NCBI GenBank assembly: GCA_030424545.1
Contig: JAUHWL010000009.1
Coordinates: 60,614-124,613, forward strand
Length of the DNA stretch: 64,000 nt
From: Bacteroidia bacterium
GTDB taxonomy: Bacteria > Bacteroidota > Bacteroidia > Flavobacteriales > Schleiferiaceae
Reading direction: 5' to 3'
The notes under the pieces were generated by a model that had not been told where the DNA came from, made no database searches, and saw only the letters and a list, made by a program, of their open reading frames with translations. How positions within the stretch are numbered: position 1 is the stretch's first letter; every line of letters begins with the position of its first letter. Shown here piece by piece: positions 1-64,000 of this stretch. A program made the position numbers and the translations under genes.

Positions 1-2
1 TA

Positions 3-383
3 AAATCTGTCGTTGAGCCAGTTACCGTATCACCATCTGTTGTTCATAAAAACAATACAAAATCTAACACTTCGCTGAACGAATTATTAAACCCAAAAGA
101 ATATTTAATTTCTATGCCCGGAGATGAATATGAACTGGATTTTGAATTGCCCCAACATGAAGCCGAAAATTATACGCTTTTTTTAGCATCTACTGGATAT
201 TACTTAGAATGGATGCGGCAAGATTGGCTTAAAGACCAAGATTGGTCTCAATTCTTTGATATTTTTTATCGACCAAAACACTTTTTAAAACAACAAGCAC
301 CGTTGTATAAAAAGAATGAAGCTCAAATAGAATTAGACTTTTGGAATTCTAAAATTGATACGAAAACCTTTAGCTATGATTAG
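3..383 (+). CDS. C-terminal part of an unknown protein (5' end outside window)
   Basis: The reading frame is open from base 3 to the TAG at 381-383, so the gene starts upstream of the window and only about 126 residues are visible. The first in-frame ATG (114) is probably internal, because coding-like sequence continues before it. The visible part is soluble, rich in aromatic and acidic residues (a YYLEWMRQDW segment), with no membrane segment or motif that I recognise. Its stop overlaps the start of the next lipoprotein gene, which suggests co-transcription. Function unknown. Confidence 0.6.
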   Translation, partial: KSVVEPVTVSPSVVHKNNTKSNTSLNELLNPKEYLISMPGDEYELDFELPQHEAENYTLFLASTGYYLEWMRQDWLKDQDWSQFFDIFYRPKHFLKQQAPLYKKNEAQIELDFWNSKIDTKTFSYD

Positions 384-1383
384 ATTTTCAAAATTAATAT
401 CGCTTGCACTTATTGCATTCATGTTTGCACAATGTGCAAGTGCTCCTAAATATGTTCCTGCCAAAGAGATGATTACTTCTTCTGTTTATGGCAGCTATGT
501 TGTTATAAAAAACATTAAGAATGAAACTTTTAAAGGAGAACTACTTGCTGTTGACGATGAAAAAGTGATTATGTTAACGCACGACAATGACCAATTTGAA
601 GTAATAGAAGAAAAAATCATAGCAATTAAAGATTTTACTTTACGCTTTGCCCAACCTACAGATTACAGTTGGAGTATTCCTACATCTTTTCTATTAAGCT
701 TTTCTCATGGTTGGTTTGCGATTTTATCTGCACCCGTAAACATTTTTATTACGTCTTCTGTAGCTGCTTCCGGCTCTTCTTCTTTTACGTATGACAAAAA
801 GCAAGTTTCGGTTGAAGATTTGGCAAAATTTGCTCGGTTTCCCCAAGGGTTTCCTCCAAACTTAAGTTACGAACGAATAGAAGAAGACAACTACAAAGAG
901 TTTGGAACCTTGGTTTCTATAAAAGATGCTGGGTTAAATGGCGATTTTGAAACCACTGTTGACAATGAGCCTGTTAATTGGTTTTTAAGAAGTGGTAGCG
1001 ACAGAAACACTATTAAAGTTATTTCTACAAAACCTAAAAGTGGTGATAAATGCCTCGTTTTTAAGCATCATGAATTCAAAAACCTTAAGGCATCACAGCC
1101 TGCCATAACACAAATTGTTGCCGTTCATCCTAATCATAATTACAGGGTTAAGTTTTATGCAAAAAGCAAAAACATGACGTTAGAATTGCGTTTAGGAAAT
1201 CCTTCAAGCCCTAATGATAAACCTTTGCAAATGTTACAGACTAAAGGCAACAAAGACGGATGGACTTTATACGAAACAGTTTTTAAAACTATAGAGCAAC
1301 AGGAAGCTTTGCGCATAGAAATTGCAGGAATAACCAATGGTGAGGCTTTTTTAGACCTGCTAAGCTTAACCGAATTAAAATAG
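376..1383 (+). CDS. Hypothetical lipoprotein, 335 aa
   Basis: I chose the ATG at 376, not the TTG at 355, because it gives a clean lipoprotein signal: MIRFSK, a hydrophobic stretch, then the lipobox MFAQC with the acceptor Cys at residue 20. The ATG overlaps the upstream stop by 8 bases, so translation may be coupled. After the signal comes a short segment resembling a small beta-barrel (GSYVVIKNIKNETFKGELL), then a hydrophobic stretch (SWSIPTSFLLSFSHGWFAIL). The C-terminal 150 residues read like a carbohydrate-binding or jelly-roll fold (LNGDFE, RVKFYAKSKN, WTLYETVF). It probably sits in the outer or inner membrane facing the periplasm. No specific function is recognised. Confidence 0.75.
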   Translation: MIRFSKLISLALIAFMFAQCASAPKYVPAKEMITSSVYGSYVVIKNIKNETFKGELLAVDDEKVIMLTHDNDQFEVIEEKIIAIKDFTLRFAQPTDYSWSIPTSFLLSFSHGWFAILSAPVNIFITSSVAASGSSSFTYDKKQVSVEDLAKFARFPQGFPPNLSYERIEEDNYKEFGTLVSIKDAGLNGDFETTVDNEPVNWFLRSGSDRNTIKVISTKPKSGDKCLVFKHHEFKNLKASQPAITQIVAVHPNHNYRVKFYAKSKNMTLELRLGNPSSPNDKPLQMLQTKGNKDGWTLYETVFKTIEQQEALRIEIAGITNGEAFLDLLSLTELK

Positions 1384-1448
1384 ACTAAACATTTTTTAAA
1401 ACTTGTAAACTGCCTTTTTGTAAATTGTAGCTACTATTTACTGCACTT

Positions 1449-1901
1449 ATGCCATTCCATAAACCCCTACTTCTTATTTCGACTTTTATAATAATTGGTT
1501 TGTTTTCGTGTAAAAAAGAAACCACCCCCGTAATGCCCAGTTCTTATTTAGATGCTTGGTGCGGCACATATTCGGGTACTTCTCACTTCTGGACAACTTA
1601 CCCGAAAAACGGCCAAATGAGCACTTCACGTTGGGAAAAAGCTGTAACCGTAGATGTACAAAGAGGTAGTAAAGATTCTACTTTAAACTTTTTATTTACC
1701 TATAACGATACCGTTTTTGTTGCCCGAAACGACCTCCCTATTTCTAATGATTATACGTATTTCGATGCTTGGGGAGGTGGAAGCAGTTATGGAAGTTTGC
1801 ACATACAGTTTAAATCAGACTCCATATTGAGTTACAATCTTTTTCAAAAATGTGGAATTCCGTGTTCTTCGGGAGAAGATTTTGAGATTTCCAGAAAATA
1901 G
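1449..1901 (+). CDS. Small hypothetical lipoprotein, 150 aa
   Basis: The N-terminus is a lipoprotein signal peptide (MPFHKPLLLISTFIIIGLFSC, lipobox LFSC, Cys 21) followed by the charged KKE typical of Bacteroidota lipoproteins. The mature part is about 130 residues, rich in Tyr, Ser and Thr, with alternating beta-type segments (WCGTYSGTSHFW, DTVFVARNDL). It resembles many small species-specific lipoproteins, and no family is recognised. It converges with pyrF, with only 4 bases between the two stop codons and no clear terminator. Confidence 0.7.
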   Translation: MPFHKPLLLISTFIIIGLFSCKKETTPVMPSSYLDAWCGTYSGTSHFWTTYPKNGQMSTSRWEKAVTVDVQRGSKDSTLNFLFTYNDTVFVARNDLPISNDYTYFDAWGGGSSYGSLHIQFKSDSILSYNLFQKCGIPCSSGEDFEISRK

Positions 1902-1905
1902 AAAT

Positions 1906-2718
1906 CTAAAAATAGTTTGCCATTTCATCGGCAAGAGTTTTTGCTTCGTTTGCAGCAACTTCGGCAAAATCTAATCCATTGCTTTTGTAAATGATTCCGC
2001 GCGAAGAATTAATGAGCAATCCACCATCTGCATTCAGTCCATTTTTCATTACATCGGCCAAACTTCCGCCTTGCGCGCCAACACCTGGCACCAACAAAAA
2101 GTGGTTAGGCACAATGCTGCGTATGTGTTTTAAGTGGTCGGCTTTGGTGGCACCAATTACATACATTAAATTTTCTGGCGTTCCCCATTCTTGCGATTTA
2201 CGCAACACTTGCTCAAACAATTTTTCGCCATCAGCTGCTGCGGTAAACTGAAAATCTTGCGCTCCGGTATTAGAGGTTAGCCCCAAAAGAATGGTCCACT
2301 TGTTTGGAATATCTAGGAATGGTTTTACGCTGTCTACGCCCATGTACGGGGCAACGGTTACCGAATCGAATGCCAAATTGTTTAAAAATGCTTCGGCATA
2401 CATTTTAGATGTGTTGCCAATATCGCCACGTTTGGCATCGGCAATGGTAAATATTTCGGGGTGCTTTTGGTTGATGTAAGCAATGGTTTTTTCTAAGCTC
2501 TTCCATCCTTTCAATCCGCGACTTTCATAAAACGCGGTGTTAGGTTTAAATGCTACGGCAAAATCGGCTGTGGCATCAATAATGGCTTTATTAAAGCTAA
2601 AAATCGGGTCTTCTTCGCCCAACAAATGCTGCGGTATTTTGGTGATATCTGTATCTAAACCTACGCATAAAACAGATTTTTTTCGCTTTATTTCTGAGGT
2701 GAGTTGTTGTCTGTTCAT
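1906..2718 (-). CDS. pyrF: Orotidine 5'-phosphate decarboxylase
   Basis: Catalyses the last step of de novo UMP synthesis, OMP to UMP plus CO2, in the cytoplasm. The 270 residues match the longer bacterial type-2 PyrF subfamily. Visible signatures are CVGLDTD at residues 18-24, FKPN near 57-60, the catalytic Lys/Asp motif [11 protein letters not shown] starting at residue 94, and the phosphate-binding VPGVGAQGG segment near the C-terminus. The start ATG at 2718 places the first conserved strand at the usual distance. It follows prfA and purM on the same strand after a 109-base gap, an order I recall from other Flavobacteriia. Confidence 0.95.
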
Positions 2719-2723
2719 ATTTC

Positions 2724-2762
2724 AAGTTGAAGGTTAAACGTTAAAGGTTGAAAGTTGAAAGT
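2724..2762. repeat. Degenerate GTTGAAAG-type short repeat
   Basis: Just upstream of pyrF the plus strand reads as imperfect repeats of a 9-10 base unit, gttgaaggt / cgttaaaggt / tgaaagt / tgaaagt. Such GTTGAAAGTT runs are scattered through intergenic DNA of many Bacteroidota. It could lie in the pyrF leader. No function can be read from it. Confidence 0.5.
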
Positions 2763-2827
2763 CTTAATGTGCATGGATTGCCTTTAAATTGTGCAATCAT
2801 CAATCGTTAGTTATCCCTCAAAAATCA

Positions 2828-3901
2828 TCAATCCTCCGAGCCTTCTTTCATTTTCTCTGCATTTTCTGCTAGGTGCAATTCGTCTATAAATTTCTGAATG
2901 TCTCCATTCATTACGTCTGGTAAATTGTACACCGTTAAACCAATGCGGTGATCGGTTACACGACCTTGCGGATAGTTGTATGTTCTAATTTTTGCAGAAC
3001 GATCGCCTGTAGAAACCAATGTTTTTCTGCGGCTAGAAATGGCAGCATTATGCTTTTCTAACTCAATATCATAAATTTTAGAACGTAACATTTTCATGGC
3101 CAGCTCTCTGTTTTTAAGCTGACTACGTTCTACTTGACAAACCACCACAATGCCTGTTGGCTTATGCGTAAGCTGCACTTTGGTTTCTACCTTGTTTACG
3201 TTTTGTCCTCCAGCACCACCACTTCGCGAAGTGTGAAATTCAATATCGGCAGGGTTTAACTCAACATCTACATCTTCTGCTTCGGGCAAAATGGCCACGG
3301 TTGCAGCAGAAGTATGCACACGTCCTTGCGATTCTGTTTCGGGCACACGCTGCACGCGATGCACTCCCGACTCATATTTTAATGTTCCGTAAACATCCTC
3401 GCCAGTAATGGCAATACTTAAATCTTTGTAACCGCCCGCTGTACCTTCGGTTTCGTTAAGTAGCTCCATTTTCCAGCCTTTGCTCTCTATGTATCTAGAA
3501 TACATACGGTATAAATCTCCTGCAAAAATGCTGGCTTCATCGCCCCCTGCACCGCCTCTAATTTCAAGCACGGCATTTTTCTCGTCTTCCGGATCCTTAG
3601 GAATGAGCATGGTTCTAATTTTAGACTCAAGCTCTTCTAATTTTGGAATGGCTTCATCCAATTCCATTTTGGCCATTTCCTTCATTTCAGCGTCTTTTTC
3701 GTTGGCTAAAATGTCTTTGGCTTCTTCAATATTGGCCGATAATGTTAAATACTCTTCTCTTGCTTTTACAATATCATCAAGCAACTTATACTCTCTATTT
3801 AACTTTATATATCGCTTTTGGTCTGCAATAACATCAGGTTGAATGATAAGATCATTAACCTCATGAAAGCGTTGCTTTATGGCGTTTAATTTATCTAACA
3901 T
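2828..3901 (-). CDS. prfA: Peptide chain release factor 1
   Basis: Recognises UAA and UAG in the ribosomal A site and triggers hydrolysis of peptidyl-tRNA. The 357 residues are normal for RF1. The catalytic GGQ lies at residues 231-233 inside [16 protein letters not shown], and the codon-recognition PxT motif is PET at 187-189, which separates RF1 from the SPF of RF2. The C-terminal [15 protein letters not shown] is the standard RF1 segment. The start ATG at 3901 is 6 bases after the purM stop, so the two genes are probably one operon. No programmed frameshift is present, as expected for RF1. Confidence 0.97.
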
Positions 3902-3907
3902 GTTTCT

Positions 3908-5077
3908 TTAGTATTCAAATGTTCCGTGTTCAGAAACAATGGTTAGTTTTTTCTTTTCAGCGGCTTCTACTCGCCCAACAATTTGTGCATCTACATTATA
4001 CTTATTAGAAATATTTATAATGCTTTCTGCCAAAGCTTCTGGTACATAAAGCTCCATTCTGTGGCCCATGTTAAAAACCTGATACATTTCTTCCCAAGCT
4101 GTTTTGCTTTCTTTTTGAATTAAAGAAAACAGTGGTGGCGTAGGAAACAGGTTGTCTTTAATGATGTGAACATCATCTACAAAATGCAAAACTTTGGTTT
4201 GTGCTCCTCCGCTACAGTGTATCATACCATGAATATCATGCCGATGATTATCCAATATTTCTTTAATAATAGGCGCGTAAGTTCTGGTAGGTGATAAAAC
4301 CAATTTACCTGCATCTAGCTCTACTCCATCAACATTATCAGTTAAACCTAAACTTCCGCTATACACCAATTCTTCGGGCACAGCCGGATCATAACTTTCT
4401 GGATATTTTTTAGCTACATCTTTGTTAAAAACATCATGTCTGGCACTGGTTAAACCATTGCTTCCCATACCGCCATTGTATTCTGTTTCGTAGGTAGCTT
4501 TTCCAAAACTTGCCAAACCCACAATTACATCGCCAGGTTTTATATGGGCATTGTCTATTACATCTGTTCTTTTAAGGCGAGCAACAACGGTAGAATCTAC
4601 CACAATTGTTCTAACTAGGTCTCCTAAATCGGCTGTTTCGCCTCCGGTAGAAATAATATTTACACCGTGTTTTTTGTACTCTTCTAACAGTTCTTCAGAA
4701 CCATTGATAATTGCAGAAATAACTTGGCCTGTAATTAGGTTTTTGTTACGCCCAATGGTAGAAGAAAGCATGATGTTTTCAGTAGCTCCAACGCAAAGTA
4801 GATCATCAATATTCATGATAAGCGCATCTTGTGCAATACCTTTCCAAACCGATAAATCTCCGGTTTCTTTCCAATACATGTAGGCTAAAGAAGATTTTGT
4901 TCCTGCACCATCGGCATGCATTACTAGGCAATAATCATCATCGCCTGTTAAATAATCTGGAACAACTTTGCAAAATGCTTTTGGGAAAAGCCCTTTGTCT
5001 ACATTTTTTATTGCTTGATGAACTTCTTCTTTTCCGGAAGAAACGCCTCTACTGGCGTAACGTTTACTTTTTTCCAT
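3908..5077 (-). CDS. purM: Phosphoribosylformylglycinamidine cyclo-ligase (AIR synthetase)
   Basis: Fifth step of purine synthesis: ATP-dependent ring closure of FGAM to AIR. The ATG at 5077 (MEKSKRYASRGV) is preferred over the upstream one at 5095, because homologues start close to the YASRGVSSGKEEVHQAI segment. The protein is then 389 residues, matching the long Bacteroidota-type PurM. ATP and substrate motifs include MHADGAGTKSSLAY, the NIDDLLCVGA segment and STGGETADLGD. It heads the purM-prfA group. The two neighbours have unrelated functions, so the linkage probably reflects conserved gene order only. Confidence 0.93.
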   Translation of the reverse strand: MEKSKRYASRGVSSGKEEVHQAIKNVDKGLFPKAFCKVVPDYLTGDDDYCLVMHADGAGTKSSLAYMYWKETGDLSVWKGIAQDALIMNIDDLLCVGATENIMLSSTIGRNKNLITGQVISAIINGSEELLEEYKKHGVNIISTGGETADLGDLVRTIVVDSTVVARLKRTDVIDNAHIKPGDVIVGLASFGKATYETEYNGGMGSNGLTSARHDVFNKDVAKKYPESYDPAVPEELVYSGSLGLTDNVDGVELDAGKLVLSPTRTYAPIIKEILDNHRHDIHGMIHCSGGAQTKVLHFVDDVHIIKDNLFPTPPLFSLIQKESKTAWEEMYQVFNMGHRMELYVPEALAESIINISNKYNVDAQIVGRVEAAEKKKLTIVSEHGTFEY

Positions 5078-5266
5078 GGCGGCAAAAATCGTCAAAAAAA
5101 GAGGATGTTTTAAAAGCTTTTTTAGAAAAAATAAATTGTTTTAAAGATTACTATTCACATAAATATGCATTTAGCCAAGCTTTAAATTTTATTATTAGCC
5201 AGAAAATATAAATGCTTTTAAAAAAATCATTTCCGCATACTAATATGTACTGTGTAAAACATAAAA

Positions 5267-5294
5267 AAAGCCCTCGAAAAATATCGAGGGCTTT
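5267..5294 (-). terminator. Terminator of the PorE-like gene
   Basis: An 11-base inverted repeat (aaagccctcga / tcgagggcttt) with a 6-base loop lies 23 bases past the stop at 5317. On the minus strand the stem is followed by a T-run (aaaaaaa at 5262-5269 read in reverse). The rest of the 5078-5316 gap is AT-rich, and I see nothing else in it. Confidence 0.8.
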
Positions 5295-5316
5295 ATATAA
5301 ACGTATCTAGTTTCTC

Positions 5317-7824
5317 TTATTTAATCTTTAACCACATTCCTGGTTTAAGGTCTTTATCTTTCATTCCATCGTTAAGGTCACGTAAATCTTTTTCTTTCAT
5401 GTCTAAAGATTTTGCAATGCTACCCATGGTGTCTCTTAATTGTACTTGGTAATGATCAGCATCCCAAGCGGTGTAATCTCCATCTTTGGTAACCTTAAGC
5501 ATCAAGCCTTCAAACACACGTACACCGCGTAAACCGCCATTCATTTTCTTTAAATCAACAACAGAAATTTTATGTTGTTTGGCAATTTTACCAAAGTTAT
5601 CTCGTGCCTCACATGTGTGGAATTCGCCAATGGGTTTCACATCTTCTTTAGGTTTTTCTACTTCACCAGGCTTATCTACAGGTCCGTTTGGAACGTAATC
5701 ATCGCTAGCTACTCTAAAGTCAGTTCTTCTGTTTATCTGGTTTGCAACTTCTTGTTTTGAGGAAGATTGCGATTTAATCCACGATTCTGTTAGTTTATCA
5801 CCCGCTTTAAACTGATCAGCACCATATCCTTTGTACCCTTCCGGAATAACAAATGGGTCTGATTCTCCCATACCCACCGCTGTTAACCTGTCTTTGGCAA
5901 TACCTTTAGAAATTAAGTAGCTCACACAAGTATCTGCACGATGTTGAGATAGAACTTTATTCTTTTCATCTGTATCTCTATAATCCGTATGAGAACGCAA
6001 TTCTATAGTAATGTTTGGGTTGTTGTTTAAGATAGAAACAACCGAGTCAAGCGAGTTTCTAGCCTCTGGACGCAAATCCCATTTTGCCAAATCGAAGAAA
6101 ACATTGGGCAATACAATAGGCACATCAATTGGATCTAGTTTTACTTCAATGCGCATGCTATGTAAGTAAATATTTTCCGAAGGCACAAACTCAAACGAAG
6201 ACATATTTACACCTATGGTTGTGAAATCTGCTGTGTTGTTTAAGAATTTTTTCTTCTCAACATTTATTTTGTATTGCACATCCTCATTCAATTTGTCTTT
6301 TTCAAACACAAAGTTTCCGTTTGCATCTGTGTTCACAATTATAGATGTACCGTCTGTTCCGTCTAATCTAACAGTTGCTTGAGGAATTGGTGTACCATCT
6401 TTTGTACTGGTTACAACACCATCCATAGTAAATTTAAGCGGCACCATATACACAGAATAGATATCATCCTCACCTCTACCACCTTTTCTGTTTGAGGCCA
6501 TAAAACCTTTTTTCACACCGCCTTTTTCCCAAATTATGGCAAAATCATCGGCATTACCATTTATCGGGTATTGCATGTTTTCTGCTTCACCTGTAGGCAT
6601 TCCCTCTTCATCTACTTTAATTCTAAAAATATCAAGTCCGCCCATACCCGGCAAACCATTAGAAGAAAAATACAAGTACCCATCATCATGTGCAAAAGGG
6701 AACAACTCATCTTCTGTAGTATTTACTTTTGGGCCTAGATTTTTAGGTGTATTCCACGCCTTTTTGCGCTTATCATACGTAGTTACCCAAATATCCCTTC
6801 CTCCTCGTGTACCGGGTAAATCACCTGCTATATATAGGAATTTATCATCGGCACTTAAACTAGGGTGCCCTACTGATGAAAGACTATCTGGAGCTAAGAC
6901 AACCAATTCTGGCTGTGCCCAATCTTGTCCCATTTTTTTGGTTGTGTAAATAGCACAACCCATTTTTACGTTTTTCTCATTAATACAGCGGGTAAAGTAC
7001 ATGGTCTTCATCCTGCTATCAAAGCACACGTTTCCTTCGTGTTCTTTTGTATTAATCATTTCAGAAAGTGGAGTTAATGAGCTCCATTTTACTTCTTCCG
7101 CATCAGATGATTTGCTTCCACGTGGAGACCTTCTTCCTCTTTTTTTGCGTTCGCTTTCGGTCATAAAAATATCCGAATAGCGCTCACCTGTCCAACCATC
7201 TTCACGCTTACCTTCACTTTCTTCTCTCATCGAAGAAATCATCAATACAGAATAATCATCTGCTCTTTTGCCAGCATAAGAAACACCAAAGTCTCTGCCT
7301 TTGCTGTTAAAATCTTTCATGTTATTTACATTGTACCTAGACGGGTTCTTCATCCATTCTATGGCATTTTTACATGATAAAATTCCTTCTTCAGCTTTTC
7401 CGTCTCCAGGTTTTTCTTGCTTGTAAACTTCATATTCAATTATGGCATCTTCATATTCGCCTAAACAACGTAACATATCTGCATATCTTAGTTGCGCTAT
7501 GGCATCGTACTTCATTTTACTGGCGCGCTTGTATTGTGCAGAAGCACTTTTGCAGTCTCCCATTTGGCGATAACATTCTGCCAAATTAAAGGTTACATCA
7601 CTTTTTTCTTTTCTACTCTTTGCTTTTGAAAAAGCTTGCTTATATAACTCTGCGGCTTTAAAATATTCTTTAGCCTCAAAATAGTCGTTGGCTTTTTTCG
7701 TGTCTTTGGCTAAACTTTCCTCTTTAGGTGATTCTTTTCCTGATTCGACCTCGGATTGAGCGAGACCTGAAACTGATATTCCAATCACAAAAAATGCGGC
7801 TAAGGCGGTCTTGAAGAACTTCAT
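5317..7824 (-). CDS. PorE-like OmpA-family envelope protein with TPR, beta-propeller and two LysM domains
   Basis: The 835 residues start with a signal peptide (about 1-22, ending GLAQ). TPR-like helices follow at about 45-150 (AKEYFKAAELYKQAF). PD40/WD40-like propeller strands lie at about 260-455 (TMYFTRC, YLYFSSNGLPGMGGLDIF). A carboxypeptidase-regulatory-like beta domain covers about 465-540, and an OmpA peptidoglycan-binding domain about 570-700 (VFFDLAKWDLRPEA, SHTDYRDTDEKNKVLSQHRAD). Two LysM modules occupy about 735-835. The TPR-propeller-CRD-OmpA order is that of PorE, a T9SS component in Porphyromonas; the LysM tail is extra. Bacteroidota carry several paralogues with this architecture, so a T9SS role is an inference. 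It is probably periplasmic or outer-membrane, anchored to peptidoglycan. Confidence 0.8.
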   Translation of the reverse strand: MKFFKTALAAFFVIGISVSGLAQSEVESGKESPKEESLAKDTKKANDYFEAKEYFKAAELYKQAFSKAKSRKEKSDVTFNLAECYRQMGDCKSASAQYKRASKMKYDAIAQLRYADMLRCLGEYEDAIIEYEVYKQEKPGDGKAEEGILSCKNAIEWMKNPSRYNVNNMKDFNSKGRDFGVSYAGKRADDYSVLMISSMREESEGKREDGWTGERYSDIFMTESERKKRGRRSPRGSKSSDAEEVKWSSLTPLSEMINTKEHEGNVCFDSRMKTMYFTRCINEKNVKMGCAIYTTKKMGQDWAQPELVVLAPDSLSSVGHPSLSADDKFLYIAGDLPGTRGGRDIWVTTYDKRKKAWNTPKNLGPKVNTTEDELFPFAHDDGYLYFSSNGLPGMGGLDIFRIKVDEEGMPTGEAENMQYPINGNADDFAIIWEKGGVKKGFMASNRKGGRGEDDIYSVYMVPLKFTMDGVVTSTKDGTPIPQATVRLDGTDGTSIIVNTDANGNFVFEKDKLNEDVQYKINVEKKKFLNNTADFTTIGVNMSSFEFVPSENIYLHSMRIEVKLDPIDVPIVLPNVFFDLAKWDLRPEARNSLDSVVSILNNNPNITIELRSHTDYRDTDEKNKVLSQHRADTCVSYLISKGIAKDRLTAVGMGESDPFVIPEGYKGYGADQFKAGDKLTESWIKSQSSSKQEVANQINRRTDFRVASDDYVPNGPVDKPGEVEKPKEDVKPIGEFHTCEARDNFGKIAKQHKISVVDLKKMNGGLRGVRVFEGLMLKVTKDGDYTAWDADHYQVQLRDTMGSIAKSLDMKEKDLRDLNDGMKDKDLKPGMWLKIK

Positions 7825-7885
7825 ATATGGTACTAGATATTTTGTATCTGTTAGCGGACTAAGATAGATATTCTTATAAAATAAA

Positions 7886-7915
7886 AAAAAGCTTCTAAAA
7901 TGTTTAGAAGCTTTT
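7886..7915 (-). terminator. Terminator of glutamine synthetase III
   Basis: A 14-base inverted repeat (aaaaagcttctaaa / tttagaagcttttt) with a tiny loop lies just past the stop at 7932. T-rich sequence follows on the minus strand. It separates the gene from the downstream PorE-like gene. Confidence 0.75.
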
Positions 7916-7931
7916 TAATTATGTGCTGTAA

Positions 7932-10121
7932 TTATCTGGTAAACAGCATTTCACGGAACTTAGGCAGTGGCCAATACTCATCGTCTACTACCATTTCAAG
8001 TTTATCAACTTCGTATCTTATGGCATCAAAGTAAGGTCTTACCTTATCACAATACGCAACGGCACGTTTTCTTGCGTCCTCAATTTTGTTGGCTTCTCTT
8101 CTTGCTTGTATCATACTTTCTTTGTCGGCAAGTATTTTAGAGATTCTTTTCGAAATCATTTTTATCATATCCAATTGCTCTTTGGCTACTTCATTATATG
8201 TTTCATCATCTAAAATATTTTTTAGTCTTTGCACATTATCAAGCAATAAGTTTTGATAGCGTATAGCTGTAGGAACTATGTGGTTTCCAGCAATGTCTCC
8301 CAATACTCTAGATTCTATTTGAATCTTCATAAAGTATTCATCCAACATTATTTCGTGGCGAGCTACTGCTTCTACCTTACTCATTACTTTAGTTTTTTCA
8401 AACAGAGCAATAGATTTTTTAGTCACATAAGCATCTAAAGCACGAGGGGTGTCTGGCACATTGGCTAAACCTCTTTTTTCTGCTTCTTTTCTCCAAGCTT
8501 CGCCATATCCATCTCCTTCAAACCTTATGTTTTTAGAGGCTTTTATGTATTCTTTTAGCACATTAAATATTGCATCATCTTTTTTCATACCACCGTTAAT
8601 CAAGCCATCTACTTGATTTTTAAACTGTACAAGTTGATCGCTAACAATCATGTTTAATACGGTCATAGATTGTGCACAATTTGATGCTGAGCCTACGGCT
8701 CTAAATTCAAATTTATTGCCCGTAAACGCAAAAGGAGATGTTCTGTTTCGGTCTGTATTGTCCAATAATATTTCTGGAATTTTACCTACCACATTTAATT
8801 TTAGTTCTGTTTTCTTTTCTGGAGATAGTTTTCCTGACTCTATGCTTTCTAATTCATCTAACACTTGAGATAACTGTGAGCCAATAAATATAGATATGAT
8901 GGCTGGTGGAGCTTCGTTTGCACCCAGTCTGTGATCATTACCAGCAGAAGCTATTGATGCCCGAAGTAAATCGGCATGATCATGTACTGCCTTAATTGTA
9001 TTTATAAAAAAGGTTAAGAACATTAAATTGCTCTTTGGTGTCTTGCTTGGACTCAACAAGTTTACACCTGTATTGGTAGCTAAAGACCAATTGTTATGTT
9101 TTCCCGATCCGTTTATTCCTGCGAAAGGTTTTTCGTGGGCCAGAACTCTAAAATCATGTCTTCTTGCTACTTTATCTAATAAATCTACAAAAAGAGAATT
9201 ATGATCTACCGCAACGTTTGCTTCCTCAAAAACCGGTGCAAATTCAAACTGGCCAGGGGCTACTTCGTTGTGTCTGGTTTTAATTGGCACACCTAATATT
9301 CTTGCCTCATATTCTACTTCGCGCATAAACTGTATAACACGCTCTGGTATTGAACCAAAATAATGATCTTCTAACTGCTGACCTTTGGCAGGAGCATGAC
9401 CTAATAAGGCTCTACCTGTTTGAACCAAATCTGGTCTCGCATTAAAAAGTGCTGTATCTACTAAGAAGTACTCTTGTTCCCATCCTAAAGTAGAATGTAC
9501 CTTGTTGATGTTTTTATCAAAATATTTACAAACTGCCGTGGCCGATTGATCTACCGTTTGCAAAGCACGCAATAACGGAGTTTTGTTGTCTAATGCTTCG
9601 CCTGTATATGAGACAAAAATGGTTGGGATACACAATGTTGTTCCCATTACAAAAGCAGGCGATGTTGGATCCCATGCTGTATATCCACGTGCTTCAAACG
9701 TATTTCTAATTCCTCCATTAGGAAAACTAGAAGCATCTGGCTCTTGTTGAATTAACATACTGCCATTGAACTTTTCTATGGCAGACCCTTCACCATCTGG
9801 TTCAAAAAAAGAATCATGCTTTTCAGCTGTTGTTCCCGTTAAAGGTTGAAACCAGTGTGTATAATGTGTAGAACCTTTACTAATTGCCCAAGATTTCATT
9901 GCAGATGCTGCCTGATCGGCAATTTCTCTACTAATTTTCGTTCCTTTTTCTATAGCGTCATTGATGCTTTCAAAAGCAACCTTGGTCATAAACTCACGCA
10001 TGGCTTTATGATTAAACACATGCGAGCCATAATATTCTGACACACGCACCGTTGGCGTAGAAAAATGCTTTGGCTTGCGATTTAATGTTTCTTTATAGGC
10101 AATGAAACGAACTGTTGGCAT
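7932..10121 (-). CDS. glnN: Glutamine synthetase type III
   Basis: ATP-dependent synthesis of glutamine from glutamate and ammonia, in the cytoplasm. At 729 residues it is the long GSIII form found in Bacteroidota and cyanobacteria, not GSI or GSII. Visible family segments are GWEQEYFLVD (metal-binding glutamates), KTRHNEVAPGQFEFAP, INGSGKHNNWSL, SAGNDHRLGANEAPPAIISIF and NRTSPFAFTGNKFEFRAVGS. The start MPTVRFIAY fits the family N-terminus. It is monocistronic by layout, with 119 AT-rich bases upstream. No glnB or amt gene is nearby, so its regulation is not visible. Confidence 0.96.
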   Translation of the reverse strand: MPTVRFIAYKETLNRKPKHFSTPTVRVSEYYGSHVFNHKAMREFMTKVAFESINDAIEKGTKISREIADQAASAMKSWAISKGSTHYTHWFQPLTGTTAEKHDSFFEPDGEGSAIEKFNGSMLIQQEPDASSFPNGGIRNTFEARGYTAWDPTSPAFVMGTTLCIPTIFVSYTGEALDNKTPLLRALQTVDQSATAVCKYFDKNINKVHSTLGWEQEYFLVDTALFNARPDLVQTGRALLGHAPAKGQQLEDHYFGSIPERVIQFMREVEYEARILGVPIKTRHNEVAPGQFEFAPVFEEANVAVDHNSLFVDLLDKVARRHDFRVLAHEKPFAGINGSGKHNNWSLATNTGVNLLSPSKTPKSNLMFLTFFINTIKAVHDHADLLRASIASAGNDHRLGANEAPPAIISIFIGSQLSQVLDELESIESGKLSPEKKTELKLNVVGKIPEILLDNTDRNRTSPFAFTGNKFEFRAVGSASNCAQSMTVLNMIVSDQLVQFKNQVDGLINGGMKKDDAIFNVLKEYIKASKNIRFEGDGYGEAWRKEAEKRGLANVPDTPRALDAYVTKKSIALFEKTKVMSKVEAVARHEIMLDEYFMKIQIESRVLGDIAGNHIVPTAIRYQNLLLDNVQRLKNILDDETYNEVAKEQLDMIKMISKRISKILADKESMIQARREANKIEDARKRAVAYCDKVRPYFDAIRYEVDKLEMVVDDEYWPLPKFREMLFTR

Positions 10122-10203
10122 AATTAAATTATTTTTAATTTTTTCGGCAACAAATGTAAATTTTTTAGGGGGTCTCGCAATTTATTGTTAATAATATTTG
10201 CAA

Positions 10204-10227
10204 ACACCCCTATAAAAAATGGGGGTA
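10204..10227 (-). terminator. Possible weak terminator after the Ca2+/Na+ exchanger
   Basis: A short inverted repeat acccc / ggggt, with an A/T-rich loop, lies 14-35 bases past the stop at 10241. On the minus strand it ends in GTTTGC, so the T-run is weak. Confidence 0.4.
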
Positions 10228-10240
10228 ACCCTGAAACAAA

Positions 10241-11188
10241 CTAAACCAATGCTAGAAATATGTAGGTAACATAGATTAAGAAAAGAAACAATCCTTCAAT
10301 TCTTCCAAGCTTGCCTTTTGTAATTAATCCCATCAATGGGAATATTAATATGGTAATGGCCAACATCCACCAATAATCAAAAGTGAGTAAATTATAATCT
10401 GAAACTTCTATAGGGGTAATTAAAGACGTAAACCCAAGTACTGCAAGAATGTTAAAAATGTTAGATCCAATCAAGTTTCCAACCGCAAGGTCTTGCTCAT
10501 TTTTTCTAGCAGCTATTATAGATGCTACCAGTTCGGGTACACTTGTTCCAAAAGCAACTACTGTAACGGAAATTACGCGCTCACTTACGCCAAATTCTAG
10601 CGCTATACCAGCTGCACCCTCAACAAAAAATTGGGCGCCAAAACGCAAACCTATTATTCCGATTAACAAAAAGCCAAGAACCTTCCAAATTGAATCTGTT
10701 GCAGAATTTGTATCTACATCTAAATCGGATACTTTAATATTCTGTTTTCTTGAAGACCATATTTTATAATAGTTATATCCTATTAAAATTGTAACAAAGA
10801 TAGCCCCTGCAATAAACCCTAATTGCCCGTTTTGTTTTAATAAGCCAAACAACAAAAGCGTTATGCCAAGTAAAAACCAATAATCCAAACGATAATCTAA
10901 TTTGCTTACCGGAAGTGTAAAAATAAAGGCCGTAAGCCCCATAATTAAACCAATATTTGCAATATTACTGCCAATTACATTGCCTAATGCAATATCAGAA
11001 TGGCCGTTTAATGAAGCTTGTAAGCTTACTAATAGTTCTGGAGCCGAAGTTGCAAATGCAACCACGGTTAGCCCGATTACGAGGGTAGAAATCTTAAATT
11101 TTAATGCTAATGAAACTGAGCCTTTTACCAGGAATTCTCCTCCGACTACTAGAAAAGCTAAACCAAGAATTAAGTATAAATATGACAT
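10241..11188 (-). CDS. CaCA-family calcium/sodium antiporter (YrbG-like)
   Basis: Inner-membrane exchanger of 315 residues with about ten hydrophobic segments. It has the two inverted alpha repeats of the Ca2+:cation antiporter family. The first contains FATSAPELLVSL and GNVIGSNIANIGLI; the second contains FGTSVPELVASI and GNLIGSNIFNILAVLG. These hold the ion-coordinating Glu and Asn residues. Its start directly abuts the tatA stop, so the two are probably co-transcribed. The likely role is export of Ca2+ in exchange for Na+; the exact ion preference is inferred from the family. Confidence 0.92.
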   Translation of the reverse strand: MSYLYLILGLAFLVVGGEFLVKGSVSLALKFKISTLVIGLTVVAFATSAPELLVSLQASLNGHSDIALGNVIGSNIANIGLIMGLTAFIFTLPVSKLDYRLDYWFLLGITLLLFGLLKQNGQLGFIAGAIFVTILIGYNYYKIWSSRKQNIKVSDLDVDTNSATDSIWKVLGFLLIGIIGLRFGAQFFVEGAAGIALEFGVSERVISVTVVAFGTSVPELVASIIAARKNEQDLAVGNLIGSNIFNILAVLGFTSLITPIEVSDYNLLTFDYWWMLAITILIFPLMGLITKGKLGRIEGLFLFLIYVTYIFLALV

Positions 11189-11473
11189 TTAAAGATCTGT
11201 ATTGCGTTTTATAGAACCCGCTATTTCTTTAAACTTCTTTTTTCCTTCGTCTAAGCTATCTTTAATCTCCTTAATATCTTCGTTTCCCTCGGCACTTTCT
11301 GTAATTTCTCGTTTTATATCATTTGTTGCATTTCGTACGGTTTTAATTCCTTTTCCTAACCCTCTTGCTATTTCAGGAATTTTATCGGCACCAAAAAACA
11401 TAATGATAACCAGAACAATTAGAAATAGCTCTGAACCACCAATATTAAATAGGAGAAATACACTTTTAATCAT
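11189..11473 (-). CDS. tatA: Sec-independent translocase protein TatA/TatE
   Basis: This 94-residue protein has the TatA plan: a short N-terminal part, one membrane helix (about 12-28, ELFLIVLVIIMFFGADKIPE) with the FGADKIPE hinge, an amphipathic helix (ARGLGKGIKTVRNATNDIKRE) and a charged tail. TatA oligomers form the pore that exports folded proteins carrying a twin-arginine signal. No tatC is present in this window. The stop is immediately adjacent to the antiporter start. Confidence 0.93.
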   Translation of the reverse strand: MIKSVFLLFNIGGSELFLIVLVIIMFFGADKIPEIARGLGKGIKTVRNATNDIKREITESAEGNEDIKEIKDSLDEGKKKFKEIAGSIKRNTDL

Positions 11474-11508
11474 AGGCCAAAAGTACCAAATGGGACGATT
11501 AGATTAAC

Positions 11509-13137
11509 CTATTCTACAACCAATTTTACAGAACTATTAAAGTTTTTGGCTTTGAGTTTTACAACATAGATTCCTGCAGCCAAATTGTGGTTTAGACGTA
11601 ATTTATCTGTGTAATTAGTTTGGATATTTATCACAGTCTTTCCTAACAAATCAATTACAGAAACGTCTATATCTGTATTTATTAATTTGGACGATAATTC
11701 TACATCAAAATATGTAGAAGATGGATTTGGATAGAGTGATAGTTTCGTATCACCATTTTCTTCAACCGAAAAGTTTAAGGGAAGCATGGCTACATTTACT
11801 GTGTCATAATTTCCTGAGATAAAGTTTACGGGAACCAGTTTTGGATAATACCCAAACTTTTTCAACTCTATGGTATCCCAACCATCTTCTATATATCCCA
11901 TTTTAACATTACCATTCACATCGGTCTTTTTAAATTCTGCTCTGCTTAACACCTCTACATCTACACCTATAAGGTTTGTTTTGGTTAAAGAGTCTTTTAC
12001 ATGGCACACTATTCTAGAGCCATACTTATATTCTGCGTTTAAAACATGAAGACCTTCTTCCATATCAGAAATTAAAATATTTCCTGATGGTAAGAACGGA
12101 TAAGCCCCCCAAGCACCGTGATAGCCGTCTCCAGAAAATTGAGGAGAAGTGTCATAATATCCGGCTTCTATTAAAAGGTCAGGGTATTTGGCATCAATAA
12201 TATGTGCTCCGGCTGTATAATAACTGGTTACTAAAAAGTCTCCTTTAACATGCACGTTATGTGGAATCACGTCTGTTCCTGGCAGCGTGCGCAGTCTATC
12301 TAATTCCGTAATATTTTGTAAGTCAGATACATCATAGGCCGCTATATAGGCATTGGGTTTTTCATCTGTTGTAAATACAGTGTTACCGTCATCACTTAAC
12401 CAGCAATTATGTGCAAATTGATTTGGCGTTGATTTGGTTGCTAAAAGTAGCGGAGCATTTTTTTGTCTAACATCAAATACAGATAGCAAACCAATATTAA
12501 TTGCGCCACCATATAAGGTGTCATCTCGTGCGTAGCCATCATGCAAATAAAAATTAGAAACAGAACCAACATAAACAGGATTCCATGGGTCTTGTGTTAA
12601 ATCATACATCAGCGCACCACCGTTATCAATAAGCCCATTGTCTCCAGATGCGCCAAATAGATACATAATTCCGTTTTCGTCTATAAAGATATTATGGCAT
12701 CTTCTTAAAGTGTCTATATTTCCGTTAAACTGGTTAACTTCTGGCATAAACGTTTTGGTGCGTGGTGTAACCAAACTATCTAAATCTACTATAACTACGC
12801 CTTCGTCAGGGTGAGAGCTCCAAGAAAATTGATTATCATGAATTATATAAGCATAGTGACCCCACGTTTTAATGTCTTTCCATAAGCTAAAGGCACCAGG
12901 TACAAATAATTTTTGTGTTGGATTTGTTGGAACGGTAACATCTACAACGCTAAACCCGTCTTGTGAACCAACCAAAGCATATTCCTTATTTGTTGTGGAA
13001 TCCACATACCCCCAGATATCTGATAAACTATACTGGTATGTTTTTTTCCCGAGAAGCTGCATGTGCAAACTATCTACTTGTGCAAAAGCAGAAAAGCTAA
13101 ATACTATTGTTGCAAAGGCTAAAAAATACTTTTTCAT
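11509..13137 (-). CDS. Secreted choice-of-anchor B family protein with T9SS type A sorting domain
   Basis: The 542 residues begin with a signal peptide (MKKYFLAFATIVFSFSAFAQ). The body (about 30-370) is a beta-propeller-like series of LVIVD-type repeats (GSQDGFSVVDVT, HYAYIIHD, NGIMYLFGASGDNG), as in choice-of-anchor B proteins. A carboxypeptidase-regulatory-like segment follows (CHVKDSLTKTNLIGVDVEVL). The last 80 residues form a type A C-terminal domain: LSLYPNPSSTYFDVEL, then VIDLLGKTV, then LAAGIYVVKL. Such proteins cross the outer membrane by T9SS and are released or surface-attached. The ligand or substrate is unknown. The stop of parC lies 4 bases upstream of its start. Confidence 0.88.
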   Translation of the reverse strand: MKKYFLAFATIVFSFSAFAQVDSLHMQLLGKKTYQYSLSDIWGYVDSTTNKEYALVGSQDGFSVVDVTVPTNPTQKLFVPGAFSLWKDIKTWGHYAYIIHDNQFSWSSHPDEGVVIVDLDSLVTPRTKTFMPEVNQFNGNIDTLRRCHNIFIDENGIMYLFGASGDNGLIDNGGALMYDLTQDPWNPVYVGSVSNFYLHDGYARDDTLYGGAINIGLLSVFDVRQKNAPLLLATKSTPNQFAHNCWLSDDGNTVFTTDEKPNAYIAAYDVSDLQNITELDRLRTLPGTDVIPHNVHVKGDFLVTSYYTAGAHIIDAKYPDLLIEAGYYDTSPQFSGDGYHGAWGAYPFLPSGNILISDMEEGLHVLNAEYKYGSRIVCHVKDSLTKTNLIGVDVEVLSRAEFKKTDVNGNVKMGYIEDGWDTIELKKFGYYPKLVPVNFISGNYDTVNVAMLPLNFSVEENGDTKLSLYPNPSSTYFDVELSSKLINTDIDVSVIDLLGKTVINIQTNYTDKLRLNHNLAAGIYVVKLKAKNFNSSVKLVVE

Positions 13138-13141
13138 TTGT

Positions 13142-15787
13142 TTAAAATTCTAATGTTATTTGGTTTTCACCGTCTTCATTTTCAGAGGAATCATCTGAAT
13201 TTTTTGATTCAGCCTTGTCATCCTCATCCTTTTCATCAACTTCACCTTCAGTATCCTTTTCAGCATCGTTAATTGTTTCCGGCTCTTGTTCTATCAAGTT
13301 AATCTCTTTGACAGGTAAAGTGGTTAATTGGTTGCCTAAAGCTTTCCAACCTTTAACAGAAATAAAATCAACAAGATCTATTTCTTCGGGTTCTTTTGTT
13401 TCTCCTTTTACCTTTTTAAAAATAATTTGCGCTAATGGCAACGAATTAGTTGTTGCAAATTCTAAATACGATCCCGGCTCTTCTGAAATAAATAATTCTT
13501 TTTTATCAGAATTTTCTAGTAAGAAGCGCTTCACGTAGAAACGTTTTTTTGTTCCTTCCCAATAAACCGCAGAAATGGGTTGTTGTTCTCTCCAACGTTC
13601 TATTAAGATTAAATCCTCGTCAAAATGAGTGGCTAAATCGAAACTAGAAAGCCTGTAATGACCACTTTGATACACCGTTAAAATTTTATCGTCACCTTTA
13701 AAAGAACCTACAAACTGTCCTCTGCCGTCAGCATTTAATCTTCTAACGGTATCATCAAACCAAATTTTGCGAGCGGCCAATGTGGGTATTCCTTTTTCAC
13801 GCAATTCAATTTTGCGTACCGGAAATTTAGAAACAATGTTACCTTTTGAGAGTCTTCCTTTTATGGCGATTTCAGAAAAATCAACTTCAAATTTTAATTT
13901 TTTTAAACGTTGCAATTGGCGTAACATCACGGTTACAACTTCTGCTTCTCCGTTCGGATTTACGGTTAAATACAGAACGCTAGATCCAGGCGTGCCGGTA
14001 GTTAGGTCGTATTCTTTATCTCGTGTTACACCGGTTACGGCAAAACGCTTCATGTACGAAACTTTGGTTTTGCCATCGGCATAAATCATGTTGTACGTAG
14101 TGCGCTTGTCGCCTTTTTTAAATACAGCCACATGCAAAATATCTTTGCCAACAAATGTTTTCGCACTAATTTTTGTTACCAACATTTTTCCGTCTTTACG
14201 GATTACAATAATGTCGTCTATATCAGAACACTCGCTAACAAATTCGTCTTTTTTAAGCGATGTGCCAATAAAACCTTCTGATCTGTTTACGTATAGTTTT
14301 TCGTTGGCGATGGCCACTTTCGCGGCAATAATATCATCAAAAACTCTGATTTCTGTTTTGCGTTCTCTGCCTGGGCTGTATTTCTTTTTTAAATTTTGAA
14401 AATATGCAATGGCAAATTCTATCAGGTTGGCTAGATTGTTTTTAACCTCTTCAATTTTACCTTCTAAATCTAAAATTCTATCATTTGCTTTATCAGAATC
14501 AAATTTAGAAATACGCTTAATTCTAATTTCGGTTAAACGGGCAACATCCTCGTCTGTTACTTCCCTAATAAGCGTTTTTATATATGGCGCCAACCCTTTG
14601 TGAATAAACGAAATTACTTCTTCCCAAGTTTCGGCTTCCTCTATATCTCTATAGATTTTATTCTCAATAAATATGCGTTCTAAGCTGGCAAAATGCCATT
14701 GTTCTTGCAACTCGTGCAATTGAATTTGCAGTTCTTGTTTTAACAACTCTACCGTATGGTCGGTAGATCTTTTTAACAGCTCATTTACTCCAACAAACAG
14801 CGGACTATCATTTTCTATTACACAACCAAGTGGTGCTATAGAAACCTCGCAATCTGTAAATGCATAAAGTGCATCTATGGTTTTGTCTGGAGAAATATTG
14901 GAGGGCAAGTAGATTTGAATTTCTACATTTTCTGCAGTATTGTCTTCAATGCGTTTAATCTTGATTTTCCCCTTATCATTGGCTTTTAATACAGAATCTA
15001 TTAAGCTTTGGGTGGTTGTGCCAAAAGGAATTTCTGTAATGGTAAGGGTAGATTTATCTATCTGTTGAATTTTAGCTCTTACGCGTACGCGTCCTCCGCG
15101 CATCCCTTCGTTATACTGTGTAAAATCGGCTATACCTCCCGTAGGGAAATCGGGTAAAATTTCAACTTTTTTTCCTTTTAGGATCTTAATAGAGCCATCT
15201 ATTAACTCTACAAAGTTATGAGGCAACACTCTAGTTGAGAGGCCTACGGCTATACCTTCTACACCTTGAGCCAACAGCAACGGAAACTTTACGGGTAAGT
15301 TTATGGGCTCATTGGCTCGGCCATCATAACTGCTTTGCCACTTGGTAACTTTTGGGCTAAACACCACTTCTAATGCAAATTTTGAAAGCCTTGCCTCTAT
15401 ATATCTTGGTGCTGCTGCTCTATCTCCTGTTAAGATATTTCCCCAGTTTCCTTGACAATCTATTAGAATATCTTTCTGGCCAAGTTGTACCAGCGCATCG
15501 CCAATGCTGGCGTCTCCATGTGGGTGAAACCTCATTGTTTGACCGATGATGTTTGCTACTTTGTGGTAGCGCCCATCTTCCATATCAAACATGGCGTGTT
15601 GTATTCTACGTTGTACGGGTTTAAATCCGTCTTCTAATGCCGGAACTGCTCTTTCTAAAATTACGTAAGATGCATAATCAAGAAAATAATCTTGATACAT
15701 GCCCGATACTCTAGTTATGGATGTTGTTCCAGAACTTGAATTGTTTTGTTTATTTTCTTGTGATTCTAGTTCGTCTTCAGACAGCAT
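13142..15787 (-). CDS. parC: DNA topoisomerase IV subunit A
   Basis: Breakage-reunion subunit that decatenates daughter chromosomes together with ParE. The catalytic Tyr is Y129 in AAAPRYIEARLS, and the winged-helix segment is MRFHPHGDASIGDAL near residues 85-99. The C-terminal half has beta-pinwheel-like strands but no canonical GyrA box that I can see, and it ends in a long acidic tail (DEKDEDDKAES). The length (881) and pairing with parE argue for topoisomerase IV over gyrase. Its start overlaps the end of the small membrane protein gene by 11 bases. Confidence 0.94.
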   Translation of the reverse strand: MLSEDELESQENKQNNSSSGTTSITRVSGMYQDYFLDYASYVILERAVPALEDGFKPVQRRIQHAMFDMEDGRYHKVANIIGQTMRFHPHGDASIGDALVQLGQKDILIDCQGNWGNILTGDRAAAPRYIEARLSKFALEVVFSPKVTKWQSSYDGRANEPINLPVKFPLLLAQGVEGIAVGLSTRVLPHNFVELIDGSIKILKGKKVEILPDFPTGGIADFTQYNEGMRGGRVRVRAKIQQIDKSTLTITEIPFGTTTQSLIDSVLKANDKGKIKIKRIEDNTAENVEIQIYLPSNISPDKTIDALYAFTDCEVSIAPLGCVIENDSPLFVGVNELLKRSTDHTVELLKQELQIQLHELQEQWHFASLERIFIENKIYRDIEEAETWEEVISFIHKGLAPYIKTLIREVTDEDVARLTEIRIKRISKFDSDKANDRILDLEGKIEEVKNNLANLIEFAIAYFQNLKKKYSPGRERKTEIRVFDDIIAAKVAIANEKLYVNRSEGFIGTSLKKDEFVSECSDIDDIIVIRKDGKMLVTKISAKTFVGKDILHVAVFKKGDKRTTYNMIYADGKTKVSYMKRFAVTGVTRDKEYDLTTGTPGSSVLYLTVNPNGEAEVVTVMLRQLQRLKKLKFEVDFSEIAIKGRLSKGNIVSKFPVRKIELREKGIPTLAARKIWFDDTVRRLNADGRGQFVGSFKGDDKILTVYQSGHYRLSSFDLATHFDEDLILIERWREQQPISAVYWEGTKKRFYVKRFLLENSDKKELFISEEPGSYLEFATTNSLPLAQIIFKKVKGETKEPEEIDLVDFISVKGWKALGNQLTTLPVKEINLIEQEPETINDAEKDTEGEVDEKDEDDKAESKNSDDSSENEDGENQITLEF

Positions 15788-16271
15788 TTTCTTCTATGTA
15801 ACCCAGTTTTTTATTCTTTGATATGATTCCTCGTAATGAACGCTCAAGATCTTTGATGTCTTGTCTACTTAAGTAAGATATTGTTACCGTCACTACTTTT
15901 TTTCCTCCGTCTTTGCTAGATACCTTTAAAGACAATGTTCTTCTAAAGGGCCATTTACTAAATGAATAGCCTACCAATTTTCGTTTCGGAAATTCGTAGT
16001 GCTTGTTAAAAATTCTGTTCATCCGCATAAAACTTGGCTCTTTGCTATCCATAATTATTACTTCACCATCACTATCGTATGTAAATACGGGGTTGCCTCT
16101 ATAGGCTAAAAATGCCAACACAACAACAACAATTGGCCCTAACCTTAAGGTTGTTTGGCCCATTGTTCCTTGATCTGTAGATAGAACTACCAAATCAAAA
16201 ACAAGCATTAATCCTAAGATGATGTATATAAAAAAGAGGTTCCGGTAAAAGCTTTCAGTATTCAGTCTCAT
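15777..16271 (-). CDS. Small two-TM membrane protein between parE and parC
   Basis: 164 residues with two hydrophobic helices at about 12-32 (NLFFIYIILGLMLVFDLVVL) and 41-58 (TLRLGPIVVVVLAFLAY). A basic, beta-rich cytoplasmic domain follows (PKRKLVGYSFSKWPFRRTLSLKV). The arrangement resembles small PH-like membrane proteins, but I do not recognise a named family. It lies 20 bases after parE and overlaps parC by 11 bases, so it should be translated with topoisomerase IV. Whether it has any role in chromosome segregation is unknown. Confidence 0.75.
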   Translation of the reverse strand: MRLNTESFYRNLFFIYIILGLMLVFDLVVLSTDQGTMGQTTLRLGPIVVVVLAFLAYRGNPVFTYDSDGEVIIMDSKEPSFMRMNRIFNKHYEFPKRKLVGYSFSKWPFRRTLSLKVSSKDGGKKVVTVTISYLSRQDIKDLERSLRGIISKNKKLGYIEENAV

Positions 16272-16291
16272 TACAAAAAAGGTATAGTTTT

Positions 16292-18151
16292 CTAGGGGTT
16301 TTCAGATTCCGCGAAATTATTCTTTTCTACGCGAAGGTTTTCAATAATAAATTCTTGTCTTTTCGGGGTGTTTTTCCCCATATAAAAGGATAAAATATTC
16401 TCAATCGTTAAATCTTTTCCAATCATAACAGGCTCTAAACGAATGTCTTCGCCAATAAAGTGTTTAAACTCGTCTGGCGAAATCTCGCCCAAACCTTTAA
16501 ATCTTGTTATTTCTGGTTTGGCACCAAGTTTTAGCATTGCTGCTCTTTTTTCTTCGTCACTGTAGCAATAATAGGTGCTTTTTTTATTTCTTACTCTAAA
16601 CAGTGGTGTTTGCAAAATATAAAGGTGTCCTTCTTTTACCAATTCTGGATAAAACTGTAAGAAAAAGGTGATGAGCAGCAAACGGATGTGCATTCCATCT
16701 ACATCGGCATCTGTGGCAATAACAACGTTGTTGTAGCGCAAATTTTCTATGCCGTTTTCTATATCTAAAGCGGCTTGCAAAAGGTTAAACTCTTCGTTTT
16801 CGTACACCACTTTTTTGGTAAGTCCGTAGCAGTTTAGCGGCTTACCTTTTAAGCTAAAAACGGCTTGCGTGTTTACATCTCTAGATTTTGTGATAGAACC
16901 AGATGCCGAATCTCCCTCTGTAATAAATAGAGTTGTTTCTAATCTTCTATCGTCTTTTAAATCAGTGTAATGTTTGCGACAATCTCTTAATTTTTTATTG
17001 TGCAAACTGGCTTTTTTAGCTCTATCTCTGGCTAATTTTTTAATACCCTGTAGTTCTTTTCTTTCGCGCTCTGCTCTTATAATTTTGCGCTGTATGATAT
17101 CTGCAGTTTCTGGGTTGCGGTGTAAAAAGTTATCGAGGTTGGTTTTTACAAAGTCTAAAATAAAGGTGCGTATGGTTACTAAGCCCGGGCCCATATCATT
17201 AGAACCTAATTTGGTTTTTGTTTGACTCTCAAAAATGGGTTCTATAACCTTTAGACTAATCGCGGCAATTACGCTTTGTCTAATATCGCTTGAATCGTAG
17301 TTTTTGTTGTAAAAATCTCTAATTGTTTTTACAAGGGCTTCTCTAAAAGCCGTTAAGTGCGTACCCCCTTGGGTAGTATGTTGCCCGTTTACAAAACTGT
17401 AATACTGTTCTCCGGTGCTTCTTTCGCTGTGGGTTAATGCTAGCTCAATGTCATCGGCACGTAGGTGGATGATGTCATGCAGGGTGGCACCGTCTAAATT
17501 ATCTTGTAAGAGATCTTTTAAACCGTTTTCTGAGTAGAATTTTTCTCCGTTATAAAGGATGGTAAGCCCTGGATTTAGGTAGGCATAATTCCAGAACATT
17601 TTTTCTAAATACTCATTTACATAACGGTAATTGTGAAAAATAGAAGTATCTGGTTTAAATGAAATTTTTGTACCTCTACGCTTACTAGATTCTTCAATTT
17701 TGGCATCTTTTACAAGGATGCCATTTTCGAATTCAGCACGTTTTAATTGGCCGTCTCTAACAGATTCTACTTTAAAGTAGTTCGATAATGCGTTTACGGC
17801 CTTTGTTCCTACACCATTTAAACCAACGGATTTTTTAAAGGCTTTAGAATCATACTTGGCGCCTGTGTTTATTTTAGAAACGCAGTCTATTACTTTACCT
17901 AGTGGTATTCCCCGCCCAAAATCTCGCACTACCACCATACCATCTTTAATAGATATTTCTATGGTTTTTCCTGCACCCATGACAAACTCATCAATAGAGT
18001 TGTCTAGCACTTCTTTTACAAGAATGTAAATACCATCATCTGCAGAAGATCCATCGCCTAATTTGCCAATGTACATACCTGGCCGTAAGCGTATATGCTC
18101 CTTCCAATCAAGGCTTCGAATATTCTCTTCGTTGTATTGTTCTATAGCCAT
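16292..18151 (-). CDS. parE: DNA topoisomerase IV subunit B
   Basis: ATPase subunit of topoisomerase IV. The GHKL ATP-binding domain shows EVLDNSIDE (Mg/ATP Asn), [10 protein letters not shown] and [14 protein letters not shown]. The transducer domain follows, then the TOPRIM domain with [11 protein letters not shown] and [13 protein letters not shown]. The 619 residues are short for GyrB but typical of Bacteroidota ParE. It is the first gene of a parE-membrane protein-parC group. Confidence 0.95.
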
Positions 18152-18234
18152 TGTGCTAATCTACTTTGGTGGCCAATATAGAAATAAAGAAAAGCCCTAC
18201 ATACATAAGACTTACTGAGTAATGAACAGGTTTT

Positions 18235-19326
18235 CTACACGTTAAAAAGAAAGTGTAAAACGTCCCCGTCTTTTACGATGTATGTTTTTCCTTCTACGCG
18301 CAATTTTCCTACTTCTTTGGCGGCATTTTCTGAGCCATATTTTACGTAATCGTCATAGCCAATTACTTCGGCTCTAATAAATCCTTTTTCAAAATCAGAA
18401 TGTATTACTCCTGCCGCTTGCGGGGCTGTAAATCCTTCTTCTATCGTCCAAGCACGTACTTCTTTTACGCCTGCCGTAAAATATGTTTGTAGGTTAAGTA
18501 GTTTGTATGCCGTTCTAATTACTCTATTTACGCCCGGTTCTTCTAGACCTAATTCTTCTAAAAACATTTGTTTTTCGTCATAGTCTTCAAGCTCGGCAAT
18601 GTCAGATTCTGTGGCAACGGCCAAAAACATTACTTCGGCATTTTCGTTTTTTACGGCTTCTTTTACTTGCTCAACAAATTTGTTTCCTGTTTTTGCAGCC
18701 GATTCATCAACATTACACACGTATAAAACGGGTTTTGCTGTAAGCAACTGCAAATCATCAATAAAAATTTGCTCAGTTTCTGTACACTCAAATCCGCGAA
18801 CGCTTTGTCCACCTTCTATAAATAGTTTTAACCGCTTTAAAACATCGGCTTCTTTTAATGCAACCTTATCACCTGTTCGGGCCGATTTACCAACGCGTTC
18901 TATGCGTTTTTCTACGGTTTCTAAATCTTTTATCTGAAGCTCAGTATCTATGGTTTCTTTGTCTCTAATAGGGTCTATAGTGCCATCAACATGGGTTACA
19001 TTTTCGTTTTCGAAACAACGCAATACGTGAATAATGGCGTTTGTTTCGCGGATGTTACCTAAAAACTGATTACCTAAACCCTCGCCTTTGCTAGCGCCTT
19101 TTACCAAGCCTGCAATATCTACAATCTCTACCGTGGCGGGCACTACGCGTTGCGGAACCACCAATTCTTCTAACTTATTTAAACGGCTATCTGGCACCAC
19201 TACAGTACCCACATTGGGCTCTATGGTACAAAACGGAAAATTTGCCGCTTGCGCTTTGGCGTTGCTTAAACAATTAAATAATGTTGATTTTCCAACGTTT
19301 GGCAATCCTACAATACCACACTTCAT
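18235..19326 (-). CDS. ychF: Redox-regulated ATPase YchF (OBG family)
   Basis: Universal ribosome-associated P-loop protein of 363 residues. Motifs are G1 GLPNVGKST at 6-14, G3 [20 protein letters not shown], and the C-terminal TGS domain ([17 protein letters not shown], then [14 protein letters not shown]). The usual GTP-specifying NKxD is replaced by CNVDES, which is typical of YchF, which prefers ATP. It is transcribed divergently from the transketolase genes. Confidence 0.96.
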
Positions 19327-19346
19327 GAGCTAAATTTTTAAGCCGG

Positions 19347-19380
19347 CAAAAGTAATCAACCGTTGTAAAAAAATGCCAAA
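19347..19380 (-). promoter_or_regulatory. Promoter of ychF (Bacteroidota type)
   Basis: On the minus strand a -7 box TACTTTTG (19347-19354) fits the TAnnTTTG consensus. A -33 box TTTG (19377-19380) lies 22 bases upstream. The inferred start of transcription is about 15 bases before the ATG. Confidence 0.55.
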
Positions 19381-19468
19381 AAGAAAATCTACTGTTAGAA
19401 ATAATCGATGTTAGGAACTTGTAAACAAAAGCAAGCTATGCGCTACCCTTTTCAGAAATCTATTTCTC

Positions 19469-19476
19469 TAAATTTG
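19469..19476 (+). promoter_or_regulatory. -7 promoter box of the transketolase operon
   Basis: TAAATTTG fits the TAnnTTTG consensus exactly and lies 36 bases before the ATG at 19512. No convincing TTTG -33 box is visible, so the call is tentative. Confidence 0.45.
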
Positions 19477-19511
19477 CTCGCTCAATACAACCGCTATAAA
19501 AATTGCGAAGC

Positions 19512-20351
19512 ATGCATACACTCCCAGAAATTAGCTCTCAAGTACGTAGAGATATTGTTAGAATGGTACACAAAGTAAACTCTGGCCATCCGGGCGGTAG
19601 CCTTGGTTGTACAGATTTTTTAGTTACGCTTTATTTCGATTTAATGCGTCACAACCCAAAAAACTTTTCTATGGATGGAGAAAACGAAGATTTATTCTTC
19701 TTGTCTAATGGACATATTTCTCCTGTTTTTTATAGCGTTTTGGCTCGTAGCGGATATTTTCCGGTTGCCGAATTAAATACATTTAGACACATAGATTCTA
19801 GACTACAAGGGCATCCAACAACGCACGAAGGTTTGCCCGGTGTGCGCATTGCTTCTGGTAGCTTGGGCCAAGGCATGAGTGTTGCTATTGGCGCAGCATT
19901 GGCCAAAAAAGTTAATGGCGATAAGCACCTTGTGTTTACTTTACATGGCGATGGTGAATTACAAGAAGGACAGATTTGGGAGGCGGCAATGTTTGCACCA
20001 CACAACAAAGTTGATAACCTTATTTGCACCATAGATGCCAACGGACAACAGATAGATGGCGCAACAGACAACGTTTTAGGTCTTGGCGACATTGGCCAAA
20101 AGTTTAAAACATTTGGTTGGGATGTGGTTACTATTAAAGATGGTAACGACTTGCAACAAGTAGGTGATGGCATGCGCGAAGCGATTAACAGAACGGGCAA
20201 AGGCAAACCCATTTGTGTAGTTATGCATACTGAAATGGGTGCGGGAGTAGATTTTATGATGGGAAGTCATAAATGGCACGGTATTGCCCCTAACGATGCG
20301 CAATTGGAAGAAGCTTTAGCACAACTTCCCGAAACTTTAGGTGATTATTAA
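19512..20351 (+). CDS. Transketolase, N-terminal (TPP-binding) subunit
   Basis: Half of a split transketolase, which moves two-carbon ketol units in the pentose phosphate pathway. I start at the ATG 19512 (MHTLPEI), not the TTG three codons upstream. About 279 residues hold the thiamine-diphosphate motif HGDGELQEGQIWEAA plus the downstream IDANG, and the substrate-site histidines in VNSGHPGGSLGCTD and SNGHISP. The catalytic pyrimidine-binding domain is on the separate gene at 21749. A secreted vWA gene lies between the two halves, and its GTG start overlaps this gene by 11 bases. Confidence 0.93.
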   Translation: MHTLPEISSQVRRDIVRMVHKVNSGHPGGSLGCTDFLVTLYFDLMRHNPKNFSMDGENEDLFFLSNGHISPVFYSVLARSGYFPVAELNTFRHIDSRLQGHPTTHEGLPGVRIASGSLGQGMSVAIGAALAKKVNGDKHLVFTLHGDGELQEGQIWEAAMFAPHNKVDNLICTIDANGQQIDGATDNVLGLGDIGQKFKTFGWDVVTIKDGNDLQQVGDGMREAINRTGKGKPICVVMHTEMGAGVDFMMGSHKWHGIAPNDAQLEEALAQLPETLGDY

Positions 20352-21747
20352 ACAATTGCGAAAACAACTTACATACCTCCTTTTCTTTTGCTTTTTAAGC
20401 GTTTGCTCTTTTGCCCAAGGCCAAAGAGCTGCCGCACAAGAACCTGAATTAACACGCATACTATTTGTATTTGATGGCTCACAGAGCATGCACGGCCGTT
20501 GGCAAAGCGGAACAAAAATTGACATTGCCCAGCGCCTCATCACCAAAATGCTAGACAGCCTACAAAGCCTGAATGCTACCAATACATTTCAATTAGCCTT
20601 GCGCGTATATGGGCACCAAAAGCCCGTACCGCCACAAGATTGTAATGACACGCGCCTTGAGGTGCCTTTTGCTTTTAACAACTTTGCCCGAATAAAAAAG
20701 AAGCTAAAAGAAATTTCGCCCAAAGGCACCACACCAATTGCGCAATCTTTATCTAGATCTGCTACCGATTTTCCGAGCTGCGAAAACTGCCGCAACATTA
20801 TAATATTAATTACCGATGGTATTGAGGCCTGCGATGGCGACCCATGTGCCGTTTCTAGGCAGTTGCAGAAAAAAGGCATTATTTTAAAACCTTTTGTTAT
20901 TGGTATTGGCTTAGATAAAAATTTTAAAGAAACCTTTAGTTGTGTTGGTAATTACTACGATGCCACAGACGAAAACACCTTTCAAACCGTGCTTGGCATT
21001 GTTATTTCTCAAGCCTTAAACAACACAACTGCACAAATTAATTTGTTAGATCAGAACGGCAAACCCACTGAAACAGATGTGCCTGTTACGTTGTACAACC
21101 GCACTAGTGGCGAAATAAAATACAGCTTTATTCATACCATAAACTACCGTGGTAACCCAGATACTTTAATTATAGATCCGCTGGTAACCTACAACATGAC
21201 GGTGCATACTCTCCCTCCTGTAATGGTAGATTCTATCCAAATTACCCCAGGCAAACACTCGCAAATTGGCGCTAGTACACCGCAAGGAAGTTTAGATTTA
21301 CAAATTGCAAAAAGTAAAGGCTACAAAAATGTACAAGCCATTGTAACACGTGCAGGTAAAACGGAAACTATTAACGTGCAAGACTTTAATACAACGCAAA
21401 AATATTTAGTTGGTAAATACGATTTAGAAATATTAACACTACCACGTTACATTGAAAAAAATGTAGAAATTAGCCAAAGTGCAACAACCAGAATTGCCGT
21501 ACCTCCACCAGGAATAGTTACAATTTCTAGCACCAGTTCGGGCTACGGAAGTATTTTTGTTGAAAGACCAAGCGGTTTAGAGTGGGTAATTGATTTAAAC
21601 CAAAATTTAAGTCGGCAAACATTTGGGTTACAACCAGGCGATTACCGCGTTGTATTTCGCTCTAAAAACTCAAAAGAAACTATTTATTCAAAAAGTCAAA
21701 AATTTTCTATAACATCAGGAAGCAGCTCCCTAGTGAAATTAAATTAA
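20341..21747 (+). CDS. Secreted von Willebrand factor A domain protein inside the transketolase operon
   Basis: 468 residues beginning with GTG at 20341, inside the last codons of the upstream gene, so translational coupling is likely. A signal peptide (LTYLLFFCFLSVCSFAQ) ends near residue 26. The vWA domain (about 38-225) has a full metal-ion adhesion site: DGSQS, the Thr in PKGTTPIAQS, and ITDGIEACDGDPC. The four Cys after it may form disulphides. The C-terminal 240 residues look like beta-sandwich repeats (ARIVKLN-type ends, VTLYNRTSGE, LQPGDYRVVFRSKN). No sorting domain is seen, so it is probably periplasmic or surface-exposed. It ends one base before the next gene. Why it is coupled to transketolase is unknown. 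Confidence 0.85.
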   Translation: MIIKQLRKQLTYLLFFCFLSVCSFAQGQRAAAQEPELTRILFVFDGSQSMHGRWQSGTKIDIAQRLITKMLDSLQSLNATNTFQLALRVYGHQKPVPPQDCNDTRLEVPFAFNNFARIKKKLKEISPKGTTPIAQSLSRSATDFPSCENCRNIIILITDGIEACDGDPCAVSRQLQKKGIILKPFVIGIGLDKNFKETFSCVGNYYDATDENTFQTVLGIVISQALNNTTAQINLLDQNGKPTETDVPVTLYNRTSGEIKYSFIHTINYRGNPDTLIIDPLVTYNMTVHTLPPVMVDSIQITPGKHSQIGASTPQGSLDLQIAKSKGYKNVQAIVTRAGKTETINVQDFNTTQKYLVGKYDLEILTLPRYIEKNVEISQSATTRIAVPPPGIVTISSTSSGYGSIFVERPSGLEWVIDLNQNLSRQTFGLQPGDYRVVFRSKNSKETIYSKSQKFSITSGSSSLVKLN

Positions 21748-21748
21748 C

Positions 21749-22708
21749 ATGAAAAAATACACCAACAGCGGAAATAAAGACACAAGATCTGGATTTGGAG
21801 AAGGATTACATGAAGCCGGACAAGCAAACAAAAATGTGGTTGCCCTTTGTGCAGATCTTATAGGGTCTTTAAAAATGGATGCCTTTAAAAATGAATTTCC
21901 GGACCGCTTTTTCCAGGTAGGAATTGCCGAAGCAAACATGATGGGTATTGCTGCAGGTTTAACCATTGGCGGTAAAATTCCGTTTACCGGAACTTTTGCC
22001 AATTTTAGCACCGGCCGAGTTTATGACCAAATAAGACAGAGCATTGCATATAGTGGTAAAAACGTGAAAATTTGCGCTAGCCACGCAGGCTTAACGCTAG
22101 GAGAAGATGGCGCAACTCACCAAATTTTAGAAGACGTTGGCTTGATGAAAATGCTTCCGGGCATGACCGTAATTTGCCCATGCGATTTTAACCAAACCAA
22201 AGCCGCTACACTTGCCATTGCCGATTTTGATGGCCCCGTTTACCTAAGGTTTGGCCGACCAAAAGTGGCAAACTTTACAGACCCAACAGAGCCTTTTATT
22301 ATCGGTAAAGCACAGATGTTAAACGAAGGAACAGATGTTACCATTGTTGCAAATGGCCATTTAGTTTGGAAAGCCATAGAAGCAGGAGAGCTGTTGGCCA
22401 CAATGGGTATTTCTTCCGAAATAATAAACATGCACACGGTTAAACCGTTAGACGAAGAAGCGATTATAGCATCAGCTAAAAAAACGGGTTGTGTAGTAAC
22501 TGCCGAAGAGCATCAGCGCAATGGTGGTTTAGGCGATAGCGTTGCACAATGCTTGGCTTTAAACTTACCAACACCTCAAGAATTTGTTGCTGTAAACGAT
22601 AGTTTTGGTGAAAGTGGAACTCCAGAGCAATTACTAGAGAAATACGGACTTAGCAGCAAAGCCATAGTTGAGGCAGCTCAAAAGGTTATCTCTCGAAAAA
22701 AAACATAA
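21749..22708 (+). CDS. Transketolase, C-terminal subunit
   Basis: The pyrimidine-binding and C-terminal domains of the split transketolase, 319 residues. Family segments include VALCADLIGS, FQVGIAEANMMGIAAGL (the catalytic Glu), the SHAGLTLGEDGATHQILED loop, and the C-terminal TAEEHQRNGGLGDSVA and SFGESGTPEQLL. It starts one base after the vWA stop, so all three genes form one transcript. It should assemble with the product of 19512-20351. Confidence 0.94.
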   Translation: MKKYTNSGNKDTRSGFGEGLHEAGQANKNVVALCADLIGSLKMDAFKNEFPDRFFQVGIAEANMMGIAAGLTIGGKIPFTGTFANFSTGRVYDQIRQSIAYSGKNVKICASHAGLTLGEDGATHQILEDVGLMKMLPGMTVICPCDFNQTKAATLAIADFDGPVYLRFGRPKVANFTDPTEPFIIGKAQMLNEGTDVTIVANGHLVWKAIEAGELLATMGISSEIINMHTVKPLDEEAIIASAKKTGCVVTAEEHQRNGGLGDSVAQCLALNLPTPQEFVAVNDSFGESGTPEQLLEKYGLSSKAIVEAAQKVISRKKT

Positions 22709-22740
22709 ACCAAGTTTTATAACCCTATAAGCTTTTGGTT
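22708..22740 (+). terminator. Possible terminator of the transketolase operon
   Basis: An imperfect inverted repeat (aaccaa.. / ..ttggtt, with a paired AT-rich inner part) lies at the end of the operon. No good T-run follows, so this is uncertain. Confidence 0.35.
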
Positions 22741-22756
22741 ACAATAAAATAATATC

Positions 22757-23254
22757 ATGAAAAAGTCTATCATTATTCTGATTGCTATTGCCACCAGTAT
22801 TTTTATAGGGCAATCTTGCCAGCATGACCCTAAAACAGATGCAGTAGCAGATTCAGCTTTGTTTGCCGAAGTAATGGCAGGAACATATACAAATTACAAG
22901 AATGGAAATATCCTAGCAGGCATACCTCCTAGCCCACATGGTAACTTTACATTGCGTTTTAATGAAATTGCTACAGCAGCATTAGATAGTGCTACCGGAG
23001 AATTACCCGCAGGAGCCACGTTCCCTAATGGTTCTATTATTGTGAAAGATATTTATGAAGGTTCAAAGATTAGCCTGATTGCTGTAATGAAAAAAGCACC
23101 ATCTGACCAATACGCTAGCAATGGTTGGGTTTGGGCCGAATACAATCCAGATGGCTCAATATATTTTAGTACCATAAAAAAAGGCGATGGATGCACTGGT
23201 TGCCATGGTAGCGCACCCCATAGAGACTTTACAAAAGCTTTTGATTTACATTAA
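22757..23254 (+). CDS. Cytochrome P460-like lipoprotein
   Basis: 165 residues with a lipoprotein signal (lipobox IGQSC, Cys 21) and one c-type haem motif CTGCH at 146-150. The preceding pattern (FPNGSIIVKDIY, then ISLIAVMKK, then NGWVWAEYNPDGS, then CxxCH and DFTKAFDL) fits the cytochrome P460 domain. P460 proteins bind haem with an unusual Lys cross-link and act on hydroxylamine or NO in some bacteria; most Bacteroidota members are uncharacterised. It is probably in the periplasm, lipid-anchored. Its substrate is unknown. Confidence 0.8.
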   Translation: MKKSIIILIAIATSIFIGQSCQHDPKTDAVADSALFAEVMAGTYTNYKNGNILAGIPPSPHGNFTLRFNEIATAALDSATGELPAGATFPNGSIIVKDIYEGSKISLIAVMKKAPSDQYASNGWVWAEYNPDGSIYFSTIKKGDGCTGCHGSAPHRDFTKAFDLH

Positions 23255-23346
23255 TTTTTTATTGATTATTTCAGTTTCATAAGTTGTAATATTCTACTTT
23301 CGTTCTGATACAAAGGATTTATTTAATAATCACAAGTTCAGCATAC

Positions 23347-24984
23347 ATGAAAGTAGATGTGTCTGCATTAATAGAGAAGATTTATACCTCTCAATATAGC
23401 TCTAACAAAACGTTTTCAGGCCCATTTGGTAAGCGTTACCTTACCTATGCCGATTATATCGCCTCCGGACAGCCTTTAAAAATTATTGAAAAATATATTG
23501 AAAAAGAAATTTTGCCAACATATGCCAATACGCATACAGAAGCATCTTTTACAGGCTTACAATCATCAAAATATAGAGAAGAGGCTAGGGAAATCATAAA
23601 GAATTCTGTAAACGCCAGCAAAGAGGATTTGCTCATCTTTTGTGGTTCTGGCTCAACAGGCGCGCTTGATTTATTAATCAGAAAGCTGATTCAAACCTAT
23701 AAAGAGGAAGAAAATTTTCCTGTTGTTTTTATTGGTCCATATGAACACCATTCTAATATTTTACCCTGGCGCGAAAGCGCGTTTACGCTTGTAGAAATTC
23801 CCATTGCAAAAAATGGCAATGTAGACCTTGTTGAACTTGAGACTCAGCTAAAAAAATATCACGGCAAAAAACCATTAATCGGAAGTTTTTCTGCTGCTTC
23901 AAACGTAACGGGAATTTTAGCACCTGAAAAAGAAATACACAACTTGCTTAAACATTATGGTGCGCTTTCTTTTTGGGACTATGCTGGTGCCGCCCCTTAT
24001 GTACCAATAAACATGAATCCCAAAGACAATGTCGGTAAGGATGCTATCGTAATTTCGCCTCATAAATTAATTGGTGGACCCGCAACACCTGGAATATTAA
24101 TTGTTAAAAAAGAAATTTTTAATAAAGGTTTGCCTGTGGTAACTGGTGGCGGAACGGTGCACTTTGTTACCAAATCTCAACAACGCTATTTTGAAGACAT
24201 CGAAGTAAGAGAAGAAGGCGGCACACCATCCATTATTGGAGCAATAAGAGCTGGGATGGCTTTTAAGCTTAAAGATACGGTTGGGCCAAAGAATATAGAA
24301 TCTATAGAAAGTAGCTTTATAAAAAAGGCAATTCAGATTTTAAGTAATCATCCTAACATTTACATTTTAGGCAATTTAGAAGCACCCAGACTAGGGTTTC
24401 TCGCATTTCATATTCGGTACAATGGCCGTTATTTACACCACAACTTTGTAGTAGCCTTACTCAATGATTTGTTTGGCATACAATCTAGAGGTGGATGTAG
24501 TTGTGCAGGGCCCTATGGACATGATTTATTAAACCTTAGTGAAGAAATGTCTCAAAAATATATGGTTGAACTTAGCCATGGCAACGTTGGTATAAAGCCA
24601 GGGTGGGTTAGATTAAATTTCAATTATTTTATTCCAAAAGAAGAATTTAACTTTATTATAAATAGTCTTATTTGGGTTTCTGAACACGGTTGGAAATTAT
24701 TAAAAATGTATCATTTTGATGATAATGAAGGTATTTGGCATGTAAATAACAACAAGCGAAGTGATATAAAATCTTTTGGCAATTATCTTTTTGAAAAACC
24801 TAAAAAGGCTAAAGGATCTATGCGTAAAAAAGCAGAAAAAAGATTAAGCTATTTTAAGTTTGCTGATGAACTTGCTGCAAGAGCGCTTTCTGATTTGGCA
24901 AAAGAGAAATGTCAAGAGTATCATCATAATCATGTTAATAATCCTTTACGCTGGTATAGCATCGCTCAAGACATAAAAGTTTAA
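23347..24984 (+). CDS. Class V-fold PLP-dependent aminotransferase with C-terminal extension
   Basis: 545 residues. The fold-type I core has the PLP-binding region GSGSTGALDLL (about 100), HHSNILPWRE (134-143), DYAGAAPYVP (211-220) and the PLP lysine K240 in SPHKLIGGPATPG. Like SufS-type proteins it has a conserved Cys loop, RGGCSCAGPY (381-390), which could be the active-site loop of a desulfurase-like enzyme. About 100 extra residues at the C-terminus (after VRLNFNYFI) are charged, with no known domain. The next gene is a TylF-like methyltransferase on the same strand. The substrate cannot be read from the sequence. Confidence 0.85.
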   Translation: MKVDVSALIEKIYTSQYSSNKTFSGPFGKRYLTYADYIASGQPLKIIEKYIEKEILPTYANTHTEASFTGLQSSKYREEAREIIKNSVNASKEDLLIFCGSGSTGALDLLIRKLIQTYKEEENFPVVFIGPYEHHSNILPWRESAFTLVEIPIAKNGNVDLVELETQLKKYHGKKPLIGSFSAASNVTGILAPEKEIHNLLKHYGALSFWDYAGAAPYVPINMNPKDNVGKDAIVISPHKLIGGPATPGILIVKKEIFNKGLPVVTGGGTVHFVTKSQQRYFEDIEVREEGGTPSIIGAIRAGMAFKLKDTVGPKNIESIESSFIKKAIQILSNHPNIYILGNLEAPRLGFLAFHIRYNGRYLHHNFVVALLNDLFGIQSRGGCSCAGPYGHDLLNLSEEMSQKYMVELSHGNVGIKPGWVRLNFNYFIPKEEFNFIINSLIWVSEHGWKLLKMYHFDDNEGIWHVNNNKRSDIKSFGNYLFEKPKKAKGSMRKKAEKRLSYFKFADELAARALSDLAKEKCQEYHHNHVNNPLRWYSIAQDIKV

Positions 24985-25172
24985 AATCAATACTTTTTTC
25001 TAGTTAGGAATAGCTTTTCGTTTTACTTGATTTTACTTTTTAACGTACTTATACGAAGTGCTTTACTTACAAAAAAATAACTAAAAGCATAATAAGCAGC
25101 TATTTATTATTTGGTTATTCTAGGTTTATTCATTGTAAGTAGTATTTTAGCCTTAACCAAAACCAACTGATT

Positions 25173-25907
25173 ATGCATGTAAGTACTAAAACAATTCAAT
25201 CAAATCCTACTATAAACGGTACTGTTAACGGATTAAAAGGCAATTCTGTTAACAATTATAACGTAGATCAAAGGAAAAAGTGGGATTATGAAAATGGGTA
25301 TTATTTAACATGTGAAACAGCGAGAATCGGTAAATTTTTAAATCAATTAGAAATTTATAAAAAGGTATTACCTCTGCAAGGAGAAGTATTAGAATTTGGC
25401 GTATATAAAGGAGCTTCATTTGTCCGATTAATAACCTTCCGAGATTTACTCGAGAAAAAATCATCCAGAAAAATTATAGGTTTTGATGCGTTTGGAAAAT
25501 TTCCTAATGATTTAAAATTAGAAAGCGACAAAAAATTTGTTGCAAATTTTGAAGGAAAAGCGGGATTAGGAATAAGCAAAAACGAATTGGAGTTTCATCT
25601 GAAGAATAAGAATACAACTAATTTTAAACTCGTAAAGGGTGATATTAAAAACACCCTTCCCGATTTTTTAAATCAAAACCCTGATTTAAAAATAGCCATG
25701 ATCCATATTGACGTTGATGTATATGAACCAACAAAAATTATTTTAGAATTACTTTGGAAAAAATTAGTACCTGGTGGAATTTTAATGCTAGACGATTATG
25801 GAATTATTGCTGGTGAAACAAAAGCAGTTGATGAGTTTTTTAAAGATGAGGACGTAAAAATTCTTAACAATAAATATTACCCCACACCTTCCTATATCAT
25901 AAAATAG
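25173..25907 (+). CDS. TylF/MycF-like class I SAM-dependent methyltransferase
   Basis: 244 residues. Rossmann SAM motifs are LEFGVYKGASFVR (motif I) and IGFDAFGKFP, and the metal-binding acidic positions are in MIHIDVDVYEPT and GGILMLDDYG. This is the pattern of the TylF/macrocin O-methyltransferase family, which methylates sugar hydroxyls with Mg2+. It follows the class V PLP enzyme after a 188-base AT-rich gap in which I see no clear terminator. The two may act on the same small molecule or glycan, but that is a guess from position alone. Confidence 0.82.
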   Translation: MHVSTKTIQSNPTINGTVNGLKGNSVNNYNVDQRKKWDYENGYYLTCETARIGKFLNQLEIYKKVLPLQGEVLEFGVYKGASFVRLITFRDLLEKKSSRKIIGFDAFGKFPNDLKLESDKKFVANFEGKAGLGISKNELEFHLKNKNTTNFKLVKGDIKNTLPDFLNQNPDLKIAMIHIDVDVYEPTKIILELLWKKLVPGGILMLDDYGIIAGETKAVDEFFKDEDVKILNNKYYPTPSYIIK

Positions 25908-25950
25908 AATTCATTTTTTATGGTATCCTTTTTTTTTATTATCACAATTA

Positions 25951-25973
25951 AACCATTTTGTCATCTTGTAGTC
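25951..25973 (+). promoter_or_regulatory. Possible ECF-type promoter of the sigma factor operon
   Basis: AAC (25951-25953) and GTC (25971-25973), separated by 17 bases, resemble the -35 AAC and -10 GTC of ECF-dependent promoters. They lie 18 bases before the sigma factor start. Autoregulation is common for such genes, but this match is short and could be chance. Confidence 0.3.
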
Positions 25974-25990
25974 AAAACTAAAATGGCAAT

Positions 25991-26518
25991 ATGGATAAGG
26001 ATATAAAAATCCTTCTTTCTCAGAAAAACTATCAGAAAGCATTCAATCTGATTGTAGACAATTACAATCAGAGATTGTATTGGCACGTTAGAAAAATGGT
26101 AATCGTGCATGATGACGCTGACGATGTATTGCAAAACACCTACGTAAAAGTGTGGCGAGCATTGCCAAATTTCAGATCCGAATCTGCCATTTTTACGTGG
26201 CTATATCGTATTGCAACTAATGAGAGTTTAACTTTTTTAAAGAAAAGAAACCAATCTATAAGCTATGATAATTTAGCTGGAGAAATTGCTCATAACTTAG
26301 AAACCGATGAGTATTTTGATGGTGATGATGCGCAATTAAAACTCCAACAAGCCATATTTGCTTTACCCGAAAAACAAAAAGCCGTTTTTAATTTAAGGTA
26401 TTTTGAAGAAATGAGTTACAAAGAAATGTCTCGTGTATTAGAAACTTCAGAAGGAGCCTTAAAAGCATCATATCATCATGCGATAAAAAAAATTGAGATT
26501 TTCTTGAAAGACGATTAA
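25991..26518 (+). CDS. RNA polymerase sigma factor, ECF subfamily
   Basis: 175 residues with region 2 (AFNLIVDNYNQRLYWHVRKMV, DDADDVLQNTYVKVWRALP, FTWLYRIATN) and region 4 (LPEKQKAVFNLRYFEEMSYKEMS, then a helix-turn-helix ending SEGALKASYHHA). It lacks region 3, as is normal for ECF sigma factors. It is followed by a one-TM protein and a small periplasmic protein, a layout I recall from Flavobacteriia as a sigma/anti-sigma/sensor group. Confidence 0.93.
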   Translation: MDKDIKILLSQKNYQKAFNLIVDNYNQRLYWHVRKMVIVHDDADDVLQNTYVKVWRALPNFRSESAIFTWLYRIATNESLTFLKKRNQSISYDNLAGEIAHNLETDEYFDGDDAQLKLQQAIFALPEKQKAVFNLRYFEEMSYKEMSRVLETSEGALKASYHHAIKKIEIFLKDD

Positions 26519-26548
26519 ACCAAGAGCGAAATAAAGAATCAAAAGAAT

Positions 26549-26986
26549 ATGTCAAGCAACATAGAAAATAACAAGCATTTAAAAGAGAATCCGTTTCGGG
26601 TACCCGATGGCTACTTTGAAGAATCTGCAACTAGATTTAAAAACATAGCCATAAAAGAAAAGCATGTTATCCCGATCAGCCCTGAAAACACAAGGTTTTC
26701 TAAAAAATATTTTAGCATAGCGGCTGCCTTTGTTTTACTTATTACGGCAACATGGTATTTTGCTTTGAACAACCCCAACAAAGTAGAGGATCCTTTTACC
26801 GAAGAAGATTACTATTCTTTGATAGAAAATGGGGCCATTACTAATTTTGAAACTAATTTTATAAACACCATTACGCTAGATGAATTAGACAATTTGGTAT
26901 TAGAAGAATCTGTTTACACGTTTGATGAAAACGAATATTCTACAGACGATTTAGAAGAAATGTATTTGTATAACATAATTTATTAA
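26549..26986 (+). CDS. One-TM protein, candidate anti-sigma factor
   Basis: 145 residues. The cytoplasmic N-terminal part (about 1-52) contains the FRVPDGYFEE segment often seen in Bacteroidota proteins encoded after ECF sigma genes. A single membrane helix lies at about 54-74 (YFSIAAAFVLLITATWYFAL). The acidic outer part (about 75-145) is rich in Asp/Glu. It starts 30 bases after the sigma gene and ends 4 bases before the next. The anti-sigma role is inferred from position and topology, since no classic zinc-binding motif is present. Confidence 0.7.
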   Translation: MSSNIENNKHLKENPFRVPDGYFEESATRFKNIAIKEKHVIPISPENTRFSKKYFSIAAAFVLLITATWYFALNNPNKVEDPFTEEDYYSLIENGAITNFETNFINTITLDELDNLVLEESVYTFDENEYSTDDLEEMYLYNIIY

Positions 26987-26990
26987 CACA

Positions 26991-27473
26991 ATGAAAAAGC
27001 TATTAATCTTATTGATTTCAATGTATAGCGGTTTATTAATCGCCCAGCCAGATCATGGAAATTTTGAAGAAAAAAAGAAAAAAATGGATGCCATGAAAGT
27101 GGCTTACCTAACAAGTGAGCTTGATTTAAGCACAGATCTAGCCCAAAAATTCTGGCCAGTGTACAACGAACTAGACAAACAAATAGACGATTTAAGGCTT
27201 GTAACCATTAGGCAAATGCGAGAGCATATAAAAGCTGGAATTAAAATAGAAGACATTAGCGATGATGAGCTTGAAAAAATGATGCTTGTGCGTTTAAAAA
27301 ACGATGAGAAAATTGCACAACTTAAAATGGCATACCACAAAAAGTTTATTGATGTATTAGGTATTAAGAAAACAGCTCAACTCTATCATGCAGAAATGAC
27401 TTTTGCGCGAGATTTAATGCGAAGATCTAGAGATGGTAAAAGAGATAAGGAAAGGCCTCGTCCTGAAGATTAA
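26991..27473 (+). CDS. Periplasmic Spy-like 'sensor of ECF-type sigma factor'
   Basis: 160 residues with a signal peptide (MKKLLILLISMYSGLLIAQ) and a fully helical, charged mature part. The family pattern is LTSELDLSTDLAQKFWPVYNEL and later LKMAYHKKFIDVLGIKKTAQLY, reminiscent of Spy/CpxP proteins. It probably resides in the periplasm and could tune the membrane protein encoded just upstream. A good terminator follows the gene. Confidence 0.78.
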   Translation: MKKLLILLISMYSGLLIAQPDHGNFEEKKKKMDAMKVAYLTSELDLSTDLAQKFWPVYNELDKQIDDLRLVTIRQMREHIKAGIKIEDISDDELEKMMLVRLKNDEKIAQLKMAYHKKFIDVLGIKKTAQLYHAEMTFARDLMRRSRDGKRDKERPRPED

Positions 27474-27498
27474 TGCTTAGTTGATATAATTTTAAATA

Positions 27499-27530
27499 AA
27501 CCTGGCGGTAAATTCTCGTCAGGTTTTTTT
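27499..27530 (+). terminator. Terminator of the ECF sigma operon
   Basis: A 9-base stem (aacctggcg / cgtcaggtt, one G-U pair), 9-base loop, then seven T. It lies 26 bases past the stop of the sensor gene. Confidence 0.85.
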
Positions 27531-27549
27531 ATACCTGTACATTTGAAGT

Positions 27550-28749
27550 ATGATAAGCACGAGAGAATTATTTTTTAGCAATTTGGCGCAAACAACCAAT
27601 GCCCCACTTGGCATTGAGGTTGAAAAAGCCATCGGCAATTACATTTATACCGTAGAAGGAAAAAAGCTTTTAGATTTAATATCTGGGATTTCGGTAAGCA
27701 ATATTGGGCATTTGCATCCACATGTAATAAACGCTATAACTGCTCAACTGCAAAAACACATGCATTTGCAAGTTTATGGCGAATACATTCAAGCGCCACA
27801 AGTAAAGCTTGCCACAAAATTGTTATCGCTTTTGCCTAAAAATTTTCAATCGGTTTACTTGGTTAATTCTGGTTCTGAGGCTATAGAAGGAGCTATAAAA
27901 TTGGCTAAAAGATTTACTGGCCGACCTGAAATTATTGCTTTTAAAGATGCGTATCACGGCAGTACGAACGGTGCATTAAGCGCTATGGGTAACGAAGAAT
28001 TTAAAAAACCATTTAGGCCGTTAATGCCCGGAATAAAACATTTTAGCTTTAATAATTCTGAGGTACTAGACCACATAACCACAAAAACTGCGGCCGTTTT
28101 AATTGAACCCGTACAAGGCGAAGCCGGCTATATTCCGGCCGGTAAAAAATATCTGCAACAGCTAAAAGCCAAATGCAAAGCTACCGGGACGCTATTAATT
28201 TTTGATGAAATACAAACCGGATTAGGCAGAACCGGACATTGGTTTGCCATGAATAAATATGGCGTATCGCCAGACATTGTAACGCTGGCCAAAGGTCTTG
28301 GTGGTGGCATGCCAATTGGTGCCTTCATCAGCAGCAAAAAAATTATGGATAGCCTTAAGGAAAACCCCATTCTTGGTCATATTACAACTTTTGGCGGGCA
28401 CCCGGTAAGCTGTGTGGCAGCTCTTGCCACCTTAGAAGTGCTAGAAAAAGAGGACCTAATGAGCAGCGTAGCCGCTAAAGAAACATTGTTTAGAAAGTTG
28501 TTGGTTCACCCAGAAATTAAAAACATTTCTGGCACAGGTTTGATGCTAGCCGTAGAACTAGAGAATTTTGAAAAAGTAGAAGCTACAATGTATAACTGTC
28601 TTGCAAACGGATTAATCACAGATTGGTTTCTGTTTAACGCTAAAAGCATACGCATTGCACCGCCACTAACCATAAGTTTAGACGAAATTGAAAACGCTTG
28701 TAGTGTAATTTTGGGTAGTTTAGACCAACTTAACAAAATATCTAAGTAG
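27550..28749 (+). CDS. Class III aminotransferase (acetylornithine/ornithine type)
   Basis: 399 residues of fold-type I class III. Signatures are NSGSEAIEGAIKLAKRFTGR (PLP phosphate site), DAYHGSTNGALS, AAVLIEPVQGEAGY, LIFDEIQTGLGRTG and the PLP Lys in TLAKGLGGGMPIGAF. The family covers ornithine, acetylornithine, GABA and lysine aminotransferases. Its isolated position, with no arginine genes nearby, does not settle the substrate. Two small genes follow on the same strand. Confidence 0.88.
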   Translation: MISTRELFFSNLAQTTNAPLGIEVEKAIGNYIYTVEGKKLLDLISGISVSNIGHLHPHVINAITAQLQKHMHLQVYGEYIQAPQVKLATKLLSLLPKNFQSVYLVNSGSEAIEGAIKLAKRFTGRPEIIAFKDAYHGSTNGALSAMGNEEFKKPFRPLMPGIKHFSFNNSEVLDHITTKTAAVLIEPVQGEAGYIPAGKKYLQQLKAKCKATGTLLIFDEIQTGLGRTGHWFAMNKYGVSPDIVTLAKGLGGGMPIGAFISSKKIMDSLKENPILGHITTFGGHPVSCVAALATLEVLEKEDLMSSVAAKETLFRKLLVHPEIKNISGTGLMLAVELENFEKVEATMYNCLANGLITDWFLFNAKSIRIAPPLTISLDEIENACSVILGSLDQLNKISK

Positions 28750-28768
28750 AACCCAAAAAGTTTGCATA

Positions 28769-29146
28769 ATGAAATTTTACACCAACATTCCTAAAAATCT
28801 ATTGCCCTATTATAATTTAGAGTTAGAAAAATATCGCCAACAGCTAGCTTTAGGCAATTTACAAGCTGCTTGGAATCAGTTAGAGCGGGCACATATTCTG
28901 GGACAGAAATATCCGTTTGCGCACACTTTTGTGCATTGGCACATGCTACTTTTTGGGTTTAAAATTAAAAGCCGAAAAGAAATAATTGGGCAGATACCTC
29001 GCTTAATTTTTGGTGGAATAAAATCTTTTGTTGGAAAAATACCCGTTGGCAATCCGGGTGGTGCAAACGTTCCTCCGCTAAAACCCTTTCCTATTGCGGA
29101 CGATTTAAAAGACGTTTTTGCAAAAGCAAACATCACAACCACATAA
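28769..29146 (+). CDS. DUF3703 domain protein
   Basis: 125 residues matching the DUF3703 pattern: AWNQLERAHILGQKYPFAHTFVHWHMLLFG, then PVGNPGGANVPPLKPFPIADDL. The His-rich helix could bind a metal. It lies 19 bases after the aminotransferase and 5 bases before the YdeI-like gene, so these may be one transcript. The function of the family is unknown to me. Confidence 0.85.
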   Translation: MKFYTNIPKNLLPYYNLELEKYRQQLALGNLQAAWNQLERAHILGQKYPFAHTFVHWHMLLFGFKIKSRKEIIGQIPRLIFGGIKSFVGKIPVGNPGGANVPPLKPFPIADDLKDVFAKANITTT

Positions 29147-29151
29147 AAACT

Positions 29152-29718
29152 ATGGCAAAGAAAATTGTTGCTGAGTTTTACCCAAAAAACAAAAACGAAT
29201 GGCGTAAGTGGTTAGAAAAAAATCACGAATCGGAAGAATCTGTTTGGCTTATTCTATTTAAAAAAAACTCGGCAACCCCTAACCTATCTTGGAGCGATGC
29301 TGTAGATGAAGCAATATGCTTTGGTTGGATTGATAGTGTTAAAAACACGATTGACCATGAGAAATACAAGCAATATTTTAGCAAGCGTAAGCCAAAAAGC
29401 ATGTGGTCTAAAGTAAATAAGAAAAAGGTTGAGCTACTCTTAGCCAACAATTTAATTGCAGAAGCCGGCTTAAAAAGTATTGCGTTAGCCAAACAAAATG
29501 GCTCTTGGCATTTGCTAGATGATATTGATAATTTGGTGATTCCTGCAGAGTTAGAACAAGAATTTAGTACAGAGCCCATCACAAAAACATACTTTAATGG
29601 CTTAAGTAAATCGGCACAAAAATTATTGTTGTACGGAATTACTTTTGCCAAAACTCCCGAAACCAAACAAAAGCGCATTAAAAAAATTACCGAAGAAGCA
29701 TTGAATCAAAAATCATAA
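29152..29718 (+). CDS. YdeI/OmpD-associated family protein
   Basis: 188 residues with the YdeI pattern: WLEKNHESEESVWLILFKK, LSWSDAVDEAICFGWIDS, YFSKRKPKSMWSKVNKKKV and the C-terminal Lys-rich TPETKQKRIKKI. Members have been linked to bacteriocin or antimicrobial-peptide tolerance, and the molecular activity is unclear. It is probably cytoplasmic. It converges with the SDR gene after 10 bases, with no obvious terminator. Confidence 0.85.
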   Translation: MAKKIVAEFYPKNKNEWRKWLEKNHESEESVWLILFKKNSATPNLSWSDAVDEAICFGWIDSVKNTIDHEKYKQYFSKRKPKSMWSKVNKKKVELLLANNLIAEAGLKSIALAKQNGSWHLLDDIDNLVIPAELEQEFSTEPITKTYFNGLSKSAQKLLLYGITFAKTPETKQKRIKKITEEALNQKS

Positions 29719-29728
29719 CCGTTTTATT

Positions 29729-30463
29729 TTAACTGCGTTGTGTTTCTTCATTGTAAATCACGGGCATCTTTCCGCACCATTTTTGCCATATATTGTTTTT
29801 TGTAATTAAATCGGCCATAAAATGTGCTACATTAATTCTACTCGTTTGCCCCGCATTAAAAATTGCACTTCGTATTGGCGATGCATAAACCTTGTAAGCA
29901 GAAACGGCTTGGTCATTTAACAAATTATCTGGCCTAACCACCGCCCATTGTATAGCCGCATTGTGTTGTCCTATTTTTACTCTTAAAAATTCTGCTGCTT
30001 TTTCATTATCAGTTACTGGTGGCACCAGCAAGCGCAACAAACCAATAACTACCCGCTGGCCAAATGAAATAGGCTCTTTGCAATCTTTGTTTTTGTTGCC
30101 TGCAGTATTCATCAAAACAAATTTTATGGGCTTGTTTACAGAAGCGTGCTCTACAGCAAGGCATAACTTTTTGGTAGCATCGGTTACAAGTTTGCGTGGA
30201 TAGCCATACATCCCTTTAAAAGTAAGGTTATGCCCTAAACAAGATGCCACAGCATCGCCATTGGCTACGATTTTTTTCAATTCTTCGTCACTAAATTCTA
30301 AAATGCTGCCAACTACCACTGTAAGCAATTTGTGCGTTCTTATTTTTTCCGGCAATTTATCAGCCGAGCGTACCACAGCCACAACTTCTTGGCCCTCATG
30401 CAAAAGATTTTCAACCAATAATTTTCCCGTTGCACCGCTTGCACCTACAACAATAACTTTCAT
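29729..30463 (-). CDS. NAD(P)-binding SDR-like / NmrA-like protein
   Basis: 244 residues with an N-terminal Rossmann motif (VVGASGATGKLLVENLL, GxxGxxG) and VAVVRSADKLPE for cofactor ribose binding. The catalytic Tyr/Lys pair of classical SDRs is not evident, so it belongs to the atypical SDR group. It is the only minus-strand gene in this stretch, divergent from the serine hydrolase with a 92-base intergenic region. The substrate is unknown. Confidence 0.82.
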   Translation of the reverse strand: MKVIVVGASGATGKLLVENLLHEGQEVVAVVRSADKLPEKIRTHKLLTVVVGSILEFSDEELKKIVANGDAVASCLGHNLTFKGMYGYPRKLVTDATKKLCLAVEHASVNKPIKFVLMNTAGNKNKDCKEPISFGQRVVIGLLRLLVPPVTDNEKAAEFLRVKIGQHNAAIQWAVVRPDNLLNDQAVSAYKVYASPIRSAIFNAGQTSRINVAHFMADLITKNNIWQKWCGKMPVIYNEETQRS

Positions 30464-30555
30464 GATCTATGTGTTTTAATACTGCAAATTTGCATGCGCT
30501 AATTTCATTTATTGTTGACTTTAGTTAAGAAAATATTTTTTACAATTTCACTTAA

Positions 30556-31587
30556 ATGTACAAACTCTGTATTATCCTTTTTTCTGTTGGCTACTTTGGC
30601 TGTATTGCCCAACCCGTAAACTTTAAAAAGCTTGATGATGTAATTACGAAATATGAAAAACGAAACAAAATGATGGGCAGCGTTTCGTTTTCTGAAAACG
30701 GAAAAACAACATACACGGGAACTTTTGGTTTTGCCGATTTAGACACCAAGACCAAAGCCAACGATTCTACAAAATACCGGATTGGCTCAATATCGAAAAC
30801 ATTTACGGCCTGTATGATTTTGCAGCTTGTTGCAGAACAACACATTACGTTAGATGAAACCATTGACCGATTTTTTCCTACTTGGCCAAACGCCAAAAAT
30901 ATTACCGTTAAACATTTGCTACAACATAGGTCTGGGCTTTACAATTTTGGCAAAAGCACCGATCTAAAATATAAAAATGTAAACCCACAAAACTCATCAG
31001 AAATAATTGCTGTATTGCAGGGTGCGCCTGTTGCATTTGCTGCGGGCGAAAAATTTGATTACAACAATGCTAATTATGTTGCCTTAAGTTTAATTATAGA
31101 AGCGTTGGATGAGCGCAGTTTTAAGGAATCTTTACACGCCCGAATTATTGAACCATTGGCCTTGCAAAACACGTTTGCTGGCGGAAAAATTGATATCGGC
31201 CAAAACCAAGCAAACTCTTACTATTGGACTAAAAAGTGGGTGAAAAATGGCGACCATTACAACCCCACTTTAATGGGTGCTGGTGCCCTGGTTAGCACAC
31301 CAAACAATGTTAATACGTTTATGCATGCGCTATTTTCTCACAGCATTTTACCAAAATCTCAGCTAGAAGAAATGAAAACTTTAACCGATAATATTGGTCT
31401 GGGATTAAACGCTTTTCCGTTTTACAACAACATAAGCTACGGCCATGCCGGTAATTTGGCTTCGTTTGAGAGTTTTACAGCCTACTTTCCTGAAAAAAAT
31501 GTTGCCTTTACCTTGTGCCTTAATGGCAACCGTTTAGATTTTAACCAGCTACTAATTGAACTCTTACGCGCCTATTTTACAATGTAA
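30556..31587 (+). CDS. Secreted serine hydrolase, beta-lactamase class C fold
   Basis: 343 residues with a signal peptide (about 1-18, SVGYFGCIAQ). The catalytic SxxK is S78-I-S-K81 in IGSISKTF, followed by the YxN in FDYNNANYVAL and a HAG replacing KTG (YGHAGNLASF). This set fits penicillin-binding protein or esterase-type members rather than a proven beta-lactamase. It lies 3 bases before an M23 peptidase gene, which suggests cell-wall or peptide processing in the periplasm. The Cys near residue 15 could also be a lipid acceptor, but the following residues do not favour it. Confidence 0.85.
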   Translation: MYKLCIILFSVGYFGCIAQPVNFKKLDDVITKYEKRNKMMGSVSFSENGKTTYTGTFGFADLDTKTKANDSTKYRIGSISKTFTACMILQLVAEQHITLDETIDRFFPTWPNAKNITVKHLLQHRSGLYNFGKSTDLKYKNVNPQNSSEIIAVLQGAPVAFAAGEKFDYNNANYVALSLIIEALDERSFKESLHARIIEPLALQNTFAGGKIDIGQNQANSYYWTKKWVKNGDHYNPTLMGAGALVSTPNNVNTFMHALFSHSILPKSQLEEMKTLTDNIGLGLNAFPFYNNISYGHAGNLASFESFTAYFPEKNVAFTLCLNGNRLDFNQLLIELLRAYFTM

Positions 31588-31590
31588 TTT

Positions 31591-32100
31591 ATGAAGAGAA
31601 AAACCAAATTCTTTATTGCGATAACTTTTGTTTTAGCCATTGGATTTATCATTCCTCAAAACTTAAAAATGCCAGTTCAAAATGCTACTAAGGCCGATTT
31701 TAACGCAGAAACTTTCTGGTATTATCCGTGGGGAAAATCGGTTACGCATAAAGGAATTGATGTTTTTGCCCCTACTGGAACGGATATAAATTCTGCAACC
31801 CGCGGCATTGTATTATATGCCGGAAACATCAGTTTAGGCGGAAAGTTTGTTTTAATTCTGGGGCCAAAATGGCGTTTACATTATTATGCGCATTTAAACA
31901 GCATTCAAACTTCTAGTTTTTCGTTTGTATCATCAAACACAAAAATTGGCAGCGTAGGTACAAGTGGTAATGCCGCAGGAAAATCGCCTCACCTTCACTA
32001 CTCTATTTTAACTTTGGTACCCTATCCGTGGCGCAAAGATGGTAGTCGGCAAGGCTGGAAAAAGATGTTCTATTTAAACCCGATAGACTATCTACCATAA
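31591..32100 (+). CDS. M23 family metallopeptidase (LytM-like)
   Basis: 169 residues with an N-terminal signal or anchor helix (about 5-22). The zinc ligands are intact: H53 and D57 in THKGIDVFAP, and the HLH at 134-136. The fold is LytM/lysostaphin-like, and such enzymes cut peptidoglycan cross-links. It lacks the long coiled coil or LysM domains of many M23 proteins. It is directly downstream of the serine hydrolase and ends at a bidirectional terminator. Confidence 0.9.
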   Translation: MKRKTKFFIAITFVLAIGFIIPQNLKMPVQNATKADFNAETFWYYPWGKSVTHKGIDVFAPTGTDINSATRGIVLYAGNISLGGKFVLILGPKWRLHYYAHLNSIQTSSFSFVSSNTKIGSVGTSGNAAGKSPHLHYSILTLVPYPWRKDGSRQGWKKMFYLNPIDYLP

Positions 32101-32130
32101 AAAAGGCTCTCATTTCTGAGAGCCTTTTTT
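32099..32130. terminator. Bidirectional terminator
   Basis: A 12-base perfect stem (aaaaggctctca / tgagagcctttt) with a 4-base loop and A/T tracts on both sides. It serves the M23 gene on the plus strand and the rpoBC-DUF3467 transcript on the minus strand. Confidence 0.9.
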
Positions 32131-32167
32131 GGTTATCTAAAAATCTATATTCTATTGCAAATAAAGA

Positions 32168-32494
32168 CTAAGCTTGGCCGGTTGGCCCACCAAAATTCAA
32201 CGGAATTGCCGGTTGCTCAATGTCTTTAATTTCTCCAAACTGATTTTCGTATCTACTAATATTATCAGCCATGGCTTTAAGCAAACGCTTGGCGTGCTGA
32301 GGAGTTAAAATAACACGTGAGCGTACTTTTGCTTTTGGCACTCCGGGCATTACTTGGATGTAATCTACCACAAACTCGGTTGGTGAGTGGTTTATTACCG
32401 CAAGGTTTGCATACGTTCCAGCAGCTACTTCTTCAGTTAGTTCAATGTTTAATTGACCGTCTTGTGTTGGCTGTGTGTTTTTTTCGTTACTCAT
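32168..32494 (-). CDS. DUF3467 domain protein downstream of rpoC
   Basis: 108 residues matching DUF3467: TYANLAVINHSPTEFVVDYIQVMPG, VRSRVILTPQHAKRLLKAMADNI, YENQFGEI. It starts 2 bases after rpoC and is probably co-transcribed with it. This adjacency is common in Bacteroidota. The role is unknown; a link to transcription is inferred only from position. Confidence 0.88.
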   Translation of the reverse strand: MSNEKNTQPTQDGQLNIELTEEVAAGTYANLAVINHSPTEFVVDYIQVMPGVPKAKVRSRVILTPQHAKRLLKAMADNISRYENQFGEIKDIEQPAIPLNFGGPTGQA

Positions 32495-32496
32495 AA

Positions 32497-35400
32497 TTAG
32501 TCTATATCTACAGTTTTAAGCGCCATCATTTCTTCGTAGTCTTCTTTAGAACCTACTATTACATCATCCCAACGCTTAAGTCCAGTACCTGCAGGAATTT
32601 TGTGTCCTACAATTACATTTTCTTTCAAGCCTTCTAGATAATCTACTTTACCGTTTACGGCAGCCTCGTTAAGAACTTTAGTTGTTTCTTGGAAAGAAGC
32701 AGCAGAAATAAACGATTTAGTTTGAAGAGAAGCTCTTGTAATACCTTGAAGTATTGGCACAGCCGTAGCGTTTTGTGCATCGCGTGCAACTACCAAAGCT
32801 TCGTCATTTCTACGCAACAAAGAGTTTTCGTCTCTTAGTTGGCGAGAAGAAATAATCTGACCCGCCTTAATGTTTTTAGAATCGCCAGCATCTTCTACTA
32901 CTTTCATTCCATAAATTTCATCATTTACAGAAATAAAGTCAATAGCATGAACAAGGTTACCTTCTAAGAACTTGGTATCTCCTGGATCTTGAATATTTAC
33001 TTTACGCATCATTTGGCGTACGATAACTTCGAAATGCTTATCGTTTATTTTTACACCTTGCAAACGGTAAACTTCTTGTATTTCATTCACCAAATACTCT
33101 TGTACAGCAGTTGGACCTTGAATAGCCAAAATATCTGAAGGAGTAATGGCGCCATCACTAAGAGCCATACCCGCTTTTACAAAGTCGTTTTCTTGAACAA
33201 GAATTTGCTTAGAAAGGTTGATAAGGTATTTTTTAAGCTCACCAGTACGAGATTCTACAATTACCTCGCGGTTACCACGCTTAATTTTTCCGTAAGAAAC
33301 AATACCATCAATTTCTGAAACTACTGCAGGGTTAGAAGGGTTACGAGCTTCGAATAACTCAGTTACACGTGGTAAACCTCCTGTAATATCACCCGCTTTT
33401 GCAGATTTTCTTGGGATTTTAACAAGTACTTTTCCAGCTTTAATTTCTTCGCCTTCTTCTACCATAAGGTGGGCACCAACGGGTAAGGTATAGTGCTTAA
33501 TCTCGCCACCTTTTTTATCTAAAATTTGGATAATTGGTACAAGCTTACGGTTTCTTGTTTCTGAAATTACTTTTTCTTGGAAACCAGTTTGCTCATCAAT
33601 TTCTACTTTGTAGGTTGTTCCTTGGATGATATCCTCATAACCAATCTTACCAGCAAATTCTGAAATAATTACCGCGTTATAAGGGTCCCAAGTACAAATG
33701 GTTTCTCCTTTTCCAATGGTTTGACCATCTTTTATTACTAGAGTAGAACCATAAGGCACGTTATTGGTCATTACAGAAATACCTGTTTTCTGATCAACAA
33801 CTTTTACCTCTCCAGTACGGCCAATTACAATGTTTATTTTATTTCCTTCTCCGTCTTCGCCTTCTACGGTTCTAACGTCTTCTAACTCAACAATACCATC
33901 AAATTTGGCTGTAAGTTTATTTTCTTCGGCAATGTTACCTGCCGTACCACCCACGTGGAAGGTACGTAGAGTAAGCTGCGTTCCTGGTTCTCCAATAGAT
34001 TGAGCTGCAATTACACCAACGGCTTCACCTTGTTGTACCATTCTAGAAGTACTTAAGTTGCGTCCGTAACATTTAGAGCAAATACCTCTTTTGGTTTCGC
34101 ATGTTAAGGCCGATCTTACTTCTATAGAGTCTAATGGAGACGCTTCAATTTTTGCTGTAATTTCTTCGGTTATCTCACCGCCAGCTTCAACATATAGTTC
34201 ACCTGTTAGCGGATCTACAATATCATGCAAAGAAGTACGTCCTAAAATTCTATCGCCCAATGGCTCAACAATTTCTTCGTTTTTCTTTAATGCTGAAACT
34301 TCAGAGCCACGCAATGTACCGCAATCAACTTCGTTGATAACAACATCCTGTGCAACGTCTACCAAACGTCTGGTTAAGTAACCCGCATCAGCCGTTTTAA
34401 GGGCCGTATCTGCAAGACCTTTACGTGCACCGTGCGTAGAAATAAAGTACTCAAGAATTGATAATCCTTCCTTAAAGTTAGAGATAATCGGATTCTCAAT
34501 AATTTCTCCACCTACAGAACCAGATTTTTGAGGTTTTGCCATCAAACCACGCATACCTGAAAGCTGGCGAATTTGTTCTTTTGAACCACGCGCACCAGAG
34601 TCAAGCATCATGTAGATTGGGTTAAACCCTTGCTGATCGTTAATTAGCGATGACATGGCCGCTTGGGTTAATCTAGCGTTTGCCGTTGTCCAAACATCAA
34701 TTACTTGGTTGTAGCGCTCGTTGTTTGTAATTAAACCCATGCTATAGCTTCCAGAAATTTCTTCAATCTGGTTGCTCGCTTCTTCTATCAATACCGCTTT
34801 TTCATCAGGAATTCTAATGTCTTCTAAAGAGAAAGATAACCCTCCTTTAAAGGCATGCGTATATCCTAAATACTTCATATCATCTAAGAACTTAGCGGTT
34901 GCTGGGATGTCCGTTTCTCTAAGGATACCTGCAATAATTTCGCGTAGTGCTTTTTTGGTCAATAGTTCGTTAATAAATCCTACAGATTCTGGAACTACAG
35001 CGTTAAACAATACACGGCCAACGCTAGTTTCTATCAATTTTGTTTTTAATACACCGTCTTCTTTTACTCGTGCACGAACTTTGATGTTGGCATGCAAGTC
35101 AACTTTTTTCTCGTTTAATGCAATAACAACTTCGTCTTTGCTGTAAAAAGAAAGTCCTTCTCCTTTAATCGGGAATTCTGGTGTATTTCTTCTAGGCTTG
35201 GTCATGTAGTACAAGCCCAAAACCATATCCTGAGACGGTACCGTAATTGGCGAACCGTTTGCAGGGTTTAAGATGTTATGAGATGCAAGCATCAACATTT
35301 GCGCTTCTAGCACTGCTGCTGGGCCTAATGGTAAGTGAATTGCCATTTGGTCACCATCAAAATCTGCGTTAAATGCAGTACAAACTAGTGGGTGAAGTTG

Positions 35401-36795
35401 AATTGCTTTTCCTTCTATAAGTTTAGGTTGAAATGCCTGAATACCTAAACGGTGCAACGTTGGCGCACGGTTTAGAAGTATCGGGTGACCTTTCATTACA
35501 TTTTCTAAAATGTCCCAAACTACAGGGTCTCTTCTATCTATAATTTTCTTAGCCGATTTTACCGTTTTTACAATACCTCGCTCTATAAGCTTACGTATAA
35601 TAAATGGTTTGTATAATTCGGCAGAAATATCTTTTGGTAAACCACACTCGTGAAGTTTTAATTCTGGTCCTACAACAATTACAGAACGTGCAGAATAGTC
35701 AACACGTTTCCCCAAAAGGTTTTGGCGGAAACGACCTTGTTTACCTTTTAAGCTATCAGAAAGAGATTTTAATGCTCTATTTGATTCTGTTTTTACAGCG
35801 CTAGATTTACGTGTGTTATCAAACAAAGAATCTACAGATTCTTGTAACATACGTTTTTCATTACGCAAGATTACCTCAGGAGCTTTAATTTCTAACAAGC
35901 GTTTTAAACGGTTGTTACGGATAATTACTCTGCGGTATAAGTCATTTAAATCTGATGTAGCAAAACGTCCACCATCTAGCGGCACCAATGGGCGCAATTC
36001 TGGTGGTATAATTGGCACAACTTTTACAACCATCCATTCTGGGCGGTTTTCTATGCGTTTGTTAGCATCGCGTAAAGCTTCTACAACTTGTAGGCGCTTC
36101 AATGCTTCTTGCTTACGTTGTTGCGATGTTTCTGTATTGGCTTTGTGACGAAGCTCGTAAGAGGCATCATCTAAGTTAATGCGTTGTAATAATCCAATAA
36201 TGGCTTCACCACCCATTTTGGCGATGAATTTATTGGGATCAGTATCGTCTAAATATTGATTTTCTTGCGGAAGTTTTTCAAGAATATCTAGGTATTCTTC
36301 TTCTGTTAAGAATTGTAAAAATTCTAATGGATTTTCTTCGGCATCGGTTGCAATACCTGCTTGTATTACTACGTAACGTTCGTAGTAAATAATCATATCC
36401 AACTTTTTAGAAGGAAGACCTAACAAGTATCCAATTTTGTTTGGCAAAGAGCGGAAGTACCAAATATGTACAACGGGAACAACAAGGCTAATGTGCCCTA
36501 CGCGTTCTCTTCTTACTTTCTTTTCTGTAACCTCTACACCACAACGGTCACAAACAATGCCTTTGTAGCGTATGCGCTTATATTTACCACAGGCACACTC
36601 ATAATCCTTTACAGGGCCAAAAATGCGCTCGCAAAACAAACCATCTCTTTCTGGTTTGTGTGTACGGTAGTTTATTGTTTCAGGTTTTAATACTTCGCCA
36701 AAACTTTTTTCTAGCATTTCTTCTGGAGAAGAAAGACTTATAGTGATTTTGGAAAATGCACTAACTGTTGATTTTTCATTTTTCCTCAAAGCCAT
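32497..36795 (-). CDS. rpoC: DNA-directed RNA polymerase subunit beta'
   Basis: 1432 residues, the large Bacteroidota form. The N-terminal zinc ribbon is [20 protein letters not shown], and the clamp and rudder follow. The catalytic triad is in [14 protein letters not shown]. The second zinc site is [16 protein letters not shown]. The trigger loop and bridge helix region includes [19 protein letters not shown]. It follows rpoB with a 62-base gap. Confidence 0.98.
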
Positions 36796-36857
36796 AGTAC
36801 GAGAGAAATTTATAGTGTAAAAGGGATAACGATTTCTCGCTATCCCTATACAAATTG

Positions 36858-39800
36858 TTAATCCATTGTTATTTTAAGACCCAATCCGCTAAGTTCGTGT
36901 AACAATACGTTAAACGATTCTGGGATACCTGGTTCTGGCATTCTTTCACCTTTAACAAGTGCTTCGTATGTTTTGGCGCGGCCAATTACATCATCAGATT
37001 TCACTGTTAAAATTTCGCGTAGAATATTTGATGCACCAAATGCTTCAAGTGCCCAAACCTCCATCTCACCAAAACGCTGACCACCAAATTGTGCTTTACC
37101 ACCAAGAGGTTGTTGCGTAATTAATGAGTATGGTCCTATAGAACGTGCATGCATTTTATCATCTACCATATGACCTAGTTTAAGCATGTAGATAATACCT
37201 ACAGTTGCTTTTTGGTCAAAGCGCTCTCCTGTTCCGCCATCGTATAGGTGGGTGTGGCCAAATTTAGGAATACCAGCTTCTGCAATGTACTCGCTAATCT
37301 GGTCTAGAGATGCACCATCAAAAATTGGCGTTGCAAATTTCTTTCCTAGTTTTCTTCCGGCCCAACCAAGTACAGTTTCGTAAATCTGCCCAATGTTCAT
37401 ACGAGATGGTACACCAAGTGGGTTAAGTACGATATCTACTGGAGTTCCGTCTTCTAAGAATGGCATATCCTCGTCACGTACTATACGAGCAACAATACCC
37501 TTGTTTCCGTGGCGACCCGCCATTTTATCTCCTACTTTAAGTTTACGTTTTTTGGCGATATAAACTTTGGCAAGTTTTATAATTCCGGCTGGCAATTCAT
37601 CACCAACAGTTATTGTAAATTTCTTACGTCTGTGTATACCTGCTAAATCGTTAACTTTTATTTTGTAGTTGTGTATTAGGGATTTAATTAAAGAATCTAA
37701 TTCTTTATCAACGGTCCAAGATCCACCAACTAAACGTGTATAATCATCTATACTGTTTAATATTTTTAGGGTGAATTTTGTTCCTTTCGGAATTACTTCT
37801 TCATTAAGGTCATTCATTACACCTTGGGCGGTTTTACCTTGTACCAAGAATGCAAGTTTCTCTAAGAATCTTTGACGGTAAGTTTCCAACTCCATGTTGA
37901 ATTCTTTGTCTAGCAATTCTATTTCTTCTTTATCTCTTAAGCGTTGGCGCTTATCTTTTACAGAGCGAGAGAACAATTTCTTGTCTATAACTACCCCGTG
38001 TAAAGAAGGAGATGCTTTCATTGATGCATCTTTTACATCACCGGCTTTATCGCCAAATATGGCGCGTAAAAGTTTTTCTTCTGGCGATGGATCAGACTCA
38101 CCTTTTGGTGTAATTTTTCCGATAAGAATATCGCCTGGCTTAATTTCTGCACCAATGCGAATGATTCCGTTTTCATCTAAATCTTTAGTAGCTTCTTCGC
38201 TTACGTTTGGTATATCTGCAGTAAGTTCTTCTACACCTAATTTGGTGTCTCTTACTTCTAAGGTATACTCATCTACGTGTATAGATGTAAAAATATCTTC
38301 ACGTACAACACGTTCGCTAATTACGATGGCATCCTCAAAGTTATAACCTTTCCAAGGCATAAAAGATACAAGCATGTTTCTACCAAGTGCAAGTTCTCCG
38401 TTTTCTGTTGCGTAACCTTCGCAAAGAACTTCACCTTTACTTACTCTATCGCCAACTCTTACAATTGGTTTTAGGTTAATGGTTGTTCCTTGGTTGGTTT
38501 TTAAGAACTTAGGTAGCTTGTATTCTTTAACATCAACGTCAAAGCTTACAAGTACTTCGTTTTCTGTTTTGTCATAGCGGATGTGAATCTGCTCAGAGTC
38601 AACATATTCTACTGTTCCTTCTCCTTCAGCATTTATCAATACACGAGAATCGCGCGCTACTTGGCGCTCTAATCCTGTACCCACAATAGGAGCTTCTGGG
38701 CGTAACAATGGTACGGCTTGGCGCATCATGTTAGAACCCATCAATGCACGGTTTGCATCATCATGCTCTAAGAAAGGAATTAACGAAGCAGAAATAGAAG
38801 CAATTTGGTTTGGCGCCACGTCCATAAAATTAATTTGGTCTGGCTCTACCATTGGGAAATCTCCTTCTTCGCGAGATTTTACTTTACCGTTTACAAAAGT
38901 TCCGTCTGCTAATAATGGAGCATTTGCTTGCGCAATTACTTTTTCTTCTTCTTCCTCAGCACTTAAATAAATTGGTTCGGCTTTTAAATCTACCTTACCA
39001 TTTTCTACTTTGTGATATGGCGTTTCTATAAAGCCCATTGCATTTACTTTAGCGTAAACACAAAGTGAAGAAATCAAACCAATGTTTGGTCCCTCTGGCG
39101 TTTCAATCGGGCAAAGACGACCGTAGTGAGTATAGTGAACGTCACGAACCTCAAATCCTGCGCGCTCTCTACTCAAACCACCTGGTCCTAACGCAGACAT
39201 TCTACGTTTGTGTGTTACCTCAGATAATGGATTTGTTTGATCCATAAATTGAGACAACTGGTTTGTACCAAAAAACGAGTTGATTACAGAGGAAAGTGTT
39301 TTGGCGTTTATCAAATCGATTGGCGTAAACACTTCGTTATCACGTACGTTCATACGCTCACGAATTGTGCGTGCCATACGTGCTAAACCAACACCAAACT
39401 GATTTGCCAATTGCTCGCCTACAGTACGTACACGTCTGTTGCTCAAGTGGTCAATATCATCAACCTCTGCTTTAGAATTAATTAATTCTATGAGGTATTT
39501 AATGATACTAATTATATCTTCTTTGGTTAACACTTGCTTATCAGCATCAATGTTTAACCCAAGTTTTTTGTTTAGTCTATATCTACCAACTTCACCTAAG
39601 TTATAGCGTTGCTCAGAGAAGAACAGTTTATCTATAATACCACGAGCTGTTTCTTCATCAGGTGGTTCGGCATTTCTTAGTTGGCGGTAAATGTGCTCTA
39701 CAGCTTCTTTTTCAGAGTTTGTAGGGTCTTTCTGCAATGTGTTATAAATAATTGCGTACTCAGAAGATTGAATATCTTCTTTGTGAAGCAAGATGGTTTG

Positions 39801-40679
39801 AACCTCTGCTTCTAGCATTTCTTCTACGTGTTCTTTTTCAAGAATTGTATCACGGTCAAGAATTACCTCGTTACGCTCTATAGATACTACTTCACCAGTA
39901 TCCTCATCCACAAAATCTTCAATCCATGTTTTTAAAACGCGGGCTGCCAATTTTCTACCTAAAGACCTTTTCATAGATGCTTTAGATACTTTAATCTCGT
40001 CCGCAAGGTCAAAGATTTCAAGTATATCTTTATCACGTTCAAAACCAATAGAACGGAAAAGAGTAGTTACGGGAAGTTTTTTCTTTCTGTCAATGTATGC
40101 ATACATGACATGGTTAATATCTGTAGCAAATTCTATCCATGAACCTTTAAAAGGTATGATACGCGCAGAGTACAATTTTGTACCGTTTGCGTGATAGCTT
40201 TGCCCAAAAAATACACCAGGAGAACGGTGTAATTGCGACACAATAACGCGCTCTGCACCATTTACAATAAAGGTACCACGTTGTGACATGTATGGTATTG
40301 TTCCAAGATAAACATCTTGCACAATGGTTTCGAAATCTTCATGTTCTGGATCCGTACAATACAGCTTTAATCGTGCCTTTAAGGGCACGCTGTATGTTAG
40401 ACCACGTTCTATACACTCTGTTTCAGAGTAACGTGGAGGATCGACAAAATAATCCAAAAACTCTAGAACAAATTGGTTTCTAGCGTCTGTAATTGGAAAA
40501 TTCTCAGCATAAACGCGGTAAAGACCTTCATCGTTTCGGTCTTCCGGTTTCGTATCTATTTGAAAAAAGTCATGAAAGGCTTTCAACTGAATATCCAAAA
40601 AATCTGGATAATCCGTCTTAACAAATGTTGACGAAAAATTTATGCGATTGTTTGATGCAGTAGCAACAGGATTTGCCAT
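36858..40679 (-). CDS. rpoB: DNA-directed RNA polymerase subunit beta
   Basis: I choose the ATG at 40679 ([11 protein letters not shown]), because an upstream in-frame ATG at 40730 would run into the hairpin at 40712-40753. That gives 1273 residues. The rifampicin region reads [34 protein letters not shown], with the residues of sensitive enzymes intact. [11 protein letters not shown] and the C-terminal [27 protein letters not shown] are also present. A strong hairpin lies just upstream, between rplL and rpoB. Confidence 0.97.
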
Positions 40680-40711
40680 AATTTGCAACTTATGTTTATT
40701 ATACACAAAAG

Positions 40712-40753
40712 GGTTTAGGTCTTGCCCCAAAATGTATGGGAAAGACCTAAACC
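40712..40753 (-). promoter_or_regulatory. Hairpin between rplL and rpoB (attenuator or processing site)
   Basis: A perfect 12-base inverted repeat (ggtttaggtctt / aagacctaaacc) plus a further 3 base pairs inside. On the transcript it is followed by CCTTTTG, a short T-run. It sits 33 bases before the rpoB ATG and 33 bases after the rplL stop. It could be a partial terminator that lowers rpoBC relative to the ribosomal proteins, or a cleavage site. Confidence 0.65.
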
Positions 40754-40785
40754 TGTTAAAGCTCTTTAAAAAGAGTAAGAGTCAA

Positions 40786-41166
40786 TTACTTAACTTCTAC
40801 TTCAGCACCAGCTTCTTCGAGCTGATTTTTCAATGCTTCAGCTTCGTCCTTAGAAACACCTTCTTTAAGTGCCGATGGGGCAGAATCTACTTTTTCTTTT
40901 GCTTCTTTAAGACCTAATCCGGTCATTTCTTTAACTAGCTTTACAACGGCTAATTTAGATGCGCCAGCAGCTTTAAGAATTACATCGAATTCTGTTTGCT
41001 CAGCAGCACCGTCACCGTCACCACCAGCGGCAGCAGGACCAGCAACAGCTACAGCTGCAGCAGCTGGCTCTATACCGTGAGTTTCTTTTAAATAGTTAGC
41101 CAATTCTTGAACTTCTTTTACTGTAAGACCAACAAGAGCATCGCCTAATTGATTGATATCAGCCAT
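40786..41166 (-). CDS. rplL: 50S ribosomal protein L7/L12
   Basis: 126 residues: an N-terminal dimerisation helix ([18 protein letters not shown]), an Ala/Gly-rich hinge at about 35-57 ([20 protein letters not shown]), and the globular domain that recruits translation factors ([36 protein letters not shown]). It follows rplJ after 58 bases. Confidence 0.97.
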
Positions 41167-41224
41167 TTTGCGTGATTTTAAAAATTAAATTATTGTTTTT
41201 ATATGGAAGCGGAGTGCGTACAAA

Positions 41225-41746
41225 TTATGATTTTCCTTTTTCCAATGTTGTAAGAATACCAGAAATGGTATTACCACTTGATTGAAGTGCGGAAATAACC
41301 TTACGTGCAGGAGACTGCAATAATGTAATAATTTCACCTACTAGTTCTTCTTTAGATTTGATATTTACTAATGCATCTAGTTGATCATCTCCTAAGTAAA
41401 TTGCTTCATCAATATAAGCCCCTTTTAAAACAGGCTTGTCAAGCTTTTTACGGAAATCTTTAATCAACTTTGCAGGAGCGTTACCATTCTCTGAAAGCAT
41501 GATACTAGTATTGCCTTTTAAAGCAACAAATAAGTCATCAAACGTTTTGTCTGATTTCTCCATTGCTTTTTTAAGGAGCGTATTTTTTACAACCGAAAGT
41601 TTTACACCATGAGAATGGCATAATCTTCTTAATTGTGAAGTTTCACTGGCATTTAACCCTGCGATATCTGCTACATAAATTGTAGAAGTATCGTTCATTA
41701 CTCCAGTTAATTCTTTAATTGCTTGATTTTTTTCTTCGCGAGTCAT
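41225..41746 (-). CDS. rplJ: 50S ribosomal protein L10
   Basis: 173 residues. The N-terminal domain (KELTGVMNDTSTIYVADIAGLN, LRRLCHSHGVKLSVVKNTLLKKA) binds 23S rRNA, and the C-terminal helix carries L7/L12 dimers. Only 18 bases separate it from rplA, so the long rplJ leader used for autoregulation in E. coli is not present here. Confidence 0.96.
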   Translation of the reverse strand: MTREEKNQAIKELTGVMNDTSTIYVADIAGLNASETSQLRRLCHSHGVKLSVVKNTLLKKAMEKSDKTFDDLFVALKGNTSIMLSENGNAPAKLIKDFRKKLDKPVLKGAYIDEAIYLGDDQLDALVNIKSKEELVGEIITLLQSPARKVISALQSSGNTISGILTTLEKGKS

Positions 41747-41764
41747 CTCAGTATCTTTTTAATA

Positions 41765-42454
41765 TTACACCGATTTGGCGTCAACAGCAATTCCTTGGCT
41801 CATGGTGCTGCTCAAATAAATACTTTTTACGTAAGTACCTTTGGCTGCACTTGGCTTAAGTTTTATCAAGGTGTTAATGATTTCTACAGCATTTTCCTTG
41901 ATTTTATCACTTGTAAATGAAACTCTACCTATACCAGCGTGTATAATTCCGTACTTATCAACTTTAAAGTCAATTTTTCCACCTTTTACATCGCTAACAG
42001 CTTTCGCTACATCCATGGTTACAGTTCCACTTTTTGGGTTAGGCATTAAGCCACGTGGACCTAATACTCTACCTAATGGACCAATTTTACCCATTACTGA
42101 GGGCATGGTTACTATAACATCAATGTCTGTCCAGCCGCCTTTAATTTTGTTGATGTACTCATCAAGACCGGCATAGTCTGCACCAGCATCTAGAGCTTCT
42201 TGCTCTTTATCTGGAGTAACTAAGGCTAACACTTTAACCGTTTTACCAGTACCGTGAGGTAAAGTAACTACACCACGTACCATTTGATTGGCTTTACGTG
42301 GATCTACACCTAGGCGTACGGCTAAATCTACAGACGCATCAAACTTTGTTGTTGTTACGTCTTTTACTAATTGCGAAGCTTCATCAATAGAATAGGTTTT
42401 ATTCTTTTCTACCAACGCCTTCACGTTCTTTTGATTTTTTGTCAATTTTCCCAT
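41765..42454 (-). CDS. rplA: 50S ribosomal protein L1
   Basis: 229 residues with the L1 signatures [19 protein letters not shown] and [24 protein letters not shown]. It binds the mobile L1 stalk of 23S rRNA and can repress its own operon in other bacteria. It follows rplK by 18 bases. Confidence 0.97.
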
Positions 42455-42472
42455 TTCTAGAATTTTATACCG

Positions 42473-42910
42473 TTAAAATGGTTTTGGACCAGAAACGGTT
42501 ATCCCCATACTTCTTGCTGTACCAGCAATCATGCTCATTGCAGATTCTACGGTAAAGCAATTAAGGTCAACCATTTTATCCTCAGCAATTGTTTTTACCT
42601 GATCCCAAGTAACTTTTGCTACTTTTTGTCTATTGGGTTCAGAAGATGCCTTTTTCAATTTTGCAGCTTCCATTAATTGAACTGCCGCAGGGGGAGTTTT
42701 AATAACGAAATCAAACGACTTGTCTGAATAAACTGTAATTGATACTGGCAAAACTTTACCCATTTTGTCTTGAGACCGGGCGTTAAATTGCTTACAAAAC
42801 TCCATAATATTCACACCTGCCGCACCTAGTGCTGGACCTACGGGTGGAGAAGGATTTGCTTGCCCCCCTCTTACTTGAAGTTTAACTATTTTAAATACTA
42901 CTTTAGCCAT
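42473..42910 (-). CDS. rplK: 50S ribosomal protein L11
   Basis: 145 residues with the L11 pattern [25 protein letters not shown] and a C-terminal RNA-binding domain ending [11 protein letters not shown]. Part of the stalk base with L10. A 9-base hairpin (gttaaaga / tctttaac, 42938-42965) lies in the 80-base gap before it and could be part of the leader. Confidence 0.96.
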
Positions 42911-42990
42911 CGTTTATTATCTATTAGCTTACAACTTGTTAAAGAACTTGGAAGCTTTCTTTAACCTTGTAGAGCTCACATCTACTATTT

Positions 42991-43539
42991 TTAACCTTCT
43001 TTTTCTACTTGCATAAAGCCAAGCTCTAAAGGAGTTTTACGGCCAAATATTTTAACCATTACTTCTAATTTACGCTTGTCTTCAATAATCTTTTCAATAG
43101 TTCCGTTAAAACCATTAAACGGTCCGTCTATTACTTTAACGGTTTCGCCTAGTACATACGGAATGTTAAATTGCTCATCACTTTCTGCAAGTTCATCAAC
43201 CTTACCTAACATTCTGTTTACTTCGCTTTGTCTAAGAGGAACAGGGTCGCCACCTTTTGTTTCACCAAGAAAACCAATGATTCCTGGAATGTTTTTTAAG
43301 GTATGTACAACTTCACCTGTAAGCGTAGCTTCAATCATGATATAACCAGGGTAGTAGTTTCTTTCTTTACTAACCTTTTTACCGTTTCTAATTTGAAACA
43401 CTTTTTCGGTAGGCACCAAAATTTGGGCAACCAAATCAGCCATGCCAAGATGGGCAACCTCATTTTCTATATACCCTTTAATCTTGTTTTCCTGACCACT
43501 AATCGCCCGAACCACATACCATTTTTTAGAATCACTCAT
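42991..43539 (-). CDS. nusG: Transcription termination/antitermination protein NusG
   Basis: 182 residues. The NGN domain reads KKWYVVRAISGQENKIKGYIE through YYPGYIMIEATLTGEVVHTLKNIPGIIGFLG. The C-terminal KOW domain has ETVKVIDGPFNGFNGTIEKI. It links RNA polymerase with Rho or the ribosome. It lies between secE and rplK as in most bacteria. Confidence 0.97.
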   Translation of the reverse strand: MSDSKKWYVVRAISGQENKIKGYIENEVAHLGMADLVAQILVPTEKVFQIRNGKKVSKERNYYPGYIMIEATLTGEVVHTLKNIPGIIGFLGETKGGDPVPLRQSEVNRMLGKVDELAESDEQFNIPYVLGETVKVIDGPFNGFNGTIEKIIEDKRKLEVMVKIFGRKTPLELGFMQVEKEG

Positions 43540-43562
43540 GATGGATGTTACCTTTTGGGCAT

Positions 43563-43757
43563 TTATTTAAAAATTTGATAAACAAATTCGAGAATAGTGC
43601 TGATGCCTTTATCCATTCCAAAAATGAGCAATGAAAAAAGTGCCGTTGCTATAATTACTATAACAGTGCTTTTCTGCAATTCTTTTAGCGTTGGCCAAGC
43701 TGCTTTTAAAGCAAACTCGCGATACGCATCTTGTAAATAATGAACCAAATTTCCCAT
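43563..43757 (-). CDS. secE: Preprotein translocase subunit SecE
   Basis: 64 residues, the short one-TM form: an amphipathic segment AYREFALKAAWPTLKELQKST, then a membrane helix at about 33-52 (VIVIIATALFSLLIFGMDKG). It clamps SecY in the inner membrane. It lies between tRNA-Trp and nusG. Confidence 0.95.
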   Translation of the reverse strand: MGNLVHYLQDAYREFALKAAWPTLKELQKSTVIVIIATALFSLLIFGMDKGISTILEFVYQIFK

Positions 43758-43778
43758 TAACGTTTATCTCTTTACTTG

Positions 43779-43851
43779 CACGGGTGGCAAGAATCGAACT
43801 CGCGACCTTTGGTTTTGGAGACCACTGCTCTACCAGCTGAGCTACACCCGT
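43779..43851 (-). tRNA. tRNA-Trp (CCA anticodon)
   Basis: A 73-base cloverleaf on the minus strand. The acceptor stem is ACGGGTG / CACCCGT, the D-arm GCTCAGCTGGTAGAGC, the anticodon loop CTCCAAA with anticodon CCA, and the T-arm GAGTTCGATTC. CCA is not encoded. It lies between tuf and secE, as in many bacteria. Confidence 0.95.
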
Positions 43852-43947
43852 ATGTATTAACGAATTTCGCTTTTCCCTGAAAATTTCTTTTCAAAACCAG
43901 GATCAATCTTTTTCCGATTTTCCCCTATTCCTAAACACAAATTAGGA

Positions 43948-43961
43948 AGCTACACCCGTAT
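43948..43961 (-). repeat. Second copy of 14 bases from the tRNA-Trp 5' end
   Basis: The 14 bases agctacacccgtat at 43840-43853 recur exactly at 43948-43961, about 108 bases upstream of the tRNA on its own strand. They cover two leader bases, the acceptor strand and positions 8-12 of tRNA-Trp. The copy is flanked by a 7-base hairpin (ttcctaa / ttaggaa, 43928-43948). Confidence 0.7.
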
Positions 43962-43972
43962 TTAGGCAGAAA

Positions 43973-43997
43973 GGTATCCCGCAAAATGCGGAACACC
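43973..43997 (-). terminator. Hairpin after tuf
   Basis: An 11-base imperfect stem (ggtatcccgca / tgcggaacacc) 35 bases past the tuf stop. The following sequence on the minus strand (TTTCTGCC) is only weakly T-rich, so partial termination or RNA processing are both possible. Confidence 0.4.
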
Positions 43998-44031
43998 TTC
44001 TACCAAAACTTGTTATAATTTTGAGTTTTTC

Positions 44032-45216
44032 TTACTCAATAATCTCAGTTACCTGACCAGCACCTACAGTTCTACCACCTTCACGCATCGCAAAGCGTAG
44101 ACCTTTATTAATTGCTACTGGCGCAATCAACTCAACAGTAATTGTTAAGTTATCACCTGGCATTACCATCTCAACTCCTTCTGGCATGTGAATCTCACCA
44201 GTTACGTCTGTTGTACGTAAGTAGAATTGAGGACGATATTTATTGTGGAATGGAGTGTGACGTCCACCTTCTTCTTTTTTAAGGATATAAACCTCAGCCT
44301 TAAATTTGGTGTGAGGTGTAATTGAACCTGGCTTACAGATTACCATACCTCTACGAATGTCAGACTTCTCAATACCTCTTAACAAGATACCTACATTATC
44401 TCCAGCTTCACCTCTATCAAGGATTTTACGGAACATCTCAACCCCAGTAACTGTAGAATTTAATTTGTGGTCAAAACCAATAATTTCAACAGCATCACCG
44501 GTGTTTGCAACACCAGTTTCAATACGACCAGTTGCCACTGTACCACGACCAGTAATTGTAAACACGTCTTCAACAGGCATTAAGAATGGCTTGTCTTTAT
44601 CACGCTCTGGCTCTTGAATGAATGAATCCACAGCATCCATTAACTCCATTACAGTATCAACCCATTTTTGCTCACCGTTAAGTGCACCAAGAGCAGAACC
44701 CATAATTACAGGAGTGTTATCACCATCATACTCGTAGAATGATAATAACTCACGGATTTCCATTTCAACTAGTTCTAACAACTCTTCGTCATCAACCATA
44801 TCCACTTTATTCATGAATACAACCATTGCAGGAATACCTACCTGACGACCAAGAAGGATGTGCTCGCGTGTTTGTGGCATAGGGCCATCTGTTGCAGCAA
44901 CAACCAAAATTGCTCCATCCATTTGAGCAGCACCAGTAACCATGTTCTTTACGTAATCCGCGTGACCTGGACAGTCTACGTGTGCGTAGTGACGGTTTGC
45001 TGTTTGATACTCAACGTGTGAAGTGTTAATTGTAATACCTCTCTCCTTTTCTTCAGGAGCATTATCAATTGAATCAAAACTACGAAGCTCAGACAAACCA
45101 GCGTTTGCTAAAACTGTAGTAATTGCTGCTGTCAACGTAGTTTTACCATGGTCTACGTGACCAATTGTTCCGATGTTTAAGTGCGGTTTTGTCCGCACGA
45201 ACGTCTCTTTTGCCAT
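44032..45216 (-). CDS. tuf: Elongation factor Tu
   Basis: 394 residues. The GTPase motifs are [10 protein letters not shown] (G1), [12 protein letters not shown] (switch I), [12 protein letters not shown] (G3) and [10 protein letters not shown] (G4). Domains 2 and 3 follow, with [20 protein letters not shown] and [13 protein letters not shown] at the end. It delivers aminoacyl-tRNA to the ribosome. It lies directly after the tRNA-Thr/Gly/Tyr/Thr cluster, as tufB does in E. coli, and is probably co-transcribed with it. Confidence 0.98.
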
Positions 45217-45266
45217 GATCTTTCGAATCTTAATTAATTAATATAAATAGTTAAAGTGCAACTTCG

Positions 45267-45338
<72 letters not shown>

Positions 45339-45349
45339 TTTAATTGTTG

Positions 45350-45422
45350 AGCGGAAGACGAGATTCGAACTCGCGACCCTCAGCTTGGAAGGCTGATGCT
45401 CTACCAACTGAGCTACTTCCGC
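45350..45422 (-). tRNA. tRNA-Gly (TCC anticodon)
   Basis: A 73-base cloverleaf with acceptor GCGGAAG / CTTCCGC, anticodon loop CTTCCAA and T-arm GCGAGTTCGAATCTCG. CCA is not encoded. It is in the position of E. coli glyT. Confidence 0.95.
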
Positions 45423-45432
45423 TTAATAAATG

Positions 45433-45514
<82 letters not shown>

Positions 45515-45570
45515 CAATGTTATTATTTTTAAGAACGTTGCCTTTTTATAAAGAGGCTTCTTTTTTTTTG

Positions 45571-45643
45571 AGCCAGCAGAGGGACTCGAACCCCCGACCA
45601 GCTGATTACAAATCAGCTGCTCTACCAACTGAGCTATGCTGGC
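45571..45643 (-). tRNA. tRNA-Thr (TGT anticodon)
   Basis: A 73-base cloverleaf with acceptor GCCAGCA / TGCTGGC, anticodon stem-loop CTGATTTGTAATCAG and T-arm GGGGGTTCGAGTCCCTC. It is the first gene of the tRNA-tuf transcript, in the position of E. coli thrU. Confidence 0.95.
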
Positions 45644-45665
45644 GTTTTTCTTTTACAATTTGCTT

Positions 45666-45699
45666 CAAATTAAACTGCTAAATACCGCTCTATTTTCAA
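45666..45699 (-). promoter_or_regulatory. Possible promoter of the tRNA-tuf operon
   Basis: On the minus strand TAATTTG (45666-45672) is one base short of the TAnnTTTG -7 consensus. TTGA (45696-45699), 23 bases upstream, could be the -33 box. It sits between the hpf terminator and tRNA-Thr, where a promoter is needed. Confidence 0.35.
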
Positions 45700-45708
45700 T
45701 TGAATTGC

Positions 45709-45738
45709 AAAAAAAAAGTCCGCTTCTAAAAACGGACT
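45709..45738 (-). terminator. Terminator of the xerC-hpf transcript
   Basis: A 6-base stem (agtccg / cggact) with a 10-base loop, followed on the minus strand by eight T. It separates hpf from the tRNA cluster. Confidence 0.8.
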
Positions 45739-45792
45739 GCAAATGTAAAAAAGATACTTGTTCGCGCAAGTCTTCAATAAAAAAATATTTAA

Positions 45793-46092
45793 TTAAACTC
45801 CTCGTACCTTTTCTTTGTTTTTTCTTAACTGTCTTTTCAGCACGTCTGCCGCAGTATCAGTGGCTTCCTCAAAAGATTCGCCCTCTTTGGCTACCAAAAT
45901 ATCGTTGCCTGGAATATTAATTTTTATTTCTACAATTTTATTTACGGGGGCATTTGTGTTTTTAACCTTTAAAAAAACATCAGCATCTATAATATGATCA
46001 TGAAATTGATCCAATTTATCCAACTTAGATTGAACGTATTCTACTAGCTTATAATCTGCTTTAAATTTTACGGACTGAAGGTTTACTTTCAT
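45793..46092 (-). CDS. hpf: Ribosome hibernation/stability factor (HPF/RaiA family)
   Basis: 99 residues, the short form. The fold pattern is MKVNLQSVKFKADYKLVEYVQSKLDKL, then VFLKVKNTN and IPGNDILVAKEGESFEEATDTAADVLKRQL. These proteins bind the 30S decoding centre in stationary phase. It starts 2 bases after xerC and is followed by a terminator. Confidence 0.93.
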   Translation of the reverse strand: MKVNLQSVKFKADYKLVEYVQSKLDKLDQFHDHIIDADVFLKVKNTNAPVNKIVEIKINIPGNDILVAKEGESFEEATDTAADVLKRQLRKNKEKVRGV

Positions 46093-46094
46093 AC

Positions 46095-46994
46095 TTACTT
46101 TTTTTTATGCTCACGTGGGTGAGTCTGGTTATATGCTTCTTTTAATTTTTCGAATGAATTGTGGGTGTAAATCTGTGTTGCGTTTAAACTTGAGTGTCCT
46201 AATAATTCTTTTATGTCATTCACATCTGCTCCTTTATTTAATAAATGTGTTGCATATGTGTGTCTAAGAACATGAGGGCTTTTTTTGTTTGATGTTGTTA
46301 CTAAACTAAGGTATTGCTTTACCACATTATAAACAAGCTTTGGATCCAACTTGTTTCCTTTTTCTGTGAGAAAAAATGTTTCTGTTTTGTTTTCATTATT
46401 CGGCCTTATGTTTTGGTATTCTATTAAACTTTTTGCAATGCTCTTCGGAAAAGGAATTACTCTGGTTTTGTTTCTTTTTCCGGTTACTTTTATGGTATAT
46501 GCATTAAAATCTAAGCCGTTTAATTTTAACTCTATCAATTCGCTTCTTCTAATACCCGTTGCATACAACAATTCTATTATGGCCCTATCTCTAATTCCTG
46601 CATGAGTATCAGCAAAAACACCTTCTTCTAAAAGTAGTTTTTGCATCTCTTCTAAGCTAACTGTTTTTACAAGTTGTTTTGGCGTTTTTAACGATGTAAT
46701 TTTTGCTGCAGGATTAACAACTATGATTCCTTTTTTTCTTAAAAAATTAAAATATGTTTTTAGAGAAGATAGCTTTCTGTTTACACTTTTAGGTTTATAC
46801 TCTTTCTCCATCAGGTCTACTACAAAAGATCTTACCATTGGGAAACTTGCTTCCTTCATATCTAAGACTTCGTAATTGCCTTCCAGATAAACAGAAAATT
46901 GTTGCAAATCTGTTTTAAATGCAAGTACGGTATGCGAAGAATACCGCTTTTCCGTTTCTAAATAAATAATAAAATCTTGAAATTTCATAGACAT
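46095..46994 (-). CDS. xerC: Tyrosine recombinase XerC/XerD type
   Basis: Resolves chromosome dimers at dif. I start at ATG 46994 (MSMKFQDF), because the longer reading frame begins inside the rpsU terminator; 46988 is also possible. The 299 residues have the SAM-like core-binding domain (1-95) and the catalytic domain. The active residues are all present: Arg in YATGIRRSEL, Lys in GKRNKTRVIP, HxxR in HVLRHTYATHLL, His in LLGHSSL and the nucleophile Tyr in TQIYTHNS. Its place between rpsU and hpf is conserved in Bacteroidota and argues for a housekeeping Xer protein, not a phage integrase. Confidence 0.92.
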   Translation of the reverse strand: MSMKFQDFIIYLETEKRYSSHTVLAFKTDLQQFSVYLEGNYEVLDMKEASFPMVRSFVVDLMEKEYKPKSVNRKLSSLKTYFNFLRKKGIIVVNPAAKITSLKTPKQLVKTVSLEEMQKLLLEEGVFADTHAGIRDRAIIELLYATGIRRSELIELKLNGLDFNAYTIKVTGKRNKTRVIPFPKSIAKSLIEYQNIRPNNENKTETFFLTEKGNKLDPKLVYNVVKQYLSLVTTSNKKSPHVLRHTYATHLLNKGADVNDIKELLGHSSLNATQIYTHNSFEKLKEAYNQTHPREHKKK

Positions 46995-47025
46995 AAAAAA
47001 AGGCAATCAATTTATTGATTGCCTT
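46995..47025 (-). terminator. Terminator of rpsU
   Basis: A perfect 10-base stem (aggcaatcaa / ttgattgcct), 4-base loop, then six or more T on the minus strand. It lies 24 bases past the rpsU stop and ends at the xerC start. Confidence 0.88.
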
Positions 47026-47048
47026 AATATAATACTTATTCAATATAA

Positions 47049-47243
47049 TTAATCTTCTTGAGATTCTCTTAAATGTTGAATGTATGAAGCCTTAATTATT
47101 TCCTTTCTGCGATTTACAGATGGTTTTGTGAATTGTTGGCGCGTACGTAGTTGACGCATTTGACCTGTACGATCAAATTTACGCTTGTAACGTTTTAACG
47201 CTCTATCAATTGATTCTCCTTCTTTTACATTTACTACTAACAT
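47049..47243 (-). CDS. rpsU: 30S ribosomal protein S21
   Basis: 64 residues: LVVNVKEGESIDRALKRYKRKFDRTG, then the basic helix and KASYIQHLRESQED. Tyr54 is present. Work on the Flavobacterium johnsoniae ribosome, as I recall it, showed that this C-terminal part, with Tyr54, covers the 3' end of 16S rRNA and hides the anti-Shine-Dalgarno sequence. The gene has its own very strong Shine-Dalgarno (see 47252-47259), which fits autoregulation by S21 itself. It has its own terminator. Confidence 0.96.
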   Translation of the reverse strand: MLVVNVKEGESIDRALKRYKRKFDRTGQMRQLRTRQQFTKPSVNRRKEIIKASYIQHLRESQED

Positions 47244-47251
47244 ATCTAAGA

Positions 47252-47259
47252 CACCTCCT
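47252..47259 (-). promoter_or_regulatory. Strong Shine-Dalgarno of rpsU
   Basis: AGGAGGTG (minus strand) lies 8 bases before the rpsU ATG, inside AGAGGAGGTGTC, and is complementary to the 16S rRNA 3' tail. The other genes in the window that I inspected lack such a site. Confidence 0.85.
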
Positions 47260-47285
47260 CTCTTTAGGGCGGCAAATATAACATT

Positions 47286-48338
47286 TTATTCTACCCGCAA
47301 GTATGGTTTTAATCTTTCTACATCTTTTGCCGTAATTCCTTCTAAATTTTTTAAATCATCTATGCTTTTTATCTCTTTAAACATCTCTCTATAGTTTACA
47401 ATAACCTTTACTTGCTCATAATTTAAGTATGGGTGATGCAGCAACACTTTAAACGTTGCCGTATTGATATTTATGGTTTTTACATTTTGTGCTCCCACAA
47501 AGATTTGCGGCAAAAGATCCTGATACTTCTGATCATCTATACCATAGATTTCTTTTAGTTGTTCCGTTTTATAATATCCACCTAACCTATTTCTGTAAGC
47601 AATAATTCTTGATGCAAACGTTGGCCCTACACCTACAATGCTCAATAACTCAACTGAATCGGCACTATTAATATTCACAGAAACGGCTATTTTTTCTATT
47701 TCCTTTTCTGCTTTTATTGGGGCAATCTTAATGTAGTCTTCTATTTCTTCATATAAATCGGCAGGAAAATCGTATAGGTTTAATAAGTCTTTTGGTTTTT
47801 TAAACATACCACCACTCTTTCTATAGTTAAGTAATCTGTTTGCTACCCAATCAGGAAATCCTAACTTTTTTAAATCTGTGGGTGTTACTTGATTTGGATC
47901 GAATTCAAACAATTCTACCCTTAATACAGATTCTTTGGCCGGTAACTTTTCTGTTATATATATGGAGTCCTTGTTAACCTCATACCAAAGTGTATCCATT
48001 CCGTAAATTTTTAACACATCCTCGGGTTCTTTAAACAATCTGTTTTTTGCTAAATAATTACGCCAATTTTTTTTAGCGTACGCTGAGATTTTTAGCGAAT
48101 CAATAAACTCATCAGAAACTGTGTTGGGGTTAAACCGATGCTGAACCCGCAAACTTTCGCGTTTATTTACTTCCCATTGTTCTAAATCATCAAGTAATCT
48201 GGATTGTTTTAACTCTGGGTTGTTTGGATAAAACAAAACTGCGATTCTTACAAGCAATGCTACAAAAATCAAAACAGCAAGGACGATAAATCCTTTTTTC
48301 TCTGTTGCGGTAAGGTTAAATTTATCAAGCCACTTCAT
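47286..48338 (-). CDS. Membrane-anchored helix-hairpin-helix protein (ComEA-like)
   Basis: 350 residues. One N-terminal membrane helix lies at about 15-33 (KGFIVLAVLIFVALLVRIAVLF). At least three ComEA-type HhH units follow: LKKLGFPDWVANRLLNYRKSGGMFKKPKDLL, LLSIVGVGPTFASRIIAYRNRLGGY and LNYEQVKVIVNYREM...LKNLEGI. HhH units bind DNA without sequence preference, and in ComEA they take up DNA in the periplasm. The topology here suggests a periplasmic DNA-binding domain. Bacteroidota generally carry this protein; its role is unproven. It is 42 bases upstream of rpsU. Confidence 0.85.
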   Translation of the reverse strand: MKWLDKFNLTATEKKGFIVLAVLIFVALLVRIAVLFYPNNPELKQSRLLDDLEQWEVNKRESLRVQHRFNPNTVSDEFIDSLKISAYAKKNWRNYLAKNRLFKEPEDVLKIYGMDTLWYEVNKDSIYITEKLPAKESVLRVELFEFDPNQVTPTDLKKLGFPDWVANRLLNYRKSGGMFKKPKDLLNLYDFPADLYEEIEDYIKIAPIKAEKEIEKIAVSVNINSADSVELLSIVGVGPTFASRIIAYRNRLGGYYKTEQLKEIYGIDDQKYQDLLPQIFVGAQNVKTININTATFKVLLHHPYLNYEQVKVIVNYREMFKEIKSIDDLKNLEGITAKDVERLKPYLRVE

Positions 48339-48352
48339 GGCTATTAAAATAA

Positions 48353-49888
48353 CTATTTATAAGCCTTAATTATTCCGTTTTTCACCTTGTCTAAATAGGT
48401 CTTCATATCTAACTTCACTTCTTTAGACATTATTAATAGACCAATAATATTAGGGAATGCCATGGCGAGAATCATCATGTCAGAAAAATCAATAACGGCT
48501 CCAAGCGAAGTTGTGCTTCCAACAATTATAAATAACAAGAAAATTACTTTGTAAGCGTTGCTCGCTAAATTTGAGTTTCCGAATAAAAAGTTCCAAGCTT
48601 TTAGCCCGTAGTAAGACCAACTTATCATGGTAGAAAAAGCAAACAAGAAAATAGCTACCGCTAATACTGCCGGAAACCATGAAAACGCACTTTGAAATGC
48701 CGATGAAGTTAACTGTGCTCCTTCTAACTCATACCCGGTATATCTTCCGGTTATAATAATAACCAAAGCTGTCATGGTACAAATCACAACCGTATCTATA
48801 AATGGTTCTAACAAAGCAACAAACCCTTCGCTTATAGGCTCGTTGGTTTTTACCGCACTGTGTGCTATGGCTGCTGAACCAACACCGGCTTCGTTAGAAA
48901 ATGATGCACGCTGAAAACCTGTTATTAATACACCTATAAACCCACCAAACAATGCATCTGGCGCAAATGCTCCTTTTAGAATTAAGCCAAACGCATGAGG
49001 GATATTTGTAAAGTTTAACCCTAAAATTGTAAGAGCCGATAACACATAAAGCGCTGCCATAAAAGGCACAATCTTCTCTGTAACTTTTGCAATCGATTTT
49101 ATTCCACCAATTATTACAACACCTACTAATATGGCCAAGCCTATACCAAACCAAAATCCTTGATCTTGCAAAAACCCAACTTGACTTTCTAACTGGGCAA
49201 AAGCTTGATTGGCCTGAAACATGTTTCCTCCACCAAATGACGCCCCAATAGCCAAAAGCGCAAAAAGCACGGCAAGTACTTTTCCAAATTTTTTCATGTT
49301 TCGTTTGGCCAATCCTTGAGACAAATAATACATGGGCCCACCAGAAACATTTCCATCTTTATCTATAGTTCTGTATTTAACCCCCAGGGTACATTCTGTA
49401 AATTTTGTAGCCATACCTAAAATACCTGCACAAATCATCCAAAAGGTAGCACCCGGACCACCAATAGTAATGGCCACCGCCACACTGGCAATGTTACCTA
49501 AACCAACCGTTGCAGAAAGTGCTGTTGTTAGCGCTTGAAAATGCGATACTTCACCTTTATCATTCGGGTCGTCATATTTTCCTCTTATTAATTGTATAGA
49601 GTGCGTAAATCCTCTAAAATTTATAAAGTTCATTTTTACGGTGAAGAAAATTGCACCGAAAACAAGCCACACCACAATAAGTGGTACAGGTGCTCCAAGA
49701 TCTAAACCCATGGCAGCAAAAGGATCAAAAAAGAAAATGCTTCCTAAAAATTTTACCAATGGCTCAAAAAAGCTATTAATTAAGTCTGAAATGTTTGTGG
49801 CATCTGTATTAATTTTTTGGTTTTTGCTCTGGGCAAAGAGCGTTACTGTGGTAAGTAGGGTAAAAAAAGTGAGGTAGTATTTCTTCAT
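48353..49888 (-). CDS. Alanine/glycine:cation symporter (AGCS family)
   Basis: 511 residues with about 11 membrane helices. Family signatures are GNIASVAVAITIGGPGATFWM, TECTLGVKYR, GGPMYYLSQGL, SFSNEAGVGSAAIAHSA and WSYYGLKAWNFLFG. These are Na+-driven importers of alanine or glycine. The first 20 residues (MKKYYLTFFTLLTTVTLFAQ) look like a cleavable signal peptide, which is unusual for the family. It is 14 bases upstream of the HhH gene. Confidence 0.92.
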   Translation of the reverse strand: MKKYYLTFFTLLTTVTLFAQSKNQKINTDATNISDLINSFFEPLVKFLGSIFFFDPFAAMGLDLGAPVPLIVVWLVFGAIFFTVKMNFINFRGFTHSIQLIRGKYDDPNDKGEVSHFQALTTALSATVGLGNIASVAVAITIGGPGATFWMICAGILGMATKFTECTLGVKYRTIDKDGNVSGGPMYYLSQGLAKRNMKKFGKVLAVLFALLAIGASFGGGNMFQANQAFAQLESQVGFLQDQGFWFGIGLAILVGVVIIGGIKSIAKVTEKIVPFMAALYVLSALTILGLNFTNIPHAFGLILKGAFAPDALFGGFIGVLITGFQRASFSNEAGVGSAAIAHSAVKTNEPISEGFVALLEPFIDTVVICTMTALVIIITGRYTGYELEGAQLTSSAFQSAFSWFPAVLAVAIFLFAFSTMISWSYYGLKAWNFLFGNSNLASNAYKVIFLLFIIVGSTTSLGAVIDFSDMMILAMAFPNIIGLLIMSKEVKLDMKTYLDKVKNGIIKAYK

Positions 49889-49950
49889 AAAAATGTTAAA
49901 TCTAAATAATAGGGCGTAAAATAACCAAACTATAGGAATGACTTATACAA

Positions 49951-50865
49951 TTAACTGCTTTGCGATATTTGAGTATTAATTATTTCTAGTGCTTCTTTAA
50001 AACTGCGGGGCGCATAATTTAAATCTTTTATTGCCTTTTCTAGTATAAAACCAGTAATAGGTGGGCGTTTAGCTGGTTGGTTTAAATGCTCTGTTGATGA
50101 TCTTTTTATTAAATGACTTGGCAATTTCCAATGCGCAGCTACGTGTTGCACAAGTTCATATATACTCATAAAGTTTTTGCCGGAAATATTATAAATCCCC
50201 GTGGCACCTTTTTGGGCAACCAACATGCACCCAATGGCTAAATCTTCTGCCAGGGTTGGTGTTCTAAACTGGTCATCTACTACATTAATTTCTTGGCCTT
50301 TTTCTAAGGCACCTTTGGCCCACAATACTATATTACTGCGGCTCATGCCTTCTGTAATACCAATTACCAAAACTGTTCTTACAATAGACCATGGGCAACT
50401 GCATTGCTTAACTATTTCTTCAGACTTTAATTTACTTTCTCCGTAATAGCTCAGCGGGTTTGGCTCATCATCTTCGGCATACGGGCCGTTCTTGCCATCA
50501 AAAATAAAATCGGTAGAAACATGTATGAGATGAATGTTGAGCGCATCACAAGCGTCAGCCAAGTGTTGTACTGCTGTAACGTTTAGCAAATCACACTCTT
50601 CGTGATTTTTTTCGCAGGCATCCACGTCTGTCATGGCCGCGGTATTGATTACGGCATCAGGCTTTTCTTTTTCTAGCACAGAAAACACTTGGCTTTTGTT
50701 GGTAATATCCATTTCTATAAACCGATATCCAGATTGATCATTCATCCGATTACCTCCTCTGGCCGTAGCAATTAAATCAAGCGTTTTATCATCTTTAAAA
50801 CCATAAATAATTTTTTGGCCTAAAAGGCCATTGCTACCTGTAATAAGAACTTTAAGTGTTGCCAT
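49951..50865 (-). CDS. dTDP-4-dehydrorhamnose reductase-like SDR
   Basis: 304 residues of the extended SDR family. The Rossmann motif is ITGSNGLLGQKIIYGF, followed by NTAAMTDVDACE, HVSTDFIFDGKNGPYAEDDEPNPLSYYGESKL with the catalytic YxxxK (YGESK), and later FRTPTLAEDLA. It resembles RfbD, which reduces dTDP-4-keto-rhamnose. No other rhamnose genes are nearby, so a different sugar-nucleotide or a moonlighting role remains possible. Confidence 0.85.
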   Translation of the reverse strand: MATLKVLITGSNGLLGQKIIYGFKDDKTLDLIATARGGNRMNDQSGYRFIEMDITNKSQVFSVLEKEKPDAVINTAAMTDVDACEKNHEECDLLNVTAVQHLADACDALNIHLIHVSTDFIFDGKNGPYAEDDEPNPLSYYGESKLKSEEIVKQCSCPWSIVRTVLVIGITEGMSRSNIVLWAKGALEKGQEINVVDDQFRTPTLAEDLAIGCMLVAQKGATGIYNISGKNFMSIYELVQHVAAHWKLPSHLIKRSSTEHLNQPAKRPPITGFILEKAIKDLNYAPRSFKEALEIINTQISQSS

Positions 50866-50878
50866 GTTTAATATCTTT

Positions 50879-51889
50879 TTAGCCCTTTATTAAGGCTCTC
50901 AATTTTTCTATTTGTTCATCATCTCCTAATACAAACAATTTAGAGTTAGGTTTTAAAACCAAATCAGAACCAGGGTTTATTACAAAATCTCCGTTTACAG
51001 TTTTAATACCTATAACGTTGCAACCCGTTCTTTTTCTAATATCTAAATCTATTATTTGATGCTCTTTATTGCCCTTGGTTAAGTCGCTTAGCAACACCTC
51101 TTCTATGTATGAAGAAGAAACACCAGCAATATCTATATGGTCTAAAAACTCAACCACATCTGGCTTCATTAAATTATGGGCTAAGTGAGATCCGCCAACA
51201 ATATTGGGCGACACTGTATAATCGGCACCTGCTGCGAGCAGCTTCTTCTCAGTGCTTGCATGATTTGCTCTACTTACAATGCGCATATTTGGATTTAATT
51301 GTTTTGCCGAAACAACAACAAACAAGTTATCAGCATCATTATGTAGGGCAGAAATTAACGCGCTTGCCTTAGAAATACCCGCTGCAACAAGCATTTCATC
51401 TTGTGTAGCATCACCCTCTATATAAAGTAAATTAGGATTCAACTTTTTCATAGATCGTAGCTCGTCTACATTTTGATCTATTACAATAAAAGGTTGCTTG
51501 TATGCAATGATTTTTTCTGCCGCTTGCTGGCCGTTTCTGCCATAACCACAAATTATTACATGCCCTTCTAGCTGGTCTATTTGCTTTTGCACTCTAACTG
51601 TTTTTAGATGATTTTGTAAACTTCCGTCTAATACCAATTGGGTAATTTGGGAGATGCCATAGGCGAAAGTACCAAAACTGATAATGATTAAAAATATGGT
51701 AAACTCCTGGCCATACCCTCTAAAGGGGTGAACTTCGTTAAATCCAACCGTAGAAACGGTTTGAACGGTCATGTACAAGGCATCTACAAAGTTGTAGTTT
51801 TCTAAAACCATGTACCCAATTGTGCCAACCGCCACTGTACCGGTAATTAAATAAATAATTTTTCGGAGCGCGCGCAGCGGATTCCTCAT
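50879..51889 (-). CDS. Two-TM potassium channel with RCK (TrkA-N/TrkA-C) domains
   Basis: 336 residues. The first helix is IIYLITGTVAVGTIGYMVL, a pore loop with filter TVGFNE follows (in MTVQTVSTVGFNEVHPF), and the second helix is FTIFLIIISFGTFAYGI. The NAD-binding RCK domain is HVIICGYGRNGQQAAEKI..., with AAGISKASALISALHNDADNLF and a TrkA-C domain at the end. The filter reads TVGFNE where most K+ channels have TVGYGD, as in some MthK/Kch-like members. It is 13 bases upstream of the reductase gene. Confidence 0.88.
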   Translation of the reverse strand: MRNPLRALRKIIYLITGTVAVGTIGYMVLENYNFVDALYMTVQTVSTVGFNEVHPFRGYGQEFTIFLIIISFGTFAYGISQITQLVLDGSLQNHLKTVRVQKQIDQLEGHVIICGYGRNGQQAAEKIIAYKQPFIVIDQNVDELRSMKKLNPNLLYIEGDATQDEMLVAAGISKASALISALHNDADNLFVVVSAKQLNPNMRIVSRANHASTEKKLLAAGADYTVSPNIVGGSHLAHNLMKPDVVEFLDHIDIAGVSSSYIEEVLLSDLTKGNKEHQIIDLDIRKRTGCNVIGIKTVNGDFVINPGSDLVLKPNSKLFVLGDDEQIEKLRALIKG

Positions 51890-51908
51890 TTCTTGTTCCT
51901 GCTAAAAA

Positions 51909-52139
51909 TTATAAATCGAAAACTGAAGTTCTGCGGCTATTGATAAAATCTTTAATGCGGATAACAAAGGCCAAAGCAAAATAAATAATAAGCGGTGAGC
52001 CCAATGTCATAAACGATGCATAAATAAAAAACAGCCTGATTTGTGCTGTTTTTATTCCGAGTTTATCGCCTAACCTGGCGCATACTTCGTACCCGCGAGT
52101 TTCAAAAAAAGTACGAAGATTTTCTATAAAATTTTTCAT
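51909..52139 (-). CDS. PspC domain protein
   Basis: 76 residues starting at ATG 52139 (MKNFIENLR). This start overlaps the upstream stop as ATGA, so translation is coupled. The PspC pattern is FFETRGYEVCARLGDKLGIKTAQIRLFFIYASF, with one or two membrane helices (MTLGSPLIIYFALAFVI). PspC acts in membrane-stress responses in other bacteria. A longer reading frame starting at 52178 would run far into the upstream gene and is not favoured. Confidence 0.82.
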   Translation of the reverse strand: MKNFIENLRTFFETRGYEVCARLGDKLGIKTAQIRLFFIYASFMTLGSPLIIYFALAFVIRIKDFINSRRTSVFDL

Positions 52140-53401
52140 TGTTTTAGGATTTTCACTCCTATGGCGCAAGATAAACATTTTCTGTGCCTACAATAATTTT
52201 TATGCAATTGCAATGCGGCCTGAGACGCTAATGCGGTGGGTAGCTCAAAACCACTTTCTACAAATGTGCGCGTTACTTTATTATCCTCAGGTTTTAGTTG
52301 TTCTAACCAATCAAACACCGTGATTTTTTGTTTTTCTTCTCCACGCAAATTGCTATAATGAAACAGCACCGGAATTACTGCATTAATTAAAACTTGTACA
52401 GCCAAATTTGCCGATACCGATTTGTTTTGCACAGCAGATTCTTTTCCGAAATTATAATGCGTATCCCAATATGTATGGATGGGAACTCTTAAAATATCCA
52501 TCAATTTGGTTGGCGAGCTTAGCTGCATGGCCAACCTAAACACATCAGGGGTGGTGCTTAATATGGCGGCCAATTGCGCCAAACGCACAGGTGGAAAGGC
52601 AATAGGCCGCAAACGAGCAAATTTAAATTGCTCCTTATTTACTGGTGTTAATCCATATTTTTTCTGCCAATGCAAAAATTCTTTTTTTAGGTTTTGCTGA
52701 TATTCATCTTCGCCCTCTAAAAAACCCGCCATGCCCATAAAAATAGACTCTACTTCTAACGGGTTGTTTTGATGTTTTCTAACAATTGATAATGGAATAT
52801 TAGAGGCCAACCTCAACATGGCTTCGGCATTTACTTTAAGGCCGAACGCATAAAACATCATCCTATAAAATGTTTCGCTCCAATCTTTGTTGGTTTCTAA
52901 AAACACTTGGTGCACAAAGGCGGCTTTTTCTTCTAAGCGTTCTACTAAGGTTTTATCTAACATGGCGTTTATGTGCAACGGTTCCATGTGCTTTACTTGA
53001 TTTCCGCAAGGCAAATCTCTTTTGGCACTTACAAATTGCTCGTAGCGCCAATAGCCCATTTCATCAATCTTGCCTTTTAATTCTAAGGTTGGTATTTCTG
53101 TACCATCTTCCCGAATTGCAGGTGCGTCATCTTGGTACACTACGTGTAAAATCACGTTGTTGTAGGCTTTGTCTTTTTGGTGATTGTGCTTTGTCCAATC
53201 GCTGCTATTTACGTGCAGCTCTATGTGCCCAGCCCAGGTGGTTTCATTTAATTGTACAGAACCTTCTAAAAAATCTGGCCCTGCATCGTGGTTGTGATGG
53301 CCTTTTTTTAAAATGGTAATGGATTGTCCGCCAACCGTTTTTAGCTCGTTGGTTTCAAACAAGCCGTGTTTCCAGATGTAATGTAGATAGTCTTCGGACA
53401 T
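52136..53401 (-). CDS. DUF2851 family protein
   Basis: 421 residues with the N-terminal pattern YLHYIWKHGLFETNELKTVGGQSI, GPDFLEGSVQLNETTWAGHIELHVNSSDW and NVILHVVYQDD. The acidic and His residues look like a nuclease-type beta core, but that is only an impression. A C-terminal cluster of cysteines (CRHRKCLSCAIG) may bind a metal. It shares an ATGA overlap with the PspC gene. The function of the family is not known to me. Confidence 0.85.
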   Translation of the reverse strand: MSEDYLHYIWKHGLFETNELKTVGGQSITILKKGHHNHDAGPDFLEGSVQLNETTWAGHIELHVNSSDWTKHNHQKDKAYNNVILHVVYQDDAPAIREDGTEIPTLELKGKIDEMGYWRYEQFVSAKRDLPCGNQVKHMEPLHINAMLDKTLVERLEEKAAFVHQVFLETNKDWSETFYRMMFYAFGLKVNAEAMLRLASNIPLSIVRKHQNNPLEVESIFMGMAGFLEGEDEYQQNLKKEFLHWQKKYGLTPVNKEQFKFARLRPIAFPPVRLAQLAAILSTTPDVFRLAMQLSSPTKLMDILRVPIHTYWDTHYNFGKESAVQNKSVSANLAVQVLINAVIPVLFHYSNLRGEEKQKITVFDWLEQLKPEDNKVTRTFVESGFELPTALASQAALQLHKNYCRHRKCLSCAIGVKILKQ

Positions 53402-53609
53402 GGTTGAACCAAAGTAAATTTTTGTTTTAAGTTCTGCAAGTGTTGTATCGCTAAGGGCGGAAAGAATAACGCAAAGTTTCGCAAAGGTTGTTTCACAGAG
53501 TTACACGGAGGCAAACGCAAAGTTTCACAGAGAAATTGCATTGCCGAGGGCAAAAGGATTTACCGCTAAATCCCCTAAAGGGGACGTTTTAATTTTAACT
53601 AAAAAAGTT
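53402..53609. repeat. Noncoding gap with short direct repeats and a CCCCTAAAGGGG palindrome
   Basis: The 12-mer acgcaaagtttc occurs at 53469-53480 and 53515-53526. The 10-mer tttcacagag occurs at 53491-53500 and 53523-53532. The palindrome tcccctaaagggga is at 53571-53584. I have seen similar CGCAAAG/CACAGAG and CCCCTAAAGGGG stretches in intergenic DNA of other Bacteroidota. No gene is visible here. Confidence 0.6.
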
Positions 53610-55070
53610 CTAATCTGAAGTTTTTAAAACAGGAATAGAAACGCTTTCTGTACCCGAAAAAAGCTGAACAAAATAAGTTCCATCAGGTAAATTCTGAAAA
53701 CCATTTATATGAATTTCGTTTTCTCCACCATTAAAATTTTGTTTTTGGGCAATTACTTTTATATGTCTGCCCAGCATGTCTATCAAGAAAATATCAAGCG
53801 CAGAATGTTTTAATAATGTGAATCGCAAACGCGCTTGGTTTTTTACTGGATTGGGAAAGAAAACAACATTTGAGTTAATTAAATTATTTTCATCAATGCC
53901 AATATTTATTCCAGAATGATAGCGGGCAACAAACACATCTAATGGATACCCAGTCATACCAGTAACCAAAATTTTTCCATCCTGCTGCATTGCTGCAGCC
54001 GAAACATAAACTTCAAATGGAATTACTTCTGCTCTACCGTTATTTCCGAAACTTGAATCTAATTTTGCATGGCTATCATACCTCATAATTCTTAAGCTAT
54101 CATTATGCTCATAATGAATAAGGAATTTACCGTCTTGTTGAAGCAAAAGTCTTCCCCAAACTGCAGGTATTGAATCAATTATTTTAAAACTAGTATCTAC
54201 AGTTCCGTCTTGCTGTAGGCAAATAATTTTTCCCTGATAATTTATTTCGCCAAAAATCAACATTCTATCATCAGGTAAAATTTTTAGTTCTGTAACTGTA
54301 TTCAGAAGGTCTGGAGAAAGAACGTATTGACCATTAGTCCCAAAAGTAGAATCAGGCTGACCATCAATTGAATACTTAAATAATTTTACACCGGTATTAG
54401 AAGCAGATGCAAGAAAAATATCCTCATTCGAATTAAAATCAGCACCTCCCATATGATAATCGTAAATTCCATTATGCGTAATTACCAATCCATTGTTACC
54501 AAAAGTTGAATCAATTTTTAAATTATATGTTAAGGCAATTATTCCTTTCCGTAGGCCGTTTTGAGTAACCAATAACAACCGACCAGAATTCTGAATTAAC
54601 AGATGATCAGGATACTCATAATCGTATATGTCAATTAATACTTCTTTTTCTAATAACCCTGTTTTTGTTAATCGACATATCCATAAATCAATTTGATTTC
54701 CAGTCTGATTTGAAAAAGAAGTACTTCCTGCTAAAAATATTTTTCCTTGTGGATGTTGTTTTATATTATCCCGTCTAAATGTGCTGTGTTGATTATTAAA
54801 TATATACTTCCCATCATTATTAAAATTAGAATCAAGTGTGCCATTATCTTTTAAGGCTATGATCCAAGGCTTAGAATTTAATGTGGTATATGTATTTCCA
54901 ATTACAATAATTTCTCCCGTATTTAATTGTAGAATTCCAGTACTGCTATTCTGCGTGTAATAAATTTCATTAACAAATCCACTAGAATTAAACGTAGAAT
55001 CTAAATACCCAGCTTGGGCAAAAACAAGATTTACAGAAAGCAATAAAAAAGATAAAATAAAACTTCTCAT
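53610..55070 (-). CDS. Secreted delta-60 repeat protein with T9SS type A sorting domain
   Basis: 486 residues with a signal peptide (MRSFILSFLLLSVNLVFAQ). The body consists of delta-60 repeats of about 50-60 residues, each ending in a motif like LDSTFGNNGLV (DSTFNSSGFV, DSNFNNDGKY, DSTFGTNGQY, DSSFGNNGRA). These probably form a beta-propeller. The last 80 residues are a T9SS sorting domain: VVFFPNPVKNQARLRF, FLIDMLGRHI, LPDGTYFVQLF. It is probably released or surface-attached through T9SS. The ligand is unknown. Confidence 0.9.
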   Translation of the reverse strand: MRSFILSFLLLSVNLVFAQAGYLDSTFNSSGFVNEIYYTQNSSTGILQLNTGEIIVIGNTYTTLNSKPWIIALKDNGTLDSNFNNDGKYIFNNQHSTFRRDNIKQHPQGKIFLAGSTSFSNQTGNQIDLWICRLTKTGLLEKEVLIDIYDYEYPDHLLIQNSGRLLLVTQNGLRKGIIALTYNLKIDSTFGNNGLVITHNGIYDYHMGGADFNSNEDIFLASASNTGVKLFKYSIDGQPDSTFGTNGQYVLSPDLLNTVTELKILPDDRMLIFGEINYQGKIICLQQDGTVDTSFKIIDSIPAVWGRLLLQQDGKFLIHYEHNDSLRIMRYDSHAKLDSSFGNNGRAEVIPFEVYVSAAAMQQDGKILVTGMTGYPLDVFVARYHSGINIGIDENNLINSNVVFFPNPVKNQARLRFTLLKHSALDIFLIDMLGRHIKVIAQKQNFNGGENEIHINGFQNLPDGTYFVQLFSGTESVSIPVLKTSD

Positions 55071-55079
55071 AGGTTAAAA

Positions 55080-55775
55080 TTAAAACAACGTTTTCAACTC
55101 CCCCAAATTAGCAATTTCAAACGTTAATTTTTCTTGGTGCGGCACTTTATCTGGATTAAAATACACTTGGTCCATGCCTACTCTGCGCGCGCCAACACAA
55201 TCTACTTGAAGATTATCGCCAATCATAATGCTTTCTTTGCGTTTGGCCCCTGCCTTTTGCATGGCATATCTAAAAATAACAGGGTCCGGTTTGTTTACTC
55301 CGGCAATTTCGCTGGTAATTTCGTGGGTAAAAAAAGGTTTTAAACCGCTCTTAGTCATTTTAATATCCTGCACTTCGGTAAAGCCGTTGGTAATTATGTG
55401 CAACGCATATTTTTCCGACAAATAGCCCAAAACTTCTAGCGCGTGCGGAAAGAGATTTGTTTTCTGCGGAGACCTTAAAATATATTCCTGGTCTATTTCT
55501 GCAGCCAATTCGGGGTGGTCTATTTCAAAACGAAGTAGAGTATCATAAAACCGCGTTGCGCGCAAAACTTCTTTCGTTATTTCTCCTTTTCGGTATTGAT
55601 CCCATTTTAAATCATTTACAATCTTGTAGGTTTTTACAAAATCTTCAAATGCTTCTATACCGTAATTTTTTAAGCTATAGATTTCAAAAAGTTCTTCAAG
55701 TGTTTCTCTGCTGTTTTTGTTAAAATCCCAAAGCGTATGGTCTAAATCGAAGAAAATATGTTGGTAATTGTTCAA
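55080..55775 (-). CDS. yjjG: Noncanonical pyrimidine nucleotidase, YjjG family (HAD)
   Basis: 231 residues of the HAD family. Motif I is FFDLDHTLWDF (nucleophile Asp and DxD), motif II IITNGFTEVQ, motif III the Lys in SEIAGVNKPDPVIF, and motif IV MIGDNLQVDCVGARRVG. YjjG hydrolyses unusual pyrimidine nucleotides and dUMP/TMP, cleaning the pool. It is close to upp, another pyrimidine gene, but separated from it by 81 bases. Confidence 0.88.
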   Translation of the reverse strand: MNNYQHIFFDLDHTLWDFNKNSRETLEELFEIYSLKNYGIEAFEDFVKTYKIVNDLKWDQYRKGEITKEVLRATRFYDTLLRFEIDHPELAAEIDQEYILRSPQKTNLFPHALEVLGYLSEKYALHIITNGFTEVQDIKMTKSGLKPFFTHEITSEIAGVNKPDPVIFRYAMQKAGAKRKESIMIGDNLQVDCVGARRVGMDQVYFNPDKVPHQEKLTFEIANLGELKTLF

Positions 55776-55856
55776 ATCCGAATGGGTGTTAAGTTGATGA
55801 GGAAATAAGTTAGTGAAAATCGGCTATTGACCATCACCGAAAAGTTATCGACCATT

Positions 55857-56507
55857 TTACATTTTTGATCCGTAAGCTAAATCGCCAGCATCGCCCAAGC
55901 CAGGTACTATGTAGGCGTGTTTGTTTAGGTGCGCATCTATAGCTCCCAACCAAAGTGTATCTATTTCTGGTATTTTATTTTGCAGTTCTGCGATGCCTTC
56001 TGGCGCGGCAACCACACATGCCACGTGTAGCTTTTTAGGTGTACCTCTTTTTAAAAGCGCAGCATAGCCACCTATTAAGCTGCTGCCCGTAGCCAACATG
56101 GGGTCAATTAAAATTACAGTGCGCCCTTCTAGGTTTGGGCTCGCCAAATATTCTATGTGAGCTTTAATTTCATCAACACTACCTTCATCGCGATAAGCTG
56201 AAATAAAGCAATGATCGGCACCATCAAAAACTTCTACAAACCCTGAGTGCATGGCTAAGCCAGCTCGTAAAACCAAGGCAATTATGGGCTGCTCTGCCAA
56301 AACATGAGATGCCGACACCGCCAGCGGTGTTTGCACGTCTGCCTTTTTGTAGGCCAATTGCTTGCTGATTTCATAAGCCATACAAACGCTAATACGTTTG
56401 ATGTTTTCTCTAAAACGTGCCCGATCTTTTTGCGTATCTATATTGCGCAACTCAGCCATATATTGGCTAATAATTGATGGGGTTTCTGAAAAATTAACGA
56501 TGTGCAT
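55857..56507 (-). CDS. upp: Uracil phosphoribosyltransferase
   Basis: Salvages uracil with PRPP to UMP. I choose ATG 56507 (MHIVNFSETP), not 56531, which gives 216 residues. The PRPP loop is VILIDPMLATGSSLIGGY, and the uracil-binding end is YIVPGLGDAGDLAYG. ALVLRAGLAMHSGF is also typical. The upstream terminator (56561-56609) isolates it from the M16 protease. Confidence 0.94.
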   Translation of the reverse strand: MHIVNFSETPSIISQYMAELRNIDTQKDRARFRENIKRISVCMAYEISKQLAYKKADVQTPLAVSASHVLAEQPIIALVLRAGLAMHSGFVEVFDGADHCFISAYRDEGSVDEIKAHIEYLASPNLEGRTVILIDPMLATGSSLIGGYAALLKRGTPKKLHVACVVAAPEGIAELQNKIPEIDTLWLGAIDAHLNKHAYIVPGLGDAGDLAYGSKM

Positions 56508-56560
56508 GATCTCTACTTTTTTGCCTAACAAACAAGGCGCAGCATTTGGAATAAGTGCAA

Positions 56561-56609
56561 AAAAAGGGTGTTTATAAAGCTTAACAAATCGACTTTACAA
56601 ACACCCTTT
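56561..56609 (-). terminator. Terminator of the M16 protease gene
   Basis: An 11-base stem (aaagggtgttt / aaacacccttt) extended by ataaag / ctttac, with a long loop, then a T-run on the minus strand. It starts 6 bases past the stop at 56615. Confidence 0.8.
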
Positions 56610-56614
56610 GTTGC

Positions 56615-59425
56615 TTATTTCTCTGGCATTAATACCGTAATAATTCTGTTTTCTGCAATGTATTTGTTGGCTGCAGTTTTCACGTCATTTACCGTTAACG
56701 CCTCTATTTGTGCTTCTATATTTAATATGTTATTAAAGTCTTCTTGATTGTACAGCATATCGTTTAAGCTGGCAATCCAAAAACGATTGGTTTTTAAGCT
56801 TTCTTTCAACTCTAGCCTTTGCCCTTCTTTTACCTTGGCAAGGTCTTTTTCGGTTGGGCCATCTTTCAATAATTTATCTAGCTCGGCCAAAGCAGCTTCT
56901 TTTAATTTATCTACGTTTTCTGGTCCGCAAGGGAAAGAAATGCTGAAATTATATACACCTTTGGGCCATTGCGAAACATAGCTTCTGGCACCAACTCCGT
57001 ATACTCCGCTTTCGCCTTCGCGCAGATTTTCTACCAATTTTATGGTTAGTGCTTCTGCCGCACATTTTAAATAGTAAGCGTCTTTTTCGTTGTATTTGGC
57101 TTCTGTTCTAAAGGTTATTTCAACAGAACTTTTTGGGTCTTCGCCTTTATAAAAAACAAATTCTTGTTGTCCTTTTAAATGCTCATAAGGGTGATCTACC
57201 CACGTTTCTTTTTTATTGGTTGATGGCAAACTTGCCAAATATTCGGTGGCATATGTTACCAATTTAGCTTCATCAAAAGAACCAACAAACAAGAAGGTAA
57301 AATCGCTAGCATCTGCAAAACGCTGCGTGAAATATGTGTAAGCCAAATCGTAATTCTGATTGGCAAAATCCTCGGCCGTGGGTATGGCATTGGTAAACCT
57401 AGGGTTGTTTTTCTGGGTTACTTTGGCTTTTTCATTCATATACCAATATTGTGGTGTATTTAGCAAGTTCCCCAAAAACGCAGTTTGCTTGTCTACATAG
57501 GTTTGGTAAGCCTCTTGGTCTTTGTTTAACGCTGTAAAGTTTAAATAGATTAATTGAAACAATTCTTCTAAATCTTTATTTACAGATGTACCGCGCATTC
57601 CTTCATAATTTCCATAAACAAACGGACTCACAGAAACTTCTTTTCCGGTCATTATTTTTACCATATCATTTTTGCTAAAGCCATTTAAACCGGCTTCTTG
57701 CAATCCTCCCATGGCCAAACTTGTACTGTTATAATCTTCGTCTGACGCAATGGTAGATGAACCTCCCGGACTGTAGGCACGCATTAAAATTTCATTATCG
57801 CTAAAGTTGGTTTTTTTGTAATAAACCGTTGCACCATTAGAAAGGGTAATTTTAGTTACACCAATTTTTTCTAATTTTTCTGTTTTAACAATTTTGCCTG
57901 GTTTTGGTGCTTTTGTAATTAATGATTCAGCAACTTCGGCATCTTCATAAGGAGCCAAATCCATGGTTTTCACTTCATCCAATACTTTTAAAACTTCGGC
58001 TTCAGTAAACACAGGAATATCTTCTCCTTCTGGTCCGGTAAATACGATTACACGATTATCATCATGTATAAACTTTGTGATCAACTCATTTACATCAACC
58101 AGTTTTATTCCTTCATACAAAACTTGGTGCGCCTTTAACTCGGCTGTAATCCCCGGAATAGGCTCTTCTTCTAAAAAGTTATTTACCAATTCGTTTACCA
58201 ATCTGCGCGATTCTGTTTTGTCTTTGTTATCAACCATAGATTGTAACGAGGCCAAGGTTTCTTTTTTAGCGCGGCTAAGTTCTCCTTCCGTAAATCCGTG
58301 GCGCAAAACGCGCTCGTTTTCTACTACCAATGTTTTAAATGCCATTAATTGGTTTTCTGGCGATGTCATGGCAAAACTCTGGTATGCATTTTTATTTCGG
58401 CTCCAGCTACTCCCGTAAAAAGAGTACCCATAGTTAAATGGTGGATTTGGGTTGTTTGCAATTTCGGCCAGACGGTTATTAATCATATTGTTGAAGAGGC
58501 TATTTACCAAGCTTAGGCGGTAATCTGCTATGGTAACTTCACGTTTTGCTCTGCCCTTTTCTTTGTAAACCAATTGTACTTGCGCAAACGAAGCTTCTTT
58601 ATCTTTCTCTATGGCCACAAATGTTTCTTTATGATCTGGCACTGTATATTCTATGCGCTTTTTTTCATCTTTTGGATTTTTATACTTGCCAAAATGATCT
58701 TTAATTTTTTGCTCCATTTCTGCCACATCAATATCGCCCACCACAACAACGGCCATTAAATCTGGTCTGTACCACGATTTGTAAAAATCTTCTAGCTCTT
58801 TATATTCAAATGTTTCTAGTACCTCTTTTGATCCAATCGGTAACCTTTTTGCGTACTGCGAATTGTACATCATTTTTGGCAAATATTCGGCCAACATGCG
58901 CTGATCTGCGCCCAAACCCAAACGCAATTCTTCTAACACAACACCACGCTCTTTGTCTATTTCCGCAGGGGTTAATAGGCAGTTAAATGCCCAATCTTCA
59001 ATAATATCAAATCCTTTTTCTAGCTTTTCGGCATCATCGCTTGGCAATGGTAAAATGTACACCGTTTCGTCAAAGCTGGTGTAGGCATTTAAATGTTGGC
59101 CAAATTTTACACCAATACTTTGCAAATAATCTACCAACTCATTGTGCTGAAAATTTTTGGTGCCGTTAAAATTCATGTGCTCCATAAAGTGAGCCAAACC
59201 GCGCTGCTTATCTGTTTCTAAAATAGATCCAGCGTTTACAACCAAACGCAATTCTACTTTGTTTTCGGGCATGCTATTTTGCCTGATGTAGTAGGTTAAA
59301 CCGTTTTCTAGTTTGCCAATTTTTACATCCTTGTTAACCGGAATTGGGCTGTTTATGTCTAAGTAATCTTGCGAAAACGCAATAAAACTGAGACCAATAA
59401 ATAAAGAGAGAAAGACTTTTTTCAT
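56615..59425 (-). CDS. Secreted M16 family zinc metallopeptidase (insulinase type)
   Basis: 936 residues with a signal peptide (MKKVFLSLFIGLSFIAFSQ). The inverted zinc motif HFMEH is at 79-83 (GLAHFMEHMNFNGT), and the third ligand Glu is in ERGVVLEELRLGLG. The second half repeats the fold without the motif, as in two-domain M16 proteases. It should degrade peptides in the periplasm. A similar long M16 protein is widespread in Bacteroidota. It is monocistronic by its flanks. Confidence 0.92.
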   Translation of the reverse strand: MKKVFLSLFIGLSFIAFSQDYLDINSPIPVNKDVKIGKLENGLTYYIRQNSMPENKVELRLVVNAGSILETDKQRGLAHFMEHMNFNGTKNFQHNELVDYLQSIGVKFGQHLNAYTSFDETVYILPLPSDDAEKLEKGFDIIEDWAFNCLLTPAEIDKERGVVLEELRLGLGADQRMLAEYLPKMMYNSQYAKRLPIGSKEVLETFEYKELEDFYKSWYRPDLMAVVVVGDIDVAEMEQKIKDHFGKYKNPKDEKKRIEYTVPDHKETFVAIEKDKEASFAQVQLVYKEKGRAKREVTIADYRLSLVNSLFNNMINNRLAEIANNPNPPFNYGYSFYGSSWSRNKNAYQSFAMTSPENQLMAFKTLVVENERVLRHGFTEGELSRAKKETLASLQSMVDNKDKTESRRLVNELVNNFLEEEPIPGITAELKAHQVLYEGIKLVDVNELITKFIHDDNRVIVFTGPEGEDIPVFTEAEVLKVLDEVKTMDLAPYEDAEVAESLITKAPKPGKIVKTEKLEKIGVTKITLSNGATVYYKKTNFSDNEILMRAYSPGGSSTIASDEDYNSTSLAMGGLQEAGLNGFSKNDMVKIMTGKEVSVSPFVYGNYEGMRGTSVNKDLEELFQLIYLNFTALNKDQEAYQTYVDKQTAFLGNLLNTPQYWYMNEKAKVTQKNNPRFTNAIPTAEDFANQNYDLAYTYFTQRFADASDFTFLFVGSFDEAKLVTYATEYLASLPSTNKKETWVDHPYEHLKGQQEFVFYKGEDPKSSVEITFRTEAKYNEKDAYYLKCAAEALTIKLVENLREGESGVYGVGARSYVSQWPKGVYNFSISFPCGPENVDKLKEAALAELDKLLKDGPTEKDLAKVKEGQRLELKESLKTNRFWIASLNDMLYNQEDFNNILNIEAQIEALTVNDVKTAANKYIAENRIITVLMPEK

Positions 59426-59502
59426 AATGATTTACAATTTTAGTTTAGGTATGCGGGATTATTATTAAAGGTTATATATGTTATGATTATTCTACAAATA
59501 AA

Positions 59503-60585
59503 TTAAGGGCTTTGTGTAAAGAGTTCTATCAATTCTCGCGCGGCCGTAAATGGGCTAATTTGATTTCTTTTTATTTCGTCTTCAAGCACGTGTAACCTCG
59601 CTTTTACCTGCAAATTAGTTTGAAAATGATTGAGTAAACTTTCTGTTATTGTTTCGCGCAACCAATAACTTGCTTGATCTTCTCTGGTTTTACTAAAAAA
59701 ACCTTTGGTTTTCATGTGGCGCTCAAAACGTTCTGCATCCTGCCATACCCCTATAATATTTTTATTTTCAAGTGCAGAACATAATTGTACAGGCACTTTC
59801 CATCCGTTTGAAGATGGGTACAGGTTAAGAGCGCGTTTAGCGTCTAATGAAGCATTTCGTGCACGAGATTCATTTTCGCCATCGGCTTTGTTTATAGCAA
59901 TACCATCGGCCATTTCCATAATGCCGCGTTTTATGCCTTGCAACTCATCGCCTGCTCCGGGCAAAAGCAAGAGCAAAAAATAATCTACCATGCTGTTTAC
60001 GGCCGTTTCACTTTGGCCCACTCCAACGGTTTCTATCATAATTATATTAAACCCTGCGGCCTCACAAAGTATGGATGTTTCTCGTGTTTTTCTGGCCACC
60101 CCTCCCAAACTACCTGCGCTTGGGCTAGGGCGAATGAAAGCTTGTTCGTGTTGGGATAGTTTTTCCATGCGGGTTTTATCGCCCAGAATACTGCCTTTGT
60201 TTTTCTCGCTGCTTGGGTCTATGGCCAACACCGCCACTTTTTTATTTTCTTGGGTAATGAGATGCAACCCAAAACTTTCTATAAAGGTGCTTTTTCCTAC
60301 ACCTGGCACACCAGTAATGCCAATACGAAGCGCATTGCCCGAATGAGGCAAACACGCATTTATTATTTCTTCTGCTAGTTTTTGATGGTCTGGTTTGGTG
60401 CTTTCTACAAGGGTAATGGCTCTGCTTAAAATGCTTATATCGCCTCCCAAAATACCAGCTATGTAATTTTTAGCCGACAAGTGTTTCCCTGTTTTTGCGT
60501 TGATGCGCAAATTAGGGTTTAGGGCTCCTGCCCCCTCTACTCCGGGCATTACATGTAAAGCTGATTTATTTTTTTTTCGCATCAT
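59503..60585 (-). CDS. meaB: Methylmalonyl-CoA mutase-associated GTPase MeaB (ArgK/LAO family)
   Basis: G3E-family GTPase that loads and protects adenosylcobalamin on methylmalonyl-CoA mutase. The P-loop is ITGVPGVGKSTFIESFG, followed by AIDPSSEKNKGSILGDKTRM, MIETVGVGQSETAV and NKADGENES. I choose the ATG at 60585 (MRKKNKSAL); an earlier one is at 60618, inside the upstream gene. It overlaps the dehydrogenase gene by 20 bases. No mutase gene is in the window. Confidence 0.9.
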   Translation of the reverse strand: MMRKKNKSALHVMPGVEGAGALNPNLRINAKTGKHLSAKNYIAGILGGDISILSRAITLVESTKPDHQKLAEEIINACLPHSGNALRIGITGVPGVGKSTFIESFGLHLITQENKKVAVLAIDPSSEKNKGSILGDKTRMEKLSQHEQAFIRPSPSAGSLGGVARKTRETSILCEAAGFNIIMIETVGVGQSETAVNSMVDYFLLLLLPGAGDELQGIKRGIMEMADGIAINKADGENESRARNASLDAKRALNLYPSSNGWKVPVQLCSALENKNIIGVWQDAERFERHMKTKGFFSKTREDQASYWLRETITESLLNHFQTNLQVKARLHVLEDEIKRNQISPFTAARELIELFTQSP

Positions 60586-61786
60586 AAACTCCGTCAACAT
60601 AATTTTGAAGGTACGCAAAATGCGGGGTTAACTTTCCATCTTTCGTTTCGCTAGCACGCCAAATTATTTCATCTTTATCATCATTTACCAAAGAGGGAAA
60701 AACGTTTTCTAATAAATCGTTCCCAAAATTTACAGAAGAATCTCGTGGCAATTCGCAAGGCAAATTATCTACAGCCATAACACCAATGCTATTTTTTTGG
60801 CCAAATTCCACTTCTATTTCGCGCTTTGCATCATAGCCGTAAAACGGATTTGCTATTGTGCTCGGTCTTAGTGTACTCGCCACAGGCCCATCAATATCGC
60901 AACTGATGTCTGCTACAAACTTTAAGTTAAATTCTGGGTGACGAGCGTCTTCTCTGGTAAATATAAATGGTGCTTTAGAATCCCAATAATGACAAGCAAT
61001 ATATATATCTGCTTGTTTGGCAAAGTTCATAAAGGTAGAATGGTGCCCAATGGGGTCTTTATAAAATGCTTCTTGATTAAATGGCTTGCCATCATCCCTA
61101 GCGTTGTACTCATCAACAGAAATATCGGTAAATACAGGGGTATCAAAATTCTTTTCTAAAAACTCTTTTGGCTCAACTTGCGTAAAACCAGCCTTGTGAA
61201 GTGTTTCAATAGCACCACCAGCCACTCTACCCTTGCCTGTTAAAACAATTTTAGGGTTGCTGGCAAAGTTTTTATGCATCAACTCTTTGTCCATTTCTAC
61301 TCGGTCATGGCATTGGTGCGCAGGCCTCAGCGTAAATGGCTCGTTAAGTTGCGCCCAACCCCGAAGTGCATTATATGCACCAACAACTCCGGCCCATTTG
61401 CCAAAAGCAACAATACGGTTTCCTTGTTGGTCTGTAAGCTTTTCATAATCTACCAACTGTATATTTTTCTCTATAATGGCTTTTAGCAAACCTCTGTTAT
61501 AGCTCTGCATTTTGTATGTATGAGAAAAAAAGAAAAACATTTTGTTGGGGATAAGCATAGCAATAGGCACTTCTTTAACCCCCATGATAATATCACATTG
61601 GGACAAATCATCAACTACAGAAATGCCAACGGCTCTATATTCATCATCTGTAAAAGCCCTGATTTCACTTTTTTGTACAACCACATCAATACCAAACGTT
61701 TGTTTTAATAATACACATTGCTTGGGCGATAACGGTACACGTTTGTCGGGCGGATTTTTACCTTCTTTTATTATGCCTATTTGCAT
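60566..61786 (-). CDS. Saccharopine/alanine dehydrogenase-like oxidoreductase
   Basis: 406 residues. The N-terminal domain reads IGIIKEGKNPPDKRVPLSPKQ and KSEIRAFTDDEY, as in alanine dehydrogenase and fungal saccharopine dehydrogenase (lysine-forming). The NAD-binding part is KIVLTGKGRVAGGAIETL. The segment FVADISCDIDGPVASTLRPSTI is typical of the LYS1-like group. The substrate is uncertain. It overlaps meaB and is probably transcribed with it. Confidence 0.8.
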   Translation of the reverse strand: MQIGIIKEGKNPPDKRVPLSPKQCVLLKQTFGIDVVVQKSEIRAFTDDEYRAVGISVVDDLSQCDIIMGVKEVPIAMLIPNKMFFFFSHTYKMQSYNRGLLKAIIEKNIQLVDYEKLTDQQGNRIVAFGKWAGVVGAYNALRGWAQLNEPFTLRPAHQCHDRVEMDKELMHKNFASNPKIVLTGKGRVAGGAIETLHKAGFTQVEPKEFLEKNFDTPVFTDISVDEYNARDDGKPFNQEAFYKDPIGHHSTFMNFAKQADIYIACHYWDSKAPFIFTREDARHPEFNLKFVADISCDIDGPVASTLRPSTIANPFYGYDAKREIEVEFGQKNSIGVMAVDNLPCELPRDSSVNFGNDLLENVFPSLVNDDKDEIIWRASETKDGKLTPHFAYLQNYVDGVYDAKKK

Positions 61787-61940
61787 TGACTGAAATTTTT
61801 AGAGATTCAAAAATAACGGTTCAAGGTTATTTTTAGTTCAATTTTTAGTAGATAGATTTTTATTTACGCACATCCGGTACGCGGTAATTTATAAAACGAA
61901 ACAATCTAGCATAATGGCCCAAAACCATAGATTTCTATTG

Positions 61941-61948
61941 TATTTTTG
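61941..61948 (+). promoter_or_regulatory. -7 promoter box of ssrA
   Basis: TATTTTTG fits the TAnnTTTG consensus and ends 14 bases before the mature tmRNA. No clear -33 TTTG is visible. Confidence 0.5.
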
Positions 61949-61962
61949 CGCACTAAACTTTT

Positions 61963-62356
61963 GGGGCTGACTGGTTTTGACAGCAAGATGAAGGTTTTAG
62001 TAAGCATGCCGAGCTGTGAAGATGTACCTCGTAAAACTGCTACTTCAACACTATAACTGGCGAAAATAATTACGCTCTTGCCGCATAATCTAGCTGTATG
62101 CAGATTTTGCTAATCGTGCACTAGGTGCACGAGTGGGACATCTCTCAAAAGCCTAAGTCAGGTGGCGTTTGATAAAGAGGTGTGGTAAAAACCGGACTAG
62201 GGTTGTAGATGCTGCGGTTACATTCCGAAATTAAGTAGCTAAGCCAAAGAATGGGTGCTCTTTCTCGCGCTTTGGTCGAAAATTAAAAAGGAGATAAGCA
62301 TGTAGAAAGCTAAGGGTTTCCTTGTTTGGACCGGGGTTCGACTCCCCGCAGCTCCA
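61963..62356 (+). ncRNA. ssrA: tmRNA; tag GENNYALAA
   Basis: Rescues stalled ribosomes. The tRNA-like ends pair as GGGGCTG (61963-61969) with CAGCTCC (62349-62355), and the T-loop is GGTTCGACTCC. The tag frame runs from GGC at 62059 to TAA at 62086-62088 and encodes GENNYALAA, the usual Bacteroidota tag. CCA is not encoded. tmRNA genes are frequent insertion points for genomic islands. Confidence 0.96.
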
Positions 62357-62357
62357 C

Positions 62358-62400
62358 AAAAAAGGGGTAAACAATTTTAAAATTGATTACCCCTTTTTTA
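62358..62400 (+). terminator. Terminator of ssrA
   Basis: A long stem: ggggtaa / ttacccc with an inner caatttt / aaaattg, A-rich before and T6 after. It follows tmRNA directly. The rest of 62401-62502 shows nothing recognisable. Confidence 0.85.
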
Positions 62401-62502
62401 TTTCAATCAAGTTTATGAAATAGTTTTTGCATGGCAATTACGGCTTGTTTTAAAACCACATGGCACCTAGCAAAATTTGCATCATATAAAACAGGCCACA
62501 AA

Positions 62503-62529
62503 AAAAAGACCGCGTTAAACGGCCTTTTT
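62503..62529 (-). terminator. Terminator of the SH3-domain gene
   Basis: On the minus strand AAAAAGGCCG pairs with CGGTCTTTTT (one G-U pair), followed by more T. The G-U pair forms only on the minus-strand RNA, which gives the direction. Confidence 0.65.
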
Positions 62530-62576
62530 AGTGTTGTGTTTTTTACGGAAAAGAGGGTTGTGCATCAGCTACTGGT

Positions 62577-62586
62577 GTTGTAGAGC
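62577..62586. repeat. Boundary repeat GTTGTAGAGC (inverted partner at 63243-63252)
   Basis: Reads gttgtagagc on the plus strand. The exact inverted copy gctctacaac is at 63243-63252, so the two enclose the gene at 62598-63230. Confidence 0.7.
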
Positions 62587-62597
62587 GTTTTTATTTT

Positions 62598-63230
62598 TTA
62601 TACTATCCATCCAATTAGTCTTTGGATTATTCTTCCATTTCTAACAACCCAAATTGATTCGTAATATTCACTTCCGTCTCCAAGTCTCATGCGGTAATAA
62701 ACAAATTCTTTATAGCGATATATTTTTAATTTTCCTTTAAAAACTAAATTTGAACTGGAATAGATTCCCGAAGGTAAAAATGGAGTCAACACATCCTTTG
62801 AATATTTAAAATCTTGTTGAATTGTATCAACATTCTGAACAATCTCAATTTTATCCAACTCAAATGACTCAGTCAATGGTAAATTCATTCCACCATAGAA
62901 ATTTCTATTTTCAGATTCTTTCGCTGGTTTGATATTGAAAATAAGCTCAGGAATATTTTCGGTCGGAGTTTCAAGTTTGGTAATTTCGATTATTCTGCTG
63001 TAGTGTACGAACCCAGTTTTATAATCTTCTCCGTATTCAATTGCTATCCAAATTGAGTCTTCTGAATCCGCGCTTATGAAGAAAACTTCCCCTTCTTGTA
63101 GTTTGTCAATTACTTTTCCTGAAGGACTTTCTCTGACATTCAAATAACTATCGGAGTCCGTTACAATTCCAATTTGCCCCCAGGAGTTTGTTGAGATAAT
63201 AAGTGTTATTATTAAATAAAGGTTTCTCAT
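62598..63230 (-). CDS. Secreted SH3b-domain protein
   Basis: 210 residues with a signal peptide (MRNLYLIITLIISTNSWGQ). A bacterial SH3 domain lies at about 20-85 (DSYLNVRESPSGKVIDKLQEGEVFFI, then IWIAIEYGEDYKTGFVHYSRI). The remaining 120 residues are of unknown fold. SH3b domains often bind peptidoglycan. It is enclosed by the 10-base inverted repeat GTTGTAGAGC and preceded by an attC-like palindrome, so it looks like a mobile gene cassette. Confidence 0.8.
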   Translation of the reverse strand: MRNLYLIITLIISTNSWGQIGIVTDSDSYLNVRESPSGKVIDKLQEGEVFFISADSEDSIWIAIEYGEDYKTGFVHYSRIIEITKLETPTENIPELIFNIKPAKESENRNFYGGMNLPLTESFELDKIEIVQNVDTIQQDFKYSKDVLTPFLPSGIYSSSNLVFKGKLKIYRYKEFVYYRMRLGDGSEYYESIWVVRNGRIIQRLIGWIV

Positions 63231-63245
63231 GTCTCTTTTAATGCT

Positions 63246-63376
63246 CTACAACGGCTAAATAAAATTTCGAGCGGGAGACGAAGACGAAGTCGAGTCCACC
63301 GTGACGAAATTTATGGTTAAAAATAGAGGCGCTGGGAACTGCCAAAACCCCGCTTGAATTTTATTTTTTGTTGGGC
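63246..63376 (-). repeat. attC-like imperfect palindrome, 131 bases
   Basis: On the minus strand the site opens with GCCCAAC (63370-63376), which fits the attC R'' consensus RYYYAAC, and ends with GTTGTAG (63246-63252), near GTTRRRY. Between them are arms at 63349-63366 (cccgcttgaattttattt) and 63257-63275 (aaataaaatttcgagcggg). These pair over about 18 bases with one mismatch and one extra base. The inner 73 bases are variable. This fills the gap between the two small genes. Confidence 0.55.
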
Positions 63377-63387
63377 ACAGTTTTGAT

Positions 63388-63801
63388 TTATTCATCACGG
63401 GGTATTTGAGATAAAAATGTATCAGCAATCCAACATTTATAAATTGATCTATCACCAAATTTAGGGTTGTCATTTTTTACGATAATCTGCGAAATTTCAT
63501 ATTGCCCTAAACTTGAATAGATGCCAACATCTTTTCCTATTTCCACTGACGTGCCTGGAAAAGCCGCACTGTCGGTTAGTCCATTGACCAGTCTTAAATA
63601 TCTCTTTATGTCTGCGCTGTCATTTATTATTTATAAACAGGGAACGCGATATCTAAATTCACTTGGTGGGCAAATAAATCCCAGTTCAGATTCTTCAAAT
63701 CTGTCATAGTCAGTTGGTATAACTAAGGCAAGAACGGCACCAAATATTCCACCGACCAATACAACTATCCAAAAGAATTTATTTCTTAAAATTTCTAACA
63801 C
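63388..63801 (-). pseudogene. Small membrane protein gene interrupted by an in-frame TAA
   Basis: On the minus strand, GTG at 63799-63801 opens a frame encoding MLEILRNKFFWIVVLVGGI..., with one membrane helix, that stops at TAA 63631-63633 after 56 residues. The same frame continues past the stop, without another stop, for 80 codons to 63388: NDSADIKRYLRLVNGL, AAFPGTSVEIGKDVGIYSS, YEISQIIVKNDN. This downstream part looks coding. The likeliest reading is one gene of about 137 codons with a nonsense mutation or a base error. Two separate short genes are less likely, because no good start codon follows the stop. Confidence 0.55.
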
Positions 63802-63822
63802 TCCCAGTTTGTTTCAATTGCA

Positions 63823-63888
63823 CCCCAACGTTCTGTGTATGGTGCGTATCCCGAAGGGTATGCACTATACACCTTGTGCCTGTTGCAC
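63823..63888. repeat. attC-like hairpin, 66 bases
   Basis: Outer boxes ccccaac (63823-63829) and gttgcac (63882-63888) enclose a long stem, gtgtatggtgcgtatccc (63835-63852) against gggtatgcactatacac (63856-63872), with loop gaa. Differences between the arms are mostly G-U compatible, plus one extra base. Size and layout are like a short attC site. The remaining 63891-64000 shows no gene. Confidence 0.55.
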
Positions 63889-64000
63889 AACTTTTCAAAT
63901 ATACCCGTTAGTAACTAGCCAATCAAAGTTTACCAACAAAAAGTTAAGCTTATTAACTTGTAGCAATGCAAGGCAAAAAATCGTATTCCGAAAAACTATT

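Follow-up and report, generated by a model that had tools for sequence, protein, structure and literature searches.

The right end of the window (the whole stretch of 64,000 nucleotides that was analysed, positions 60614-124613 of contig C10 of the genome under study, G000) is very probably the tail of an integron-like cassette array, whose units have moved whole between related genomes; the most likely agent is a tyrosine recombinase whose gene lies on a different contig (C3) of this genome. The sequence-only reading of this DNA had proposed an integron-type array, perhaps a new cassette system. Our analysis supports this proposal, and what we found is not a standard IntI integron, as that reading had half suspected.

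The cassette array beside the tmRNA gene

The right edge of the window is the end of contig C10. Along the minus strand and in the direction of the tmRNA gene, the order is a 126-base repeat, site 2, cassette B, site 1, cassette A, a terminal sequence and a terminator. The individual features are as follows.

61963-62357, plus strand: tmRNA gene (ARAGORN, Rfam), neighbour of the array and convergent with it
62500-62529, minus strand: intrinsic terminator AAAAAGGCCGTTTAACGCGGTCTTTTTTTT closing the array; the hairpin is the same, or nearly so, at the remaining array ends except that on C12
62558-62579, minus strand: terminal motif AACANNNGTARCNNNTGCACAA, the conserved array end (found in 14 of 34 genomes; with the pattern reversed, in 0 of 34)
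62577-63252, minus strand: cassette A, 676 bp, GTTGTAGAGC ... GCTCTACAAC, with 10-nt complementary ends; recurs in genome G021
62598-63230, minus strand: gene A, 210 aa, with a weak match to bacterial SH3 that stays under the Pfam cut-off
63244-63378, minus strand: attC-like site 1 (GCCCAAC ... hairpin ... GCCGTTG), separating cassette B from cassette A, matched by covariance model R1
63370-63829, minus strand: cassette B, 460 bp, GTTGGGGTGC ... GTGCCCAAC, with ends complementary over 6 nt
63388-63801, minus strand: gene B, GTG start, with one in-frame stop
63821-63883, minus strand: attC-like site 2, short type, hairpin GTGTATAGTGCATACCC..GGGATACGCACCATACAC, matched by model R1; a near-identical site occurs in genome G090
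63875-64000, minus strand: 126 bases identical to positions 1-126 of C10; the contig ends here and the beginning of the array lies beyond it

Both palindromes that had been noticed around the gene at 63388-63801 are present, at 63244-63378 and 63821-63883 of the minus strand. The small gene between them looks broken because of its in-frame stop, and no Pfam match was found at E 1 with X placed at the stop. The impression that all genes point the same way holds for the genes of the array but not for the tmRNA gene, which lies on the opposite strand. The 126-base repeat found at both ends of C10 stops near an attC-like R box, GTGCAACAGGCACA, beyond which the sequence differs.

Cassette organization and end boxes

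We showed that the cassettes of these arrays can be described by one rule: a GTT-X box, the gene and an X'-AAC box (X' being complementary to X), followed by a hairpin site that extends to the next GTT. Among the 12 array terminals of G000, the AAC box can be paired with a GTT box over a complementary run of at least 9 nt in nine cases and over 10 nt in eight; the corresponding numbers for 1260 other AAC positions, used as a control, were 64 and 22. As for the three remaining terminals, that on C16 fits at the first of two overlapping AACs and that on C8 differs by one base (both by eye), and no paired end box was found for the one designated C10a. The sequence-only reading had seen this rule at gene B, where the boxes agree over 6 nt only; it is the neighbouring cassette A that has the full 10-nt complementarity.

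The same reading had pointed to the box GCCCAAC as an exact fit to RYYYAAC. The fit is real, but RYYYAAC does not hold as a rule of the family: the classical R boxes (GTTRRRY / RYYYAAC) were found on neither side of any of 75 cassettes of relatives (those with walker-called runs of at least 9), in which the GTT/AAC core is kept, and only one of the 17 five-prime boxes listed for G000 fits the classical consensus. A naive search for chains of paired GTT/AAC boxes was rejected. It was strand-symmetric and noisy (141 chains in 309 kb of the reversed control), and was therefore replaced by the walker, which accepts runs of 8-10, and by a covariance model.

Hairpin sites

The covariance model (R1) was derived from three other genomes, those of Winogradskyella ursingii, Flavobacteriaceae bacterium S0862 and Seonamhaeicola aphaedonensis. 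Of 17 sites taken from them, 14 were aligned (two sites of odd length and a diverged one were left out). The aligned sites share a stem of 18 pairs, seven of them with changes on both sides, a count also reached in 23 of 500 shuffles. The proportion of paired cells was 93.7%, compared with 83.0% in shuffles and 24-40% with a slid partner, and the cells changed on both sides numbered 23 (6.7 in shuffles). Like the attC of classical integrons, these sites form an imperfect hairpin with conserved pairing.

When R1 was run with filters off on positions 50000-64000 of the window, the two palindromes ranked first and second of 34 matches (E up to 10). They had been taken for attC-like from the letters alone, and both do score in the model: site 2 with 24.2 bits (E 1e-4) and site 1 with 14.1 bits (E 0.04). 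The third match was the terminator hairpin behind the tmRNA gene (13.1 bits, E 0.071); since a plain terminator hairpin scores nearly as high, site 1 is weak by R1 alone. Single-sequence folding showed the palindromes to be no stronger than shuffled sequence (z -1.05 and -1.02) and, being at chance level, was therefore dropped as evidence. Rfam gave no match at the palindromes at gathering thresholds.

Over 34 sources, R1 produced 71 matches at E 0.1, including its own training sites and some reverse strands. In the genome-wide run (E 0.001, 24 genomes, up to 139 candidates scored in each), sites were found in 21 genomes, with 5 in G000 and at least 107 in G288; none were found among the candidates scored in G041, G053 and G054. 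The sites of G288 amount to a superintegron-sized array, with clusters on its contig C1 at about 3587000-3629000, 1300-10200, 3085000-3111000 and 2191000-2219000, both with and without a recombinase. Nine genomes have sites and no matching recombinase: seven of genus g66 (5-20 sites; no recombinase at E 1e-100, a strict limit), as well as G003 and G028 (6 and 7 sites; no recombinase at E 1e-30). Enzyme and sites are therefore not linked one to one.

Further arrays in the same genome

The element at 63240-63385 has six further copies on other contigs of G000 (E 2e-11 or better), two of which are partial (82 and 35 bases). One copy is located on C3, 3' of the gene of a 374-residue tyrosine recombinase transcribed in the same direction. 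The order on C3 is the recombinase, a hairpin AAACGCTATTGCGTTTATCCAATT, three cassettes (end boxes GTTAGGCGC/GCGCCTAAC, GTTACCTGC/GCAGGTAAC and GTTACCACAC/GTGTGGTAAC), and then a terminal sequence and terminator as in the window. No integrase had been in view beside the palindromes; an enzyme of the right kind is present in the genome, directly ahead of an array that has the terminal sequence of the window, but it is encoded on C3 and not on C10.

A search of G000 with the terminal sequence identified 12 places (E 2.5e-6 or better), including that of the window. Eight of them are at contig ends (C2, C3, C4, C8, C13, C14, C16 and C30), the assembly breaking off after 120-126 bases of the repeat (after 202 on C4). 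Followed upstream, the arrays start with a similar leader hairpin and then GTT in ten of the 12 cases; C10a and the window array reach the edge of the contig first, and two extra leaders (C15, C24) are located elsewhere in the genome. The arrays contain one to about four cassettes each (partly by eye). An intact recombinase gene precedes only one of the ten arrays with a leader in view, that on C3, and is missing from the other nine. Upstream of the leader on C30, 16 residues match the tail of the recombinase (69% identity, E 0.38); the match is not significant alone but is correctly placed, and is perhaps a fossil of such a gene.

Among the cassette genes of G000 are a pair resembling HigB/HigA, an N6 DNA methylase accompanied by an HTH protein, an ATPase of OLD/GajA-like type, a DMP19 protein and a DUF4304 protein; several others gave no family match. 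Three leaders, L080, L083 and L121 (on C2, C4 and C24), seem by eye to have two tandem hairpins instead of one. A diverged terminal motif lies inside the array on C12 (L087:10396-10417), as if two arrays had been joined. In a 230-bp cassette on C2 (L080, about 110-360), the only open reading frame found (69 aa) runs against the direction of the array.

The terminal motif AACANNNGTARCNNNTGCACAA was found at 63 places in the 14 genomes that carry it, and the reversed pattern at none; many of these motifs are followed by a terminator (by eye). Of 22 terminal places examined upstream, 12 have a cassette start that agrees in 9-10 of 10 bases, and in the other ten no cassette start was found within 1.5-1.9 kb. 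The terminal sequence resembles the first half of an attC, after which the terminator follows, and may be a truncated attC. As the motif is absent from 20 of the 34 genomes, including G288 and G298 with their large arrays, it is a feature of some lineages.

The sequence TAnnYTTG is a Bacteroidota-type promoter consensus. It occurs within 140 nt before 15 of 28 leaders (9 of 12 in G000, 6 of 16 in relatives), against a background of 384 in 3000 random windows, all taken from loci of relatives, which hints at a possible promoter in this position.

The recombinase

Ten tyrosine recombinases were found in G000, three of which were scored against the integron-integrase model, none of them reaching its cut-off. 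The C3 recombinase scored 186.8 bits against TIGR02249 (cut-off 265) and passed NF040815, the XerA model, with 220.2 bits (cut-off 220). Many C3-type proteins are named "site-specific tyrosine recombinase/integron integrase" by NCBI, which is the name of the NF040815 model. The R, K, H, R, H and Y positions are invariant in alignment A2 (8 proteins).

The additional domain of IntI, an insert of 40 residues near patch III, is absent from the C3-type recombinase. The spacing between patch II and HxLRH is 58 or 59 residues in the 24 readable rows of 27 (at least 50.9% identity; two proteins were entered twice), compared with 100 residues in five IntI rows, that of IntI1 among them. In four distant rows the pattern picked up an earlier stretch, which gave readings of 136-141. 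Moreover, residues 207-243 of VchIntIA (2a3v) have no counterpart in the C3 recombinase. In the tree, six IntI rows form one clade (100/100) devoid of C3-type rows, and the C3 enzyme and 12 relatives form a separate clade (99/98) outside it. Recombinase relatives also occur in archaea and Patescibacteria (L176, L178, L185, L192, L196, L197 and L163); the five that are readable have 56-59 residues where IntI carries its insert.

The C3-type recombinases have a family-specific N-terminal domain of about 95 residues. In Pfam it gave DUF5710 (E 4e-5, L053) and HARP (E 0.0014, L144), both below the curated cut-offs, and no match in five of the nine proteins tried. Foldseek with this domain alone found no match at E 0.001 or better; XPB (2fwr) ranked 7 (E 0.61) and the HARP domain of SMARCAL1 (4o66) ranked 14 (E 1.0). 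The likeness to HARP is therefore given as a lead only. With the whole model, about residues 90-371 were covered in the VIA-align listing. Another region of G000 (C26:4845-11435) contains three tyrosine recombinase genes within 6.6 kb, perhaps a recombinase-trio element.

Leaders and arrays in relatives

The scan of named genomes for the recombinase family yielded 593 loci, of which the best 80 were retained. Within the order, 20 of 395 genomes gave a match at E 1e-80, representing 18 of 108 genera (G000 included). Sixty relatives were drawn, none of them of the genus of G000. In all but one of the relatives' loci whose downstream DNA was read (18 of 19, the exception being L140), a GTT is located 41-70 nt 3' of the recombinase stop codon, and in 12 of the 18 the palindrome before this GTT beats shuffles at p 0.01. 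When the ten leaders of G000 are added, the mean arm is 9.1 versus 4.2 in shuffles and 20 of 28 leaders reach p 0.01, a comparison that is biased because the choice of the GTT in 15 leaders had required a palindrome; the remaining three leaders of relatives were placed by eye. The sequence of the leaders varies between genera and their palindromic nature stays.

The walker called 1 to 12 cassettes behind the leaders of 15 loci, and 21 in tandem in L249. Their end-box runs are mostly 9-10, and all spacers but four (39, 46, 55 and 86) measure 113-122 or 181-202 nt. Doubtful calls concern L246 (runs of 8, spacer 86) and L247 (spacer 39), and in L242 the array was lost after one cassette.

Movement of whole units

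Comparison of their DNA showed that the gene units have, as far as such comparison can tell, moved whole among relatives, cut at GTT. In L249, units extending from one GTT to the next are repeated with 100% identity at separate places, each time with different neighbours: there are four copies of a 470-bp unit, three of a 422-bp unit, and two each of units of 494, 2007 and 436 bp. A 771-bp unit occurs twice in G376 (L241), identical up to the C-GTT boundary; this genome also has two recombinase loci that are 98.7% identical, the likeness ending at the leader GTT, and cassettes 3 and 4 of L241 lie in tandem and are 89% alike. Cassette A of the window is also present in G021, which belongs to another genus of the family (86.8% identity of DNA, 88% of protein). 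The match starts 11 bases before GTT (the common end of a site) and ends at X'-AAC plus one base, and both flanks differ. In G021 the cassette comes after another one (run 9, spacer 117 nt), and no attC-like site was seen after it. These limits, together with the tandem repeats, define the unit as GTT-X, gene and X'-AAC, plus the following hairpin in the tandem cases. Relatives thus differ by whole units at the GTT boxes, precisely where gain or loss was to be looked for if the sequence-only reading was right.

Proposed mechanism and alternative explanations

We propose that the C3-type recombinase recognizes a folded hairpin in single-stranded form and would cut it at G/TT. Free cassettes would enter at the palindromic attI-like leader behind the recombinase gene; the similar leaders of other arrays may also be entry sites, served in trans by one enzyme, and the conserved terminal sequence and terminator would close each array, stopping transcription and further exchange. 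As the recombinase has no IntI additional domain, recognition of the folded strand would need another route, perhaps the family-specific N-terminal domain (about 95 residues). A broader view, which we regard as evenly balanced, is that the arrays represent a second integron class, widespread in Flavobacteriales and kin, that captures and shuffles cassettes with folded attC sites by means of an enzyme without the I2 insert; it would have a palindromic attI that may fold, an N-terminal, perhaps HARP-like, structure reader, a dedicated terminal site closing the arrays, and one enzyme serving a dozen arrays in trans.

An unlikely alternative, though the strongest of those considered, is that the cassettes were moved by the host XerC/XerD or by homologous recombination between attC sites, the adjacent recombinase having another role. 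One array can contain attC sites that hardly differ, so the 89% tandem duplication in L241 could arise in this way, and the nine genomes with sites and no matching recombinase would be explained. Such a process does not account for identical units recurring between different neighbours, or for a recombinase stop codon and a leader GTT that keep within 41-70 nt of each other in 18 loci. We consider it rather less probable that the arrays are remnants of a classical integron that came from bacteria with IntI, now an attC cluster lacking that integrase. The resemblance to classical integrons extends to the cassettes, the matched end boxes, the hairpin sites and the toxin-antitoxin and defence-like genes, and IntI integrons from Bacteroidota are reported in three papers (PMC8618304, PMC9668308, PMC2426708). 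However, the recombinase adjacent to the arrays has no 40-residue insert and falls outside the IntI clade, none of the 75 cassettes fits GTTRRRY or RYYYAAC, and the three of ten G000 recombinases that were scored stayed under the integron-integrase cut-off. Least probable are dispersed palindromic repeats of MITE or REP type lying between genes by chance, with genes that do not move along. Near-identical elements are indeed scattered over the genome, but the end boxes are matched for each gene unit, units of gene plus site are duplicated together at separate places, and two genera have cassette A in common without its flanks. Movement of whole cassettes, most likely by the C3 recombinase, remains our preferred reading.

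Relation to known systems

The arrays share with chromosomal (VchIntIA) and class 1 (IntI1) integrons the tandem cassettes with an attC-like hairpin behind each gene, the complementary cassette ends, the apparent shuffling of whole units (judged by comparing sequences), and a tyrosine recombinase gene beside the array (C3 and relatives) with an attI-like leader next to it. Classical integrons carry toxin-antitoxin cassettes, and such cassettes are present here. Unlike IntI integrons, they combine an integrase without the additional domain with a different R box and an often palindromic leader; some lineages have the conserved terminal motif and terminator, and G000 has many arrays, only one of them in view with a recombinase. 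Because the additional domain is absent and the R-box consensus is not followed, we do not file the system as an IntI integron, though it would work like one. The leader is situated 3' of the recombinase gene; archaeal attI sites are likewise placed immediately downstream of intI, according to PMC9668308.

The extra N-terminal domain of about 95 residues and the cassette arrays distinguish the enzyme from archaeal XerA and XerA-like proteins (NF040815, PDB 5hxy). XerA is a chromosome dimer resolvase. The nine G000 arrays with a leader and no intact recombinase in front resemble CALINs (clusters of attC lacking integrase) but, unlike these, have their own leader and terminal sequence.

Integron integrases are described as having gained single-strand recombination by acquiring the I2 helix (PMC7790495), and the IntI insert is called essential for integron function (PMC8138268). 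A large survey records one complete integron in Bacteroidetes proper, that of Salinibacter ruber M1 (PMC9024848). Earlier surveys probably missed the present system because its integrase and its site consensus both differ, and the integrase-only calls of the earlier survey might represent the C3-type family. No description of this integron-like system was found in the open-licence literature, partly accessible and with bioRxiv excluded, and no paper on integrons in Winogradskyella in open-licence literature, again excluding bioRxiv.

The toxin-antitoxin, methylase and OLD/GajA-like genes of the cassettes make these arrays a gene reservoir worth mining. Arrays that shuffle beside an enzyme without the insert would mean either an ancestral stage or a different means of recognizing folded DNA. 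If this is true, a phylum with one surveyed complete integron carries many of them, with at least 107 sites in a single genome.
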